Origin: Streptomyces aurantiacus | GTDB taxonomy: Bacteria; Actinomycetota; Actinomycetes; Streptomycetales; Streptomycetaceae | Reading direction: 5' to 3' | DNA length: 64,000 bases | NCBI RefSeq assembly: GCF_027107535.1 | Contig: NZ_CP114283.1 | Location: forward strand, 4,402,001 to 4,466,000 | In this document: positions 1 to 64,000 of the stretch, one piece after another | Position numbering within the stretch: position 1 is the stretch's first letter | Layout of the letters: each line of letters opens with the position of its first letter | The notes under the pieces: generated by a model | Told to the model about the DNA's origin: nothing | The model's database searches: none | Seen by the model: only the letters and a program-made list of their open reading frames with translations | Program-made: the position numbers and the translations under genes

Positions 1-2324
1 TCGCGTGTCATCTGTTCGAAGCGTACGGCCAGTGCTTCCCGGGTCAGCGGCCCGAGCTCGAACTGGTGCTGCAGACACATGCTCTCGGTGATGGTCACCA
101 ACTCGTCCACCGCGTAGTTGTCGAACGCGATGGTGCGGGTGAACCGGGAGGCGAGGCCCGGGTTGGCGGACAGGAACGACTCCATCTGCTCGGAGTATCC
201 GGCCGCCACCACGACCACGTCGTCGCGGTGGTCCTCCATGAGCTTGAGGAGGGTGTCGACGGCCTCGCGTCCGAAGTCGTTGGAGGCGCCTCCCTCGGGG
301 GTGAGGGTGTAGGCCTCGTCGATGAACAGCACGCCTCCCAGCGCGCTGTTGAAGGCTTCGGTGGTCTTGATGGCCGTGCCGCCGATGATCTGGGCGACCA
401 GGTCGGCGCGGGCGACCTCGACCAGATGGCCGCTGCGCAGTACGCCCAGGTCCGCGAGGATGCTGCCGTACAGCCGGGCCACGGTGGTCTTTCCGGTGCC
501 GGGTGGTCCGGCGAAGATGAGATGCCGGCTCATCGAGGGGACCGGCATGCCGAGCCGGCGGCGGCGTTCCGCGAGCTGGTTGAGGTTGACGAGCGTGCTC
601 ACCTGGTGCTTGACGTTGTCCAGGCCGATGAGTGCCTCCAACTTGGCCAGCGGGCCCTCCGGTTCAGTGCCCTTCGCGGACTCGTCCGCGGCTCCGTGTC
701 CGTCCGCCGCCTCGGCGTTCTCCCCCCAGCTGTCGGCGAGGCCGTTGTCCGCGCTGGTCAGCAATTCGACCGAGAGCCGGTCGCCGGAGCGGCTCTGCCG
801 CAGTCCCGCTCCGCGGTTGTCGCGTACCACGCACCGTGTGACGTGGACCGGCTCGGCGCTGTCGACTCGTATGCCGTCGCCCGTACTGTCGGTGACCTCG
901 CAGGCGGTGAGCGAGGCCCGGCCGCCACGGGACACCTGGATCCCGTGGGCCTTCGAGCCGCTGACCCTGACCCGGTCCAGTGCGACCTCCGCGCCGTCGT
1001 GCACGCTCACACCGGCGTCGGCGCTGTCGCTGATCTCGCAGTCCCGCAAAGTCCCTCGTCCGCGCTCCCCGATGACGACACCTGAGCGAGCGGTGGAACG
1101 CATGACGGTGTCACTGACTTCCGGGTCGGAGTCGTCGTCGATGCTCAGTGCGCAGCCGCCCGCCGACTCGATCTCGCAGTGTTCCAGGCGGCCGCGCCCG
1201 TCGTCGGTGATCGCGATGCCGTGGCTGCCGGCTCCGGTGACCCTGGCGCGACGCAGCAGGGGGTTGGCGGAGGAGCGTACGGAGATGCCGACCCCAGCGG
1301 CGTCCCGTACGTCGAGGCGGTCGAACTCGGCCGTGGAGTCGTCGGTCAGCAGCACCGCTCCGGAGGTGTCGGCGCAGTCGCTCACCACCGTGTCGCGCAG
1401 CATCGGCGCACTGCCCTCGACGACTCTGATGGCGGCTTCCGTCGAGGTGTGGAACTCGCAGCCCTCCAGGGTTCCGCGGGAGCGGTCGAGGACGAGCAGG
1501 CCGCTGTTCTTGGTGCGCCGGGTGACGCAGCGGCTCAGAAACGGGTCGGCGCCGCCGGAGATGATGATGGCGCTCTGGGCGATGGACTCGAACGTGGTCT
1601 CCTCGACCTCGGGGCGGGAGACGCTGGTCACGAGCAGGCCCACCGAGGTGTGGTGGACGGTGGACCGCAGGACGCGGGTCGAGCTGTGGCCCTCCAGGGC
1701 GATGGCGGGCTTGTCGGTGCCGGAGATGTCGCAGCCGTCGACCGTGCCGCGGGCCTCACCGCTCGCGAGGATGCCGTTGGCGCGCGCGCCGCGTATCCGG
1801 CAGTCGCGGACGAGGGGTCTCGCGGTTTCGCCGAGGACCACCGCGGAGGTGCCGAAGTTCTCGAACACGCAGTCCTCGATGACGCTTTCGGTCTCCGAGG
1901 AGTCGACGAACCCGGCGCCGCCGGGGTTGCTGATCCGACAGTTGCGGGCGGCCAGTGAGCCCTTGCCGCGGACCAGTAGGGCCGTCCAGCCCGCGCCGGT
2001 CACGGAGCACCCGTCGAGTGCGGCCTGTCCGGTCGGTACGTCCACGACCGCCATCTCCTTGTCGCGTCCGCGCAGGGTGAGCCCGCTGAGCATCACGGCG
2101 TCGGCCATGAGGCTGACGGCGCTGCCGGCGCGGGGGCAGATCTCGACGGCTCCCGGTTCGCCCTCGGCGACGATCGTCACCCGGTTCCTGATGTCGAGAT
2201 TCTCGGGGTAGCGCCCGGGGCGTACGCGGATCACCGCTCCGGTGCGTGCCTGGGCCAGCGCCTCACCGATCGTCTGGAAGCTGTCCGACCGTTCCGGGCA
2301 GACCGTGAGTATTTGCCGTGCCAC
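1..2324 (-). CDS. Right-handed beta-helix protein fused to a CbxX/CfxQ (EccA-like) AAA+ ATPase, partial
   Basis: The frame opens at GTG 2324 with AGGAGG 10 nt upstream and runs off the left edge after 774 codons. Residues ~10-520 show short repeated beta strands rich in Gly, Val, Asn and Asp, as in pectate-lyase-like right-handed beta-helices. A Glu/Ala/Gly linker follows, then a CbxX-type AAA+ domain: an 'IGLDNVKHQV' start, Walker A GPPGTGKT with Lys near residue 612, Walker B 'VLFIDEAYTL', and an arginine region 'LASRFTRTI'. ESX EccA is a CbxX-type cytosolic ATPase that acts on substrates or chaperones. Classical EccA has a TPR N-terminus, so the beta-helix replacement is notable. It is divergent from the mycosin gene. 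The C-terminus is outside the window. ATPase assignment is secure; an EccA role is inferred from position. Confidence 0.88.
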   Translation of the reverse strand, partial: MARQILTVCPERSDSFQTIGEALAQARTGAVIRVRPGRYPENLDIRNRVTIVAEGEPGAVEICPRAGSAVSLMADAVMLSGLTLRGRDKEMAVVDVPTGQAALDGCSVTGAGWTALLVRGKGSLAARNCRISNPGGAGFVDSSETESVIEDCVFENFGTSAVVLGETARPLVRDCRIRGARANGILASGEARGTVDGCDISGTDKPAIALEGHSSTRVLRSTVHHTSVGLLVTSVSRPEVEETTFESIAQSAIIISGGADPFLSRCVTRRTKNSGLLVLDRSRGTLEGCEFHTSTEAAIRVVEGSAPMLRDTVVSDCADTSGAVLLTDDSTAEFDRLDVRDAAGVGISVRSSANPLLRRARVTGAGSHGIAITDDGRGRLEHCEIESAGGCALSIDDDSDPEVSDTVMRSTARSGVVIGERGRGTLRDCEISDSADAGVSVHDGAEVALDRVRVSGSKAHGIQVSRGGRASLTACEVTDSTGDGIRVDSAEPVHVTRCVVRDNRGAGLRQSRSGDRLSVELLTSADNGLADSWGENAEAADGHGAADESAKGTEPEGPLAKLEALIGLDNVKHQVSTLVNLNQLAERRRRLGMPVPSMSRHLIFAGPPGTGKTTVARLYGSILADLGVLRSGHLVEVARADLVAQIIGGTAIKTTEAFNSALGGVLFIDEAYTLTPEGGASNDFGREAVDTLLKLMEDHRDDVVVVAAGYSEQMESFLSANPGLASRFTRTIAFDNYAVDELVTITESMCLQHQFELGPLTREALAVRFEQMTR

Positions 2325-2425
2325 GCGCCTCGAACCTCCTTGTGTGGACCCGTCTTTGGCTCTGCCGCGGCCTGTAGGCGTTGGCTGCGCCCTGCGCGTG
2401 CGTTCGAGCATGTCATGTGCATATC

Positions 2426-3694
2426 ATGCGTCTTATGCGAAATGCCATGAAACGCAGGTATGCGAGCCTTGTGCCGGGCGTTGCCGTCGTCCTGCTGGTG
2501 ACGTGCGGGCCCGCCTTCGCCGCCTACGGCGGGTCGTCGGCCGCGCCCGACGCCGACGACCCGGGCACGACGCTGCTGCCTCCGCTGCCCGTCCGTCTCG
2601 GCGAGGACAGCGCGTGCACCGGGGCCTCGGACCGGACGGCCACCGGGGCGGCGTGGTCGCAGACGGCCCTCGGACTGCCGCGCGCCCAGCGGATCTCCCG
2701 GGGGGACGGCGTGACCGTCGCGGTGGTCGACACCGGAGTCGCCTCTGCAGTCCGCAGCCTGGCCGGGCGGGTGACCGCCGTCGACGGGGCGGGCGAGGAC
2801 TGCGTGGGGCACGGCACCTTCGCGGCGGGTCTCATCGCCGCCGCCCCGGAAAAGGGCAGCGGCATCACGGGCATCGCCCCTGAGGCCGAGATCATCGCCC
2901 TGCGCGGAACCGACGACCGCGGCGTGCCCACTGCGGAACGCGTCGCGCTCGGCATACGCACAGCGGCCGACCGGGGCGCACGGGTCGTCTACGTCGGCCA
3001 CGCCCTGCGCACCGGGAAGACGGAGCTCACCGCGGCCGCCGCCTATGCCGCTGAGCGTGACGCGCTCGTCGTCGCCCCCGCCGCACCGGACGCCGTGCCC
3101 CGCGAGGAGCTCGGGCCCGGCGGTGAGATGCCGCTGGGGCCGTACTGGCCGGCCGCCGCGCCGGGCGTGCTGTCCGTCGTGGACTTCGGGCCCGGCGGCG
3201 TACGTCAGCAGAAGGCTCCGCCCGCCCATGAGCCCGACCTGTCGGCGCCCGGCAGCTCCATGGTCAGCGTCGGCCCGCGGGGCCCCGGCCACTACATCGG
3301 CTCCGGAGCCTCGCTGGCCGCCGCCGGCACAGCGGGGGCCGCCGCGCTCGTACGGGCCTACGAGCCCGAGTTGTCCGCAGCGGAGGTGTCCCGGCAACTG
3401 CTCGACACCGCCTATCCGTCGGACACGCCCCGGCTCGACCCCTACGCCGCCCTGTCCGTGATCCGGGACCAGGACGAGCGGGTGGCGGCCGCGAAGCCCG
3501 TCCCGGCGGACTTTCCGGAGCCCGCCGATCCCGGTCCCCGGAACCGGGCCCTGGCGATCGCCGCCGGTGGGCTGGCGGTCGTCCTGCTGGTGGGCGCAAT
3601 GGCCGTGGTGATTCCCCGCGGCCGCGCCCGGAACTGGCTCCCGCCGGGCCGCGGGGCGGACGACGCGTCCGCCCCGTCCGCCGGGCAGGGGTAG
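2426..3694 (+). CDS. mycP: Type VII secretion mycosin (subtilisin-like serine protease, membrane anchored)
   Basis: Mycosins are subtilase-family proteases of ESX systems, anchored on the outer face of the membrane. Starting at ATG 2426 (422 aa) there is a Sec signal ending in 'GPAFA', Asp102 in VAVVDTGV, His129 in GHGTFAAG and Ser296 in GSGASLAAAG, giving the subtilase D/H/S order. A C-terminal transmembrane helix (ALAIAAGGLAVVLLVGAMAV) is followed by an Arg-rich stop-transfer tail. The usual 'AAGN' segment with the oxyanion-hole Asn is not evident: the matching stretch reads VVAPAAPDA. ATG codons at 2435 and 2447 are also possible starts; no good ribosome site distinguishes them. It converges on eccC. 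Confidence 0.9.
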   Translation: MRLMRNAMKRRYASLVPGVAVVLLVTCGPAFAAYGGSSAAPDADDPGTTLLPPLPVRLGEDSACTGASDRTATGAAWSQTALGLPRAQRISRGDGVTVAVVDTGVASAVRSLAGRVTAVDGAGEDCVGHGTFAAGLIAAAPEKGSGITGIAPEAEIIALRGTDDRGVPTAERVALGIRTAADRGARVVYVGHALRTGKTELTAAAAYAAERDALVVAPAAPDAVPREELGPGGEMPLGPYWPAAAPGVLSVVDFGPGGVRQQKAPPAHEPDLSAPGSSMVSVGPRGPGHYIGSGASLAAAGTAGAAALVRAYEPELSAAEVSRQLLDTAYPSDTPRLDPYAALSVIRDQDERVAAAKPVPADFPEPADPGPRNRALAIAAGGLAVVLLVGAMAVVIPRGRARNWLPPGRGADDASAPSAGQG

Positions 3695-3734
3695 GCAACG
3701 GCGGGTGGTCCTGTGCGGGTCGCCTGTGGCCGGT

Positions 3735-3867
3735 CGCGCAGTTCCCCGCGCCCCTGACGGGCCGCGGTCCGTCCTACAGCGGCCGATGGTGCCGTGCCGG
3801 TTGAGTGCGGCCGCGCGCGCCTCCGGCGGGGCGCCGTGCGCCCTGCGGGGGCGCGGGGAACAGCGCG
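3735..3867. terminator. Convergent-gene inverted repeat (Streptomyces GC-rich palindromic repeat)
   Basis: Arms at 3735-3761 and 3841-3867 are inverted copies built on GCGCGGGGAAC, with only a few mismatches over 27 bp, separated by 79 nt. The sequence type (CGCGCAGTTCCCCGCGCCCC) is very common between convergent Streptomyces genes. It sits between the 3' ends of mycP and eccC, so a bidirectional terminator or spacer role is likely. Confidence 0.6.
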
Positions 3868-3933
3868 ACCAGCCCCCACCCACCCACGGCGAATCACGGC
3901 CCCTCAGCACTCCTTCAACGGCGAGGCCGGACA

Positions 3934-6900
3934 TCAGCCCTCCTCCAGCCGCGCGAGCTGAACCTGCAGGGTCTTGCGGCGAGCGATCCGCACCGCCCGG
4001 CCGGGAATCAGCTCCCGCCCCTTCACACTGCCGAAGAGATACCCCTCGCTCGGCGGGCAGGACATCAGCAGGCCGGGCGTGTTGACCTCCTGGAGCCTGC
4101 GCAGCAGCGCCTCGTTGAGGCCGCGCCCGGCACCGGCGGACGAGCGAGCCACGATCAGATGCAGACCCACCTCGTGGCCGAGCGCGAGATGGTCGAGCAG
4201 CGGAGCGAACGGCTGCGCCATGGCGCTGCTGCCGACCATGTCGTAGTCGTCGACCAGGATGAAGAGCCGCGGCCCCTGCCACCAGTCGCACAGCCGCATC
4301 CGCGACGGGGCGATGTCCTCTCCCGGGACCCGCTGCCTGACCGCCCTGGCCGCCCCGTCCACGAGATCCTTGAGCATGTCCAGGGACACGGCGTGACCGA
4401 GCCGGTACGGCTCGGGAACGCTCTCCACCAGCTCACGCCGGTAGTCCACCGTCATGATGCGGGCCTCTGCAGGGGTGTACCGCTCGGTGATGCCCTTGGC
4501 GATCAGTCGCAGCAGGTTCGTCTTGCCGCACTCGGTGTCTCCCACCACGATCATGTGGGGGTTCTCGGAGAAGTCGTGCCACACCGGGGCGAGTTCGTTC
4601 TCGTCCAGACCGATCGCGATCCGCAGACCGAGGTCGCCCTCCGGCTCGGGCAGTTCACCGACGGGCAGGTTCGTCGGCAGCATCCGTACCCGGGGCGCGG
4701 CCGGGCCCGTCCAGTTCTCACTGATCGCGGCGACGAGACCGGCGACACCGTCAGCGAGGTCGTCGGTGTCCTCGACCCCGTCCACGCGCGGCAGCGCCGA
4801 CAGATAGTGCAGCTTGTCGGAGGTCAGTCCCCGCCCCGGGCTGCGGGGGATCGACGCCGCCTTGCGGGAGTCGATCTGGGAGTCCATCGGGTCACCCATC
4901 CGCAGTTCCAGTCGGGTGCCGGTCTGGTCGCGCACGGAGGACGACAGTTCCACCCACCGAGCCGTGGTGATCAACAAGTGGACGCCGTAGTTGAGTCCGC
5001 GGGCAGCCAGCGCGTTGAAGGTGGGAATGTGCCGGTCGAAGTCCTGCCGCACGGTGGACCAGCCGTCGATGACCAGGAAGACGTCGCCGTGCGGTTCGTC
5101 GGGAAACTCACCCGCGGCACGCCGCTTGCGGTACGTGGGCATGGAGTCGATGCCATGCTCGAGGAAGAACCGCTCCCGCTTGCTGAGCAGCGTGCTGACC
5201 TCGGCGATCACCCGGCCCACCCGTTCCGTGTCCACGCGGGCCGCGACCCCGCTCACATGGGGCAGCCCGTCGAGCGCGGCCAGTGTGCCGCCACCGAAGT
5301 CCAGGCAGTAGAACTGCACCTCGCGTGGTGTGTGGGTGAGGGCGAGCGCGGTGATGAGGGTCCGCAGCAGAGTGCTCTTTCCGCTCTGCGGGCCGCCCGC
5401 GATGGCCACATGGCCGCCGGCCGCCGACAGGTCCACCGTCAACAGATCACGGAGCTGGTCGAAGGGCCGGTCGACGATGCCCACAGGGACGGTGAGTTTG
5501 CCCCGCAGCGGCCAGTCGGCCGTGGTGAGGCCGTACCGCGGATCGGGCGCGAGCGGAGGCAGGATTTGATCCAGGGTCGCCGGCATGCTCAGCGGCGGCA
5601 GCCACACCTGGTGGGCGGGCGGACCCGAGTCGCGCAGCCGGTCGAGCGCCACGGACAGCAGCGTCTCGCCGTTCTCCTCGTCGGCGCCCTCCGCCTCCGG
5701 CTCCTCCTCGCCGCCCTCGCCCGTGAGGTCCGGGTCCGCCGGCGCACGCGGCACCACCCACTCCGCCGTCCACGGCACCACCTGGCGTGCCACCTGCGCT
5801 CGGACGACGGCGCGGCGCCGCTGGTACGGGCCCGACACGTACGCGGCACGGAACCGGGTCAGCGCGTCGACCCCGCTCTTGAGGAAGCCGGCGCCCGGCT
5901 GCGCGGGCAGCTCGTAGGCGTCCGGCACGCCCAGCACACCGCGGCTCTCCATCGCGGAGAACGTCCGCAGGCCGATCCGGTACGAGAGATGACTCTCCAG
6001 CTGGTGCATACGGCCCTCGTCGAGCCGCTGCGAGGCGAGCAGCAGATGCACCCCGAGCGAGCGGCCGAGCCGCCCGATCATGACGAACAGCTCCATGAAG
6101 TCCCGGTGCGCGGACAGGAGTTCACTGAACTCGTCGACCACGACGAACAGGCTGGGCAGCGGCTGCAACGGCACGCCGGACTGCCGCGCCTTCTCGTACT
6201 CCAGGGCGGAGGTGTAGTTCCCCGCGGCCCGGAGCAGCTCCTGACGGCGTATCAACTCGCCGTGCAGCGCGTCCTGCATGCGCGCGACCAGCGCCACCTC
6301 GTCGGCGAGGTTGGTGATGACAGCGGATGTGTGCGGCAGCTCGTCGAGGCCGAGGAAGGTGGCGCCGCCCTTGAAGTCGACAAGGATGAAGTTGAGCGTC
6401 TCGGAGGAGTTGGTGAGGGCGAGGGAGAGGACGAGCGTGCGCAGCAGCTCGCTCTTGCCGGATCCGGTGGCGCCGATGAGCATGCCGTGCGGTCCCGTGC
6501 CGCCCTGCGCGGACTCCTTGATGTCCAGTTCCACGGGCCTGCCCTCGCCGCTGACCGCGATGGGCACCCGAAGCCGTGCACTGCCGGTGTACCGCTGCCA
6601 GAGCGTGGCCGGCTCGTGCCGGTGCAGATCGGGAATGTTCAGAAGCGTGGTGAGCTCGACGTCGTTGGCCAACGGCTTGGAGTCGTCGCCGCCCATGGTC
6701 ATCCGGTAGGGCGCCAGCAGCCGGGCGAGTGCCAGCGCTCCCACCGGCCCGAACCGGTCGGGCCTGCCGAGGGCCGTCGACTGCTCCTTGCGGTCGCGGT
6801 CGGTCCGCACCAACGCGACACTGTCCTCGTCCACCTCCAGCCGCAGAGTGGTGCGCCCCGGCTTCCAGGCGAGCGACCCCGTGAGGTCGAGCACGACGAC

Positions 6901-7923
6901 GTTGCGAAAGCCGTGCCCGTCGAAACGGTGACCCGCGGGCACGGTGCAGCCGTCGATCACGACGACCGTGTACGGCTCCTCCCGCCCTGGCACGGCGTCG
7001 GGGTCGGCGCCCGGGCGTTCCTGGAACTCGGCGCCGAGCAGGTTCTCCAGCTCACTGAAGGCCGAGGTGATCATCCGGGCCGGTCCCGCGCCGTCCTCCT
7101 CGTGCCGGTGGAGGTTGTGCGGGAGCCACTTCGCCCACTCCCACTCCGCCCGCCGCTCGTCCGACACGCACAGGGCGATCCACAGGTCGTCGGGGGAGTG
7201 GAAGACAGCCAACTGGCCGAGCAGAGCGCGGACCAGACCCCGTGTCCGCTCCTCGTCGCCGCGGAACAGCACTTTCGACCAGGCCCGCAGATAGATCGCG
7301 ATGGGCTGGTCGCGCACGGTCGAGTAGGCCTTGGTGAAGCTGCGCAGCGCGTGCGCGGACAGCGGTTCGAGGTCCTCGACGGGCTTGGTCGACAGCGGGG
7401 TCAGCTTCATCGCCAGACGCTGGTCGCCGATGCCGATGCGGACCTCCGCGAAGTCCTCGTCGGAGGGCCTGCGCTCCCACAGCCGGGTGCTGCGCACGAA
7501 GGAGGACAGCGCGTCGGGCTCGGGATGGCGCCAGGCGAGGGCGAGTTGCTGATCAACGACGGAGGCCCGCACCTTGCGCCGTGTCTGCCGCAGATAGCGC
7601 AGATAGTCGCGGCGTTCGCCCTTCAGCCGCTGTTTGCGCTCGCTGTTGCGGCGCATGACCTGCCCGAGCATCATCCCCGCGGACGCGATCACCATCACAC
7701 CGAGCGCGATATAGATGAACCCGCCGCTGGACCTGCTCATTCCCGGCCGCATGAACATCAGCATCATTGAGACGGACATCAGCGCCATCGGCAAGTATGT
7801 CCATACCGCGGAACTGTCCGGCACGACTTCCGGAAGGGTCGGCGGTTCCTGAAGGCTCAGGTCTCCCGACGGCAATTCCGGTCCCTTGCGGCGTGCCGGC
7901 CTGCGGAACAGGATCACGCTCAA
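3934..7923 (-). CDS. eccC: EccC-type FtsK/SpoIIIE ATPase of the ESX machine (fused Ca-Cb form)
   Basis: 1329 aa. This is the motor that recognises WXG100-type substrates and drives export through the membrane complex. Two transmembrane helices lie near residues 39-58 and 67-87. Three FtsK-like ATPase domains follow: Walker A GATGSGKS (Lys490), GGPQSGKS (Lys849) and GDTECGKT (Lys1134), with Walker B strands 'LFVVVDEF', 'VFLVIDGW' and 'LFILVDDY'. All three P-loop lysines are present. TTG at 7923 is chosen because GAGGAGG lies 7 nt upstream; GTG 7917 would be 13 nt away. One polypeptide carries what mycobacterial ESX-1 splits into EccCa and EccCb. It is divergent from eccD. Confidence 0.96.
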   Translation of the reverse strand: MSVILFRRPARRKGPELPSGDLSLQEPPTLPEVVPDSSAVWTYLPMALMSVSMMLMFMRPGMSRSSGGFIYIALGVMVIASAGMMLGQVMRRNSERKQRLKGERRDYLRYLRQTRRKVRASVVDQQLALAWRHPEPDALSSFVRSTRLWERRPSDEDFAEVRIGIGDQRLAMKLTPLSTKPVEDLEPLSAHALRSFTKAYSTVRDQPIAIYLRAWSKVLFRGDEERTRGLVRALLGQLAVFHSPDDLWIALCVSDERRAEWEWAKWLPHNLHRHEEDGAGPARMITSAFSELENLLGAEFQERPGADPDAVPGREEPYTVVVIDGCTVPAGHRFDGHGFRNVVVLDLTGSLAWKPGRTTLRLEVDEDSVALVRTDRDRKEQSTALGRPDRFGPVGALALARLLAPYRMTMGGDDSKPLANDVELTTLLNIPDLHRHEPATLWQRYTGSARLRVPIAVSGEGRPVELDIKESAQGGTGPHGMLIGATGSGKSELLRTLVLSLALTNSSETLNFILVDFKGGATFLGLDELPHTSAVITNLADEVALVARMQDALHGELIRRQELLRAAGNYTSALEYEKARQSGVPLQPLPSLFVVVDEFSELLSAHRDFMELFVMIGRLGRSLGVHLLLASQRLDEGRMHQLESHLSYRIGLRTFSAMESRGVLGVPDAYELPAQPGAGFLKSGVDALTRFRAAYVSGPYQRRRAVVRAQVARQVVPWTAEWVVPRAPADPDLTGEGGEEEPEAEGADEENGETLLSVALDRLRDSGPPAHQVWLPPLSMPATLDQILPPLAPDPRYGLTTADWPLRGKLTVPVGIVDRPFDQLRDLLTVDLSAAGGHVAIAGGPQSGKSTLLRTLITALALTHTPREVQFYCLDFGGGTLAALDGLPHVSGVAARVDTERVGRVIAEVSTLLSKRERFFLEHGIDSMPTYRKRRAAGEFPDEPHGDVFLVIDGWSTVRQDFDRHIPTFNALAARGLNYGVHLLITTARWVELSSSVRDQTGTRLELRMGDPMDSQIDSRKAASIPRSPGRGLTSDKLHYLSALPRVDGVEDTDDLADGVAGLVAAISENWTGPAAPRVRMLPTNLPVGELPEPEGDLGLRIAIGLDENELAPVWHDFSENPHMIVVGDTECGKTNLLRLIAKGITERYTPAEARIMTVDYRRELVESVPEPYRLGHAVSLDMLKDLVDGAARAVRQRVPGEDIAPSRMRLCDWWQGPRLFILVDDYDMVGSSAMAQPFAPLLDHLALGHEVGLHLIVARSSAGAGRGLNEALLRRLQEVNTPGLLMSCPPSEGYLFGSVKGRELIPGRAVRIARRKTLQVQLARLEEG

Positions 7924-7982
7924 CGAATGGCCTCCTCAGTGGTATCGGAAAAACTCCGTGGCAACGGCACGGGGCTGTCCGG

Positions 7983-8022
7983 TTGACGCTTCCGTGGGAT
8001 TCGCCTAGAAGGCGACGAAGCG
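7983..8022 (+). promoter_or_regulatory. Candidate promoter and nested dyad upstream of eccD
   Basis: TTGACG (7983-7988), 17 nt, then TAGAAG (8006-8011) fits a SigA-like promoter pointing to eccD. It overlaps a nested inverted repeat: TCGCCT-AGA-AGGCGA (8001-8015) inside CGCTTC (7987-7992) and GAAGCG (8017-8022). The 342-nt gap between eccC and eccD shows no other coding signal. Confidence 0.35.
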
Positions 8023-8265
8023 AAAGCGAGATGTCTCACGGGGGGAATGAATCGAAGTCCCGCAGTGGCTGCAGGGTTTGCGCAGGGATGTCGTGGAACG
8101 CTGAATTCTCAGTGGTGTTGCGAAAGTGCCGGGCTTACCGTCAAACTCGTCGGCGCGAGCCGCGCTCGACTTCCCGTCACGTTCAGCGAACCGGCCGGCG
8201 TGCCGTTTCCACCTTCCAGCCACCGTGAGTTCCGTGGCCTGCAAGAAAGTGTGAATCCGAAGCCC

Positions 8266-9663
8266 ATGACTGAAATTCAGGTGGCAAGCCTGTGCCGCGT
8301 CACCGTACGTGCCCCGGCCAGGACCGTCGACCTGGCCGTGCCCTCCGACGTCCCCGTTGCCGATCTGCTGCCCACAGTGATCAGTTACGGAGGCGATGAC
8401 CTGGAGGAATCCGGCCTGGAACACGGTGGTTGGGTGCTCCAACGCCTCGGCGGCCCGCCGCTCGATCCCGAGAGTACCTTGGACTCCCTCGGTCTGCGGG
8501 ACGGTGAGGACCTTTATCTGCGACCCCGCGCCGAGGCGCTGCCCGAGGTCCACCTCGACGACCTGGTCGACGGTATTTCCACCACCATGCAGCAGCGGCC
8601 GCACGGTTGGAACGCGGAGGCCGGCCGACGCCTGCTGCGGGGCCTGGCCGCGGCCACACTCACGCTGGGCCTCGTACTGCTGGCCATGCCCGGATCGGCC
8701 GGTTGGCTACGGGCGTTGGCGGCGGCTGCCGTCGGGTTGCTCCTGCTCGCCGGGGCGGGCTCGGCCGCCCGCGCCGTCGGCGACTCCGGGGCGGGTTCGG
8801 TGCTCGGCCTCATGGCGGCTCCGTACTTCGCGCTGGCGGGCTGGCTGTTGCCCGGCGGGGAACTGGGCGGTGCCGAGGGCGAAGCCGTCCTGGGCGCACG
8901 GCTGTTGGCCGCCTCGGCAGCCGGTGGCGGAGGAGCGGTGCTCGCGTTGGCGGCGGTGGGCGTCTACCCCGCGCTGTTCATGGGTGCGGCCTCGGTCGCC
9001 GTGGCGGGGGCGCTCGGCGCCACCCTGATCACCCTGGACCTGACGCCGGAACAGGCGGCCAGCGTCGTCGCCGTCGTGGTGGTGCTGTTCGGCGGCTTCG
9101 TCCCCTCCCTGTCGTTCAGGCTCTCCGGCATGCGGATGCCGCCGCTGCCCACCAACGTCCAGCAGTTGCAGCAGGGCATCGACCCGTACTCGTCCTCGGA
9201 TGTCGAAGCCCGCGCCATGCTGGCCGACGGCTGGATGACCGCCTTCTACGGAGCCATCGGCCTGGTCTGCCTGCCGTGCCTGGCGGCGCTCGTGGCCGAG
9301 CCGGGCCTCGCCGAGATCCTCACCGTCGTGGCCCTGTCGCTCCTTCTGCTCCTCCACAGCAGGGGACTGGGCAACGTCCTGCAGCGCCTGGCACTGACCA
9401 CCGCCGGAGCATGGGGCGCGGCCCTGCTCCTGTTCGTGACCGCACGCTCCCTGGACCCCGTGGACCGACTGACCCTGACAGCCGGTCTGATGGGCCTGAC
9501 AGCCGTGATCACGATCGCCTCCTGGACCGTGCCGGGGCGGCGGCTCGTGCCCTACTGGGGCCGCGCGGCCGAGCTGCTCCACTCGCTCGCCGCCATCAGC
9601 ATGCTGCCACTGATGCTCTGGTCCATGGGTGTCTACGGCCTGCTCCGCGGCATCAACGGCTGA
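8266..9663 (+). CDS. eccD: EccD-type ESX membrane channel protein
   Basis: EccD lines the ESX inner-membrane pore. From ATG 8266 the protein is 465 aa: an N-terminal ubiquitin-like domain of ~90 residues (alternating beta strands, 'LCRVTVRAPARTVDLAVP', ending in a GEDLYLRPR strand), then a cytoplasmic linker and about eleven hydrophobic helices between residues ~130 and 460. The length fits the family. The frame is open back to ATG 8047, but the extra ~73 residues look unlike EccD and are rejected. GTG 8251 is an alternative; neither site has a strong ribosome-binding sequence. eccB follows 18 nt downstream, so the two are probably one transcript. Confidence 0.92.
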   Translation: MTEIQVASLCRVTVRAPARTVDLAVPSDVPVADLLPTVISYGGDDLEESGLEHGGWVLQRLGGPPLDPESTLDSLGLRDGEDLYLRPRAEALPEVHLDDLVDGISTTMQQRPHGWNAEAGRRLLRGLAAATLTLGLVLLAMPGSAGWLRALAAAAVGLLLLAGAGSAARAVGDSGAGSVLGLMAAPYFALAGWLLPGGELGGAEGEAVLGARLLAASAAGGGGAVLALAAVGVYPALFMGAASVAVAGALGATLITLDLTPEQAASVVAVVVVLFGGFVPSLSFRLSGMRMPPLPTNVQQLQQGIDPYSSSDVEARAMLADGWMTAFYGAIGLVCLPCLAALVAEPGLAEILTVVALSLLLLLHSRGLGNVLQRLALTTAGAWGAALLLFVTARSLDPVDRLTLTAGLMGLTAVITIASWTVPGRRLVPYWGRAAELLHSLAAISMLPLMLWSMGVYGLLRGING

Positions 9664-9681
9664 TCCGGGAGGACGGCGACC

Positions 9682-11160
9682 ATGCACAGCAAACGGGACC
9701 AAGTACAGGCGCATCTCTTCGTCATGGGAAGGCTGGCCTCGGCCATGCTGCGCGCCGAGCCCGACGATCCTGAGAGCCCACTGGGCCGGACCAACCGCGG
9801 CGCCGCGATAGGGGTGATCATCGCGGTGCTGGTGTGCGCCGGAGCCTTCGTCTTCGGGCTCATCAAGCCCGGCGGCAACGACTCGTGGCGTTCGGGGGAG
9901 AACCTGATCGTCGACAAGCAGACGGGCGCGCGCTACCTGTATCTGGACGGAAGGCTGCGCCCGGTGCGCAACTACGCGTCGGCCCAGCTGATAGCCGGCG
10001 GCGGACTGGGCGTCACGACGGTGGGCACCTCCTCGCTCGCGGGCACCCCGCACGGCGCGCCCATCGGCATCCCGGACGGCCCCGAAGCGCTGCCGGGCAC
10101 CGGTGACCTGGACAGCAAGCCTTGGCTGGTGTGTTCCGGCCTCCGTCAGCGGACGACCGGGGTCGTCACGACGACCACGACGCTCGCTCTCGGCACGGAC
10201 GAACCCCAGGACGTGCCGGGCGGAAGGGAGTTGGGACAGGCGGACGGGCTGGTCGTGGCCGGTCCCGGTGACACCGCGTATCTGTTGTGGCAGGGCAGCC
10301 GGCTGCGCCTGGACAAGCGGGCGAACGCGGCCGAAGCGCTGGGATACGGCAGCATCACACCGCGCCCCGCCTCGGCGGCGTTCCTCGACGCCTTCCCCCT
10401 GGGACCGGATCTGTCTCCTTCCGACGTGCCGGGCAGGGGAGCGGACGGGCCTTCTCTGGGCGGCCGGAGCACGCGGATCGGCCAGCTCTTCCGCGTTGAC
10501 GTGCCGGGTTCCGACGCCCGGTACCACCTCCTCACGCGTGAGGGCCTCGTACCGCTCACGGCCACCGGTGCGGCCCTTCTGTTGGGGGATCCGGAGACCC
10601 GTGCGAAGGCCTACGGGGGAGCCGCCGCGACGGTGGCGACGCTCGGGGCCGACTCGCTGACGGAGCATCTGGCTCCGCGGGCCGCGGCATCCCGGGTGAA
10701 CCCGGCGCAGCTGCCCGAGAAGCCACCGAAGGCGGTCGAGGTGCCTGCCGAGTCGGTCGCGTGCGCCGACGTGGACTCCGCGGAGGGCCGCGTCAGCGTG
10801 GGCGCGTCGGTACTGCCGGAGAGCGCGCTGCCCCAGGCCGTGCAGCCGCCGGCTCCCGACGTCGTACCGGGCTGTCTGAGGGTCGACGTCATCGCTGTAC
10901 GAGCCGGAAAGGGCGCCCTGGTCAGGGCGTTGAGCGCGAGCGGCAGCGCACTGGGCGACACCACGTACCTCGTGACGGACGAGGGTGTGAAGTACCGGCT
11001 GCTGTCCGAGGAAGGCCTCAAGGCGCTGGGGTACGAGGGCGTCGAGGAACGGACCATGCCTGCGCCGATGCTCGCCATGTTGCCGAGCGGTCCGGACCTC
11101 ACACCGGAGGCGGCCTCTTCGGGGGAGGCGCGGGTGACACTTCGGTGCCCGAAGGAATAG
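9682..11160 (+). CDS. eccB: EccB-type ESX membrane/periplasmic protein
   Basis: 492 aa, ATG preceded by GGGAGG at good spacing. A short cytoplasmic helical N-terminus ('KRDQVQAHLFVMGRLASAM') is followed by one transmembrane helix at about residues 36-58 and a large extracytoplasmic domain with repeated R1-R4-like segments ('YLLWQGSRLRLD', 'YHLLTREGLVPLT', 'YLVTDEGVKYRLLSEEGLKALGY'). This is the standard EccB layout. EccB assembles with EccC, EccD and EccE in the core complex. It lies 18 nt after eccD and is followed by a 378-nt non-coding stretch before the esx genes. Confidence 0.94.
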   Translation: MHSKRDQVQAHLFVMGRLASAMLRAEPDDPESPLGRTNRGAAIGVIIAVLVCAGAFVFGLIKPGGNDSWRSGENLIVDKQTGARYLYLDGRLRPVRNYASAQLIAGGGLGVTTVGTSSLAGTPHGAPIGIPDGPEALPGTGDLDSKPWLVCSGLRQRTTGVVTTTTTLALGTDEPQDVPGGRELGQADGLVVAGPGDTAYLLWQGSRLRLDKRANAAEALGYGSITPRPASAAFLDAFPLGPDLSPSDVPGRGADGPSLGGRSTRIGQLFRVDVPGSDARYHLLTREGLVPLTATGAALLLGDPETRAKAYGGAAATVATLGADSLTEHLAPRAAASRVNPAQLPEKPPKAVEVPAESVACADVDSAEGRVSVGASVLPESALPQAVQPPAPDVVPGCLRVDVIAVRAGKGALVRALSASGSALGDTTYLVTDEGVKYRLLSEEGLKALGYEGVEERTMPAPMLAMLPSGPDLTPEAASSGEARVTLRCPKE

Positions 11161-11305
11161 CGGGAGGGAACAAGTCGCAATGTGGCGGCGGTTCCTCCGG
11201 CAGGGAAACTTTTGGATTCTCCGCGGTCACCGGATGTTCAGGTCGGCTCTCCGGCGGTGCTGTGAGAGGGGGTTAATGCCCGGTCTGCCCGGTCGGGATC
11301 ATCTC

Positions 11306-11323
11306 GCCGCTCAGGTGAGCGGC
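11306..11323. repeat. Perfect 8-bp palindrome in the eccB-esx gap
   Basis: GCCGCTCA-GG-TGAGCGGC. It lies 145 nt after the eccB stop and ~75 nt before the candidate esx promoter. It could form a small hairpin that trims or weakly terminates eccB transcripts, or be an operator. Confidence 0.4.
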
Positions 11324-11382
11324 ATGAATTCCGAAGTAATGCTCATTCGAGCGTTCAGGGCCGGGAGTTCGAGTTGCCACGG

Positions 11383-11426
11383 CCAAGTGAGGGCAATTGC
11401 CAAACAACTTGGGCCGTGCATAGCAT
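11383..11426 (+). promoter_or_regulatory. Candidate esx promoter with nested operator-like dyads
   Basis: TTGCCA (11397-11402), 18 nt, TAGCAT (11421-11426) resembles a SigA promoter facing the first small secreted-protein gene. The -35 is embedded in the palindrome GGCAATTGCC (11392-11401), itself inside CCAAGT (11383-11388) ... ACTTGG (11407-11412). The centres of the two dyads differ by only 1 bp, as expected for a repressor or activator site. The rest of the 11161-11538 gap is non-coding. Confidence 0.42.
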
Positions 11427-11538
11427 CTGGCCACCCCATGTCCCGGCGCACCGGCGTGTGACCGCAGGGCCAACCTGTCTGCCCACAGGTGGTGTGGGGC
11501 CCACTGGTCGGTGTATTTCGCCGAAAGGGAGTTCTCTT

Positions 11539-11916
11539 ATGGCCATGCAGCAGTCCGAAGAGCAGGCGACACGCAATGGGATCATGGCGCTGGAGCAGGC
11601 ATTCACCGGAGTTCAGCGGTGTCAGCAGGATGTCCAGGGCACCGCGACCAATCTCTCCTCCAATTACGGAGGCGCGGACGGTGGGAAGTTCAAGTCACTG
11701 CTGGAGCAGTGGGACGGACACGTCGACACCATCCTGATCAACCTGGACCGGATGGTCGACGAACTCAACGGCACGCTCCAGGAACACGGCCTGGTGCAGG
11801 GCTCCTCCAGCGAGTCGATCGATACGGAGTATTCGCGTTCCACAGCCGTCTTCGACGAGCTCAACGGGCTCAACACCGGTCCGAACGGCGCCGGCGGCAC
11901 CAACCCCACCGCCTGA
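11539..11916 (+). CDS. WXG100-like small secreted protein (first of pair)
   Basis: 125 aa, ATG with AGGGAG upstream; a second in-frame ATG lies two codons later. Two predicted amphipathic helices flank a turn at 'NYGGADGGKF', the position of the WXG motif, but Trp is replaced by Tyr/Gly. The C-terminal tail is flexible and Ser/Gly/Asn-rich. WXG100 proteins are ~100-residue helical hairpins exported by ESX systems as dimers. Position straight after eccB and before a second WXG100 gene supports this; the missing Trp lowers certainty. A clear YxxxD/E export signal is not seen. Confidence 0.8.
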   Translation: MAMQQSEEQATRNGIMALEQAFTGVQRCQQDVQGTATNLSSNYGGADGGKFKSLLEQWDGHVDTILINLDRMVDELNGTLQEHGLVQGSSSESIDTEYSRSTAVFDELNGLNTGPNGAGGTNPTA

Positions 11917-12057
11917 CAGTCCGGCGCTCCGTCAGCGCCTGCGCGTCAGAACGGCATGGCACTCAAGGAATCACCGCTCAGCGGCCACGGTCACGCCCAC
12001 TGACCGTCACCGCACACACCACGTACTCGCGGTTCTCGCGGCGAATCGAGGATTCTG

Positions 12058-12378
12058 ATGGACTTTTCGGACGGCTATATCTATGTCGACTACAACCACG
12101 CCGAGGGTGCGGCCGATGACATGGTCACCCAGTCGCAATCCATCATGAGCATTATTGCGAACCTGGAGATGGAGCTCAGCGAGCTCAGGAACAGCTGGAT
12201 CGGTGACGACCGGGACGTCTACAGCGACGTGCAGGCGAAGTGGGACACCGCCGTCGGGAAGATCAAGGAACTTCTCGCCATGCATTCCAATCTGCTCACC
12301 GAAATCTCCGCCAACTACCGGTACACCGAGCAGAACCTCTCGCAGCGGTGGGGAGACATCAGGATCGGCAGTCGCTGA
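12058..12378 (+). CDS. WXG100 family protein with WIG and YxxxE motifs (second of pair)
   Basis: 106 aa, ATG behind GAGGA. The hairpin turn carries W-I-G ('NSWIGDDRD', residues ~46-54) and the second helix is followed by Y-R-Y-T-E, a YxxxE sequence matching the ESX export signal. The length fits EsxA/EsxB proteins. It is 141 nt after the first esx-like gene; that spacer holds only a small GGCGCT/AGCGCC hairpin (11923-11939). Most likely it dimerises with the preceding protein and is bound by EccC. Confidence 0.88.
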   Translation: MDFSDGYIYVDYNHAEGAADDMVTQSQSIMSIIANLEMELSELRNSWIGDDRDVYSDVQAKWDTAVGKIKELLAMHSNLLTEISANYRYTEQNLSQRWGDIRIGSR

Positions 12379-12459
12379 CCGCGCGAGACGGCCGTCTCCC
12401 GCCTTCCCTCGTGCACGACGGCATGGGGAAGGCCGGGCGGGAACGGCGACAGTACGACC

Positions 12460-12529
12460 GGGCGCCGTCGGCCTCAGCTGTTCCGGGCGACGCCGCCCCG
12501 GTCCGCGACAGTTGAGGCCGACGGCGCCC
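12460..12529. terminator. 22-bp inverted repeat after the esx pair
   Basis: Arms 12460-12481 and 12508-12529 match at 21 of 22 positions (core GCCGTCGGCCTCAG), with a GC-rich 26-nt loop. It falls 81 nt after the second WXG100 gene and before the next gene, as expected for an intrinsic terminator or transcript-stabilising hairpin that would keep the abundant esx message separate. Confidence 0.6.
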
Positions 12530-12583
12530 GACGCATGACCGCACAACTCAGATCTCCATTTCTTCCAGAAGGCGGGGAACGAC

Positions 12584-13036
12584 GTGGCCAAAGTCACGGT
12601 CCTTGACAGCGAGTTCCTGAAGACGTTCATCAACGAGCAGATCACGGCGTTCCAGCAGACCCTGGAAGCGATCGCCAAGAACGACGTGACCAACGGGCCC
12701 GCCATCAGTTCCATCGCCTCGAACAAGAAGACCACCACTACGATCGACAGCGCGAGGCCGCTCATTCTCGGCGGAATGGCCGGCGAAAAGTCCGCGGTCG
12801 GCGGGGACGCGTTGAACTCGGTCATCCAGAAAGCCGCGGCAGAGCTCGACGGCATCATCGACGAACAGACGGTTCTCTTCGAAGACCTCGAAGCGGCGCT
12901 GTGGGAAACGATCGAGAAGCTGAACAAGAACCAGGGACAGAGCCTGGAGAAAATCGTCGCCGACGAGTTCATGGAAATCTTCGAGGACGTCGACTCCAGC
13001 CTCGCCCCCGAAGAGGAGGAGTCGGACGAGGATTAG
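12584..13036 (+). CDS. Type VII secretion-associated acidic protein, function unknown
   Basis: 150 aa, GTG start behind AAGGCGGGG. It is mostly helical with no transmembrane segment or signal peptide. The middle has a hydrophobic Pro/Gly turn ('PLILGGMAG') and the C-terminus is very acidic (EEEESDED). No catalytic motif is recognised. It sits between the esx pair and the AAWKG-type gene, so a chaperone or secreted-partner role in the ESX cluster is plausible but inferred only from position. Confidence 0.75.
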   Translation: MAKVTVLDSEFLKTFINEQITAFQQTLEAIAKNDVTNGPAISSIASNKKTTTTIDSARPLILGGMAGEKSAVGGDALNSVIQKAAAELDGIIDEQTVLFEDLEAALWETIEKLNKNQGQSLEKIVADEFMEIFEDVDSSLAPEEEESDED

Positions 13037-13091
13037 GCCCCAGGCGGGACCGAGCACCCTCTTTTCTCCTACGACATCGCGGAGCACGGTG

Positions 13092-16000
13092 ATGGCCGAC
13101 CCCAAAGACAACAACGATGACAACTGGAAAGCCGCGCTCGAGATGCTCACCGGCTACGTCATGACGACGCCGCGGGACAAGTTGTTCGAGAATCTGAAGG
13201 GGAACGACGGCATCCCGATGATGCACGTCCGGCTGGACACCGTGGGCCAGTACTACAGCTCGGGATTCGTCGGCTCGGGCGGCTGGCACACGAAGAACAC
13301 CGACTACACCATTCCGTATTACCACAGCGAGGACGGATCGGCGGGCAGCACGCTGACCCAGATCCGGGCGCACATCACCTTCCTGATGACGAGCACGGCC
13401 GCTCCGCCGAGCGGGGACGACATCATCCCCGGGTACTCGAAGACGAGCGACAAGCTGAAGGACAAGGGAGGCTGGAACAAGGAGGGGGACAAACTCGACT
13501 GGGACACCAACCATCTGGTCCAGTACCTCTATGGTTACAAGGCGGCCCTGGATCAGTTGCTCACGTGGCCTTACAGCACGCATGGTTTCTCGAACCGCGG
13601 CGTGTCCGTCGCCGATGGTGCCTACGTCGATCTGGCCTCCTTCACGAACGCGGCCAAGGCATTCGACCGGGTGGTCAAGTTCTTCGAGGACAGCGCCCTC
13701 ACCGTCGGCAAATGGGACACCGAGAACATCGGTGAGGGAAGTGATGCCTGGGACGGCACGTCGGCGGCCATCTTCAAGCGGCTCATCCACAAACTGGCAC
13801 GGAACTACGAGGGATACGCCGACCAGATCAACGGCGACGGCCAGGCAGGAGCGGACGTAACCCTCGACGGTACGACGGTGACCTCCGCTCCCGCGCGCGC
13901 TCTGGCCCAGGCCCAGAACGTGCTCCACACCCAGGCGCAGTACCTGGCGCAGGCGTACAACGCGTGGCGGCCCGAGAGTAATCCGCAGCGTTGGCTCTAC
14001 GACATGCTGCAGAACGCAAGACTGGGCCTGTTCGACACGATGTTCGACAAGTCGGACATTGAAATCTCCTATTTTTCAGAATCCAGCGCTTTGACGCTCG
14101 TCGCGCTGCCCGGCTTCTCCGGTGACATTCATATCGACGGCAAGTCCTACGGGGACCCCGGTCTCATGACGACGTGGAAGGCGATCGGCGAAGAAGCCGT
14201 GCGTCGGTGGGAGGAGTCCGCCCAGAAATTCCTCGGCGCGGCGGCTGCCGATGCCATTGTTGCTATCTCTGATGCGTTCGCTCTGGCACAGAACGCTTTT
14301 GACACCAGCATCACCGACAAGGACAAGCGGGGACTCGCGGAGATAGCCGCGGCGGAGGAGGCAGACAAGGAGAAGAAGGACGCCGCGAAAGCCGCGGCGG
14401 AGGCCAAGGCTCTGGCCGAGAAGGAGAAGGCGGAGGCCAAGGCGGAACGGGAGAAGGAGAAGCAGGAGGCGAGGAAGGAGAAGGACGAGGCCAAGGCTCT
14501 GGCCGAGAAGGAGAAGGCGGAGGCCAAGGCAGAGCGGGAGAAGGAGAAGGAAGAGGCGAGGAAGGAGAAGGACGAGGCCAAGGCTCTGGCCGAGAAGGAG
14601 AAGGCGGAGGCCAAGGCAGAGCGGGAGAAGGAGAAGGAAGAGGCGAGGAAGGAGAAGGACGAGGCGAAGGCCGAGCAGGAGCAGGAAAAGACAGAAGCCA
14701 AGGCGGAGCAGGAGAAGCAGAAGCAGGAGGCCGAGAAGGAGAAGGCCGAAGCGAAGGCCGAACAGGAGAAGGAGAAGCAGGAGGCACAGCAGGAGAAGGA
14801 AGCGGCCAAGGCCGAGCAGGAGCAGGAGAAGGCCGCCGCGAAGCAGGAACAGGAAGCCGCCAAGGCGGACGCCGAGAAGGAGAAGGAGGAGGCCAAGGCA
14901 CAGAACGAGCAGGACCGGGCCGAAGCCAAGCAGGCCCAGGAAGAAGCTAAGCAGCAGGCAGCACAGCAGCAGGCGTTCGCCGTCGCCCAGGCGGACCAGC
15001 AACGGGCCGACGCCAAGAAGGAGAAGGACGCCGCCAAGGCGGAGCAGGCCGAGGAGAAGGCGGCGGCGAAGCAGGAGCAGGAGGCGGCCAAGGCCGAGGC
15101 CGAGCAGGAGAAGGAAGCGGCGAAGGCGGAGCAGGCCGAGGAGAAGGCGGCGGCGAAGCAGGAGCAGGAGGCGGCCAAGGCCGAGGCCGAGCAGGAGAAG
15201 GAAGCGGCGAAGGCGGAGCAGGCCGAGGAGAAGGCGGCGGCGAAGCAGGAGCAGGAGGCGGCCAAGGCCGAGGCCGAGCAGGAGAAGGAAGCGGCGAAGG
15301 CGGAGCAGGCCGAGGAGAAGGCGGCGGCGAAGCAGGAGCAGGAAGCCGCCAAGGCGGACGCCGAGCAGGAGAAGGAAGCGGCGAAGGCGGAGCAGGCCGA
15401 GGAGAAGGCGGCGGCGAAGCAGGAGCAGGAAGCCGCCAAGGCCGAGGCCCAGCGGGAGAAGGAGGCAGCCCAGGCGGCAGCCACCGAGGAGAAGGAAGCC
15501 GCGAAGTCGGAGCAGACCGACGCGAAGGCCGAGGCGGAGCGCCAGCAGGAGCAGGCCCGGCAAGAGGCCGTAACGGAGAAGCAGCAGGCGCGGCTCGAGG
15601 CGGAGCAGGCCAAGGCCGACGCGCAGGCCGACTACGACCAGCAGAAGTCCGAGGCCCGGCAGGAGCGCGCGGACGCGGAGCAGCAGGCCGACCGCCAGGA
15701 GACACAGGCGCGACAGGAGTACGAGCAGCAGAAGGCCGAGGCCCGGGAAGACCGGGAGCAGGCCCAGCAGCAGGCGGAACAGGAACGCGCGGAAGCACGG
15801 CGGGAGTACGACCGCGAGGTGGCGGGCGGCACCGACGAGCAGACGGCCCGCGAGGAGTACGACCGCCGGATCGCCGACATCGACGCCGCCGAACGGGACG
15901 CAATCCAGCAGGCCGACAGGGCCGAGGCGGAGGCCAAGGACGCCTACAACGAGGAGAAGGCCGCCGCCCAGCAGGACCGCGAACAGGCGCGTACGGACGC

Positions 16001-16664
16001 GGAGCAGGCGCGGAAGGATGCCAAGTCCGAGTACGACCAGCGCATGGGGGACATCCAGGCCGAGTACGACCGGATCGGAGCCGGCGAGAAGGACATCGAC
16101 GAGCTGATCCGCCAGCGCGTCGCCGATCTGCCGCAGCCGCCCGATCTCTCGTCGTTCGGGCAGCCGGGCGTCGGGGGCTCCGCCGGTTCCGCGGGCTCGG
16201 CGTATTCCTCCGTGTTCAGCGACAACCTCTACAACCAGGACGATCTGTCGTCCGCGCTGGGCCGCCCGCAGGGCAGCGGTGCCCTGACCGGCGCCTCCGA
16301 CGGTACGACTGGGGGCGGTTCGGGGGCGCCGATGATGCCGATGATGCGGGGCGCCGGCGAGTCGGGATCGGGATCGTCCGGCGAACGGGTCCGCAACGTC
16401 ATCGAGCCCGGTGTCGGCCGCTCCGGCCGGGCGGCCGGTACCGCGACGACCGTCGAGGACGAGGAACACCGCGTCGTCCCGAGGTCCACGCAGACCAGCA
16501 GCAGCAACACGCCCTTCATGCCGCCGATGGGAGGCATGCCCGGGGCGGGCGGGTCCGGACAGCAGACGGAGAGCAACGACCGCGAGCGGACCACCTGGCT
16601 GGCGGAGGACGAGGACGTCTGGGGCACCGACGAGGGCGGCGCACCGCAAGCCCTCGGGCGATGA
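13092..16664 (+). CDS. AAWKG-type ESX-locus protein with long charged alpha-helical repeat
   Basis: 1190 aa. ATG 13092 is chosen because GGAG lies 7 nt upstream; GTG 13089 is the alternative. Residues 1-~430 are a globular/helical region opening with '[11 protein letters not shown]', which I associate with Streptomyces AAWKG family proteins. Residues ~430-1010 are almost pure Ala/Glu/Lys/Gln/Arg with a 29-residue period, predicting a coiled coil or a single stable alpha helix tens of nm long. The tail is Gly/Ser/Pro-rich and ends in '[12 protein letters not shown]', an acidic WxxxxxxxW-like motif seen at the ends of Streptomyces ESX-cluster proteins. It lacks a Sec signal. It is probably an ESX substrate or surface stalk; this is inference. 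Confidence 0.8.
14404..14664 (+). repeat. 87-bp tandem repeat, three copies, inside the AAWKG-type gene
   Basis: Copies start at 14404, 14491 and 14578 (identical CCAAGGCTCTGG landmark every 87 bp). Each encodes a 29-residue charged helical unit such as '[14 protein letters not shown]'. Near-identity at DNA level indicates recent expansion by slippage or unequal exchange. Confidence 0.9.
15036..15470 (+). repeat. 87-bp tandem repeat, about five copies, inside the AAWKG-type gene
   Basis: Copies start near 15036, 15123, 15210, 15297 and 15384. The unit encodes '[20 protein letters not shown]' plus nine more residues. The period equals that of the upstream array although the unit sequence differs, so the 29-residue length is conserved. 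Confidence 0.9.
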
Positions 16665-16707
16665 CCAATTCTCCAGTGAGTTCGGCAGGTTCAGTGAGGA
16701 GACCGAA

Positions 16708-17205
16708 TTGAGTGAGTCGATCGACGACCGTGTCGCCAAGGCGATGGCCCACCTCAAGGCGACCGAAGAAGCGGTGGCTCAGGCACAGGTCGAGCTGAAC
16801 GCGGCGTCGGTGACCGCGCGCTCGGCGGACAGATCGGTGCGGGTGGCGGTCGGTGCCAAGGGGGAACTGACGAGCCTGGAGTTCCTCGACGGCAAGTACC
16901 GCTCCATGGCGGCCTCGCAGCTCGCCGCCTCGGTACTGGAAGCGGCGAACGCGGCCCGTGCCGAGATGGCCCGCCGGGTCGTCGCCACGCTCGACCCGCT
17001 CACCAGGATGACTTCCCGCGGTCTGGCCCCGGAGCGGATGGGGGTCGACTGGAGCTCGATCTTCGGTTCGCTGCTCGCCGAGACCTCGGTGGAGAAGGGG
17101 CCGACGCCGATGAGCCGGCTCCGTGACGAGATCCACGAGGACGAAGAGGAACCCGGCGCCCCCACCGCCCGCGGCACGGAGAACAAGCGACAGAAAGGTG
17201 AGTAG
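16708..17205 (+). CDS. YbaB/EbfC-like protein of the ESX cluster
   Basis: 165 aa. TTG 16708 has GTGAGGAG ending 7 nt upstream; no better in-frame start is visible, and the ATG overlapping the previous stop (16661) is in another frame. Helix-strand-helix order ('VRVAVGAKGELTSLEF' strands followed by 'AASQLAASVLEAANAARAEM') matches the YbaB/EbfC nucleoid-associated fold; mycobacterial EspL is a known ESX-linked relative. The C-terminal ~35 residues are acidic and then basic. It is 2 bp before the next WXG100-like gene and probably cotranscribed with it and the giant gene. A chaperone or regulatory role is inferred. Confidence 0.8.
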   Translation: MSESIDDRVAKAMAHLKATEEAVAQAQVELNAASVTARSADRSVRVAVGAKGELTSLEFLDGKYRSMAASQLAASVLEAANAARAEMARRVVATLDPLTRMTSRGLAPERMGVDWSSIFGSLLAETSVEKGPTPMSRLRDEIHEDEEEPGAPTARGTENKRQKGE

Positions 17206-17207
17206 CG

Positions 17208-17552
17208 ATGCCCAGTAGGTACTCGGCGAACGTCTACAACATCCGGGCCAGTTCCAAGCACATCGACGACGCCGCGAGAGGCTCCGAGGAACTGGGGCCC
17301 CGGTTCGAGGACAACTGGCAGATGACCTCGGGCTGGTGGGGTGAGGAGGGGGGTGACGACTTCGCCGACGCCGTTGGTCCTCAGTGCCGCGCCGAGAAGC
17401 AGGGGGTGACAGATACGGTCGCCGCCATCACCGGCGGCTTTCTGGCCCTGGTGGACGTGGTCAACCAGGAGGCCGACCACGTCCAGCGTCCGCAGATCCA
17501 GGCAATGGACGACATAGAGGGCCAGGGCGCGGAGAGCGAGGACCGGCGCTAG
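17208..17552 (+). CDS. WXG100-like partner protein directly upstream of the giant gene
   Basis: 114 aa. A helical hairpin with W-W-G at the turn ('SGWWGEEGGDDF', residues ~42-53) and an acidic C-terminus. It starts 2 bp after the YbaB-like stop and stops 1 bp before the giant protein's ATG, so translational coupling is likely. ESX toxins with N-terminal WXG100/LXG-like domains commonly need a small helical partner encoded just upstream; this gene fits that role for the 6406-residue protein. Confidence 0.85.
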   Translation: MPSRYSANVYNIRASSKHIDDAARGSEELGPRFEDNWQMTSGWWGEEGGDDFADAVGPQCRAEKQGVTDTVAAITGGFLALVDVVNQEADHVQRPQIQAMDDIEGQGAESEDRR

Positions 17553-17553
17553 C

Positions 17554-20500
17554 ATGGCGATCATTTTCCCGCCCGCTCTGCGGGAGTTCATCGAGGTCTG
17601 GGTAGGCGCGAACGTCGCCACCGGTAACGAGGACCGCGGCTTCGACAGCCGTGGTGCCTACAACCGGTTGGCGGACGACATCGACGCGCTGTCCGACGCG
17701 ATGAAGGGAGCGGTCGAGAACGCGGGAAATTCGCTTCCACCGCAGATCGCCAGGGAATTCGTCGCCGCGGTGAAGCTCTTCGTCGACGACTCCGGAGAGA
17801 ACCACCTCGCGAAGTTCGCCACCGAGCTACGGGACATCGGCTCCCGTCAGGTAGACCGGTCGATGAAGCTCTCGGAGGGCAAGTACCAGGTCCTCATCGA
17901 GTTCATCCTGATGAACATCGAACTCGCGCTGATCGCCATACTCTCCATCTTCACCGGCGGTACGTCGCTGGTTGAGATAGCCGCGGCGAAGTCGCGCACC
18001 GCGCTCTCCATCCTGCTGATTCTCCAGCGGATCTCACGCACGATCCCGACCCCGCTCTCGGCGGTGTTCGAAGCGATCCAGGAGGCTTTCGTCACGTTCA
18101 TGGCGCAGGTCATCTCGATGACCGCGCCGGACGACCCGGACCGCCGCCGCAATGACTTCGACTGGATGGACATCGCGCAGTCGGCGGCGGCGGGGGCGCT
18201 GGCCGGGCTCTTCGGTGGCGTTTTCTCCCAGTTCACCAAGCCGTTCGTGAACAAGATCTTCAAGGACAGCCCGGTCTGGAAGGAGGTGGCGGAGCTTCCG
18301 CTCGCCTTCATCAACGAAGGGCAGGCCGAGACCTTCGCGGAGGCGTTCACCACGCTCTTCTTCGAAGGCACGTTCAAGCTCGACCCCGGGACCTTCCTGA
18401 GCGCCGGCACCAGCGGGCTCATCTTCGAGGGTGCCTCGGATATCGCCGAGTTCGGCGGCAAGTGGCTGAACCAGAATTTCTTCCAGAACCATGACTTCGA
18501 CCTGAACGGCGTCAACGACGTCGACGACATCAATGACGTCACGACCGGCGCCGGTGGCCACGGCAACGTGATTCGTCCCCACACGGTGTCCGACGACGGC
18601 TTCTACAATGACGTCTACAACGACCCCTATGACGTACCGGATTCCACCAACTCTCCCCTCCCCTATACCGGTGGCATCGGCATCGGCGAGGGGGGCACGA
18701 CGTCGTTCGTGCCTGATGTCAGCGACGCCGGCGACTTCGGCGATGTCGACTCCGTCAGCGATACGAGTGACGTCAGATTTGCCAACAGAGATTCGTCGGT
18801 CTTCGACAGCGTCAGCGATGCCTCGTCCGTCTCGGACTATGACGGCATCGACGGGTTCGGGCAGCAGGGTCCGACCGACGGGTTCACCCCCGTGTACCCG
18901 GGGCCGGAGGCCGGAGGGGCGGTGACCGGCGGACCCGTGGGAGTGAACGGTACGTCCAAGCCGCCATACTCCGTGTCCCCCTCCTACCTCGACGGCGACG
19001 ACGGGCTCTACGCCGATCCGGAAGGCGTCGTCGCCCGGAACACGCCTCCCACGACCCGCGACGCGAACGGTGAGTCCGTCTTCGACACGCTCAACTTCTA
19101 CGAAGCACCGCCCGCCGGGAACGACTCACCCGCCGACACGCTGCCGAACATCCCCACTGTGGGCACGTCCGCCCCCGGGACACCGTCGTTCACCCCGACG
19201 GCCGGACCGACGTCGACACCAGTCTCCGACTACACGGATGCCGACAGTACGGACGCCGACAGTTCCCTCTCGGACGAGAACCTTGTCGACGATCCGGAGA
19301 GCGCCGAGGCTCCTGCGGGCCGGACGGGGGGCAACAGTGCCCTTTCCGGCCCCGACGAGTCCGTACGGCAACGGACGCCTGACGGCGACTCCGAAGCACT
19401 GCTCGACCAGGACGCGGACACCGACGCGGACGCGGACGCGGATACGGGTGCGAATCCGGATACGAATCCGGACACGGACTCGTCTTCTCGGGCGGACGCG
19501 CCGACAGTCACGCCAGGTATCCCGCCCGCCGCACCGAACGTCACACCGGCCGTACCACCTGCCGCCCACCAGTCGACGGACCCCAGCACGCCGACGGCCA
19601 AGCACTCGACCGCCAACGGCACCTACCCGGCCCAGACGACAGCGCCGCACGGCGGCAAGGCGGTAACGCCTGGCACGGCGGAGCAGGCCGGCACCGGCAC
19701 CCGCACCGACGCGGACATCGACGCCAACGCCCACGCCGACGTCAACGCCGACGCCGTCACCAACGCTCCGACGGAACCGAACCTCGTCCCGGAGACGTCG
19801 GCCCCGGCCGACACCTCCTTGCATCCGTCGACCCCCCTCACGCCGCCGGACCTCGCGTCGGCCCCCGCGACACCCCGTACCGAAGCGGGCGCCCAGCAGC
19901 GGACCACAACCCCGGCCACCACGCCCGAGGGCGAGACAGCGGCCCAGCATGAACGGCCGTACCGAACCGTGCGGACCGAGTCCGAACCCCTGCCGACCAG
20001 TTCGTCCGGTCACCCCCCTGCACCGACAGTGTCCGTGGACGCGCCGCGCAGCCCCGACGCAGTCCCCGACACCCCCGCCGACGTGAGGGAACTGCCACTG
20101 GACGTTCCCGAGGGTGCGTACTTCAGCGCGCCGGCGCCGGCCGATATCCCCGTCAGCAGTTCATCCTCGCCCGGTTCCACCGACTCGATCGACATGATCA
20201 TGGACTGGGAGGACGCCGACGACGCGGCATCGGTCGATGAGTCGATGGCCGACTCGGACGAGTCGCCCGAGCCGCAGCCCTTCACCCCCGAGGAGATCCA
20301 GCATCACCACCAGCTGCTGACGGGCGTCTTCGGGACCGACATCGTGTCCCATCACATCTACCCCGGCCTCCAAGAGGCCATCGCCCGTGTCGATCGGCTG
20401 CGGCAACTCGACCGAGGTCTGCGGGACGGCCCGCTCGACCTGGACGCCGTGACCCGCAGCGTGCTGGGGCTGGACCGTGCCGCGCCGGTGACCGGTGCCC

Positions 20501-23500
20501 AGCGCAGCGAGCTGTTCCGGGTGGCGATGGACGCGGCGGTGGAGTCCGCGGGCAGCCTGGCCGCGCTCGCCGCCTTCCACCTCCAGCTCCGCGGTGTGCT
20601 GTCCCGTTCCCGTGCCATGACCACCGAGAGCGGTGCGGTCCGGGGCCGCAACTGGACGGACACGGTGATCCCGGACCTGGACGCGACGACGGTCGGGAGA
20701 TCCGTCCAGCAACCCGACAACAATGCCGATGCCGATGCCGACGACCTCGACGACACGATCGTGCGCACCGACGTCCGTACGGCTCCCTGGCACCGGCCCG
20801 GTGGCCCGCGGCCGTACGTGGTGGTCGCGTCGGGCACGCACAAGCACGTCGAGGTACGGGGCTACGACGGCGCCCCGCGCGAGGTGCCGATCGACGTGTT
20901 CGCCGAACTGTTGGCCCTCGATCCGGCGCTGGCGAGCCTCCCCGCGGACGTCCCGGTCGTCCTGCTGATTCCCGGAGCGGGCGCCAGGGGCCTGGACCTG
21001 CCACGCCGGACGGCCGACCGGATCGGCAGGGACACCTGGTCGGCCAACGGCGGTGTGGACCTGGCTCCGCAGGATGACCCGTCCCTGCCGTACACCGTCT
21101 CCCTGTCGTCCGGCGGTGGCCTGCCGCGCGCCGACTGGGTTCGCAGCGCTCCCGGCCAGGTCCTCGACCCCAACGGCCCCGATGGCGGCGAGGACGCTCC
21201 GGCCTGGGAACGCGAGGTGCTGTCCCACACCATCGTCACCGAGAGCGGCCCGATCGGCCGGGGCGTGTTCGACGACGCCGAGGCCCCGTCGAAGATGGAG
21301 GCCCTCCGGCACGCGACGGAGGCGACGGAGCTCTGGCACAGGAACCCCGCCACCGGGGTCTGGACCAAGGACGACAAGCCCGTTCCGTTCGCCGGAAAGC
21401 CGGTGTACGTCTTCGCAGCGCACTCCTGGCCGGGGCAGACGCATCTGCCGACCGAGGCCAAAGAGGGGAACGGGGAAACCGCGGTCAAGGTCGCCCGGAG
21501 CAAGGAAGTCGGCGGACTGCTGAAGCGGCGTCCCAGTCTGGCCGAACTCCCCCCGAACCACGGCGTGTTGATGGAGGCATGCTGGGACGCGGCCCCCGAA
21601 GGTACGACCCGCGCCCGCCGGGACGCTCGTGACGCCTTCGTCCCTGACCCGCTGGCCGTCATCAGTGACGGTCAGCGGACGTCCAACGTGACTGAACGCA
21701 CCGTCTACGGCGGCACCCGCACCGTCGGCCTCCAGCAGTTGCCGGGCCGGGGATGGGTGCACGTCTTGATGACCGACGCGCAGGGCCGACGCGGCCAGTG
21801 GGTGAAGTTCCGGCCGGAACCCGCCGGTGACACGCTGGACGACCGTGCCCGCGCGGCCGGGCTGCACACCGGCCCCGGACCGGTCCGGCCCGAGACCCGG
21901 ACGCGTACGCTGCGCCTCGTCCGTGCTCTGCGCCTGTCACTGGGCGTGGCTGTCGAGGACGAGGCCGGTTACGCGGATCTGCTCCGTGGCATCGGTGAGC
22001 TGGACATGATGCGCGCAACCGATCCCTCGTTCGACGGCTTCGGCCCGTTCACCATGGACCTGTTCGCACGCGCCGCCCGCGCGGACCGGCAGCGGCGGCA
22101 GGGCGTGGCGGACGGCGACCCGGGCTCGGCCCCGACCCCTGAGGCCTACCGTGACCTGCTGCTCGTGGCCGCCGAATCCGCGCACACCAGTCCCGGCACC
22201 GCGCTCAGCGACTTCGTGGCGCTACCTCAGGTCGTCGCCACGGCGCAACGGCTGAGCGGCCTTGCCGACCTGGACGCCCAGGCCGTCTCCGTTCTGCGCC
22301 TGGACGGAGACTCGCCGACGGTGGGGGAGCCCGAGCGGTCACGGCTGTTCTGGGCGACGGCCAAGGCCCTGGAATGGGAGAGCCGGACCTCCGACCCCGA
22401 CGCCCTCACGGCCAAGGTCCTGCACCTGGACCAGCCGGACCCGGTCCGGCGCGCGGACCTCTTGCGACTGGTCGCGCAGGCCGCGGCCGCGGGACGCGAT
22501 GTGGACAGCCCGACGGAGCTGGCCGCGTTCCATCTCGAACTGTTCGGAGCCCTGTCTCCGCAGACCCAGCTCCTGGACGTCAACGGCGAGCCGACGGGCC
22601 GGCAGTGGGCACAGTCCGAGCCGGACGTGAACGTGAAGGTGGACACGAGCCGGGTCATCGTCACCGCACCGCAGCCGGGCGGCGGCATCCGGCCCGTGGG
22701 AGCGGAGCGCACCCCCTGGAAGGCTCCGAACCGGCCCGAGCCGTACATGGTGTGGGCCGGGGGAGGGGCCGACCACATGCTCATGACCCTGCCCGACGGC
22801 TCCCGGCACCGGGTGCCGTACGACGAGGTTGCGGAGCTGCTGTCGCGGGACCCGGTGCTGTCCGACCACCGGCTGGACGTCGATGTCGTACTGACCGTCT
22901 CGAAGGCGGTGCCGACGCCGACGGCGGGATCCTCGACCACGTCTGCGGTGCCAGTGACTGCCAATGTCCCGGGCGCCGATCCGCGAGCCGTCATCAGTGC
23001 CGCGACCGGCCGCGGAGTCTGGGCTTCACGAGGCAGCGCGGGGCTGGGCAAGGTGGGACCGTCGAAGCCGTACGTCCCAGCGTTGCTCCCCACGGTGCCG
23101 GGAGGTGTCGCGGGCGCCGACTGGGGAGTGGTGCGGCCGCGTGATCTCCTCGCGCCGGCCACCGCCGCTTCGACGAGCAACACCGCCGGAACAGAAGCCG
23201 TCACCTTCGGGGACGCGATCACAGCCCCGACCACGGACGCGACCATTGACCCGACCACGGACGCGATCACAGCCCCGACCACGGACGCGATCACCGACCC
23301 GGACCTGACGGTGGCCCTCGTCCCGAAGCCCACCGTTGCGAAGCCCACCGAGTCGGACCCGCCCCCTCCGGACAGCCCGCGTCTCGACCACTCCATGGCG
23401 CCCCCGCCCAAGCGCCGAACCCCGGTCGGTTTCGAGGACGGCAGGCGGATGCCCGGGTACGTCGACGACCTCCCGTCGCTCCTGCCCCCCGAGCTGACCG

Positions 23501-26500
23501 CCGCCGAAGTCGAAGAACTCCTCGCCAATCCCAGCACCTTCGGCCAGAGCACGGTCGTCCTGCGGGGCATCGACGACGCGCTGGACACGATCGACCGCGA
23601 ACTGCGGCGCGGGCGGGAGACCAGGCCCGCCAAGGGCGACACTCAGCTGCTGACCGACCTCCGGCAGACGCTCCGGGACAAGCCGAAGACGCTGGCGGAC
23701 GGAGACGGCCGCCCCTTCCCGTACGTCAACGAGGCCGGAGAAGTCCGTGTCCTGTGGGTCGGAGCGAGGCACTACAGCAACTGGTCCCCGTACAGCGACG
23801 GCCTCGGTGACGCCACCAAGATCGACAGCATGCACAGGGGCGCCGCGACGTTCGGGCTGACCAAGAACATGCAGGCCAACTCCCAGTACGGCCTCGGCGG
23901 TCCGATCGGCCCGGCGGGCACCGCGGTTTTCGGCGGCTTCGGCCGACTCTCCCTGCGGTTCGGCTTCATCAACAAGGTCGGCTACACGCTGTCGGACCAG
24001 CGCATGAACCAGATGGAGACCCGGACGCTCGACGAATCACGGTCGTTCCTGGACGACATCTATTACGAGGTGCGCGTCACGGACGCCACCGGTCGGGTCG
24101 TCACCAACGCCAGCACCAACACCAGTACAGGCTCCGGCGCCAGTACAGGTACCGGCACCAGCGCAAGCACCACCAACACCGGCTCCGCCGCGCCCGCCCA
24201 GTTCGCCTTCGGTATCCACAAGGGGCTCCTCGTCCGGCTGCCCGACAGCGTGCTGAAGATGCCGAAGCCGGGCCGCATCCCCCGGTCGATCGACCTGGAC
24301 CGGAACTCCCAGTACCGCTTCGTCCGGATCGAGGGATTCGGCCCCGTCGCGGCGATCCGGGACTGGGCGGCCGGACGGATCGGCGTACTGCCCGGGAGCA
24401 CGGCCTACACCGAGCTGGACACCTTCTTCTCGGGCGACAGCTTCCAGCGGCACGGCGGCACGATGGCGCGCGGCCGCATCACCACCCCGCCGCTGTTCGC
24501 CGACGACGACAAGAAGTCACCGCTGGGCGTCTTCGTGGTGGAGGAACTGATTCCGCAGACCGCGATGCTCGTCGGAGAGACCGACCAGGCCGAGATGCGG
24601 GACATCAACACATCGACGGTCCGCAGCGAGCGGAGTCGGGCAGAGGGCAAGAGCCTGCTGATGCAAGCCGTCGCCGGACCGGCCTTCAACTTCTTCGACC
24701 CCGGCACGGCCCTCTTCGGCCTACGGCTCCAGGCCGGGCCGACCGCCCAGTACTCGTACGCCAGGACCTGGTCGGCCGGACTCGGCGGGGCAGGCACCCT
24801 CAAGTCGGCCGGACAGGTGAAGGGCCCCAAGACCGCCCTCTACCTGGTGGTGAAGTCGGTACGGGTGCGGCAGGCCGGCGACAACGCGCCGCCGACGCGG
24901 TTCCTCACCTGGAGCCTGGACCGGATGACCAGTGCCGAGGCGCGCCGGCTGGCCGGATGGGACGACGGGACCCGGCTCGCGCTGCGCAACGGCGTCGCCC
25001 CGCCCTTCGCACCGGCCTATCTGACCGTGGACCGCCCGCGGACCCTGGGCATGCACCGGGTGAAGGAGTTCACCTTCGACGACGGGCTGCGCACCCGGGT
25101 CACACCGGACGCGGCGGACGGCGTGGGCCGCACCCTGCTGGACGAGTTCGCCGACGGCGTGGTGAAGGGCATCGCGCAGCGACGGCAAGGGCTGGTGGTG
25201 CCACTCGACCAGCTGCTGCCGCCGAACCTGCCGAAGAGCTGGCGCGCCCGCTTCAACGATGTGCTCGCGCGCAAACCGGACGAGGTGCTCGACGCGGCCC
25301 GGAGCCTGCCCATGCCGCCCCAGTGGGGGGATCCCGTCAAGTACCGGATCGCGCTCCAGAACACCCTGCAGATCCTGGGTGTGCTGTCGCAGCAGAACAT
25401 CACCGCGAACCTGGAGGCGCTGACCACGGTCGGCCTGCCGATCAGACTCACGGACCCCGACGCCGTCGGACAGACCTACTACACGCTGCGGGTGTACGGG
25501 ACGCTGACCGGGCGGCGGTACGAGGGCAAGGACGTCCACGAGGGAATGCGCTTCAGCGCACAGGGCATAGACCGGCTCGACGGTCAGATGAGTTCGAAGC
25601 GAGGCGTGGACCTGGGCTTCGAAGGGACGCTCTCGGGACGCGACAACGCCGTCGACGGCGCCGGACTCCGCCACAACGTACTCGGGCTGACCCTGGGCGG
25701 CCGCAAGGGATGGCAGCGGGAGTCGGAGATCTCCTTCGGTTCGACGGTCACCAACGAGCCGATGTCGGTGAGCAACCAGCCCACTCATCTGTACCGCTTC
25801 GACATCGGTCTCACCGCGACCCTGAGCGGATACTGGCGACCCCGCGGTCTGATCCGCGGCGTCGGCCTCGGGCTGCCGGGACTGCTGGTCCTGGACGAGC
25901 CGGTGAACGTGCTCTTCGGCCGGCGGACGACGCCGGGCCCCCTGCCGGGCGGCGGTCCGGTGACCGGACAGGTGCTCATCGGTGTCCCCGTACAGCACGC
26001 CCCCGCCGCGGACCCGTACGCGGACGGGGCGCTCAACCCCTACCTGTCCGACGAGCCCGCTCCCACGCCCATGAACACCGAGCGGGCCCTCGCGCTGGCG
26101 AAGGGCAGCCTCGTACTGCCCGCGGGTGCCGGAAAGGGACAGCCCGCCCGACGGCTCGCCGAGCGCGGGACACAGCAGTTCAAGGAGTTCCAGCAGCACC
26201 CGTTCGTGATCGTGAACATGGTTCTGTCGCCCACGCTGACCGCGGAGGTGGACCGGGTCCTGAAGACGGCGTCGGGCAGCGCCTGGCAACTGGTGAAGGA
26301 GGGCGCCCCCACCCGGGAGGCGATTGTCCGTACCTTCACTCCCCAGTACCTGGCGGCGAGCTTCGACCAGAGCTCGGGGCCGCTCGGCCTGGTGGGCAGC
26401 GGCCTGCTCGGCAAGGGGCCGTTCGGCGAGCTGTGGGGAACCTATCGGTACGCGACGACGGTCGGGGACCTGCACGCCCTCACGCCGTCGATGTCCATGG

Positions 26501-29500
26501 ACACCGAGATGACGCTCGGCGGCACCCGGCAGGCCGCCGGCAAGACCAGCAACAGCACCAGCCTCGTCTTCGGCGGTCAGCTCGTCTATGCCGTCGCCCA
26601 GAACCCCGGACACGGGATCATGGGTACGTACGGAATCGTCGCCAACCCTTTCTCGACGTCCCGCGCGCACAGTGTCAGCGTCGTACGGACGGTCGTCGCG
26701 GACACGAACCGCAAGGGCTTCACCCACCAGGTGCTGGTGGCCGCCGACGTGGATCACTGGTTCGCGCTGACCTCCAGCCGGCTGGGGACGGGCCGGATCG
26801 GGACAGCCGCAGCGGGCAGTGCCCTCGTACCGCGCTCGCTCGCCGGAGCGGCGGGCACAGAGCTGACGAGCCCGGGCGGTCTGCTGGGGCATCTGCCGGA
26901 GAAGAGCGCACACCGGCTGGGGCTGCTCGACGACGGCATGGGTGAGGTCCCCCGCTACACGCGGCAGCAGTGGACGCCGCAACCCTGGCTGCGTGACGCC
27001 GCCTTCGGCACCTACGCGGTGAACGCGCTCGATCCCACCGAGGTGCTGCTCGCGTTCGACCGGCGCATCGGGGAGCTGGGACTCGACGACGAGAGCCGGG
27101 AGAGGATCCGGCAACTGGTGACGGCCCGTGCCACGCGGGCCCTCAAGGGGGAGATGACAACCACCGGCCCGTCGACGATGGTCACCGCCGGAGGCTGGGG
27201 CTGGGACAGCGTACGGATCGGCAGCAGGCGGGTGCGGGTACGGGTCGAACTGATCCCCGGGACGCCCACGTTCGACGGGCTCGACCACAGCGCGGAGCTG
27301 GAGGAGAACCGGCGGGCCATCGAGACCTCCCAGACGAACTCGGAGTACTCGTCCGGGGCGGACGTGGGGCTCCTGACCAGCCAGATGGTGTACACCGGCA
27401 ACGCGACTGTCCCGGGCGCCGGACCGTCGTACACCGAGAGCGGATCACACCGGCAGACGGTCGCGTCGAGCCACGCGGTCACCACCGTCACGATCTACCG
27501 GGCGGCGTCCACCGAACCCCATGCGGAGACCGTCACCCCGTACCGGATGCGGATCACTCTGGAAGCGGACAACACCCCCGACACCGGCGTTCCGGCCGAC
27601 TCCGGCGGCAAGTCGGGGAAGGGCCCGACGAGGAATTCGCAGCACGGGAAGGCCACGGCGCTGGACCGCTTCCGGGGTCGGCTGCGCATCGTCGAGGAGG
27701 ACGACGTCGGTGAGCTGCGCGAGCACGTGCCGCTCAGTCTGATGGAGCCGGCTCGGTCGGAGCCGGCGCATGGAACGCTGCTGCCCGCGCCCGATCCGGC
27801 GGCCGATCCCGCCCTGGCCGCTCCGCCCCGGAGGGTGCCTCTTCCCGAGGTGCGCAAGGCGGGCGAGGAGCTCCTGATCCGGGACGGGGAGGGCGTGACG
27901 AAGCCGTTCACCTTCCCCGAGAACGGTATGCACCCCCGCGGGATCGTAGGCATCCAGAACATCCGCGTCGCGAACGACCTCCTCCTCCTGCAGGCGTACG
28001 ACACGGGCTACTCCTCCCACGCCCTCAAGGCCAAGGACGACGCCAAGAACGGTGCCGAAAACGGTTCCGACGCCGCCGCCGACGCGGCCGCCCTCACCGA
28101 ACTCCTCCGCAAGAGCAGAGAAACCGGTCTGACCCGGCTGGGCACCGGTTCGGCGCAGGCGCTGGAGGACGGCACCAGCACCATGGCGGTCACCTCGTTC
28201 TACCCGCGCACCACCGAGCCGGACGGCTACCAGGTGGTGGGGCTGACCGAGAAGTCCTTCATCGGCACCGACACCGGACAGCTGAGCCTGCGCTCGACAC
28301 CCGACTTCAGCCGCGCACTGCTGCTGACAGTCGCCGACGGCAAGAAGCTGGAGGTGCTCAAACGGTACGGGGAGAACGCAGGCACGTCCTCGTCCGGTGA
28401 GCACACCCAGAGCGGGAGCTTCGGCGGCGCCTTCCTGTACGACTCGCCCGCCAACGCGGGCCTCAACCAGATCGGACTCTTCGGTCCCGGCCCCAACGAC
28501 CTCGACGGCGACGGGATGCCGGTCGGGGACGACCACCTGACCTCGCGCAACCTCAAGCCCAGGACCGACCGGTCCTTCCTGTTCGCCGTCCCGAACACCT
28601 GGCTGAGCGTCGGTGACGTGCACCGGAACATCGTGGACTCGAAACTCGCGAACAAGGTCCGCAGCGGGACCTTCGGCAAGGCCAGGCCGGGGCCGCAGGC
28701 GATGGAGTCCAAGGCGTACGTCGTCGCCTGGATCCGGGAGGACGTCGCCCGCAAGCTGAAGCTCATCAGCGACGTGAACTTCCCCGAGGGCGTCAAGAAG
28801 GCGTGGGACGCGGTCGGCAGCGCGAGCAAGGCGTGGGTCGAGGCCGACAAGGCCTACTGGAAGAAGCGGCGGGCCTCCGGTCACCTGCGCAGGGACCTCG
28901 ACGCCGCGCAGGCCGCCCTCGACCAGGCCGCCGGGATCGCCCGCGCCGCGGCGCGCCCGGTCGACCTCGCCCAGGCTGAGGCCGACGCCGCGGACACGGC
29001 CCTGCGGCAGGCCGAGAACGACGCGCGCCGGGACCACGGTCTCGCGGACGCGAGGGTGGCCGCCGCGCAGGCCGAAGCCGACGCGTTCGCCGAGAACGAG
29101 GACGGCGCCGAACCCGAACACGAGGGCTGGGCGCAGCTCCTGCGGGACGAACAGGACGCCGTCCGGGCCCGCTTGGCCGAAGCGACCGCGGCTGCCGACC
29201 AAGTGCGGAAGACGGCCGATCTACGGCTCGACACCGCGCGTAGGGAGAAGGCCGAAGACGACGAGCGGCTCGACACTGCCCTGCTGTCCGCGCGAGCGCC
29301 CGGCCAGAAGTTCGACGACGCCACCGCACGCCGGAACACGGCACGCGACGCCTTCGACACCCGGCGCGCCGAGCTGGACGAACTGAGGGCCGCGGCGGAG
29401 AAGGCCGCGGCGGAATACCACCGGGTACGGGCCGGGACGGACCAACTCACCCGCTGGCACCGGCTCGCGGCCACCGAGGAGGGCCGGGAGCAGCTGGACG

Positions 29501-32500
29501 GCCTCGCCGAGCCGCCCGCGGTGACCTACCAGGCCCCGCCGAGGGCACCCAAGCCGTCGTCCCCGGCGCCGCCCCGCTACACCAGGACGGGTACGGGGGC
29601 GGACACCGTGCTGACGGCTCCCGCGTCACCCGCGTCGCCTGTGCAGACTGTGCCGTCTGCGACCTCGGCGCGGGCGACGTACACGCTGCACGACGTGCCG
29701 AGGGACGGTGACGCGTTCCTCCGCGCGCTCGCCCTCGGCCTGGAACACGCCTCCCCGGGGCTGCTGGCCGCGGAAGGCATCGACCTCGACGATCCGCGGG
29801 CGATGTCCGAACTGCGCCGGAAAATGGCCTCCTGGCTCACCGACCACGCCGACGAGGACCTCCTGGCCGCCGTCGCCCCCGACCACACCGACACTTTCAG
29901 CGCGGACGAGACAGCCGCGGCGGGCCTGGACCTCGGCACGGACACGCCGGCCCGCCGCGAGTTCGACGCCCTCGACGGTCTCATCCCGCACGCCGTCAGC
30001 CTGAGCCCCGCGACACGGGCCGAGCTGGCGATCACGCAACTCCTCCGGCAGGGCGACGCCGCGTCCGAGACCGGCTGGGACCACTCCGCGGCGGACCTGC
30101 TCCCGCTGCTCGCCGCCCGGACCTTCGGCGTACGCGTCACGGTGGTCCGGAGCGACGGTGGCTTCCAGGACTTCACTCCCGAGAACCCGAGGGGAGAAGG
30201 CAACCTTCAAGGGCTCGTCGAGAATTCCGGGCGCCCCGGCGCGCATGTGGTGCTGAGCCTTGACGATCGCCACTACCAGCTGGCACTGCCGACCGGCCGG
30301 ACACCGCTGACGGATCTAACGGATCAGACGGATCCGACGGATACGCAACCTACGGACGACAAGAAGGGCTCGGAAGAGCAGAACTCGGAAGACAAGGGCT
30401 CGGAGGAAAGCTCGGAGGAAAAGGGCTCTGACAACAAGGTCGGCGTTGAGAAGGGCAGCGTTGAGAAGGACAGCGTCGAGAAGAGTGGCGTCGAGAAGGG
30501 CTCGGACGACAGGAACGCCGAGCCGTCGACGACCGACAGCGTCCGTGCGAGGGGCCACCGCGTACGCGTGCCCGCCACAGGTGAGTGCCTCCTCTACTCC
30601 TTCATGGCAGGCGACCCCACGCACCTCCGAAACCGGCTGAGCAGCCTCGCCACCACCGACCCCGAGGCCTACCTCTGGCTCGAAGATCCCGCTGCGGTAC
30701 GCGATGAACTGCGCCGCCAGGCCACGATCCGCTCCAGGACCGGCAAGCTCCCGACCGGCCCACCGCATGTGGTGCTCCAGGCCATGCGGTCCTTCGTGGA
30801 GGACTACGTAGTGCGCAGCGAGGGCCGGCTGCATCCGCAGATCGTCGGCCAGTTCCGGCAGACGGTCGCCGATGCGTTCGGGACACGCGTCACGGGAATG
30901 AACCGGGCCGAGAGACTCGCCCAACTCGCCCACCACGGCGTCCAGCACATCCCCGTACCGGAGGCACTCGACCCCACCGAACTGCAGCGACGGTACGTGG
31001 CCGCGCGCGTGGCATCGGAAACCGCAGCCCCGGACCCGAGCATCTCCGCGCGGGACGCCCGGGCCGTGCAGGAGGCGTACGCCGAGGACCTGAGTCCGCG
31101 CCAGATGTTCGAGTACCTCCAGGAACACGGTCTGCTGCCGACGCCCGACGACCTCGATGACGGCGCCCTGGGCCGCCTGCTCCAAACCGTCTACTCGGAG
31201 AGCGCCGCGCCGCTGGACGACCAGGAACTGCCCACGCTCCTGGAAGCCGTCCTCAACTGGGAGCAGCGCTGGGGGACAGCGGCGGGAGAGATCTTCCTGC
31301 CTCTTCTGGCGCACGCGTTCAACACACGGGTCGATGTGGTGCAGGCGCTCCCGTCAGGCACCCGACGGGTCAGCCGTGCGGGGCCCGACAACGCCCTGCG
31401 GCAGACGGAGGTCTACTACAACGGCGTCAACCACTACGACGGCAGCGACGCCGCACCCCGCGACGGGTTCGGCAACTCGGTCCTCCCGAAGCGCATCAAG
31501 GACGAGGAAAAGGACCAGAAGGGCGACATACGGCTGAACCCTCTGTGGGTTCCGCTGGACGAGGTGGACCCGAACCTATTGATCACCGGGAACCGGGACG
31601 CGGTGTGGCTGTACACGGTCACCGATGACGGGCGGGTGATCGTGGGCACGGAGCAACTGAGCGGGATCGTCACGGAGGAGCAGTTCGACGCGTTGCTGGC
31701 GGGCATGCGGGAGAACGATCCCGATCTGACGGCGGAGTCGCTGCGCCAGGCGATGGACGGGCTGGGCCACACGGGCATCGCAGCCGGTTTCGTCGAGCCT
31801 GATCCCGCGGGCGCTGATCCCGCGAAGGCCGGTCGGACGCTGCCGGGGCGCAGCCGGGTGTCCGGCGAGTTCCGCTGGAACGCAGAGCTGAACTCCTGGG
31901 TGGTGAACGACAAGTCGGGCCGCTACATGAGCGAGTCGGTGCGGCCGGGCCTGGACCCCGCGGAAGCCGCCGCCTGGCTGGCCAATGTGGCGGCCCTGTT
32001 CAGCGACCGACTGGGTGTCGTCGTCCGGCCCGACCAGGTGAAGACGGCCGCGCCCGTCCCGGCACCTCTGCTGCCGCCACCGCCCCCGATCCCACCGACT
32101 GAACCTCCGGCTCCACCGACGGCCCCCTTGGTGTCCGTACCGCCGCCTGCACCGGAGGCACCCGCAGCGCCTGAGCCGGACCCGTCGACCCGCGTCCCCG
32201 AGGCCGAACACGACGCGGACCGGACCAATACCGATCCGATCCAGCGCCGGCGGATCGCAGAGCTGGCCGAGCAGATCGTGATGTCCGGCCTGAGCGACCT
32301 AAGGGCCGGCCTCCGCATCCCCCGTATCACGATCACCGGCTACAGCAACGGTCAGCGCTTCGCGTTGTTCGGCGGCGCGGTGGAGGACGCGGAGACGGTC
32401 GGCCGGCAACGGGCGGACGCCGTGCGGGACCTCCTCCTCGACGAGATCCGGCATCAGCTGGAGCTCAACGAGCGTGCTGTGCGCGACGTCCGGGAGGTAC

Positions 32501-35500
32501 GGGGCGGCCCGGTCCGGGCCGAGGACTTCCCGATCACCACGGAGAGCGGCGGCCGGGACATCAGTGCCGTCGGCCCGATCGACGGCGCCGCCGGACGGGC
32601 TGCGCGACAACAGGCAGCGATCACGGTCGACCGGTCACCCCTGTCGGCCGCCGCCGCCCGGCTCGAAGAGCTGAGTCCGGGGTCTTTCGGTCCGGAGAAG
32701 TCTGCTGCCGACCTGGACGCGCTCGCCCAGGACATCCTGCACCTGAACGACGACCTTGCGGACGACGTCGAAGACGACCCTGAACCGGACAACGAGTCCG
32801 ACGGCTCCACGATTTCGGACGCAGTTGAGCGGGACAGCGAATCCGAGGGGTCCATAGATCCGGACGAGGTGGTGTCCGACAACGAGTCCGACGGGTCCAT
32901 TGATCCCGACGAGGAAGTGGTGTCGGACGACGAATCCGAGGGAGCCATTGATCCCGACGAGGAGGTGGTGTCGGACGAGGAGCCTGAAAGCTCTGTGGCC
33001 GACTTCGACTCCGACTCCGACGGCACTGACGTCGGCGGTGTCCGCGACGTCGCCGATGGACCGCCGGGTGCGTCTCACGCGCCCGACGACCCCGCTCCGG
33101 AAACCATCCGCTTCGACGTCGACGACCTGTCGGACCAAGCGCGCACGCTGTACGAGCTGGTGGACGAGTCGATGGCGGCCGGGAGAGCGACGAGCCGGGC
33201 GGCGTTGAGTTCGTACTACCTGGGCAAGCAGGGCCTGTTGTCCGACGCCACTCGCCTGACCGCGCAGGACGGCACCCCGGCGGGGCGGAACTGGACGGGC
33301 CGGCCTGTCCAGGATGTGGACGCGTCCTCGTACGACAACGCGGGCGAGAAGCGTGAACCCCGGCCGGCGCTGTGGGCACAGGATCCGAGTGCGCCCCATC
33401 CGTATGTGATCGGGACGAAGGGCGGCGACCACCGGAGCGTCATTCTGGCCCTGCCGGATCGCAGCAAGCGGTGGAGGCTGTCGTCGCAGGAGTTCGCCGA
33501 ACTGCTGGCCTTGGACGAAGACCTGACCGGTCGTGATGACGCCACCCGGGTGGTGCTCGTCTCGCCGAAGGCCGGCGCCCAGGGGCTGGACCTGCCGCGC
33601 AGGGCCGCGGCCCGGGTGCGCAAAACGCTGTGGTCGCACAGCGGTGAGGTCGGCATGAAGCCGAACCAGGACACCGGCCGGCACCGCATCGAGGTGACCG
33701 ACAACCTGGATCTGGAAGTCGCGGCGACGGGCGAGTGGATCGGCAGCAAGCCGGACGATCTGGGGTCGGACCCCGAGCGGACCGGGCCCGGGGAAGGCGT
33801 TCTGCGGACGAGCGACGGAAGAACGCTCCAGGACGAGGCGATCAGGAGTTTCACCCTCACCGTCGCGGGATGGCCCGTCGGCCGTGCCGTGTTGAGCGGC
33901 GCCGATCAGATGCAGCGTGAGTCGTATCTCCAAGCGATGATCCGGTCGACGGAGTGGTACAGCTACGACCCGGTCACCGGTAAACAGATCGGACCTCCCC
34001 GACCGGTGCCGTGGAAGGGCCTGAAACCGTACTTCTATGTCGGCCACGGTCTGCCGGGGCAGACCATCCTGGTGGAAGACGAGCTGGAGAGCGAGGTTCT
34101 GGTTCGTGGACCTGAGACCGGCCACCTTCTCCGACGGCGCCCGAGCATGCAACAACTCGACCCGAACACGCCCATCGTGTTCCTGTCCTGCTGGGGAAGC
34201 GAGCGGGAGGGGAACGACGCCGCCCCTGAAATATGGAGTCGCCCGTTCGTCACTGATCCGCTCGCCGTCCTGTCGGCGGCCCAGGGCGTCTCCAATACGA
34301 CGAGGCGCGACGTCTACGCCCCCAGCAGGGTGCACACGACTGTTGAAAAGGGCGGCGAACTACTGCACCACGGGATCACCACCACGCCGGTGAACGACCC
34401 GGTGTACATGGAGAAACTGCGCCCCGAGCCGACCCCGGACGAACTCGACACCCTGGCCGAGCAGGCCGGCCTGGAGACGTCCTCGGACTTCACCCCGGCC
34501 ATGGCCAGGTACACGACGCTGAGGCTGGTCCGGGCCCTCCGGATCACGTTCGGCGTCGATGTGGAGAGCGACAAGGACGACCCGGTCGGCACGTACCAGG
34601 GGTTGCTGCGCGGTATCGGCGCCTTGGAGGTCATGCGCCGCAGGGACGAGAAGCTGCGTGGGTACGGGGAACTGACGCTCGATCTGCTCGACCGGGTCAC
34701 GCGCGGACACCACGGCCTGACGACCGCCCCCGGTACCCGGCCGGCATCGCTGGACCCCGCCGACGTACGGACGATGCTGGAAGCGGCGTCGGCACGGCTG
34801 TCCGCCGACCGGCAGTCCACAGGTCAGCCGTCCACCTTGCCGGACTTCCTTGCGCTGCCCTCCGTGGACCGGGCCCGCGAACTGATCGAAAAGGGCGATC
34901 CGGACCGGTGGGTCCGCCGAGTTCTGAGGCTGATCGACTCGACTCAGATCACCGCGGACGACCGGCAGAACGCGCTGTGGGCCACGGTCAAGGCCGTGGA
35001 AAGCGTGGAGAACCATCCCGACCCCGACGCCCTGACGACGAAGGTGCTCCATCTGGCCAACGGTGAGAATCCGCAGGACGAGGTTCTGCGGGCGAACCTG
35101 CTGCAGTTGGCGGCCATGACGGCGGCCCTCGGCCGCAACGCCTACGATCCAACGGTGCTCGCCGCGACCGACCTCCAACGTCACGGGGCGCTGAGCGACA
35201 CCACTCAAATCATCTCCGCGGAGGGCCGGAAGGCCGGGCGCCGTTGGACAGGGAAGCCCTTGAGGCTTCCCCTCTGGGCGGACGGCTACGAGACGTCACC
35301 CAGCGGCGAGCTGCTGGGCGCCCGGCCGTCCTCCGCACCCTGGTCCAAGAGGGGATTCGGAAGGTCGTCCCGTCCCGGCGGATACGTGCTGGACATGAAG
35401 GGCACGACCCCCGGACAGGTGGAGATGCCCTGGCCGGACAGGACCACCCGCTCGGTGCCCTACGCGGAGATCTCCGAACTGCTCTCCTACGACACCACCC

Positions 35501-36774
35501 TGGCGGAACTGGGTCTGGACGTCGCGATCGTCCCCGTCGGCGTGGATTCCGGGACCGTCGACCTGGCCACGTCACTCGCGGCCCGGACCGGGACCGCCCG
35601 GACCGTCTGGGTGCCGGAACACCCACTCCGACTCGTCGAGCGTCCGACGTCGAACGAGACCGTTCTCCTCATGACCTCGCAGATGTTCAACGCGACGCAC
35701 TGGTCACAGATACGTCCGCCTGAGTTGCCCGACCAGCCCGACCAGCCCGACCAGCCCGACCAGCCCGCCGAGTCCACTTCAGCCACCGCCACCGTCAGCT
35801 CGCTCGTCGGATCCGCCCCCGGTGTCGTCACGAACCGAGGCGACACTCCACCCCGGGCGCCTGTCGGCTTCAAGTCCACCTGGACCGGTGGGGATATCGG
35901 TGAACGGCGCCCGCCACGGCTGGGCCGCGACGGAATCACGAGGGCGGGAGGCGAGCGGTACAGCAGCAGCGTCGACAGCAGCGGCACGGACGCCACCATC
36001 AGCGAGGAGGCCACGGGCCGGACCGTGCAGGCGCACTCGAAGCCGGCCCCTGCCCCGGACACGAGCCCCGAGCCGAACCCGGACCCGGCAGAGGCCCTGG
36101 TGGGACTCGTCGGCCCGGACGACAGTGCGTACGACCCGGCCCCGCGACGCGGCTCCGTCGACCTCGACCTCGACCTCGACCTCGACCTCGACCTCGACGT
36201 GGAGCACGTACCCGTCGTCCCCCGTGACGACGCCCAACGCCAGTGGGTTGCGAGGCAGGTGACGACGGACGATCTGCCAGGGAATCCGCCGAGGGTCGAC
36301 CGTGCCGCCCTCGCGAGCCCGGCCGATCTGAGGGCGGCGGGCGTCGCGATGACCCCCGGAATGGACGTCGAGGTGCAACTAGGCGGAGGCGTACGTGGCA
36401 GCGGGCTGGCACCGCTCGACCAGGTGCGGCTGCTGCTGACCCGCCCCGGCCCGTGGCCCGACGTGCTCGACGCCGTCGCGGCGGCGGTGTCGCGGCGGAT
36501 CTGGCGGTCGGCGTTCACGGACTTCCAGAGCGCGATCTCGACCGGGGGCACGGACGTGGACGCCGCCAAAGCATGGAAGGCGGCCGTCGGACTGGTTCTG
36601 CCGCACGAACCGCACGACGTACTGGCGGATTCCCGGTACGCGGGGGAGGAATTCCGCGACGCGGTGCGGCAGATCGCCGACCACCTGGCAGCGGGACGGA
36701 CGGACCTGCGGACGGTCGCGCAACTCGCCGCCCAGCTCCGGCGCAACCTCGGACCAGAACTAGGCCGTTTCTGA
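17554..36774 (+). CDS. Giant 'lonely Cys'-type ESX-linked multidomain protein (6406 aa)
   Basis: One open frame of 19.2 kb. Residues 1-~320: WXG100-like helical and membrane-active N-terminus (LALIAILSIFTGGTSLVEIA). ~320-900: acidic and Pro/Thr linker. ~905-1790 and ~5180-6000: two copies of a large module sharing 'GLDLPRR', 'LT.KVLHL' and a His...Cys pair (His1290/Cys1343; His5498/Cys5546), resembling CHAT/caspase-fold (clan CD) peptidases. ~1958-3700: long beta-rich region of unknown type. ~3750-3976: coiled coil. ~4039-4246: OTU-like domain with Ala4054 in place of Cys but His4240 present. ~4333-4646: second OTU-like domain with Cys4345 and His4627. ~4900-5030: OmpA-like 'VGRQRADAVRDLL'. 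The end is a helical domain finishing in 'LGPELGRF'. A secreted or surface effector is likely; activity is untested. Confidence 0.85.
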   Translation: MAIIFPPALREFIEVWVGANVATGNEDRGFDSRGAYNRLADDIDALSDAMKGAVENAGNSLPPQIAREFVAAVKLFVDDSGENHLAKFATELRDIGSRQVDRSMKLSEGKYQVLIEFILMNIELALIAILSIFTGGTSLVEIAAAKSRTALSILLILQRISRTIPTPLSAVFEAIQEAFVTFMAQVISMTAPDDPDRRRNDFDWMDIAQSAAAGALAGLFGGVFSQFTKPFVNKIFKDSPVWKEVAELPLAFINEGQAETFAEAFTTLFFEGTFKLDPGTFLSAGTSGLIFEGASDIAEFGGKWLNQNFFQNHDFDLNGVNDVDDINDVTTGAGGHGNVIRPHTVSDDGFYNDVYNDPYDVPDSTNSPLPYTGGIGIGEGGTTSFVPDVSDAGDFGDVDSVSDTSDVRFANRDSSVFDSVSDASSVSDYDGIDGFGQQGPTDGFTPVYPGPEAGGAVTGGPVGVNGTSKPPYSVSPSYLDGDDGLYADPEGVVARNTPPTTRDANGESVFDTLNFYEAPPAGNDSPADTLPNIPTVGTSAPGTPSFTPTAGPTSTPVSDYTDADSTDADSSLSDENLVDDPESAEAPAGRTGGNSALSGPDESVRQRTPDGDSEALLDQDADTDADADADTGANPDTNPDTDSSSRADAPTVTPGIPPAAPNVTPAVPPAAHQSTDPSTPTAKHSTANGTYPAQTTAPHGGKAVTPGTAEQAGTGTRTDADIDANAHADVNADAVTNAPTEPNLVPETSAPADTSLHPSTPLTPPDLASAPATPRTEAGAQQRTTTPATTPEGETAAQHERPYRTVRTESEPLPTSSSGHPPAPTVSVDAPRSPDAVPDTPADVRELPLDVPEGAYFSAPAPADIPVSSSSSPGSTDSIDMIMDWEDADDAASVDESMADSDESPEPQPFTPEEIQHHHQLLTGVFGTDIVSHHIYPGLQEAIARVDRLRQLDRGLRDGPLDLDAVTRSVLGLDRAAPVTGAQRSELFRVAMDAAVESAGSLAALAAFHLQLRGVLSRSRAMTTESGAVRGRNWTDTVIPDLDATTVGRSVQQPDNNADADADDLDDTIVRTDVRTAPWHRPGGPRPYVVVASGTHKHVEVRGYDGAPREVPIDVFAELLALDPALASLPADVPVVLLIPGAGARGLDLPRRTADRIGRDTWSANGGVDLAPQDDPSLPYTVSLSSGGGLPRADWVRSAPGQVLDPNGPDGGEDAPAWEREVLSHTIVTESGPIGRGVFDDAEAPSKMEALRHATEATELWHRNPATGVWTKDDKPVPFAGKPVYVFAAHSWPGQTHLPTEAKEGNGETAVKVARSKEVGGLLKRRPSLAELPPNHGVLMEACWDAAPEGTTRARRDARDAFVPDPLAVISDGQRTSNVTERTVYGGTRTVGLQQLPGRGWVHVLMTDAQGRRGQWVKFRPEPAGDTLDDRARAAGLHTGPGPVRPETRTRTLRLVRALRLSLGVAVEDEAGYADLLRGIGELDMMRATDPSFDGFGPFTMDLFARAARADRQRRQGVADGDPGSAPTPEAYRDLLLVAAESAHTSPGTALSDFVALPQVVATAQRLSGLADLDAQAVSVLRLDGDSPTVGEPERSRLFWATAKALEWESRTSDPDALTAKVLHLDQPDPVRRADLLRLVAQAAAAGRDVDSPTELAAFHLELFGALSPQTQLLDVNGEPTGRQWAQSEPDVNVKVDTSRVIVTAPQPGGGIRPVGAERTPWKAPNRPEPYMVWAGGGADHMLMTLPDGSRHRVPYDEVAELLSRDPVLSDHRLDVDVVLTVSKAVPTPTAGSSTTSAVPVTANVPGADPRAVISAATGRGVWASRGSAGLGKVGPSKPYVPALLPTVPGGVAGADWGVVRPRDLLAPATAASTSNTAGTEAVTFGDAITAPTTDATIDPTTDAITAPTTDAITDPDLTVALVPKPTVAKPTESDPPPPDSPRLDHSMAPPPKRRTPVGFEDGRRMPGYVDDLPSLLPPELTAAEVEELLANPSTFGQSTVVLRGIDDALDTIDRELRRGRETRPAKGDTQLLTDLRQTLRDKPKTLADGDGRPFPYVNEAGEVRVLWVGARHYSNWSPYSDGLGDATKIDSMHRGAATFGLTKNMQANSQYGLGGPIGPAGTAVFGGFGRLSLRFGFINKVGYTLSDQRMNQMETRTLDESRSFLDDIYYEVRVTDATGRVVTNASTNTSTGSGASTGTGTSASTTNTGSAAPAQFAFGIHKGLLVRLPDSVLKMPKPGRIPRSIDLDRNSQYRFVRIEGFGPVAAIRDWAAGRIGVLPGSTAYTELDTFFSGDSFQRHGGTMARGRITTPPLFADDDKKSPLGVFVVEELIPQTAMLVGETDQAEMRDINTSTVRSERSRAEGKSLLMQAVAGPAFNFFDPGTALFGLRLQAGPTAQYSYARTWSAGLGGAGTLKSAGQVKGPKTALYLVVKSVRVRQAGDNAPPTRFLTWSLDRMTSAEARRLAGWDDGTRLALRNGVAPPFAPAYLTVDRPRTLGMHRVKEFTFDDGLRTRVTPDAADGVGRTLLDEFADGVVKGIAQRRQGLVVPLDQLLPPNLPKSWRARFNDVLARKPDEVLDAARSLPMPPQWGDPVKYRIALQNTLQILGVLSQQNITANLEALTTVGLPIRLTDPDAVGQTYYTLRVYGTLTGRRYEGKDVHEGMRFSAQGIDRLDGQMSSKRGVDLGFEGTLSGRDNAVDGAGLRHNVLGLTLGGRKGWQRESEISFGSTVTNEPMSVSNQPTHLYRFDIGLTATLSGYWRPRGLIRGVGLGLPGLLVLDEPVNVLFGRRTTPGPLPGGGPVTGQVLIGVPVQHAPAADPYADGALNPYLSDEPAPTPMNTERALALAKGSLVLPAGAGKGQPARRLAERGTQQFKEFQQHPFVIVNMVLSPTLTAEVDRVLKTASGSAWQLVKEGAPTREAIVRTFTPQYLAASFDQSSGPLGLVGSGLLGKGPFGELWGTYRYATTVGDLHALTPSMSMDTEMTLGGTRQAAGKTSNSTSLVFGGQLVYAVAQNPGHGIMGTYGIVANPFSTSRAHSVSVVRTVVADTNRKGFTHQVLVAADVDHWFALTSSRLGTGRIGTAAAGSALVPRSLAGAAGTELTSPGGLLGHLPEKSAHRLGLLDDGMGEVPRYTRQQWTPQPWLRDAAFGTYAVNALDPTEVLLAFDRRIGELGLDDESRERIRQLVTARATRALKGEMTTTGPSTMVTAGGWGWDSVRIGSRRVRVRVELIPGTPTFDGLDHSAELEENRRAIETSQTNSEYSSGADVGLLTSQMVYTGNATVPGAGPSYTESGSHRQTVASSHAVTTVTIYRAASTEPHAETVTPYRMRITLEADNTPDTGVPADSGGKSGKGPTRNSQHGKATALDRFRGRLRIVEEDDVGELREHVPLSLMEPARSEPAHGTLLPAPDPAADPALAAPPRRVPLPEVRKAGEELLIRDGEGVTKPFTFPENGMHPRGIVGIQNIRVANDLLLLQAYDTGYSSHALKAKDDAKNGAENGSDAAADAAALTELLRKSRETGLTRLGTGSAQALEDGTSTMAVTSFYPRTTEPDGYQVVGLTEKSFIGTDTGQLSLRSTPDFSRALLLTVADGKKLEVLKRYGENAGTSSSGEHTQSGSFGGAFLYDSPANAGLNQIGLFGPGPNDLDGDGMPVGDDHLTSRNLKPRTDRSFLFAVPNTWLSVGDVHRNIVDSKLANKVRSGTFGKARPGPQAMESKAYVVAWIREDVARKLKLISDVNFPEGVKKAWDAVGSASKAWVEADKAYWKKRRASGHLRRDLDAAQAALDQAAGIARAAARPVDLAQAEADAADTALRQAENDARRDHGLADARVAAAQAEADAFAENEDGAEPEHEGWAQLLRDEQDAVRARLAEATAAADQVRKTADLRLDTARREKAEDDERLDTALLSARAPGQKFDDATARRNTARDAFDTRRAELDELRAAAEKAAAEYHRVRAGTDQLTRWHRLAATEEGREQLDGLAEPPAVTYQAPPRAPKPSSPAPPRYTRTGTGADTVLTAPASPASPVQTVPSATSARATYTLHDVPRDGDAFLRALALGLEHASPGLLAAEGIDLDDPRAMSELRRKMASWLTDHADEDLLAAVAPDHTDTFSADETAAAGLDLGTDTPARREFDALDGLIPHAVSLSPATRAELAITQLLRQGDAASETGWDHSAADLLPLLAARTFGVRVTVVRSDGGFQDFTPENPRGEGNLQGLVENSGRPGAHVVLSLDDRHYQLALPTGRTPLTDLTDQTDPTDTQPTDDKKGSEEQNSEDKGSEESSEEKGSDNKVGVEKGSVEKDSVEKSGVEKGSDDRNAEPSTTDSVRARGHRVRVPATGECLLYSFMAGDPTHLRNRLSSLATTDPEAYLWLEDPAAVRDELRRQATIRSRTGKLPTGPPHVVLQAMRSFVEDYVVRSEGRLHPQIVGQFRQTVADAFGTRVTGMNRAERLAQLAHHGVQHIPVPEALDPTELQRRYVAARVASETAAPDPSISARDARAVQEAYAEDLSPRQMFEYLQEHGLLPTPDDLDDGALGRLLQTVYSESAAPLDDQELPTLLEAVLNWEQRWGTAAGEIFLPLLAHAFNTRVDVVQALPSGTRRVSRAGPDNALRQTEVYYNGVNHYDGSDAAPRDGFGNSVLPKRIKDEEKDQKGDIRLNPLWVPLDEVDPNLLITGNRDAVWLYTVTDDGRVIVGTEQLSGIVTEEQFDALLAGMRENDPDLTAESLRQAMDGLGHTGIAAGFVEPDPAGADPAKAGRTLPGRSRVSGEFRWNAELNSWVVNDKSGRYMSESVRPGLDPAEAAAWLANVAALFSDRLGVVVRPDQVKTAAPVPAPLLPPPPPIPPTEPPAPPTAPLVSVPPPAPEAPAAPEPDPSTRVPEAEHDADRTNTDPIQRRRIAELAEQIVMSGLSDLRAGLRIPRITITGYSNGQRFALFGGAVEDAETVGRQRADAVRDLLLDEIRHQLELNERAVRDVREVRGGPVRAEDFPITTESGGRDISAVGPIDGAAGRAARQQAAITVDRSPLSAAAARLEELSPGSFGPEKSAADLDALAQDILHLNDDLADDVEDDPEPDNESDGSTISDAVERDSESEGSIDPDEVVSDNESDGSIDPDEEVVSDDESEGAIDPDEEVVSDEEPESSVADFDSDSDGTDVGGVRDVADGPPGASHAPDDPAPETIRFDVDDLSDQARTLYELVDESMAAGRATSRAALSSYYLGKQGLLSDATRLTAQDGTPAGRNWTGRPVQDVDASSYDNAGEKREPRPALWAQDPSAPHPYVIGTKGGDHRSVILALPDRSKRWRLSSQEFAELLALDEDLTGRDDATRVVLVSPKAGAQGLDLPRRAAARVRKTLWSHSGEVGMKPNQDTGRHRIEVTDNLDLEVAATGEWIGSKPDDLGSDPERTGPGEGVLRTSDGRTLQDEAIRSFTLTVAGWPVGRAVLSGADQMQRESYLQAMIRSTEWYSYDPVTGKQIGPPRPVPWKGLKPYFYVGHGLPGQTILVEDELESEVLVRGPETGHLLRRRPSMQQLDPNTPIVFLSCWGSEREGNDAAPEIWSRPFVTDPLAVLSAAQGVSNTTRRDVYAPSRVHTTVEKGGELLHHGITTTPVNDPVYMEKLRPEPTPDELDTLAEQAGLETSSDFTPAMARYTTLRLVRALRITFGVDVESDKDDPVGTYQGLLRGIGALEVMRRRDEKLRGYGELTLDLLDRVTRGHHGLTTAPGTRPASLDPADVRTMLEAASARLSADRQSTGQPSTLPDFLALPSVDRARELIEKGDPDRWVRRVLRLIDSTQITADDRQNALWATVKAVESVENHPDPDALTTKVLHLANGENPQDEVLRANLLQLAAMTAALGRNAYDPTVLAATDLQRHGALSDTTQIISAEGRKAGRRWTGKPLRLPLWADGYETSPSGELLGARPSSAPWSKRGFGRSSRPGGYVLDMKGTTPGQVEMPWPDRTTRSVPYAEISELLSYDTTLAELGLDVAIVPVGVDSGTVDLATSLAARTGTARTVWVPEHPLRLVERPTSNETVLLMTSQMFNATHWSQIRPPELPDQPDQPDQPDQPAESTSATATVSSLVGSAPGVVTNRGDTPPRAPVGFKSTWTGGDIGERRPPRLGRDGITRAGGERYSSSVDSSGTDATISEEATGRTVQAHSKPAPAPDTSPEPNPDPAEALVGLVGPDDSAYDPAPRRGSVDLDLDLDLDLDLDVEHVPVVPRDDAQRQWVARQVTTDDLPGNPPRVDRAALASPADLRAAGVAMTPGMDVEVQLGGGVRGSGLAPLDQVRLLLTRPGPWPDVLDAVAAAVSRRIWRSAFTDFQSAISTGGTDVDAAKAWKAAVGLVLPHEPHDVLADSRYAGEEFRDAVRQIADHLAAGRTDLRTVAQLAAQLRRNLGPELGRF
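20281..22910 (+). repeat. Giant-protein module, first copy (lonely Cys / CHAT-like)
   Basis: Encodes 'LLALDPALA', 'GARGLDLPRRTADRIGRDTW', then His1290 in 'YVFAAHSWPGQ', 'LKRRPSLAEL', Cys1343 in 'MEACWDAA', 'DPLAVISDGQRTSNVT', 'LRLVRALRLSLGV', 'LTAKVLHL' and a second shorter half ending near 'VVLTVSK'. All these landmarks recur in the same order ~12.6 kb downstream, showing an internal duplication. Confidence 0.85.
33100..35540 (+). repeat. Giant-protein module, second copy (lonely Cys / CHAT-like)
   Basis: Landmarks: 'LLALDEDLT', 'GAQGLDLPRRAAARVRKTLW', His5498 in 'FYVGHGLPGQ', 'LRRRPSMQQL', Cys5546 in 'FLSCWGSE', 'DPLAVLSAAQGVSNTT', 'LRLVRALRITFGV', 'LTTKVLHL'. The His-Gly and Ser-Cys contexts here are closer to CHAT/caspase active sites than in the first copy. 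DNA identity is low enough that the duplication must be old. Confidence 0.85.
35731..35766 (+). repeat. Four 9-bp repeats encoding Asp-Gln-Pro
   Basis: GACCAGCCC four times in a row in the linker after the second lonely-Cys module; a slippage-prone spacer whose length may vary between strains. Confidence 0.9.
36160..36195 (+). repeat. Six hexanucleotide repeats encoding Asp-Leu
   Basis: GACCTC six times in the linker near the C-terminus of the giant protein, giving an (Asp-Leu)6 tract. In-frame contraction or expansion would not disrupt the gene. Confidence 0.92.
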
Positions 36775-36844
36775 TGGCTCTTGGGGGCTAGGGCGTGTCC
36801 GATGGGTCCTGTGACTCGCCTTGCGCTGGATCGTTTCGGTCCGT

Positions 36845-37726
36845 GTGGGGCGAGGTGATCTTTCAGATGACGAGTGGATGCGGCTGGAGCGGCATCTGCC
36901 GCGTAACCGCGGTCGGGGCGGGCGTTGGCAGTGCCACCGTCGGGTGATCAACGGAATTCTGTTCCGGCAGCGGACCGGCCTGCCCTGGCGGGATCTGCCG
37001 CCTCAGTTCGGCAAGTGGAAGACGGTTCACGATCGTCATCGCAGATGGTCGGCGGACGGCACATGGGAGAAGATCCTTCGGGCCGTCCAAGCCGACGCGG
37101 ATGCAGAGGGCCGGATCGACTGGAGCATGGTGAGCGTCGATTCGACGTCCTGCCGAGCACACCAGCACGCAGCCGGCGCCCTCACCCGCGCGCCACGAAT
37201 TCCGGGCCGGCGCAGTCGCCCGGTGAGGCACCGTTCCGACGAGGGCCTGGGCCGCTCCCGGGGAGGGTTGAACTGCAAAATCCACCTGGCCAGCGAGGGC
37301 GGCCGTCGCCCGATGGCTTTCGTCATCACGCCCGGACAGTGGGGTGACGCCCCGTAGTTCATACCTGTGCTCGAACAGGTCAAAGTGCCAAGGCCGGGCA
37401 GCGGACGCCCACGCACCCGACCAGACCACGTCGGGGGAGATAAAGCGTATTCATCCCGCCGAAACCGCCGATACCTGCGGCGCCGACAGATCAAGCACAC
37501 GATCCCTGAACCCAGGGACCAGCGAGCCAGCCGCCAACGCCGGGGCAGTAAGGGCGGCCGACCCACCGGCTTCGACACAACGGTCTACCGGCGCCGCAAT
37601 GAGGTCGAGCGCACCATCAACCGGCTCAAGACGTTCCGCGCGGTCGCCACCCGCTACGACAAGAGAGCCTACGTCTTCCACGGGACGGTCACGGTCGCGG
37701 CAATCCGACTGTGGCTCCGCCCGTGA
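36845..37726 (+). pseudogene. IS5-family DDE transposase with premature in-frame TAG
   Basis: Translation from GTG 36845 reads 'GRGDLSDDEWMRLERHLP ... PWRDLPPQFGKW ... VSVDSTSCRAHQHA ... QWGDAP', stops at TAG 37355-37357, and continues in the same frame with 'FIPVLEQVKVPRPG ... GGDKAYSSRRNRRYLRRR ... EVERTINRLKTFRAVATRYDK' to a natural stop at 37726. Related transposases have Gln where the stop lies, so CAG to TAG is the simplest cause. The catalytic regions are otherwise complete. Probably inactive unless the stop is read through. Confidence 0.88.
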
Positions 37727-37741
37727 CCACCGCGTCCTCGC

Positions 37742-38278
37742 CTATCGGTCTTCCGGGACCAGGACGCCGAGCTCGACTTCCTCGAAAACGCGTGACCACC
37801 AGGTTTCTTCATCCTCGAACACCCTCGGATCGCTCTGCCGGGCCCGCTCAATCACGTCTTCGACGAAGTCTTCGTAGTCGTCGTCCGCATCGCTCTTCCC
37901 CGAGCAGGCGAACGCCTCCCACACTGTCAGGACGTTCTGCAGACCCGCAACCGACGAGCTGACCAGCCCGTACTGCTGATCCCCATCGCCTTCATAGCCA
38001 CGGACCATCCACACTTCACCGCTGTCGATCAGCAGCCAGTACGTGTTGACGCCGTCCTCGAACGCACCGAGGAACGCAGCCCGACCCGGCGGAAGGGCGC
38101 GGACATCCAGCTCCCGGCCCGAGTCCCGCACGAACATGCGATTGCAGTCGGCCGGCAACCCTCGATCGACCAGCTCAGACACCGCCTCGCCGCCCACACC
38201 CAGGCGCGTGAGAGAACTCGCGTCATATGGCAGCCACAGCGTGCTCGGCAACCGGCACTCCCTACTCGATCCGTCCAT
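37742..38278 (-). CDS. SUKH-like (SUKH-4 type) immunity protein
   Basis: 178 aa, ATG 38278; TTG 38251 is a possible later start. The order '...GLPADCNRMF', 'FLGAFEDGVNTYWLLIDSGEVWMV' and 'LVSSSVAGLQNVLTVWEAF' follows the SUKH superfamily pattern (Gly-rich loop, hydrophobic strands, then the SS/NSS-containing helix). The C-terminal half is acidic. SUKH proteins usually neutralise polymorphic toxins. Its place next to a giant ESX-linked protein supports that, but it is convergent and lies between IS ends, so the partnership is inferred. Confidence 0.7.
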   Translation of the reverse strand: MDGSSRECRLPSTLWLPYDASSLTRLGVGGEAVSELVDRGLPADCNRMFVRDSGRELDVRALPPGRAAFLGAFEDGVNTYWLLIDSGEVWMVRGYEGDGDQQYGLVSSSVAGLQNVLTVWEAFACSGKSDADDDYEDFVEDVIERARQSDPRVFEDEETWWSRVFEEVELGVLVPEDR

Positions 38279-38323
38279 CCGATCCTCTCAGACCGCGTAG
38301 ACGACCTATCGGACAGGACCTAG

Positions 38324-38562
38324 GCGGATCTTGTGGAGGGCTGGGCAAGACGCCCGTATGGTGCGGTGACATGTGTCGTTGATCGGCCCCATGCGGGGCA
38401 CGACGTGCCGGTGACCGGGGAAGTTCTCCGATGGCTCTGTACATGAGCAGGAACAGCACTGCGGCAGCGGTCCGGGAGGTGTCTGGCCGTCGGCGCCGAC
38501 GCGGAACGTTCACGGGTTCGGGCAGTACCGGGCCTTCCTCGCGGGCCGTGTGTGGCGGGGTC
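38324..38562. other. Non-coding stretch after the IS right end
   Basis: No convincing gene. It begins with GGCGGATCTTGTG-type sequence (from 38322 on), a 13-bp match to the inner part of the IS5-family end at 45083, hinting that the IS next to it landed in an older IS remnant. Confidence 0.4.
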
Positions 38563-39543
38563 TCAGCGCCAGTCGTCGATCACGTAGGCCTCGGGGTGGC
38601 TGTAGCCGGGTTCGTTGGGTCTGTGCATGGTGACGCCCTGCAACCAGGTGCGGAATCCGCGGTCGACCATTCGGCGGTAGGCATCCGGGCGGCCGAGGTT
38701 CATCCCGGCGTCCAGTTGACCCAGTCCGCGCTCGGCGGCCAGCTGCTCGCACGCGCCAAGCAGTCGTTCGAACCGGTTGGCGGCCTCCGGGCCGGGGCGT
38801 ACGGCTCCGAACTTGACGAAGCACACGTCATCGCCGGCCTCCGACCCGGCTCCGCAGTGGCAGACGGCCAGGCCATCGAGATCGGAGCCGGCGCCCTGGA
38901 GCAGGATGGTGTCACCGAGCCCCTGCGCGTGCGTGGCCACGATCTCGCGTTCCAGGCTCAGGCCCTCGTACACGGCCCCGGTCAGCGCGCGACAGAGACT
39001 CAGGGCGTCGGGCTGCTCGGCGTCGGGCAGCTCGCCGTACAGCACTCGGCCGGGGACTGCGGCACTGCCTGCCACCTGCTTCTTCATGATCGCTGTGAGG
39101 AACCGGGGCCAGAAACCGTACCGGCGGTAGAGCTCAAGGTGCTTCGGACTGTGCGAGAAGGTGAACAGGCCCAGGTGGCGGTTGTCCCAGGTGTCGAAGC
39201 AGTCCATGACCGGCTCCATGAGGCGCCTGCCGACGCCCTGGTCCCACAGGTCCGGACGCACGGTCAGCGGGCCGAAGTACCCGACGCTGCCCCAGTTGAC
39301 GGCGAAGTTCGATCCGGCGACTTCGCCCTCGACCGTAGCTGCGAAGGCCGCATGTGGATCGGCCGCCCAGCGAGTGCGGACGTAGTCGGCGGTCCCGAAG
39401 AACGTCTTTGGCTCGGGAGCCCCGAGGAACGTCCCGAAGGCGACCCTGAAGATCTCGTCGGCCCGATCCAGGTCCGCCTCACCCAGCGGGCGGACCGACA
39501 CAGGGCTCGTGCCACTCTTGTGCTCCCCTGCCGGTGGGATCAT
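38563..39543 (-). CDS. GNAT family N-acetyltransferase (two-domain)
   Basis: 326 aa from ATG 39543 with GGAAGGAG upstream; the frame is open 10 codons further but without a ribosome site. The first half holds the acetyl-CoA motif 'VRPDLWDQGVGRRLMEPV' and 'YRRYGFWPRF'. The second half repeats the GNAT layout in degenerate form ('AANRFERLLGACEQLAAERG', 'AYRRMVDRGFRTWL'), as in Eis-like tandem enzymes. Substrate unknown. The upstream stretch 39574-39911 shows nothing I can call a gene. Confidence 0.85.
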   Translation of the reverse strand: MIPPAGEHKSGTSPVSVRPLGEADLDRADEIFRVAFGTFLGAPEPKTFFGTADYVRTRWAADPHAAFAATVEGEVAGSNFAVNWGSVGYFGPLTVRPDLWDQGVGRRLMEPVMDCFDTWDNRHLGLFTFSHSPKHLELYRRYGFWPRFLTAIMKKQVAGSAAVPGRVLYGELPDAEQPDALSLCRALTGAVYEGLSLEREIVATHAQGLGDTILLQGAGSDLDGLAVCHCGAGSEAGDDVCFVKFGAVRPGPEAANRFERLLGACEQLAAERGLGQLDAGMNLGRPDAYRRMVDRGFRTWLQGVTMHRPNEPGYSHPEAYVIDDWR

Positions 39544-39911
39544 CGCTCTCTCCTTCCCGACCCCCTGTTTCATCGCACCACGGGCGTGCGCCGCAGGCGA
39601 GGCGAGAGGTCCACCGACGCCCAGGGACCGAGGACCCGGCCGGTCCGCCTTGCCTGTCCGCCGGGAACTGCTGCAGTCGCCAGGCCGAACACCGACCGGT
39701 CGAACAACGGCTACTACGGGTACCGAGGCCCAGGAAGGCCACCCCCTGCCCGGGACGGGGAGTCAGCCGACGGGTGCTGTCCGGTTCACTGATCGGCGGC
39801 GGGAACGCACTGCTGGTCATCAGGGATGTCCTGTTCCAGGCGATGGCGAGGGCGAGGGCGGGGGATCGCGGGGAATCGCAGAAAACGAGGCCAGGGGGTA
39901 CAGGGGCCCGG

Positions 39912-40304
39912 TCAGCGCGTTGTGGCGGCGAGGGCCGGCCGGATGGGTACGTCGAGGATGTCCAGGACTGTGTCGGGCCGGCAGTGGCTGCACGCCCGTA
40001 CTCCTGTCGCGAGGAGCCGGCGGGCCTCATCACGGCTCACCGGACGTCGTCGTCTGCCCGCGGCGTAGCAGCAGCCCGCATGGACCTCGGCGGGCGGGCG
40101 TCCGTCGCGGATGCCGCGTGCGACGAACCACTCCGGCTCTGCGAACCGTCTCTGTCGCCCGCGTCCCTGCTCGGCTTTCCGCTGCTGCAGGGCGGCGATC
40201 TTGTCGTCGATGCGCTGCAGCCACATGGCGTGCCAGACCCGTAGTGCGAGCAGTCGCCCCAGGTCAGGGTCGTGACGGCAAAGGAACCGTTTGTGAGTAC
40301 GCAA
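39912..40304 (-). CDS. DUF6233-like small protein
   Basis: About 130 aa if TTG 40304 is used; ATG 40226 would give 104 aa. A helical N-terminal part ('WLQRIDDKIAALQQRKAEQ') is followed by 'PEWFVARGIRDGRPPAEVHAGCC' and 'RRRPVSRDEARRLLATGVRACSHCRPDT', a pattern I know from Streptomyces DUF6233 proteins. Cys residues in 'AGCC' and 'ACSHC' could bind metal. Function unknown. It overlaps nothing and ends 27 nt before the CGNR gene's stop region. Confidence 0.7.
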   Translation of the reverse strand: MRTHKRFLCRHDPDLGRLLALRVWHAMWLQRIDDKIAALQQRKAEQGRGRQRRFAEPEWFVARGIRDGRPPAEVHAGCCYAAGRRRRPVSRDEARRLLATGVRACSHCRPDTVLDILDVPIRPALAATTR

Positions 40305-40330
40305 GCCGCCTACGGCGCGTGGGGGACGGG

Positions 40331-40810
40331 TCAGCGGGTGCGTTCGTAGTGGCGACGTGCTTTTTCGCGGTTGCCGCAGACGGCCATCGAGCACCAGCGG
40401 GCACGGTTGGCGCGGCTGCGGTCGAGCAGGAACAGCCGGCACTCGTCGTTGGCGCAGGGGCGTAGCCGACCGGGCAGTTGCTGCTCGGTGGCGGCCCACG
40501 CGAGAACCATCTCGACGGCCAGCCGGGCATGCGGGGGAGTCTTGATCATCCACTGAAGACCATCCGCAGTGATCTCCGGGATCTGGTGGACCCCTTCGAG
40601 CAGCGGGCTCAACGCGGCGGGCGAGCCATCTCCGCGCACCATGTCCCGCAGGATGTCCCGCGTCTCGCGCAGCAGCGCCAGTTCCGCGAGGCTGCCTTCA
40701 CCGCCGTGCTCCCGCGCCCAGCGTCTGCCTTCGGCCGGGTTGCCGAGCGCGTCCTGTTCCTCGCCGTTGACCAGTGGCCTGCTGTTGAGCAGCTCCAGCA
40801 ACCTGTCCAT
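40331..40810 (-). CDS. CGNR zinc-finger / ABATE-domain regulator
   Basis: 159 aa, ATG 40810. The N-terminal two thirds match the ABATE helical domain ('LLELLNSRPLVNGEEQDAL', 'LRETRDILRDMV'), and the C-terminus has the zinc-ribbon-like CGNR module: 'CANDECRLFLLDRSRANRARWC' split by SMAV then CGNREKARRHYERTR. Such proteins are stress-type transcription regulators that often control a divergent enzyme gene. Here the partner is the alpha/beta hydrolase at 40917, and the shared 106-bp gap contains two identical-geometry inverted repeats. Confidence 0.9.
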   Translation of the reverse strand: MDRLLELLNSRPLVNGEEQDALGNPAEGRRWAREHGGEGSLAELALLRETRDILRDMVRGDGSPAALSPLLEGVHQIPEITADGLQWMIKTPPHARLAVEMVLAWAATEQQLPGRLRPCANDECRLFLLDRSRANRARWCSMAVCGNREKARRHYERTR

Positions 40811-40827
40811 CGGATGCCACGCTCCCT

Positions 40828-40914
40828 CTAACCGGATCGAGTCATTTGACAGGTTAGCTCATTCCGTGCTTGCATGACGATGGACTAACCAGATAAAAGA
40901 TTTTAAGGGGTTAG
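40828..40914. promoter_or_regulatory. Twin operators CTAACC-N18-GGTTAG between CGNR and hydrolase genes
   Basis: Site 1 is CTAACC 40828-40833 / GGTTAG 40852-40857; site 2 is CTAACC 40885-40890 / GGTTAG 40909-40914. Both have an 18-bp spacer and start 57 bp apart. Site 2 overlaps the ribosome-binding region of the hydrolase gene and site 1 lies 17-47 bp upstream of the CGNR start, so one regulator could control both directions. Flanking bases are also shared (RGAT after CTAACC). Confidence 0.75.
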
Positions 40915-40916
40915 AA

Positions 40917-41783
40917 ATGAGCTCGGTGCACCACCGGACCGCCACCGTCGACGGCCATGAGATCTTCTATCGCGAAGCCGGCCCCGCTGACGCCCCCGCG
41001 ATCGTCCTGCTGCACGGCTTCCCAACCAGCTCGTTCATGTTCCGCGAACTCATCCCGCTGCTGGCCGACGACTACCACGTCATCGCGCCGGACCACCTCG
41101 GCTTCGGCCACTCCGACGCCCCCGTCGTAGGGGAGTTCGCCTACACCTTCGACGCACTCGCCGAACTCACCTCCGGACTGCTCGACCAACTGGGTCTGGA
41201 CCGCTACGCCCTCTACGTCCAGGACTACGGCGCACCCATCGGATGGCGCCTCGCACTCAAGCACCCCGAGCGGATATCCGCCCTCGTCACCCAGAACGGC
41301 AACGGCTACGAGGACGGTTTCGTCGAGTCGTTCTGGACCGAGGTGTGGGCCTACGGGGCGAACCCCGGACCCGACACCGAACCCGCCGTCCGCGCCGCAC
41401 TGGGCGTAGACGCCATCCGCTGGCAGTACGTGCACGGCGTGCCCGACCCGAGCCTGGTCAACCCGGACACCTGGCAGCACGACTTCGCCCTCGTCTCCCG
41501 CGAGGGCAACGACGAGGTCCAGCTGGCGCTGTTCCGCGACTATCCGAACAACCGCCCGCTCTACCCGCTGCTCCACGAATTCCTACGCACCAGCGAGGTC
41601 CCGGTGCTCGCCGTGTGGGGCCGCAACGACGAAATCTTCGGCCCGGCCGGCGCGCAAGCCTTCGCCCGCGACGCCAAGGACGCGGAGGTGCACCTGGTCA
41701 ATGGCGGTCACTTCCTGCTGGAGAGCCACCTGGACGTCGTCGCGGGTTACCTGCGCGGCTTCCTCGGGCGGGTGCTGGGATAA
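40917..41783 (+). CDS. Alpha/beta hydrolase, epoxide hydrolase / haloalkane dehalogenase type
   Basis: 288 aa. HGFPTSS near residue 33 forms the oxyanion loop. The nucleophile elbow is Val-Gln-Asp103-Tyr-Gly, so the nucleophile is Asp rather than Ser. Asp238 ('WGRNDEIF') and His265 ('NGGHFLLE') complete the triad. Asp nucleophiles occur in epoxide hydrolases and haloalkane dehalogenases; the halide-binding residues cannot be assigned by eye. It starts behind AAGGGG, is divergent from the CGNR regulator and is probably induced by relief from that regulator. Confidence 0.9.
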   Translation: MSSVHHRTATVDGHEIFYREAGPADAPAIVLLHGFPTSSFMFRELIPLLADDYHVIAPDHLGFGHSDAPVVGEFAYTFDALAELTSGLLDQLGLDRYALYVQDYGAPIGWRLALKHPERISALVTQNGNGYEDGFVESFWTEVWAYGANPGPDTEPAVRAALGVDAIRWQYVHGVPDPSLVNPDTWQHDFALVSREGNDEVQLALFRDYPNNRPLYPLLHEFLRTSEVPVLAVWGRNDEIFGPAGAQAFARDAKDAEVHLVNGGHFLLESHLDVVAGYLRGFLGRVLG

Positions 41784-41805
41784 GAGGTCGCTTTGTCCCC
41801 GTGTG

Positions 41806-42132
41806 AAGCCAGGGCATCGCCGCGGGCGAAAACATCGCAGGCCGCAAGCGAAGCATCAGCACCGACATCCTCGGCCTGCTGCCGGCGGTGCTGGTCACCG
41901 CGGCCGGCGTCCAGGACTCCACGGCCGACCGCACCCTCCTGGAACAAGCTGCCGCCGACCACCCCAGCCCGCGCAGGTCTGGGTCAACAGCGGTTACCGC
42001 AAACACCTGGTCGAGCGCTCAGCTACCCTCGGCATCGATCTCGAAATCGTCCAACACATCCCAGGGACCAGGGGATTCACCCCCATCCCGAAACTGTGGG
42101 CGGTGGAGCGGACCTACGGCTGGCTGGTCCTG
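41806..42132 (+). pseudogene. IS5-family transposase relic, frameshifted and truncated at both ends
   Basis: One frame reads 'GENIAGRKRSISTDILGLLPAVLVTAAGVQDSTA', a second continues 'WVNSGYRKHLVE ... LEIVQHIPGTRGFTPIPKLWAVERTYGWL', then similarity stops at the left edge of the inverted-repeat element at 42133. Missing N- and C-terminal thirds and the frame change make it non-functional. It looks like the host sequence into which the next element inserted. Confidence 0.8.
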
Positions 42133-42881
42133 TCTAGCTGAACCTTGGCCGATCTCACTGAACTTTGACCGGGTTCGCAGCTGAGCAGAGGGCTGGGCCC
42201 TCGAGGCCCGGCATCGGCGGGCAGCGGCAAAACGAAGCCGGGCTGATCATGGGCGTCATCGTGGAAGCGGAGGTCTGGCCCTGTTACGGCACCGCCGCGT
42301 ACGTCGAACACCGGGGAACAGCCGTCAGTGGCTGGCCACTCGCGCGGAGCACGGTGGCGGAAACTCGTCGGCAAAGGGGGCGACCGGGCCCGGCCAGGTG
42401 AAGGCGAAACGGTGGGAAGGCCGGTCGTACGTCACTGAGGCACCGCAGGGGGCGAGCCCGAAGCGGCGGTGGATCCAGCCGTCGAGAGCAAGAGCAGCGA
42501 CCTCCGAACGGTAGTCGGCGCCGGGGTACGTGATCGCGCCGACGTCGAGGATCAGGGCCCGGCCGTCGGCCAACTTCTCGGCGTGCAGGGAAGCACCGAA
42601 AGCAAGCCAGGCCGCATCCAGCCAGTACGGGGCCCGGTCCGCGGGGAGCTGCAGATACAGCGAGCGGTTGATGAGGAGGCCGGTCAGGGGTGGGGCGTCG
42701 TCCGTCTCGTACGCGTCGGCGCGTAGATCTGCGGCCAGGCCCATGCCGGCGTGGAGATAGCGGTAGCGGAAGGTGTCGTACATGGAGCACATCCTTCGCG
42801 AGGGACCGCTTCCGATCCTAGGATTCTGCTCAGCTGCGGACCCGGTCAAAGCTCAGTGAGATCGGTCAAGATTCAGTGAGA
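42133..42881. mobile_element. 749-bp element with 56-bp inverted ends made of tandem 20-mers, no transposase
   Basis: Left end 42133-42188 and right end 42826-42881 are inverted copies (47 of 51 matching in the inner part). Each end has two consecutive 20-bp repeats: 42133-42152 and 42153-42172 on plus; 42862-42881 and 42842-42861 on minus. The consensus is TCTCACTGAAYYTTGACCGR. The interior holds one minus-strand gene and no transposase. Doubled terminal binding sites recall IS21 and Tn7-like ends, so a non-autonomous element moved in trans is likely. Confidence 0.7.
42325..42783 (-). CDS. Unknown protein carried by the inverted-repeat element
   Basis: 152 aa from ATG 42783 with GAAGGAT upstream. 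No family recognised. Composition and codon bias are typical of Streptomyces genes. The sequence is alpha/beta, with 'GLLINRSLYLQLPADRAPYW', 'GRALILDVGAITYPGADYR' and a C-terminal Pro-rich stretch; no signal peptide or membrane helix. It is the only gene between the 56-bp inverted repeats, so it is a cargo or passenger gene. The C-terminus may have been altered by the right half of the element's left end being close by. Confidence 0.65.
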   Translation of the reverse strand: MYDTFRYRYLHAGMGLAADLRADAYETDDAPPLTGLLINRSLYLQLPADRAPYWLDAAWLAFGASLHAEKLADGRALILDVGAITYPGADYRSEVAALALDGWIHRRFGLAPCGASVTYDRPSHRFAFTWPGPVAPFADEFPPPCSARVASH

Positions 42882-42932
42882 CGGGACAATAGTCGCTGAA
42901 GCGGCCCTCAGCAGCCTCCATATCTTGGTGCC

Positions 42933-43742
42933 ATGACGGATGGGGAAGAAACGAAGCTCTACGTGAACCGCTGGGGCGACACATCAGATCCAGCCCCGGA
43001 ACGGCTGGGGCCCCGCCAGGACGCGTGCTCGTGCTTCGACCAGTCCAGGCCACGCCCGCGAGCCCGCGTCGGATTCCACACCCAACGGCAGGACATTTCT
43101 GCCCCGGGCTGGCAACACCTGCTGGAGCTGGTCGATGAGGCCGCCGCCGACGGGCGCGAAGAGTTCCGCCCCCTCACCGAGCTGAGCCCGGAAGAGCGGC
43201 GGCAGGTCATCACCCTGCCGCCGAGTATCGCCAGGCTGACGGCGGTCAAGCACCTGGTGCTCTACGGCAGCAACTTGGTTCGCATCCCGCCCGAGATCGG
43301 ATCCATGACCAGTCTGGAGGAGTTCACCCCATACACCTCATACCGACTTCACTGGTTCCCCTACGAGATCACCCGGTGCCAGAGGCTGACCCGCAGCACA
43401 GTGAGCACGCGCGCGCTGTTCGGCAACGAGAAGCTGCGGCCACCCTTCCCAAGGCTTCAGCCTGCCCAGGACTCCGTGGCGGACCTCGATCTGGAGAACC
43501 TGGATCCCTGGCGACGGGGCATCACCGCCATCCATCGCTGCAGTGTCTGCAACCATCCGGTCGCACAGAGGGGATTCCATCAGGTATGGATCTCGCTACG
43601 CGTGGCCACCGACGTGCTTCCTCTGCTGGTCAGCGCCTGCTCGTCGGCATGCGTCGCCGAACTGCCCGACGGTGCGAAGGACTACATCCCCACAGCGCAC
43701 ACAGGCGGCCGAGTCGATCGGCCGGCGTCCGACTGGGACTGA
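42933..43742 (+). CDS. Leucine-rich-repeat-containing protein
   Basis: 269 aa, ATG 42933. A short LRR region is visible at residues ~88-125: 'LPPSIARLTAVKHLVLYGSN' then 'LVRIPPEIGSMTSLEEF', i.e. two repeats with the LxxLxxLxLxxN pattern. The N-terminus is polar and the C-terminal part has Cys pairs ('CSVCNHPV' and 'SACSSACVAELP'), possibly a zinc site. No signal peptide. Similar cytoplasmic LRR proteins are common in Streptomyces, with unknown function. It begins 51 bp beyond the inverted-repeat element. Confidence 0.75.
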   Translation: MTDGEETKLYVNRWGDTSDPAPERLGPRQDACSCFDQSRPRPRARVGFHTQRQDISAPGWQHLLELVDEAAADGREEFRPLTELSPEERRQVITLPPSIARLTAVKHLVLYGSNLVRIPPEIGSMTSLEEFTPYTSYRLHWFPYEITRCQRLTRSTVSTRALFGNEKLRPPFPRLQPAQDSVADLDLENLDPWRRGITAIHRCSVCNHPVAQRGFHQVWISLRVATDVLPLLVSACSSACVAELPDGAKDYIPTAHTGGRVDRPASDWD

Positions 43743-44517
43743 CCCAGCCCACGTGACCGTCGACACCGCGGCCCATCTCACGTGACCTTCTGCCAACCAA
43801 CTTAGTCATGGCAGGTCAGCGCGACCAAGACGACCAACTTCACTGTCAAAGGACACCCACGCAGGGACAGTTCTCGTCTGCTCATCGAGGTGCCAGATCT
43901 TGGGCTGACGTCTAGGAAACAAGGTTGCAACGGTCCTGATGCGGTGGCGTGAACAGTGATCCTGGATGATGCTCTCCGGGCTTTCCCACACGAAGCGGTC
44001 GCCGTGGCCGTGCACTTGCTCCTTGACAATCTCGTACCCCACGGCAGCGGCTACCGCGAAGAAGGCTGCGAACAGGATCTCTGTCCCATGGCGGCGCAAG
44101 CCGCCGGGGCGCTGGTCCTTCGGCAACCTGGCACGGTTGCCGCTATCCGCCACCAGAGTTCGGCCGCGGGGTCTGGCTCCTGGACACCGCCCTGCGGCAG
44201 CTGGAGGCACTCATGCTCGCCCGTCGCGCTGAACTGCACGCGCTCAGCGCGGACTTCCAGCGGTCCGGCCTCTCTCGGAGCGGTCCGGTGGACGCGGTGG
44301 ATCAGAGGTTCCGTCCGGCCCGAGCTGGGCGAAAGCGACCAGATCACGGCCACGTGCCCAGACGGATGCCTGCGGACAGGGCCGTGGCGCGCTGACGGAG
44401 GATTGTCAGTCGGTCGAACTAGGATCCGCGAAGAGGAGATCGACAGGCCCATCGAGTAACTCGAAGCGATTCCGAAGCCGGTCACGTGCGAGGAAGTCCG
44501 AGTGCTGGTCCGGAAGA
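43743..44517. other. Stretch without a confident gene (decayed sequence)
   Basis: No frame gives a convincing full gene. One plus-strand window near 44158-44276 reads 'VWLLDTALRQLEALMLARRAELHALSADF', which looks like an old coding helix. A minus-strand frame at 43806-44210 contains a hydrophobic helix ('EILFAAFFAVAAAVGYEIV') but starts and ends poorly. Near 43750-43790 CACGTGACC occurs twice. Confidence 0.4.
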
Positions 44518-45027
44518 TCAGCTGTCCAGGAACTCCGTTCGATCCACACGTTCCAAGGTCGGTTGAGATGCGGCTCCCCAGTCAGCACTAGGCCAAATCT
44601 GAACAACCCACACCTCAAGGGGATCCTCGTGCGGCCCGTCAGGAGGGAAGGGATCGAGAGTCAGCAAAGCCTCAACATGATCTCGCCCTCGGCAGAGCAA
44701 ACGCAGATGATAGCGCCCCGGCCGCAGCGGGATTTCGCCGTAGCAGACGCCACTCAAGTCGACCACCGCGAGGTGATCTGCCATCGGAGAATGGAAAGCC
44801 CGTTCATACTCCCAAGAGCCTGATGGTTGAGGAGCGGGCCCGTCCCACACCTCCAAACGCACCAAAGGGTAAAAATCGTTGTCGCTGGAGGTAAGACTCC
44901 AACCCTCCCCGGGGATCTGAACAATGTCGTCCACCGCCGGCGCTTGTTCGAAGAGGATGGGGCCGATCTGGATGGTCCTATAGGACACGCGCGGACGGAC
45001 GTCAACAGCGTTGATCAGAGTGGGCAC
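44518..45027 (-). CDS. Unknown soluble protein, 169 aa
   Basis: GTG 45027 start. Mainly beta: 'VRLEVWDGPAP', 'HLAVVDLSGVCYGEIPLRPG', 'YHLRLLCRGRDHVEALLTLD', 'EVWVVQIWPS'. The pattern resembles a small beta-sandwich immunity- or sensor-like protein, but I recognise no family. No signal peptide or membrane helix. It stands alone between decayed sequence and an IS relic. Confidence 0.6.
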   Translation of the reverse strand: MPTLINAVDVRPRVSYRTIQIGPILFEQAPAVDDIVQIPGEGWSLTSSDNDFYPLVRLEVWDGPAPQPSGSWEYERAFHSPMADHLAVVDLSGVCYGEIPLRPGRYHLRLLCRGRDHVEALLTLDPFPPDGPHEDPLEVWVVQIWPSADWGAASQPTLERVDRTEFLDS

Positions 45028-45069
45028 TTACTCTCCTCACCATCGAGCGAGCAGGGACCGTCAGGCTAG

Positions 45070-45467
45070 GCCGTGTCCGGCGGATCTTGTGACTGCCGCA
45101 GCCTTGGTTCGTTGGCATGCTCAAAGGCTCGCTCCGCGCCCCCGAAGGACGGCGAGGCCATCACCCAAGAACGGGGTTCAGTACCGACCTTCGGCTCCCA
45201 TTGGGCATACTCGTCCCGCGGCAACCGCGCCCACCTGCGCAAACGCTGCATCAAGGCGGTCATCCCGGAGAAGAAGGACCAGGCCGCCAACCGGAAGAAC
45301 AAGGGCAGCAAGGGCGGCAGGCCCGTCAGCCACGACGCCGACCTCTACAAAGAGCGGAACACCGTCGAGCGTCTGATCAACAAGTTGAAAGCCTGGCGAG
45401 GCATCGCCACCCGCTACGACAAGACCCCCGACAGCTACCTCACCGGCCCCCCCTGCGCGCCTCGATG
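45070..45467 (+). pseudogene. IS5-family element relic: left end plus transposase C-terminal fragment
   Basis: Starts with the IS end GCCGTGTCCGGCGGATC (preceded by CTAG at 45066), followed after an internal deletion by 'GNRAHLRKRCIKAVIPEKKD ... GGRPVSHDADLYKERNTVERLINKLKAWRGIATRYDK'. After 'DSYLTG' a frame shift leads into '[15 protein letters not shown]'. The whole N-terminal half and the first catalytic Asp are missing. Confidence 0.85.
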
Positions 45468-45525
45468 ATCTGGCTCAGAGAACTCACCCGGACCACCTGG
45501 TGATCGAACCACATACGCTCCCTAG
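45453..45525 (+). repeat. 73-bp direct repeat, copy A (IS tail)
   Basis: Matches 46907-46980 except for one inserted base (TGATCG-AACC versus TGATCGCAACC). It encodes the transposase tail '[16 protein letters not shown]' and ends in CTCCCTAG, immediately abutting (and supplying the TAG of) the stop codon of the minus-strand DinB gene. Confidence 0.92.
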
Positions 45526-46049
45526 GCGCCCGTGACGCCGTCGACGGCTTCGCGTATCAGGTCCGCGTGACCGTTGTGACGGGCGTACTCCTCGATCATG
45601 TGGATCAGGATCCAGCGCAGGGACACACTGTCCTCGCCGAGGACGGCGGCGTTCTCCTCCGACAGCCTGCCGGGGGCGTCGAGCGGAGCGTCGGCGATCA
45701 GCTCACGGCTGCGTTCCACCTCCGTCTGCCAGGTCGCCAGCGCCTCCTTGAGGGTCCGGTCCGGGTCGAGGGTGAATCCGAACCCGCCGTGGTCCCCGAA
45801 CAGCAGCGCCACGTCCTCGCCGGCGAACACGCGGCTGAACCAGTTCCGCTCGATCTCCGCCAGATGCTGGATTAGGCCGATCATCGTCATGGACGAGGGC
45901 GCTACGGCCGTCCTGCGCGCCTGCGTGTCGTCGAGGCCCGCGCACTTCAGCGCCAAAGTGGACCGGTGGAAGTCCAACCAGGCCGTCAGCATGGTGCGTT
46001 CGTCGGCGTGCGCGGGCGGGACCGGGCGTCCGTCGGGTGTGGTCGTCAT
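45522..46049 (-). CDS. DinB/DUF664 family protein
   Basis: 175 aa from ATG 46049. Four-helix DinB fold: '[20 protein letters not shown]', '[20 protein letters not shown]' with the first metal His, '[26 protein letters not shown]' with two further His residues. All three metal-binding His positions are present. DUF664 proteins are thought to be thiol (mycothiol)-dependent transferases. Its stop codon lies in the 73-bp repeat. Divergent from a small membrane-protein gene. Confidence 0.88.
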
Positions 46050-46130
46050 GTACGGCACCTTGGCACACGCCACTGACACCGGTCCCGGGCCACGTGGTAC
46101 GGCGTTCCGGCCGCCTCGTATGCTGCGCGG

Positions 46131-46826
46131 ATGAGCGATCAGAGGATGAACGCGCCCGTGGCGGGCGGCGTCGGGTACGCGGCCGGGGCCGGAGTGCCCG
46201 CTCCAGGTGGGCAGCGCACGGGAAGGAGCGCCGGGGCGTCCGTACTCGCCACGCTCTGGGTGCTGCTGGTCGCCTGGGGGATCGCCGCCGGCAACACCGG
46301 ACTCGCCTATGTCACGCTGGGCATGGACTTCATCCCGATCGCGGCGGGCGTGCTCGGCTGCCTGGTCTTCGTGATCGTGCTGCGGCTGCTCCACAGGGCG
46401 TGGTGGCTCGCCGTCCTCTCCGTGGTCCCCGCACTCTTCATTCTCGTCGGGTCCGTCCAGTACGCCCCCGAGGCGGCGCTCGACCGACGTGGCGTCCGCG
46501 AGACCGTCACGATCACCGCGGACAGCGCGGCGGGAACGGCGAGCAAGAACCACCGGTTCACACTGGTCGGGCCGGGCGGTGAACTCGACGAGACCCTCGA
46601 GTACCGGGGGAGCAACCCCGGTTACCGGGTGGGCGACCGCATCGAGATCCTCCGCGACCCGGAAGGCGCCGTCCCGCTGGAGGACGCCGTGGACGTCGAC
46701 CCCGAAGGCAGGCTCGGCGGCCTCGTCACGGGAGTCGCCGCATGGACGGGCATGACGCTGCTCGCGGGCTGGCGCGGCCATGTGCGCCGACGGGAGAACC
46801 GCCGGGCGTGGAGCGGCACGATCTAG
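46131..46826 (+). CDS. Membrane protein with extracytoplasmic or cytoplasmic OB-like domain, unknown
   Basis: 231 aa. Three N-terminal transmembrane helices: '[18 protein letters not shown]', '[21 protein letters not shown]' and '[18 protein letters not shown]'. A ~90-residue beta-rich domain follows ('[11 protein letters not shown]', '[20 protein letters not shown]') and then a fourth hydrophobic segment and a basic tail. The layout resembles DUF3592-type proteins. Enzymatic motifs are not visible. Confidence 0.75.
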
Positions 46827-46906
46827 GAAGGCACGGGCGACGGCGGCCCCGTGCGGGACAGGGACTTGGGGACGGCGCCGTCGCAGCCCACCTCGCCGGT
46901 CTCCAC

Positions 46907-46980
46907 CTGCGCGCCTCGATGATCTGGCTCAGAGAACTCACCCGGACCACCTGGTGATCGCAACCACATACGCTCCCTAG
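46907..46980 (+). repeat. 74-bp direct repeat, copy B (solo IS tail)
   Basis: Copy of 45453-45525, here without any upstream transposase sequence. Again it ends at CTAG, which forms the stop codon of a DinB-type gene remnant on the minus strand. The two copies bracket a 1.4-kb segment with the intact DinB and membrane-protein genes. Confidence 0.92.
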
Positions 46981-47234
46981 TGGTACCCCTTCGCCCCGTC
47001 AGGCAGTTCCCTCACGATGTGCGCGTGCCCCGCGTGCCGTCCGGTCTCCTCGACGAGATGGATGAGCACCCAGCGGAGGTCGGCGTTGCCGGAGCGACAG
47101 TCGGGGTGGCGGCCGACGTCATCCGAAGCGGCCGCGGCCACGATCTCGTTGCTTCGAGCGTACTGGGCCTCGTGCGACGCACACGCGCGGCCGGGAGTGC
47201 GCCCCAGCGCTTCGAGAAACCGGATGCGCACCAC
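46977..47234 (-). pseudogene. DinB-family gene remnant (C-terminal third only)
   Basis: 'YARSNEIVAAAASDDVG' and 'DLRWVLIHLVEETGRHAGHAHIVREL' match the last helices and metal His residues of DinB/DUF664 proteins, but the N-terminal ~100 residues are absent; upstream the sequence runs directly into the end of the SDR gene. It is paralogous to, not a copy of, the gene at 45522-46049. Confidence 0.8.
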
Positions 47235-47244
47235 CGGCCGTCGT

Positions 47245-47982
47245 TCAGGCCCGGGTGTAGCCGCCGTCGACGAAGAGTTCGGCGCCGGTGACGAACGACG
47301 AGGCGGCCGAAGCCAGGAAGAGGGCGGCCTCGGCGATTTCCTCGGCGTCGGCCAGCCGCCCCAGTGGCACGACGGCCTCGGCGAACCGGTCGACGTCCGG
47401 CCCCGCGGCGCGCAGCAGGGCAGGGGTCCGCGTGGGTCCCGGGCTGAGGACGTTGACCCGGAATCGACGCTCTCGCGATTGCCGGGCCCAGTTGTGAACG
47501 AGGTTGCTCAACGCTGCCTTCGAGGCGCTGTAGACCTCGAGGTGCTCATTGGGGCGCACGCTGTTGCTTGAGCCGATGACCAGGATGGAGGCGTTCTCCG
47601 CCAGCAGCGGAAGCGCCTTCTGGACGGTGAACAGTGGGCCCTTGACGTTGACGGCGAGTGTCAGGTCGACGTTCGCCTCGGTGTGGGCGCCGAGCGCGGC
47701 GTCCGCGACGATTCCCGCGTTGGCCACCAGCACGTCGATGCGTCCGGCCTCCTCGCGGACTCGCGCGTAGAGCGCGTCCAGGTCGGCCAGGACCGAGACG
47801 TCGGATCGTACGCCGGTGGCCGCAGGACCCATCTCCTTGACTGCCGCTTCGAGGCGGTCGATGTCGCGGCCGGTCACGAAGACCCGTGCGCCCTCCCGGA
47901 CGAAGCGGTGGGCGATGGCCAGCCCGATCCCGCTGGTCCCTCCGGTGATCACGGCCACCTTCTCCTGCAGCACGCCTGGCAT
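47245..47982 (-). CDS. Short-chain dehydrogenase/reductase
   Basis: 245 aa, ATG 47982 behind AAGGAG. Classical SDR: TGGTSGIG cofactor motif near residue 13, NAG in 'LVANAGI', catalytic Ser in 'VIGSSNS' and Tyr/Lys in YSASK. The Arg in 'FVTGRDID' after beta-2 suggests NADP(H) preference. Substrate unknown. Divergent from a TetR gene with a dyad in the shared gap, so it is probably repressed by that regulator. Confidence 0.93.
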   Translation of the reverse strand: MPGVLQEKVAVITGGTSGIGLAIAHRFVREGARVFVTGRDIDRLEAAVKEMGPAATGVRSDVSVLADLDALYARVREEAGRIDVLVANAGIVADAALGAHTEANVDLTLAVNVKGPLFTVQKALPLLAENASILVIGSSNSVRPNEHLEVYSASKAALSNLVHNWARQSRERRFRVNVLSPGPTRTPALLRAAGPDVDRFAEAVVPLGRLADAEEIAEAALFLASAASSFVTGAELFVDGGYTRA

Positions 47983-48007
47983 GTCGAACTCCTTCAGTTG
48001 TGGAACG

Positions 48008-48040
48008 GATCGTCCATAACCTAGGCAGTAATGGACGGTC
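48008..48040. promoter_or_regulatory. TetR-type operator candidate between SDR and regulator
   Basis: GATCGTCCATAA (48008-48019) and TAATGGACGGTC (48029-48040) are inverted copies at 10 of 12 positions, 9-bp spacer, centred in the 84-bp divergent gap. Confidence 0.65.
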
Positions 48041-48066
48041 GAGTCAAGAATGGATAGGCTGAGACC

Positions 48067-48732
48067 ATGCCGAGACCACGCGCATTCGACGAACGCCAAG
48101 TCCTGGAGCGGGCCCGGGAACAGTTCTGGGCGACCGGCTATGCAGGAACCCGGATGGACGACATCGCCCAGGCGACCGGCCTGGGCAAGGGCAGCCTGTA
48201 CGGCGCATTCGGCGACAAGGGCAAGCTGTTCCACCGTGTGTTCGGCGACTGGTGCACCGCAGTCGTTGAGGTGGCCGAAGGACGGCTGGCAGGTGGCCCG
48301 GACGCAGAGGCCTTGGTCCGGCTGTCGGGATACGTGCACCTCATGGCGGAGAACACGGCCTCCGACACCGAGCGCCGCGGGTGCCTGTTGGCCAAGGGCG
48401 CGGCGGAACTGGCCCAGCACGATCCGACGGTCGCTGGACGGTCGGCCGAGACCATGACGGCACTGCTGACCCTGCTGCGGACGGAGATCAGCGCAGCCCA
48501 GCGCCACGGCGACATCGATAGCGCTGCGGATCCGGAGCGGTTGGCGGCACTGCTGCTGACGGTGGTCCGCGGTATCGAGGCGGTAGGCAAGGCCGGCCTG
48601 GCCCCGGAGACGCTGCGGAATATTGCAGATACCGCACTGGCAGTCCTGCCCATGCCTGAGGGGCAGGAACGCCTCGCAACCGGGCGCAGTCCGGCCCGAA
48701 AAAACGAACGTGGTGCCAACACGGCCACATGA
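48067..48732 (+). CDS. TetR/AcrR family transcriptional regulator
   Basis: 221 aa. N-terminal helix-turn-helix 'GYAGTRMDDIAQATGLGKGSLYGAFGDKGKLF' (residues ~24-55, quoted as pattern) with a typical C-terminal ligand domain; 'CLLAKGAAELA' resembles the TetR_C_6-like group. It most likely represses the divergent SDR gene. The last codons run into an IS-type end at 48726, so the extreme C-terminus may be non-native. Confidence 0.92.
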   Translation: MPRPRAFDERQVLERAREQFWATGYAGTRMDDIAQATGLGKGSLYGAFGDKGKLFHRVFGDWCTAVVEVAEGRLAGGPDAEALVRLSGYVHLMAENTASDTERRGCLLAKGAAELAQHDPTVAGRSAETMTALLTLLRTEISAAQRHGDIDSAADPERLAALLLTVVRGIEAVGKAGLAPETLRNIADTALAVLPMPEGQERLATGRSPARKNERGANTAT

Positions 48733-48748
48733 TCCGCCGGACAGTGCC
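48726..48748 (-). repeat. Solo IS5-family end
   Basis: On the minus strand the sequence matches the element end at 45069 (GTGTCCGGCGGATC core) at about 20 of 23 positions. No transposase of that type adjoins it. Confidence 0.6.
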
Positions 48749-48769
48749 CAGTCGTCAGTCGTCCCGAAG

Positions 48770-49140
48770 CTCGACCGCCTCGCACGCTTGGTACCCGACG
48801 CCCGCGACATCGGCGACTCCCTCGCCGCCCGCGGCGTCAAGCTCTCGCTCGGCGGCACTCTCTACGACCCCGCCGACCCGATGGGAAGATGTCTTCAACA
48901 TCCTGGCCACCTTCGCCGAGTTCGAGGTCGACCTCCTGCGCATGCGCACCCGCGAAGGGACGGCAGTGGCGCGGGCCAAGGGCAAACTCAGCGGGAAGCA
49001 GCCCAAAATCACCACCTGCCAGCAGACCCACATGGTTCAGCAGCACCAGTCCGGCGAGCACACCATCGCTGACCTCGTCGAGCTCTTCTCCGTCAGCCGC
49101 GCCACCGACTACCACGTCCTCGAACGCCACCAGAATGCAG
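48770..49140 (+). pseudogene. Serine recombinase (resolvase) relic
   Basis: 'LDRLARLVPDARDIGDSLAARGVKLSLGG' continues after a frameshift near 48885 with 'NILATFAEFEVDLLRMRTREG', 'AVARAKGKLSGKQPK' and a C-terminal helix-turn-helix 'HTIADLVELFSVSRATDYHVLERH'. The N-terminal ~65 residues with the catalytic Ser are missing. Two small deletions at the GACCCGATGGG region explain the frame change. Confidence 0.85.
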
Positions 49141-49170
49141 CGGCGCCTTCGACCTCCGGCGGGCTGTGAC

Positions 49171-50679
49171 GTGCTGCCATACGTCTACCGGGTCACCAAG
49201 TACGACCCCGCCGACCGCGATCGGCACGGCCACTACACCGGCGCCAAGCCCGCGACCAGCGACCACGGACCGGTCGAAGCTGCCTATCTGCAGGCCGTTG
49301 CCGTCCTCGCCGAGGAAACCGGCATCGACCAGCTGGCCATCCGCGAACCCCAGATCGGAGGCTTCGTCCACTTCGGCCTGGAGCCACCGGTCGACGGCTA
49401 CGGTCTGGCCGACCTGTTCCCTGCCGGCCTCGCCGGGTTTCACGACGGTGCGCTGGTGCCGATCGCCGTCGGCCTGGAACTCGTTCGGGCCATGCTCCGC
49501 GACAACGGCGCCTGGTGCCGCCTGGAGGCGGAGGGATCATTCGCGGTGCACGTCGGCTGGGACCAGTACCTCTACGTGGGCAGCAGCCGGCCCTGCGAAG
49601 CGGCGCTGGCCCGCACCCGCTCGTTCGGGCTGTTCCCGGAACGCCTGGACACATCGCCCTACGACTTCGCCCCCGATGACCCACAGCACGTACAGCGCCC
49701 GGCCGACGCTGACTTCTGGGCCCGCCTGCACTGGACCGTCAGCGCCCACCGCGCGGTGTTCCTGGAGGAGGTCTTCGCTGGCAACGCCTCCCGGTGGCAC
49801 CGCCTGACCCGCGACAACATCGAGACCGTGCGCTCCCAGCTGGCCCCACGCGCACAGTTGGCTATTTGGCCGGACCTGCTCACCGATGTCGACAAGGCCG
49901 TGGCCGCGCTGCCAGACGAAGGCCTGGTGGAGATCGTCTGGGAGGACGAGGACGGGCAGATCACGAGCACGGTCGTGGACGAGACCCAGTTCGAGGCAGT
50001 GACCTCCCAGCTCGCCAGCGCGCGTGCTGCCGGCGTCGTATCCATGTATGCCGGTGAAGATCTCCCGCTTTACACCGCTGTGCTGCCCGACAGCGACGGT
50101 GTTCTCCGCGCTCGCTGGCAGACCGAGCCGACGCCCAGCGACCGTGACTGGGCCTTCCTGAAGACCCTGCAGCGCGGCCAGATCGTCACCGGCACGGTGC
50201 AAACCATCGCCGGCTTCGGGGTCACCTTCGTGGACATCGGCGGCTTCACCGCGATGATCAATATTCCGGAGATGTCCTGGCGTCCGTGCAACCACCCGTC
50301 CGACGTCGTCAGCGTCGGCCAGGAGATCACAGCCGAAGTCCTCGACGTCGACATGATCCGGGAACGGCTACCGCTGTCGCTCCGAGCAATGCAGGAAGAC
50401 CCGTGGCCGCAGGTAGCGCAGCGAATAGGACAGGTGGTGACCGGGCCGGTCACCAAGATCGTGCCGTTCGGCGCCTTCGTGCGCATCGAAGACCGACAGG
50501 ACGGCTTCGAAGGGCTGCTGGTACACACCAGCGAATTGGATGCTTCGTCCGAAGACGCCATCGAGGTCGGTGACACCCTCACCGTAAAGATCATCGATGT
50601 CGATCTCACTCACCGCCGCATTGCCCTGTCGCGTGTCCAGGCCCTTGCCTCCAGCACAGAGAAGCAGCCGCATGCCTGA
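49171..50679 (+). CDS. RNA-binding protein with two S1 domains
   Basis: 502 aa from GTG 49171 (the frame is open upstream through the resolvase relic, so the start rests on the 'LPYVYRVTKYDPADRD' opening typical of this Streptomyces family). Residues 1-~320 form a family-specific region with 'ELVRAMLRDNGAWCRLEAEG' and 'RWHRLT'. S1 domains lie at ~336-409 ('GQIVTGTVQTIAGFGVTFVD') and ~416-489 ('GQVVTGPVTKIVPFGAFVRI'). The second fits ribosomal S1-type RNA binding well. Role unknown, perhaps translation-linked stress response. A 47-aa ORF overlaps the 3' end. Confidence 0.85.
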   Translation: MLPYVYRVTKYDPADRDRHGHYTGAKPATSDHGPVEAAYLQAVAVLAEETGIDQLAIREPQIGGFVHFGLEPPVDGYGLADLFPAGLAGFHDGALVPIAVGLELVRAMLRDNGAWCRLEAEGSFAVHVGWDQYLYVGSSRPCEAALARTRSFGLFPERLDTSPYDFAPDDPQHVQRPADADFWARLHWTVSAHRAVFLEEVFAGNASRWHRLTRDNIETVRSQLAPRAQLAIWPDLLTDVDKAVAALPDEGLVEIVWEDEDGQITSTVVDETQFEAVTSQLASARAAGVVSMYAGEDLPLYTAVLPDSDGVLRARWQTEPTPSDRDWAFLKTLQRGQIVTGTVQTIAGFGVTFVDIGGFTAMINIPEMSWRPCNHPSDVVSVGQEITAEVLDVDMIRERLPLSLRAMQEDPWPQVAQRIGQVVTGPVTKIVPFGAFVRIEDRQDGFEGLLVHTSELDASSEDAIEVGDTLTVKIIDVDLTHRRIALSRVQALASSTEKQPHA

Positions 50680-50815
50680 CGACGAGACGAGTCCGATGCA
50701 GGCCGAGTTGGACGAGGCGCTCGCGCAGCACGACGCGATTCGGCGCGAGCTCCTCGATCTGCGCGCGCGGCTCTGTCGAGAACTCGGAATCCTGATCCGG
50801 GACCCGAAGGACTGA
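50672..50815 (+). CDS. Small coiled-coil protein overlapping the S1 gene
   Basis: 47 aa. ATG 50672 overlaps the S1 gene's stop by 8 nt, favouring translational coupling. The sequence is one amphipathic helix ('MQAELDEALAQHDAIRRELL' onward) with heptad-like Leu spacing. No family known. Confidence 0.5.
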   Translation: MPDDETSPMQAELDEALAQHDAIRRELLDLRARLCRELGILIRDPKD

Positions 50816-50821
50816 CTTTCC

Positions 50822-51080
50822 TGAGCATCGCGTCCGACGAGGAGATCGTCGCCGCAGTCGCTCAGCTGCGAGCCGAGATCGATGCCCTGAAGCAACCCAC
50901 CGACAGTACAGGCCTGCGCTGGTCGCGGATCGACTACCTGATCTTGAGGGGCGCAGGATTCAAGCCCTGCAGAGGATTCGAGACGAGTTCGGCGGCGGCA
51001 CTCCCGATGCGCTCGACCTGCTGAACCACTCCATCCGCCTGCAGCAAGACCGATCAGGAGACTTCACCATGGGCAACTGA
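50822..51080 (+). pseudogene. Possible frameshifted small gene downstream of the S1 gene
   Basis: Frame 1 reads 'SIASDEEIVAAVAQLRAEID' and 'WSRIDYLIL'; after a shift near 50950 another frame reads 'RIRDEFGGGTPDALDLLNHS' and ends at TGA 51080. The two halves together look like one short helical protein broken by an indel. The following stretch 51081-51609 shows no gene I can support. Confidence 0.35.
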
Positions 51081-51609
51081 CTGCGGTTTGGGAGAAGCGG
51101 CCGGCTCGGCCGCGGCGCCGGCCCCGTTCAGGGTTCGCCTCAACGGGCGAGACGCGGCGACGCCCTGACTGCGTACAGCCATCTCCGTCACCGGGCGGCC
51201 AGCGCGGGTGCCAGATGCTGCTGCAGCTTCTCAGGCAGCGGCTCCTGGCGGGCCGTCGCTGCCACCAGCGCTTCGGCCACCTCATGCAGTTTGGTGTTGT
51301 TGTGCTGGGTGGTTGCGTAAGCGGGAGGGGCAACGCTCGTCGATGGGTTCGGGTACCGCTTAGCGATCAGACGGCTCCAAAATATCGTTGAAAGCCAGCA
51401 ACGCCGGGCAGCCGCTGGACAGCTTGGTGTACCAAATGCGGGAGTTGTCGGTGCGCGTGGGATCTGGGGCAGGCGCCGGAGAAAAGATCGCTCACTGGCG
51501 ATGACTTTGTTCCAGGGCGAGAGTCTCCTTCGGAAACGCATCTGCCGAACGTCCACTGTTCGGGCCGGAAGCAACGCAGATCACGATCCCTGACAGGAGT
51601 CCAGCCCGT

Positions 51610-52275
51610 ATGAACGATCCGGCGCTGACAGCAGACCGCAAGCGCGAGAACGGGTTCTGGCCCTTGATCCACACCGAGCGGGCAGCGCTGGCGGCCGATC
51701 TCGCAGAACTGACGGACGAGCAGTGGGCAACACCGTCGCTCTGCACTGGTTTGACGGTGCGTGAGGTGCTGGCGCACCTGACCGCAGGCGCGAGCCTCAA
51801 CACCGTGAGCTGGCTGGCGGGTGTGATCCGTTGCCGGTTCGACTTCGACAAGCAGGTGGCCATGCGGCTGGCCGAGCAACTCGGCAAGACCCCGAGCGAG
51901 ACCCTTGAACGTTTCCGGCGCGTCGTCCCGAGCACGACCAAGCCTCCCTTGCCTGCCATCGCCATGCTGGGGGAGACGATCGTGCACGGAGAAGACATCC
52001 GGCGCGCGCTGGGCATCCGCCGCGACTATCCGATCAAGGTCGTCACACAGACGGCCGAGTACTACCAGGGCTCAGACCTCGTGGTCGTTGCCAAGGGACG
52101 TATCGGTGGCCTCGGACTTGTAGCGGATGACGGTCCGTTCACAACCGGTTCCGGATTTCTCGTGTCCGGCCGCACCTTGGCCCTGGTAATGGCTATGACC
52201 GGCCGCGCAACGTACTGCGACGATCTCGAAGGCGACGGTGTGGAACTCCTCCGCAGCCGTTGCGTGACAGCCTGA
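51610..52275 (+). CDS. Maleylpyruvate isomerase family (mycothiol-dependent, DinB-like) protein
   Basis: 221 aa. Opens 'FWPLIHTERAALAADLAELT', then 'LTVREVLAHLTAGA' with the first metal His and 'GETIVHGEDIRRAL' with the second His region: the TIGR03083-type layout of mycothiol-dependent isomerases/transferases. The C-terminal half is the usual sterol-carrier-like sub-domain. Substrate unknown. Monocistronic by position. Confidence 0.88.
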   Translation: MNDPALTADRKRENGFWPLIHTERAALAADLAELTDEQWATPSLCTGLTVREVLAHLTAGASLNTVSWLAGVIRCRFDFDKQVAMRLAEQLGKTPSETLERFRRVVPSTTKPPLPAIAMLGETIVHGEDIRRALGIRRDYPIKVVTQTAEYYQGSDLVVVAKGRIGGLGLVADDGPFTTGSGFLVSGRTLALVMAMTGRATYCDDLEGDGVELLRSRCVTA

Positions 52276-52392
52276 CACGATGTCGAGGCATCCAGCTCGG
52301 CCCCGGACCAGGGCCGACGTGGTCCGGGGCTGACCCGACGTGAATGGTCATCGTCGGGTGAGGGATGGGAATTCGGCAGGTCAGCCCGCGGT

Positions 52393-52441
52393 GGTGGATA
52401 AAAGATCGTTTTGGTCCACCCTCCAAAACTTTCGTTGGAGG
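52393..52441. other. Two adjacent small hairpins in a 426-bp gene-free gap
   Basis: GGTGGA (52393-52398) / TCCACC (52415-52420) and CCTCCAA (52420-52426) / TTGGAGG (52435-52441). They are 118 nt after the isomerase-family stop. They could be a terminator pair or part of a structured RNA; no downstream gene on the same strand is obvious. Confidence 0.35.
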
Positions 52442-52701
52442 CGATGGCGACGCTGTTCTTTTCCTCCCGTTCGGTCAGCATTGGAACAGCAGCTCAGCTG
52501 GGAGACCGTCACCAACATCTCCCAGGCGTCGTCGGGACCGCAGGAGCAGGCCGTCATCAGAATGTCGCGCCAAGTCGATGGTGGGACGGCTGAGTAACCC
52601 CTTCTGAGCTGCAGGGCTTCCCTGCGCCACTACTCCGCGTCCACAGCTCTCCAAAGCGGTCACCCAGACGCCACGGCCGTCTACTCACCCTGTGCACAGG
52701 A

Positions 52702-53193
52702 TCAGGCGGTCAGGGCCTGCTCGACGGTGGGATAGCAGGGGATGAGCTGATCAAGGCCGATGATCTGCAGGACCCGCGGGAAGGCTTCCTGGGAGCCGGC
52801 GATGCGCAGCCGGCCCTCAGCGTCACTCGCGGCTTGGTGAGCGGTGAGGAAGACGCTGATACCGCTGGAGTCCATGAACGTCACCCGCCTGAAGTCCGCC
52901 ACCACCCGCGGCGGCATCACGCCGCCCGAGGACCGCATCGCCTCGGCGAGCATGTCCTTGACGGTCAGGTCGATCTCGCCGCGCACGGGGAGCTCAACCC
53001 GCCCCCTGAGGACTCCCAGAACGGCGAAACAGGCGGCCTTGGCAGCTTGATCGGGATGGTCCCCGTCGACACTGAGTAGCTCAAACGCCAGAGATCCCAG
53101 ACAGACATCTGGCTCCTCATCATCGCGCGCTGAGGCCAGGGTGTTCCTGGCCTCAGCGAAGCGCGCTTCTCCGGCGATGAACCAGGCCGTCAT
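52702..53193 (-). CDS. STAS-domain (anti-sigma factor antagonist-like) protein with extra N-terminal domain
   Basis: 163 aa, ATG 53193. Residues ~65-163 form a STAS domain: 'VRGEIDLTVKDMLAEAM', then 'VVADFRRVTFMDSSGISVFL' with the DSSG phospho-acceptor Ser, and 'LRIAGSQEAFPRVLQIIGL'. The first ~60 residues ('FAEARNTLASARDDEEPDVC') are not STAS and are unassigned. SpoIIAA-like proteins bind anti-sigma kinases in partner switching; no partner gene is nearby. Confidence 0.85.
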   Translation of the reverse strand: MTAWFIAGEARFAEARNTLASARDDEEPDVCLGSLAFELLSVDGDHPDQAAKAACFAVLGVLRGRVELPVRGEIDLTVKDMLAEAMRSSGGVMPPRVVADFRRVTFMDSSGISVFLTAHQAASDAEGRLRIAGSQEAFPRVLQIIGLDQLIPCYPTVEQALTA

Positions 53194-53368
53194 TCGCTAA
53201 TCACCGACCGGGGCATCCCGCCGGGCACCGTCCGCGTGGAACGCACCGGCCGCATGTGCGGCGAGCTCACGTACCTGGTGCTCGCCTGGGACGTGTCCCG
53301 CTGCGCCGGACCGGGCGGCATCCGGCTCACCTGGAGGGAAGACACCGGCTGGTCACACACCCTGCTGG

Positions 53369-54326
53369 GAGTTGTCGTCACAGTGTCACGCCCACATCAG
53401 GAGCGATGCGAGGGTGACGGCTGCCCGGTAGGACTCGGCGGCCTTGTCGTAGCGAGTGGCGATACCGCGCCGCTGCTTCAAGCGGTTGAAGCAGCGTTCT
53501 ACGGCGTTGCGCCGTGACCCTGTGCAGAAGGGCGGGTGACCACGTTGATGTTGAACGTGTGAGCACCCAGGCCGCCCGCGATGCCCATGAAGAGCAGGGC
53601 GAAGTGCTCCTGCCCGCGTGCGGTGGTGATGCCGCCGATGTCCAGCTGGGATGACGGGGGCCAGCCGAGGTCGGTGAGCAGTCGGCCGGTGGTCCGTTTG
53701 GCTTCGGCGTCGTCGCCGGAGAGGAAGACGGTGCTCGGGCCATCGAGACCGTCCGGGGCGGTCATCACGGTGGAGTCCATGGTGCACAGCGTCTTGACGA
53801 CGGGGGTCAGGGGGAAGGCTTCCTGGATCTTTTCACCCAGGCTGCTGTTGGGGTGCGAGAGCTCTGTGAAGTCCTCGGAGAGGCCGACCCCGACATCGAT
53901 CAGCAGAGTGCCGGCCAGCGCCGGTGCTCCGATGGAGTGCAGCAGTTCCACGGAGACAGTACCCGGGGTGGCGTTGACGAGTACCTCCGCGTGGGCGGCT
54001 GTCTCGTTCAGGCTTGCCACGGGGAGACCGAGGTCTGTCCGTTCCTTGGGCTGACGTGAACCGAGGAGCACGTCGTGTCCTGCGGCGCTCCAGCCATGGG
54101 CCAGTGCTCGGGCGACGTTGCCGGTGCCAAGTAGTCCTAAGCGCATGGTGCGACGCTAGCTGTTGTCGGGGCGCTGCGGATCGGACCTCGGGCCCGGGTG
54201 GACCGGCACCAAAGACGTAGTCCTGTGGTCGCTTGCCACTCGGTACGACAAGACCGCCGAGTCCTACCGGGCAGCCGTCATCCTCGCCTCGCTCCTGATG
54301 TGGGCGTGCCACTGTGACGACAACTC
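53369..54326. mobile_element. Reductase gene enclosed by inverted IS5-family 3' ends
   Basis: The outer 17 bp are perfect inverted repeats (GAGTTGTCGTCACAGTG at 53369, its complement ending 54326). Roughly 90 bp at each end encode the same transposase tail ('TRYDK', 'ESYRAAV', 'LASLLMWA') on opposite strands, facing outward. Between them lies a complete reductase gene. It is either a composite of two trimmed IS copies or the product of an inversion. Confidence 0.7.
53499..54146 (-). CDS. NADPH-dependent F420 reductase-like (NADP oxidoreductase, coenzyme F420-dependent family)
   Basis: 215 aa, ATG 54146. Rossmann motif GLLGTGNVARAL at the N-terminus, 'VLLGSRQPKE' after beta-2 (NADP-type), 'VLVNATPGTVSVELL', 'TLLIDVGV', and a C-terminal 'TTARGQEHFALLFMGIAGGLG' as in the family. 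Such enzymes transfer hydride between NADPH and F420 or related quinone-like cofactors. The last ~10 residues run into the IS fragment, so the native C-terminus may have been replaced. Confidence 0.85.
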   Translation of the reverse strand: MRLGLLGTGNVARALAHGWSAAGHDVLLGSRQPKERTDLGLPVASLNETAAHAEVLVNATPGTVSVELLHSIGAPALAGTLLIDVGVGLSEDFTELSHPNSSLGEKIQEAFPLTPVVKTLCTMDSTVMTAPDGLDGPSTVFLSGDDAEAKRTTGRLLTDLGWPPSSQLDIGGITTARGQEHFALLFMGIAGGLGAHTFNINVVTRPSAQGHGATP

Positions 54327-54530
54327 GGAGCCGGGGGCCGGCCCGCCATCCCGCGCGGTCCGCTCACCGGCCTGCACCGCGGATACGCGACACCCGATGT
54401 CGTCACGGACGTGGCCGACGTCCTGGTGTCCCGGCAGTTCCGCTCCTACACCACGCAATGGCGCGGCGAGTGGCAGTGTGCGCACGAGGTGCGCACCGCG
54501 ATCGACGCTTTCCACCAACCGGCCGGCTGA

Positions 54531-54853
54531 CCGGCACGGTCGGCTGCGCACGTGTGCGCAGACCTCCCATCCCGCCCACCGCTCTCCCTACCAACTCCCA
54601 ACTCCCGGGTACCAGTCGGTGAAGTCCTCGTCGCATTACAGCCCGTTGAGGCGGTCTCTCACCCGCATCGCCGTCGTACCGCCCGGGTTGCTCGCCCGTG
54701 CGATCTGCGCGGTCAGAGACGGGACTTGCTCACCGGGACGGGGACGGAGCGACAACAGACACCTCGACAACTGCATCGGTCTTCGAAGCAGCCGCGAGCA
54801 CGCTGATCATGCAGGCGCACCGGCAAAATCCAAGATCCCCGACAGAGCCGAGC
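54531..54853. other. Gene-free gap
   Basis: No coding frame, repeat or RNA signal stands out between the broken DUF6292-like gene and the TetR stop. Confidence 0.4.
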
Positions 54854-55501
54854 TCAGTCTCGGACGACGCTGCTGATCGCGGTGCGGAGGTCGTCACCTT
54901 CCGTATCCGTGTGTGCCGACGGGAGGGGGGACGCGCTGGCGGGGTTGAGCGCATCGAAGAGCAGGGCCATGAAGCGTGCGCGCGTGCCAGGCGTGGTGCC
55001 GGGGAGGGCGAGGCCGGCGACGCCCATGACGAGGAAGCGCGGAATGTCGTCCGCCGTGAGGTCGGTGCGGATCTCCCCCTGCGCCTGGCCGTGCTCCAAG
55101 AGAGGACGAAGGGAGTCACTCAAGCGCCGGAGGGCATCCACGGCGACGTCGGCGAAGTTGCCGACGAAGGTGACCAGTCCCCGCTCCTCGGTGATCAGGT
55201 CGAGTAGCCGGGTGGCGATGTCCAGGAGGGACTGGCGCGGGTGGCTGGAGGCCGTGGCGTCGGTGATCAGCGGAAGGAGGTCGGTCTCGAGGATGTCGTC
55301 GAGGACCGCCCGGACAAGGGCCTCCCGGTTAGGGAAGTGCCGGTAGAGCGTGGCGATGCCCACGCCCGCCTCGGTCGCGATCTGCTCCAGGGAGCCCTCA
55401 CCTGTGCCGAGGACGTTGCGTCCGGCCGCGATGATGCGCTCCGCGCTGGAGCGGGCGTCAACCCTGCGGAGCCGGGGTGTGCGCGGTGCGGCGTTCGGCA
55501 T
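54854..55501 (-). CDS. TetR/AcrR family regulator, divergent from MMPL transporter
   Basis: 215 aa. Helix-turn-helix 'SLEQIATEAGVGIATLYRHF' at residues ~36-55 and a TetR ligand domain with 'YVF'-less C-terminus typical of the SbtR-like group ('GNFADVAVDALRRLSDSL'). It almost certainly represses the divergent MMPL gene through the long palindrome between them. Confidence 0.92.
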   Translation of the reverse strand: MPNAAPRTPRLRRVDARSSAERIIAAGRNVLGTGEGSLEQIATEAGVGIATLYRHFPNREALVRAVLDDILETDLLPLITDATASSHPRQSLLDIATRLLDLITEERGLVTFVGNFADVAVDALRRLSDSLRPLLEHGQAQGEIRTDLTADDIPRFLVMGVAGLALPGTTPGTRARFMALLFDALNPASASPLPSAHTDTEGDDLRTAISSVVRD

Positions 55502-55560
55502 CTCTGACCCTCCAGTTTCTACATCGCAGACTACTCAATCGCCCGCGCGATAATAGCCGT

Positions 55561-55594
55561 CTACCGCTTTGATAGTTGACTATCGCTTTGGTAG
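55561..55594. promoter_or_regulatory. 34-bp symmetric TetR operator
   Basis: CTACC-N5-GATAGT-TG-ACTATC-N5-GGTAG, perfectly symmetric about 55577.5. It lies between the TetR start (55501) and the MMPL start (55656), suited to control both. Confidence 0.8.
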
Positions 55595-55655
55595 TACCAT
55601 CTCACTTCGTTCGGATGCGCGTGCCCGTCGGGGTGCGCCGGAGAAGGGAAAGCGT

Positions 55656-57998
55656 GTGTCTGTGCTGCTGTATCGGCTGGGGCATTTCGCCTACGCCAGG
55701 CCCTGGTATGTGATCACCGGCTGGTTGGCGGTGATGTCCGCCGTGGTGGCGCTGCTCGTGGTCAATCCCGTCAAGTTGAGCAACGAGGTGCGCATCGACG
55801 GCACCCCCGCCCAGGAGATCATCGACGATCTGGCGAAGTCCCTTCCCGAGGCGTCCGGCGGGCAGGGCATGCTGGTGTTCCGCGCGCAGGACGGGGCCCG
55901 GGTCGACGGCGAGAGCAGCCGCGCCGCCCTGATAGCCGCGGTGGACGCGGTCTACCGCCACGCCCACGTCATCGACGCGCGCGAGATCCTCGCCGAGGAA
56001 CTGTCGAAGGGTGAGAAGAGTCCGCTGATGCGGGCCCAGGCGGCGGTGGCCGAGGCCGCCGGGCAGCCGACGGGAGCCAAGGCGCCGGCGCCGCTGCTGC
56101 AGGACGGACGACCGGTGCCCGGGGTTGTGGTCTCGTCGGACGGCTCCACCGCCCTGATGCAGTTCCAGTTCGACGAGCAGACCTATGAGCTGCCCTCCGG
56201 CACGATCGACAGCACCGTCCAGGCCGCGAAGCGGCAGGCTGAACACGGCCGCCTCGACGTGCTGCCGTCGGCGGCGATGCTGGAGATACCGGAGATCGTG
56301 GGCGTCGGTGAGATCGTCGGCGTCGTGGTGGCGGCCATCGTCCTGCTGGTCACCCTGGGGTCGGTCGTGGCGGCGGGCCTGCCCCTGGTCATCGCTCTGG
56401 TCGGTGTCACGGTGGGCGTCGGCGGCGCTTTCACTCTCTCCACCGTCTTCGAGATCCACTCGCTCACCGCCGTACTGGCCCTGATGCTGGGGCTCGCCGT
56501 CGGCATTGACTACGCCCTGTTCATCGTCAACCGGCAACGGCGGCTGATTCTGGACGGCGGCCTGGACGCGCACGAGGCGACCGGTCGCGCCATCGGCACC
56601 GCCGGGAGCGCGGTCTTCTTCGCCGGCAGCACCGTCATCATCGCCCTGGCAGGACTGTTGGTGGTCGGTATCACGCTGCTCAGCACCATGGCCCTCGCCG
56701 CCGCGGCCACGATCGCCATCACCGTCCTGCTCGCCCTGACCCTGCTGCCGGCGCTCCTGGGCCTGGTCAAGGAGCGCATCTGCTCGCCCAGGACCCGACG
56801 CACGGCGCAGCAGCAGGCCTCCGCCGCCGCACGGACACGGGCCACCCGCTGGGGATCACGCCTGGTCCGCCACAAGTACCCCGCTCTCACGGCGGCGTTC
56901 CTGATCCCCCTGGTTCTGGCTCTCCCTGCCCTCGATATGCGGATGGGCCTGCCGTCCGGCGCCAGCTACAACCCCGACACCGCGCAGCGCCAGAGCTACG
57001 AGGAGGTCAGTGAAAGCTTCGGCCCCGGCTACAACGGCCCCCTCATGGTCGTCGCCCGCTCCTCCGACAGCGGGCAACCGCTCCCACCCACGGCCCTCGC
57101 CGCAGTCGTCTCCGACCTGAAGGACACCGAAGGCGTCACATCGGTCTCTCTGGCAGGTACGAACTCCGCCGGCACCGTAGCTGTCCTCAGCCTCATCCCT
57201 GGCGAGGGGCCGAACGACGACGGCACCAAGGACCTCGTCACCTCCGTGCGGGACAAGAGCCGGGAGATCCGCGAAACCCATGGCGTCACCCTCGGCATCA
57301 CCGGCTTCACCGCCCTCGCGATCGACGTGTCCGACCGCCTCGCGGACGTCTTGCCCCTCTACGTGGCCACCGTTCTCGGACTCTCGCTGATCGTCCTGCT
57401 CCTGGTCTTCCGCTCCGTACTCGTCCCGGTGATGGCCACCCTCGGCTTCCTGCTCAGCATCGCCGCCACCTTCGGCATCACCACGGCCGTCTTCCAATGG
57501 GGCTGGTTGCAGGCGCTGTTCGGACTCGACGCGAGCGCACCCGTGATGAGCCTGCTGCCCATCATCGTCACCGGCGTGCTCTACGGACTGGCCATGGACT
57601 ACCAGGTCTTCCTGGTGACCTCGATGCGCGAAGCCCGCATGCACGGCGCCGATCCGATCGACGCGACGGTCTCCGGCTTCGCCCGGGCCAGCGCCGTCGT
57701 GGTCGCAGCAGCCACGATCATGGTCTCGGTCTTCGCCGGATTCATCTTCAACGCCCAGCCCATGATCAAACAGGCGGGATTCGCGCTGGCGGTGGGCATC
57801 CTCATCGACGCGTTTGTCATCCGCATGACGTTCATTCCGGCCACCATGGCACTTGCTCGGGAGAAGGCGTGGTGGATTCCCGGGTGGCTGGACCGCCTCC
57901 TGCCTGACCTGGACGTCGAAGGCGACAAGCTCGCGCAAAAGATCCCGCTTCCCCATCCTGCCGCTCCCCACCAGCACGCCACCACGCACAAGCCCTGA
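55656..57998 (+). CDS. MMPL/RND family transporter
   Basis: 780 aa. GTG 55656 has AAGGG a few nt upstream; the frame extends 29 codons further into the operator region and is rejected. The layout is one N-terminal helix, an extracytoplasmic loop, five helices with 'GLAVGIDYALFIVNRQRR' (MMPL signature), then a repeat with 'YGLAMDYQVFLVTSMREAR'. About twelve membrane spans. Each half carries the Asp-Tyr pair (GIDYA and AMDYQ) used for proton relay. Exports lipids or drugs; substrate unknown. Confidence 0.95.
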   Translation: MSVLLYRLGHFAYARPWYVITGWLAVMSAVVALLVVNPVKLSNEVRIDGTPAQEIIDDLAKSLPEASGGQGMLVFRAQDGARVDGESSRAALIAAVDAVYRHAHVIDAREILAEELSKGEKSPLMRAQAAVAEAAGQPTGAKAPAPLLQDGRPVPGVVVSSDGSTALMQFQFDEQTYELPSGTIDSTVQAAKRQAEHGRLDVLPSAAMLEIPEIVGVGEIVGVVVAAIVLLVTLGSVVAAGLPLVIALVGVTVGVGGAFTLSTVFEIHSLTAVLALMLGLAVGIDYALFIVNRQRRLILDGGLDAHEATGRAIGTAGSAVFFAGSTVIIALAGLLVVGITLLSTMALAAAATIAITVLLALTLLPALLGLVKERICSPRTRRTAQQQASAAARTRATRWGSRLVRHKYPALTAAFLIPLVLALPALDMRMGLPSGASYNPDTAQRQSYEEVSESFGPGYNGPLMVVARSSDSGQPLPPTALAAVVSDLKDTEGVTSVSLAGTNSAGTVAVLSLIPGEGPNDDGTKDLVTSVRDKSREIRETHGVTLGITGFTALAIDVSDRLADVLPLYVATVLGLSLIVLLLVFRSVLVPVMATLGFLLSIAATFGITTAVFQWGWLQALFGLDASAPVMSLLPIIVTGVLYGLAMDYQVFLVTSMREARMHGADPIDATVSGFARASAVVVAAATIMVSVFAGFIFNAQPMIKQAGFALAVGILIDAFVIRMTFIPATMALAREKAWWIPGWLDRLLPDLDVEGDKLAQKIPLPHPAAPHQHATTHKP

Positions 57999-58080
57999 CG
58001 CGCCGTCGGCGAACATGTGCCTGCAGACAACGCCGAACCCGCGGCCGACGGCCGCGGTGCCGGTGCAAGGTGCCGTCCGC

Positions 58081-58116
58081 GTCGCTTCGCGCACCGCACG
58101 GGGTGCGCGAAGCGAC
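58081..58116. terminator. Intrinsic-type hairpin after the MMPL gene
   Basis: A perfect 15-bp stem (GTCGCTTCGCGCACC and its complement) with a 6-nt loop, 83 nt past the MMPL stop. No U-tract, as usual in Streptomyces. Confidence 0.75.
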
Positions 58117-58134
58117 CGCGACGAGAATGCGGTC

Positions 58135-58166
58135 GCCACCCCGCCACCCCGCCACCCCGCCACCCC
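58135..58166. repeat. Four 8-bp repeats GCCACCCC
   Basis: Perfect octanucleotide array, non-coding, between the terminator and the AbfB relic. Confidence 0.9.
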
Positions 58167-58204
58167 GCCGCCCGTGTCGGCTGGTCGGCCTGTTCGGAGG
58201 TCTT

Positions 58205-58461
58205 CGCGACCCAGATGGTGAGCATCACGCGCTGCGGAACCACAAACACCACCTGAGACTGGACACCGCCGACGGCACCACCGCGTTCGACCAGGACGCC
58301 ACGTTCTACCGGGCAGCCTGACTGGAGACTCCGCCTGGTCGCTGTTCCGTGCGTACAACTTCCTGGACCACCACATTCGGCACGCCGATCACACCCTGCG
58401 CGTCGCCCCCATCTTCACAGCAGCGGAGCGCGAGGACGCCACGTTCCGCGTCGGTCACTGA
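58205..58461 (+). pseudogene. AbfB (arabinofuranosidase B) domain relic, frameshifted
   Basis: One frame reads 'HHALRNHKHHLRLDTADGTT' and 'QDATFYRAA' then stops at 58321. One base short of continuity, the next frame reads 'GDSAWSLFRAYNFLDHHIRH', 'LRVAPIFTAAEREDATFRVGH' and TGA 58461. This is the beta-trefoil repeat of AbfB carbohydrate-binding domains. It is the tail of a lost secreted glycosidase gene. Confidence 0.7.
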
Positions 58462-58464
58462 GAC

Positions 58465-59102
58465 CGTGTCCTACGTGGTGAGGGACGAGTCGCTTGTAGC
58501 AGCAGTTGGCGGCAGCGAGGCCGCATCGGCGTGCGCATCGCCCGCAACGGGATCGAGTCCAGCGAACGATTAGGGCGACGCCGCTGGGTCATCGAGCGGA
58601 CGATGTCCTGGCTGTCCGGCTATCGACGACTCAGCCCACGCCACGAGCGTCACCCCCACAACTTGGAACGCGGCTTGCCCCGGTCCTCGGGGCTCGGACC
58701 TGTGTGGTCGCCCCCTTTCTTTTGAGCCCTGACGTGGGCGGTGTCGAGGACGACGCGGGTGACGTCGATGAGGCCGGCGTCGTCGAGGTGGTGCAGCACG
58801 GCCTCGTGGAGGCGGCCCCAGACACCGGCCCTGGACCAGATCCGGAACCGGCGGTGAGCCGTCGACTTCGATATGCCGAAACAGGGCGGCAGTTGGCGCC
58901 AGGCGCAGCCGCTTACCAGGACGTAGACGATCGCCGCGAACAGCGTCTCATCAGGGGTGTCCTGGGTTCCGCCGCCGTGCGGCCGCACTCTCGAGGGCGG
59001 GATCAGCGGTTGCGCGATCTCCCACAGCCCGTCCGGAACAATCCAACTCCACGTACCCCGCCCCATGCGCGGAGCCACCACCGCCTCACCACGTAGGACA
59101 CG
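58465..59102 (-). mobile_element. IS5-family element with perfect 19-bp ends and an internal inversion
   Basis: CGTGTCCTACGTGGTGAGG at 58465-58483 and its exact complement at 59084-59102. At 638 bp it is short for the family. The minus strand holds the transposase N-terminal half and, at the other end, the tail 'CCYKRLV', but the segment between them lies in the opposite orientation. Confidence 0.8.
58650..59066 (-). pseudogene. IS5-family transposase, N-terminal half; C-terminal part inverted at 58500-58668
   Basis: Minus strand: 'SWIVPDGLWEIAQPLIPPS', 'TLFAAIVYVLVSGCAWRQLP', 'FGISKSTAHRRFRIWSRAG', 'VVLDTAHVRAQKKG' with the first catalytic Asp, ending at 'PRSKLWG'. The plus strand of 58506-58668 encodes the later part 'IARNGIESSERLGRRRWVIE' and 'RTMSWLSGYRRLSPRHERH'. 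The gene cannot give a full transposase. Confidence 0.85.
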
Positions 59103-59104
59103 AT

Positions 59105-59848
59105 CTAAGCCGTACGCCGCTTGAACAGCGCTCCCGAAGCGGCCACCGAGGCGGCGAGGATGCCCGTGCACCAGGCGAGCGCCACCCACCCCGTCGAGCC
59201 CACCGGCTGCCCGAGCAGCAGTCCGCGTACCGCCTCGGTGACATGGGTGACGGGCTGGTGGGCGGCGAAGCCCTGGAGCCACGAGGGCATGGTGTCGGTC
59301 GGCACGAAGGCGCTGCTCGGGTAAGGCAGGAAGCTCACGAAGAAGGTGAAACCCCCGGCTGCCTCGGGGGACTTGACGAGCAGGCCCACTGCGGCGGACA
59401 GCCAGGAGAGCGCCGCGATGTAGGTGGCCAGGAGGCCGATCGCGGCGAGCCAGCCGCCCGGGCCGGCCGAGGGGCGGAAGCCGATCGCGAAGGCGAGCGC
59501 GAAGACCAGGGCGGTGGCGATCAGGTTCCGGGCCGTGGAGGCGAGGACGTGGCCCGCCAGGATGGGGATGCCGCCGATGTCGAGGGACCGGAAGCGGTCG
59601 ATGATGCCGCCCTTGAGGTCCTCGGTGACGGTCACGGCGGTGCTGGCCGAACCGAAGCCGGCGCACAGCAGCAGGACGCCGGGGACGACGTAAGTGACGT
59701 ATTCCGTACCGGTGTCGATGGCTCCGCCGAGGAAGTACACGAAGATCAGGAGCAGCATCACCGGAAGCGCCATGGCCGTCATCAGGGCGTCGACGTTGCG
59801 GCGGCTGAGCCGGATGGAGCGGCCGGTCATGATGAGTGCGTCAGACAT
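59105..59848 (-). CDS. ABC-2 type permease (DrrB-like)
   Basis: 247 aa. Six hydrophobic helices, e.g. 'ALPVMLLLIFVYFLGGAI', 'YVVPGVLLLCAGFG' and 'LIATALVFALAFAIGF', with 'GGIIDRFRSLDIGG', the conserved cytoplasmic segment of DrrB-type drug permeases. The start overlaps the ATPase gene's end by 8 nt, so the two are coupled. Likely exports a natural product or drug. Confidence 0.93.
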   Translation of the reverse strand: MSDALIMTGRSIRLSRRNVDALMTAMALPVMLLLIFVYFLGGAIDTGTEYVTYVVPGVLLLCAGFGSASTAVTVTEDLKGGIIDRFRSLDIGGIPILAGHVLASTARNLIATALVFALAFAIGFRPSAGPGGWLAAIGLLATYIAALSWLSAAVGLLVKSPEAAGGFTFFVSFLPYPSSAFVPTDTMPSWLQGFAAHQPVTHVTEAVRGLLLGQPVGSTGWVALAWCTGILAASVAASGALFKRRTA

Positions 59849-60800
59849 GGCTGGGCTCCTGGTGTGCGGGCTTCGTGAGGGTCAGGAAGACGTCGTCGAG
59901 GGTGGCCGTGTGCAGCGAGAACCGTTCGATGAGCGTGCTGTCGGGGTCCAACGCGTCGAGCAGCGTCCGCACCTGGGGCGCACCGCCGTCGGTGAAGAAG
60001 CCCAGGGTGCGGGTCTCGGGCTCGCTGTACACCGCCTGTGACACCAGGCGCAGATAGGCGACCGGGTCGGTCAGGACGATGTCGAGGCGCTGGCCCGCGA
60101 CGCGCCGCTTCAGTTCCTCGGAGGTGCCCTCGGCGACCAGTTCGCCGCCGTGGAGCACGGCGATACGGTCCGCCAACCGGTCGGCCTCCTCCAGGTACTG
60201 GGTGGTCAGGAAGACCGTCGTGCCCCGCGCCGACAGTTCGCGCACCACGCTCCACAGCTCCTGGCGGCTGCGCGGGTCGAGGCCCGCGGTCGGCTCGTCC
60301 AGGAAGATCACTTCGGGTTGGCCCGCCAGGGACGCGGCCAGGTCGAGGCGCCGTCGCATGCCTCCCGAGTACGTCTTGACCAGGCGGCCGGCGGCGTCGG
60401 CGAGGTCGAAGCGGTCGAGGAGTTCGGCGGCCCGGGTGCGTGCGGCTGCGCGGGAGGTGCGGGCACCGGCGTGGGTGCGGGTGAGCCGGGCCATCATCCG
60501 CAGGTTCTCCGCACCGGTCTGCATCTCGTCGAGCGCCGCGAACTGGCCGGTGAGGCTGATCGCGCGGCGGGCCCGGGCCCGCTCGGTGCGCAGGTCGTGC
60601 CCTGCGACCCTGGCGGTGCCCGCGTCGGCCTCGGTGAGCGTGGCCAGGATGCGGACGGTGGTGGTCTTGCCCGCGCCGTTCGGGCCGAGCAGGGCGTGTA
60701 CGGTGCCGCGCGGCACCGCCAGGTCGAGACCGCGCAGAACCTCCACCTTGCCGTAGGTCTTGCGCAGGCCGATGGCCTCGATGGCGGGTGCGTCGGGCAT
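59841..60800 (-). CDS. ABC transporter ATP-binding protein (DrrA-like)
   Basis: 319 aa. Walker A GPNGAGKT, Q-loop in 'SLTGQFAALDEMQTG', signature YSGGMRRRLDLAASL, Walker B VIFLDEPTAGLDPRS, switch His replaced by 'LTTQYLEEADRL' as in DrrA-type proteins, plus the ~90-residue DrrA C-terminal extension. It energises the permease encoded next. Divergent from a TetR gene. Confidence 0.95.
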   Translation of the reverse strand: MPDAPAIEAIGLRKTYGKVEVLRGLDLAVPRGTVHALLGPNGAGKTTTVRILATLTEADAGTARVAGHDLRTERARARRAISLTGQFAALDEMQTGAENLRMMARLTRTHAGARTSRAAARTRAAELLDRFDLADAAGRLVKTYSGGMRRRLDLAASLAGQPEVIFLDEPTAGLDPRSRQELWSVVRELSARGTTVFLTTQYLEEADRLADRIAVLHGGELVAEGTSEELKRRVAGQRLDIVLTDPVAYLRLVSQAVYSEPETRTLGFFTDGGAPQVRTLLDALDPDSTLIERFSLHTATLDDVFLTLTKPAHQEPSHV

Positions 60801-60828
60801 GGCCTCGCCTCTCCATGACTGCTTACTG

Positions 60829-60862
60829 CGTATCCCTTACGCGTTATCGTGTAAGGGTTACG
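60829..60862. promoter_or_regulatory. TetR operator between the ABC exporter and its regulator
   Basis: CGTATCCCTTAC (60829-60840) and GTAAGGGTTACG (60851-60862) match as an inverted repeat at 11 of 12 positions with a 10-bp spacer. It starts 28 nt upstream of the ATPase start codon. Confidence 0.8.
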
Positions 60863-60931
60863 CAGAACTATGATGTGCGTCAAGCCGGAGGCCCGAGAAA
60901 CGGTCCCGGGACGCAGAGGGAGGCAACGCGG

Positions 60932-61684
60932 ATGGCGGCAGCGGACGAGGACACCGGCCTACCCGTGAGCCTCGCGACGGCCTGGGGTTTCAGGGCCCGC
61001 CCCTCGAAAGGGCCAAAGCCGGGGCTCAGCCTGGACCGCATCGTGGCCGCGGCAGTGGGCGCCGCGGCTGCCGAGGGCATCGGGGCGGTGTCGATGGGGC
61101 GCGTCGCCAAGGAGCTCGCCGTCTCGCCGATGTCGCTCTACCGGTACGTCGGCGCAAAGGACGAGCTCTACGTCCTGATGCAGGAGGCGGTCACGCCCGC
61201 GCCCCCCGAACCGATGCCCGAGGGGGCCGGGTGGCGCGCGGGGCTGACCCGGTGGGCCCGGGCACAGCGCGCGTTCTTCCACGAGAACCTATGGCTCCTG
61301 CGGATCCCTGTCTCCGGGCCGCCCGCAAGCCCGAAGTCGGTGGCGTGGATGGAGTACGGCCTCGAGACCCTCGACGGCACCGGGCTCGACGAGGGCACGA
61401 AACTCGGCGTGATCATGCTGGTCAGCGGCTATGTGCGCAACGAGGCGACGCTGATGTCAGACCTGGATGCCGCGTACACGGCGAGAGGCCACGCCCCCGA
61501 CGAGGTGCTGCGCCGCTACCAGCGCACCCTCGCCGCCCTTACCGACCCCGAACGCCACCCGGCCGTCACACGCGTCCTCGAATCCGATGCCCTGGACCAG
61601 GCGGACGAGCCGGACGCGGACTTCGAGTTCGGACTCGGGGTCGTGCTCGACGGGGTGGCGGCGCTGATCGCGCGGCGCGGGTAG
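60932..61684 (+). CDS. TetR family regulator (TetR_C_1 type)
   Basis: 250 aa from ATG 60932 with GGGAGG upstream. Helix-turn-helix 'SMGRVAKELAVSPMSLYRYV' at residues ~54-73 and the long C-terminal domain of TetR_C_1 proteins, usually linked to drug exporters. It probably represses the divergent DrrA/DrrB-like operon. The 171-nt gap after it shows one possible coding fragment ('ALAFQPVMAEFLAGEG') without a family. Confidence 0.93.
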   Translation: MAAADEDTGLPVSLATAWGFRARPSKGPKPGLSLDRIVAAAVGAAAAEGIGAVSMGRVAKELAVSPMSLYRYVGAKDELYVLMQEAVTPAPPEPMPEGAGWRAGLTRWARAQRAFFHENLWLLRIPVSGPPASPKSVAWMEYGLETLDGTGLDEGTKLGVIMLVSGYVRNEATLMSDLDAAYTARGHAPDEVLRRYQRTLAALTDPERHPAVTRVLESDALDQADEPDADFEFGLGVVLDGVAALIARRG

Positions 61685-61855
61685 GGCGTTTCTTCCGGAT
61701 CACCATCCGCTCCCCGGCCGACGCACGGCACGTCGCCTGGCAGGCTCGTCCTCACGTGTCAGACAGGTCGTCAAGGCGGCACCCGGCCCTCGCGTTCCAG
61801 CCCGTCATGGCGGAGTTCCTTGCCGGGGAAGGGTGTCGCCGAAGCCTACGAACCG

Positions 61856-62614
61856 TCAGGCCGAGGATCCACTGTCGATGACCAGGTCGGCGCCGACCAC
61901 CGCGCCGGCCGCGGGCGAGGCGAGGTAGAGCACCGCGGCTGCCACTTCTTCTGCCTCCGCGACCCGGCCGAGCGGGTTTTCTGTCTTCACTCGCTCGGCA
62001 CGGTCGGCCTCGGTCTCGCCGGGCCGCAGCGACATGGGAGCGGCGGAGGCGCCGGGACTGACCGCGTTGATGCGGATGCCCTGGTGGATGTGGTCGAGAG
62101 CGGCGGCACGGGTCAGCGCAGAGACCGCTGCCTTGGAGGTGATGTAGGCGGCAACGTTCGGGATCCGCAGGTGTGCGCCCAGGTTGGAGGAGATATTGAC
62201 GATGGCGCCGCCACCGTTGTCCTTCATGTGGGCGATCTCGTGCTTCATGGCCAGCCAGACGCCGGTGACATTGGTCCGCAGCACCGCGTCCCAGTCCTCC
62301 TCGCTCACCTCTCCGACGGCTACGGTGCCGCGGAGTATCCCGGCGTTGTTGACCGCGATGTCCAGTCCGCCGAAGCGGGTAACGCTCTCGTGTACCAGGT
62401 TCTGGAGCTGGCCGGAGTCGGTGACATCGGCGGTGACGGTGGTGGCCGTGCCGCCTGCGGCCTCGATGAGGCCGACCGTCTCGTTCAGTGTGGCCGCGGT
62501 GCGCCCGGCGGCGACCACGGATGCGTCCTCGGCTGCGAATGCGAGCGCGATTGCGCGGCCGAGGCCGGAGCCTGCGCCGGTGACGAGGACGGTCTTGCCG
62601 GTGAAGCGGTTCAT
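61856..62614 (-). CDS. Short-chain dehydrogenase/reductase
   Basis: 252 aa, ATG 62614 behind AAGGGAG. TGAGSGLG cofactor motif, NNAG, Ser in 'IVNISSNLG', YITSK catalytic pair and a C-terminal 'GADLVIDSGSSA' typical of glucose-1-dehydrogenase-like SDRs. Arg after beta-2 ('AAGRTAAT') suggests NADP(H). It starts 25 nt after the MFS gene's stop and is likely cotranscribed with it. Confidence 0.93.
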   Translation of the reverse strand: MNRFTGKTVLVTGAGSGLGRAIALAFAAEDASVVAAGRTAATLNETVGLIEAAGGTATTVTADVTDSGQLQNLVHESVTRFGGLDIAVNNAGILRGTVAVGEVSEEDWDAVLRTNVTGVWLAMKHEIAHMKDNGGGAIVNISSNLGAHLRIPNVAAYITSKAAVSALTRAAALDHIHQGIRINAVSPGASAAPMSLRPGETEADRAERVKTENPLGRVAEAEEVAAAVLYLASPAAGAVVGADLVIDSGSSA

Positions 62615-62639
62615 TTCGGTGGCTCCCTTGAGTGGTGGA

Positions 62640-63986
62640 CTATTTGGTGCGGTGGTTCAGGAGGGCGACGGCGGCGAGAGCGGCCCCTGTTGCGGCCAGG
62701 GACGAGGTATCGCTGCCGAGCGTGAGCAGGATCGCGAACAGGACGGTCGGGCCGAATTCCATCGCGGTGTTCAGCACGCCGCCCGCGAGCCCGGTCTGCT
62801 GTTGCGGCACGCGTTCGGTGGCGAGCACGGCGGCTCCCGCGAAGGAGGCCGCCGTGCCGGCCGGCAGCAGCACCAGGCCCGGCAGCAGTCCATACCCGTA
62901 TGAGATGTGTGCGTCGATCCCGGTGAGCGCGAGGAGGGCGAGCCCGGCCGCGCCGGTGCCGAGCCCGGCGGCTGTGACGGTTCGGGCCCCGTACCGGCCG
63001 ATGAGCGGTCCTGCCGCGCGGCCCGCGGCGATCAGTGCAACAGCGAACGGTACGAACGCCGCCGAGGTCTGCAGCTGTGACCAGTCGCGCGCCTGCTGGA
63101 GGTGGAGGGAGAGAACCACGAAAGTCATCGCGGTTCCGCAAGCGCTCAGTGCGATGGCCGCGAGAGCGAGGCCCCGCCGCCGGTCGAGCAGGAAGCGGGG
63201 CGGCAGCAGCGGGTCGACGGCGCGGCGCTCGGCGTACCAGAACGCGGCCAGCAGCGCGGTTCCGCAGAGCAGCGGCACGAGCACGCCGACCGACGACCAG
63301 GGGCGGGTATCGGTGACGACGAGCCCGTAACTGGCGAGGGTGACCCCGGCGGTGGCGAGCAGAGCACCCGGCAGGTCGAGAGTCCTGCCCCGGCTCGGCA
63401 TGGTGTCCGGCAGCAGCCGGGGCGTGAGGGCGAGGGCTGCGAGGGCCACCACGAGTGGCACGGCGAAGGTCCAACGCCAAGACAGCAGCGCTGAGATGAC
63501 GCCGGAGAGCAGATTGCCCGCGGTCGCGCCGAGTATCGAGAGCCCGCCCCAGGTGGCCATCGCCCTGCCGTATGCGGTGGGGGAGGGGAAGGCGGCGCGC
63601 AGCACGGCCATGGCGGCGGGTGCGATCAGAGCCGCCCCCGCGCCCTGCGCGAAGCGCGCTGCGAGCAGTGTCCCGATGCCGGTGGTGAGCGGAGCGGCGG
63701 CCGAGGCGGCGGCGAAGAGGACGAGGCCTGCGGTGAGTGCGCGCCGCCCGCCGTAGCGGTCCGCGAGGCGACCGCCAAAGAGCAGCAGTCCGGTGAAGGT
63801 CAGTCCGTAGGCAGCGCTGAGCAGGATCAAGTCGGCGCGCTGCAGGTCGAATTCGCGCCCGATGAGGGGCAGCGGTATGGCGAGCGCGGCGAGTGTGAAG
63901 ATCAGCGTGGCCTGGACGCTACCGAGGAGGACGAAGGCGCGTCGCTGCTGCATAGTGGCGACGCGGGCAGCGCCAGTGGCGGTCAT
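62640..63986 (-). CDS. MFS transporter, DHA2-type drug exporter
   Basis: 448 aa. Twelve or more hydrophobic helices; motif A 'GGRLADRYGGRRALTAG' between helices 2 and 3 and motif C-like 'WGGLSILGATAGNLLSGVI' in helix 5, as in drug/H+ antiporters. ATG 63986 is used; ATG 63953 ('MQQRRAFV') is also possible. It forms an apparent two-gene unit with the SDR downstream. Substrate unknown. Confidence 0.93.
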   Translation of the reverse strand: MTATGAARVATMQQRRAFVLLGSVQATLIFTLAALAIPLPLIGREFDLQRADLILLSAAYGLTFTGLLLFGGRLADRYGGRRALTAGLVLFAAASAAAPLTTGIGTLLAARFAQGAGAALIAPAAMAVLRAAFPSPTAYGRAMATWGGLSILGATAGNLLSGVISALLSWRWTFAVPLVVALAALALTPRLLPDTMPSRGRTLDLPGALLATAGVTLASYGLVVTDTRPWSSVGVLVPLLCGTALLAAFWYAERRAVDPLLPPRFLLDRRRGLALAAIALSACGTAMTFVVLSLHLQQARDWSQLQTSAAFVPFAVALIAAGRAAGPLIGRYGARTVTAAGLGTGAAGLALLALTGIDAHISYGYGLLPGLVLLPAGTAASFAGAAVLATERVPQQQTGLAGGVLNTAMEFGPTVLFAILLTLGSDTSSLAATGAALAAVALLNHRTK

Positions 63987-64000
63987 GCCTTCCCCCTGAT

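Follow-up and report, generated by a model that had tools for sequence, protein, structure and literature searches.

A giant lonely_Cys protein of Streptomyces aurantiacus with two predicted caspase-like cysteine peptidase modules flanked by degenerate copies

What does the cysteine of a lonely_Cys protein do? This question is raised by a 64,000-nucleotide stretch of the Streptomyces aurantiacus genome (the window, the whole stretch of DNA that was analysed), in which one open frame (17554-36774, plus strand) encodes a giant protein of 6406 amino acids with three cysteines in total. The NCBIfam model NF012197 lonely_Cys, which has 707 positions and a curated cut-off of 200 bits, matches the giant twice (850.3 and 608.3 bits, both above cut-off), and neither stretch has a Pfam family above cut-off. 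An initial annotation, made from the sequence alone, had read a His and a Cys in each stretch as the dyad of a clan CD peptidase, and suggested that the protein may process itself after secretion. The best explanation overall, to which we give a probability of roughly 70%, is a type VII-exported giant with live clan CD peptidases beside degenerate copies, cutting itself in its linkers. It draws on sequence, conservation, the degenerate copies, the predicted fold, cysteine depletion and the gene neighbourhood, from which we infer secretion, catalysis and self-cleavage. The features are collected in Table 1.

Table 1. Coordinates of the features of the giant and of the secretion genes in the window.
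Feature	Window position	Strand	Residues	Basis
EccC-type FtsK/SpoIIIE ATPase, type VII secretion system	3934..7923	-		homology
EccD (with YukD domain)	8047..9663	+		homology
EccB	9682..11160	+		homology
WXG100-like N-terminal segment	17623..17988	+	24-145	WXG100_2 22.1 bits, below Pfam cut-off 27
NF012197 lonely_Cys match 1	20383..22566	+	944-1671	850 bits
Degenerate copy before module 1	20800..21087	+	1083-1178	degenerate profile i-E 6.9e-42; live profile 8e-5
Live clan-CD-like module 1	21250..21837	+	1233-1428	predicted fold, profile search
AAHSWPGQ motif, module 1	starts 21415	+		in giant frame
His1290, predicted catalytic	21421..21423	+	1290	motif position, conservation
MEACWDAA motif, module 1	starts 21571	+		in giant frame
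Cys1343, predicted nucleophile	21580..21582	+	1343	motif position, conservation, Cys census
DPLAV after module 1 Cys	starts 21646	+		in giant frame
Degenerate copy after module 1	22702..23052	+	1717-1833	live profile i-E 6.6e-7 (1717-1833); degenerate profile 2e-15 (1727-1785)
NF012197 lonely_Cys match 2	33133..35205	+	5194-5884	608 bits
Degenerate copy before module 2	33391..33702	+	5280-5383	degenerate profile i-E 1.2e-34
Live clan-CD-like module 2	33874..34446	+	5441-5631	predicted fold, profile search
VGHGLPGQ motif, module 2	starts 34039	+		in giant frame
His5498, predicted catalytic	34045..34047	+	5498	motif position, conservation
FLSCWGSE motif, module 2	starts 34180	+		in giant frame
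Cys5546, predicted nucleophile	34189..34191	+	5546	motif position, conservation, Cys census
DPLAV after module 2 Cys	starts 34255	+		in giant frame
Degenerate copy after module 2	35374..35673	+	5941-6040	degenerate profile i-E 7.4e-16

The four His and Cys motifs and both DPLAV sequences named in the initial annotation were recovered exactly, all in the frame of the giant, and the claimed His-Cys spacings of 53 (module 1) and 48 residues (module 2) are correct. The two module sequences are homologous; residues 1200-1443 align with residues 5408-5645 at a local score of 296, against 65 or less in 200 shuffles. Structure prediction and fold search gave clan CD as the nearest predicted fold of both modules, and both models show the anticipated caspase-like alpha/beta arrangement in which the His sits at one strand and the Cys immediately follows a later one. 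In the module 1 model, His (position 91) lies within strand 85-93 and Cys (144) right after strand 138-143; in the module 2 model, His (243) lies near the end of strand 238-245 and Cys (291) right after strand 286-290. C80-type protease domains and Tce1 are the top structural neighbours of both models, SAVED-CHAT is tied with the best within one Z unit, and Craspase and asparaginyl peptide ligases are also present. Nearly all VIA neighbours of both models, among the matches listed, belong to clan CD. Foldseek by itself was not decisive for either model; its single viral-library match at E up to 1e-3 for the module 2 model was a phage minor capsid protein fragment (BFVD A0A8S5P2H5, E 3.6e-5, 142 columns). 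Sequence searches against solved structures returned no match for module 1 alone or for the A2 profile. With a DUF4347-type homologue and the A4 profile as queries, the best matches were designed trefoils (1.7e-4, spanning 19 residues that lie downstream of the module), which we set aside as chance together with the further matches of both queries. A clan CD fold with a His-Cys dyad is very likely for the live modules, and we predict, somewhat less firmly, that they are active peptidases.

Conservation of the pair was followed across relatives. A family search found lonely_Cys in 10 of 100 genomes, the window's own included, all of one genus, and a genome_contigs scan gave 68 further loci, 66 of them titled Streptomyces, one [Kitasatospora] papulosa and one Streptacidiphilus. 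The forward frames of 98 loci, four of which are pieces of the window's own genome, were searched with the live-module profile; for five of the loci (L002, L007, L013, L018 and L028) the family match lies on the minus strand, outside these frames. The search yielded 252 rows, 172 of them spanning both the His and Cys positions and 157 of these distinct. Both residues occur in 143 of the 157 distinct rows, neither in 12, and His without Cys in 2. The 143 live rows, the window's two included, form 103, 59, 31 and 22 clusters at 90, 70, 50 and 40% identity; their His-Cys spacing ranges from 43 to 59 and is 47 in 97 of them, so that the sequence arrangement taken here as that of clan CD, a conserved His some 45-55 residues ahead of a conserved Cys, is found. 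Across the alignments of 78 live rows only His, Cys and one Pro are invariant, and because these rows were preselected for His and Cys, the weight of the conservation rests on the 143 of 157. The initial annotation had made its case depend on conservation of the His across homologues; this conservation, the predicted fold and the strand positions of His and Cys support the clan CD (caspase-fold) reading of both modules. At one locus (L089, frame residues 355-584), a live-type module keeps its His (DGHG) and has Arg in the Cys place, possibly a recently dead copy.

Profile comparison identified the stretch ahead of each live module as the same domain without the His/Cys pair. The live and degenerate profiles match with a probability of 97% and E 2.3e-11 for the single comparison, a score that none of 40 permuted controls reaches. 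All four degenerate copies are picked up well by the degenerate profile, and the live modules weakly (0.54 and 0.028); with the live profile, two of the degenerate copies are clear matches (8e-5 and 6.6e-7) and the other two weak ones (0.081 and 0.25). In the Cys column of 315 distinct degenerate-profile rows, some of which are live, the commonest residues are Pro (168), Ser (48) and Cys (25). By our own comparison, the order of strands and helices in the module 2 model is identical in the degenerate (residues 5280-5383) and live copies. The lonely_Cys model, whose name states no enzyme, here comprises two clan-CD-like copies, one degenerate and one live.

Among known families, DUF4347 (PF14252) was matched by 5 of the 78 live modules, all of them more distant ones (L009, L010, L016, L017 and L020; best E 9.9e-6, one of the five above cut-off), and the window's own modules have no Pfam DUF4347 match. 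In a DUF4347 search of 61 genomes, six had matches (four above cut-off), in frames of about 4,500-5,200 amino acids from another family of the same order. The window-type and DUF4347-type profiles match with a probability of 95% (E 1.6e-8), the His and the Cys of one falling on those of the other, and none of 40 permuted controls reaches the score. DUF4347 is contained in PA0256, according to the available part of one report (PMC8262886), a protein renamed Tce1 and described, in the part available of another, as a type VI secretion effector with its C-terminal part solved in complex with Hcp3 (PMC13323088). There, His186 and Cys240 of Tce1 are aligned with the dyad of TcdB, the enzyme is called putative, and yeast growth is unaffected by it; its companion Tce2, whose dyad is of the same kind, impairs the growth of yeast, an effect lost on mutation of the predicted active site (PMC13323088). 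Tce1 is a fold neighbour of both window modules. The C80 domains of MARTX and clostridial toxins are the best structural neighbours and share the His-then-Cys order (for the TcdB dyad, as given in the available part of PMC13323088), but identity over the aligned parts is roughly 7-13%. Neither Peptidase C80 (PF11713) nor CHAT (PF12770) is among the 14 Pfam families listed at E up to 1 for the 78 members. SAVED-CHAT and Craspase are alike in fold, and the window-type profile aligns with the CHAT profile at His and Cys with a probability of 1.66%, none of 40 permuted controls reaching the score; for the DUF4347-type profile against CHAT, one of 40 permutations (133.9) reached the real score, and we give this comparison no weight. 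CHAT as the nearest family was set aside on sequence comparison (profile probability 1.7%), not on fold.

The only cysteines of the giant are residues 1343, 4345 and 5546. Seven neighbour genes hold 43 Cys in 4199 amino acids, a rate at which 65.6 would be expected in the giant. Cys4345 lies within what we take, by eye, to be an OTU-like peptidase stretch (30541..31473, plus strand, residues 4330-4640), with TGECLLYS and a downstream NHYD. The stretch at 29680..30303 (plus strand, residues 4043-4250) is presumably a degenerate OTU-like one, again by eye, with RDGDAFL carrying Ala in the expected Cys place. Family searches named no OTU family for these stretches of the giant. The OTU-like pair (29680-31473) has, by eye, the same dead-then-live pattern as the clan CD modules.

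The census was extended to other giants. In the window giant and eight same-genus relatives (69,204 amino acids in stop-to-stop frames, G053 in part only), the 46 Cys comprise 20 in live modules, 9 OTU-like (among them the Cys of GSGECLLF in G053, counted as OTU by eye) and 17 elsewhere, 8 of these from G049 and 4 from G057. Across four DUF4347-type giants from the other family (G062, G065, G067 and G070; 20,559 amino acids), 19 Cys were counted: 8 lie in modules, 4 in a single conserved GEGDC motif and 7 elsewhere, six of the seven no further than residue 82 of their open frames. The raw script census of giants stood at 85 Cys in 85,537 amino acids (26 module, 7 OTU, 52 other); L168 and L170, whose frames are separate from the giants, were left out of the final one. 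A wider first census of 92 frames (204,890 distinct amino-acid contexts), which includes apparently out-of-frame stretches, placed 130 of 211 distinct Cys contexts in modules. These counts suggest a simple active-site rule for such giants, in which the surviving Cys is often the predicted nucleophile. Outside live modules and OTU motifs, a Cys within the conserved context STEE(I/V)CRDFA occurs in four giants (L148 residue 5156, L151 residue 572, L154 residue 4778 and L156 residue 3523). The DUF4347-type giants of the other family have in common a Cys within GEGDCTVASL (L163 residue 505, L166 residue 595, L167 residue 513 and L169 residue 513), a motif that in our view resembles a papain/calpain-type nucleophile motif.

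Homologues of EccC, EccD and EccB were also found upstream of the giant in six of seven relatives, within a 20-kb stretch (the EccC of G057 is cut by the edge). In the remaining relative, G056, where the giant lies on a 33-kb contig, no EccB, EccC or EccD homologues were found, and no type VII system was found near the 68 genome_contigs loci, in flanks of up to 6 kb that are largely inside the giants. The N-terminus of the G029 homologue matches WXG100_2 at 31.8 bits, above the cut-off of 27. Export of the giant through the type VII secretion system whose genes lie just upstream is most likely.

The class of giants with caspase-like arrays is already known in silico. In its available text, the study of Zhang et al. 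2012 reports that giant Streptomyces polymorphic toxins contain arrays of caspase-like domains, some of which lack catalytic residues, proposes multiple self-cleavage of these toxins, places OTU domains in such giants and names type VII export as one of the routes (PMC3482391). The same text links the internal position of the caspase-like domains with processing, and proposes both processing and effector roles for them (PMC3482391). By description, those giants resemble the present one in having several copies, some lacking catalytic residues, in a type-VII-linked giant; they differ in that the part of the paper available contains no Cys census (PMC3482391).

In the explanation that we prefer, the giant would leave the cell through the type VII secretion system. 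Each lonely_Cys unit would contribute one live caspase-like (clan CD) cysteine peptidase, with His1290/Cys1343 and His5498/Cys5546 as the predicted dyads, directly preceded by a degenerate copy and followed by another some 300 residues further on; the degenerate copies would probably be scaffold, substrate-binding or regulatory partners. After export or delivery, the live modules would cut the linkers of the giant and free its parts, in the manner of the MARTX and TcdB cysteine protease domains. Whether self-processing is the main role of the live modules is, in our judgement, evenly balanced. More tentatively, and with some doubt, the lonely_Cys unit might be a built-in dead/live caspase-like pair, the dead member zymogen-like or substrate-guiding, by which a type VII-secreted giant, up to 12,000 residues long, takes itself apart stepwise; the near-total loss of Cys away from nucleophile sites might then reflect an extracellular life in which only indispensable thiols are kept.

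The main rival to self-cleavage is a foreign target, with the clan CD peptidases acting as effectors on proteins of other cells and not on the giant. OTU-like motifs occur in such giants as well, an effector role is among the two proposed in the available text of Zhang et al. 2012 (PMC3482391), and the yeast growth defect caused by Tce2, which has such a dyad, depends on its predicted active site (available part of PMC13323088). However, the modules are internal, repeated and set beside degenerate copies, and it is the internal position that Zhang et al. tie to processing in the text available (PMC3482391), so that we regard this role as possible but on the unlikely side. A clan CD fold that serves without proteolysis, as a structural, peptide-binding or acyl-transfer (ligase-like) module, would agree with degenerate copies that keep the fold without His and Cys and with the asparaginyl peptide ligases among the fold neighbours. 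It is improbable, since almost every live copy retains the His and the Cys and the giants are otherwise depleted in Cys, which fits a nucleophile role of the remaining ones. A chance origin of the His/Cys pairs, in a fold unrelated to clan CD, is scarcely credible, given the clan CD membership of almost all the VIA neighbours listed for the two models, the conserved pair in 143 of 157 rows and the connection of the modules to Tce1 through DUF4347.

Literature searches for lonely Cys and lonely Cys domain found no paper, and a link between lonely_Cys and caspase-like domains was absent from titles and abstract openings among the matches listed. The assignment of lonely_Cys to the caspase-like class and the Cys census seem, as far as these searches go, unprinted. 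They replace an uninformative family name by an enzyme prediction that can be tested in some very large bacterial proteins, one that singles out two residue pairs and in which live and dead copies are visible side by side.

Two further observations concern the rest of the giant. Upstream of the second lonely_Cys unit, a stretch resembles, by eye, an OmpA-C-like domain (32386-32733, residues 4945-5060; GRQRADAVRDLL), and it is kept in the relatives L032-L034. About 50 bases past the stop of the giant starts an IS4/5-type transposase frame (DUF4096, 36774-37357); the tail of the giant may have been altered by this insertion, because the frames of the close relatives L031 and L032 extend 14-18 residues beyond the last residue aligned with it.
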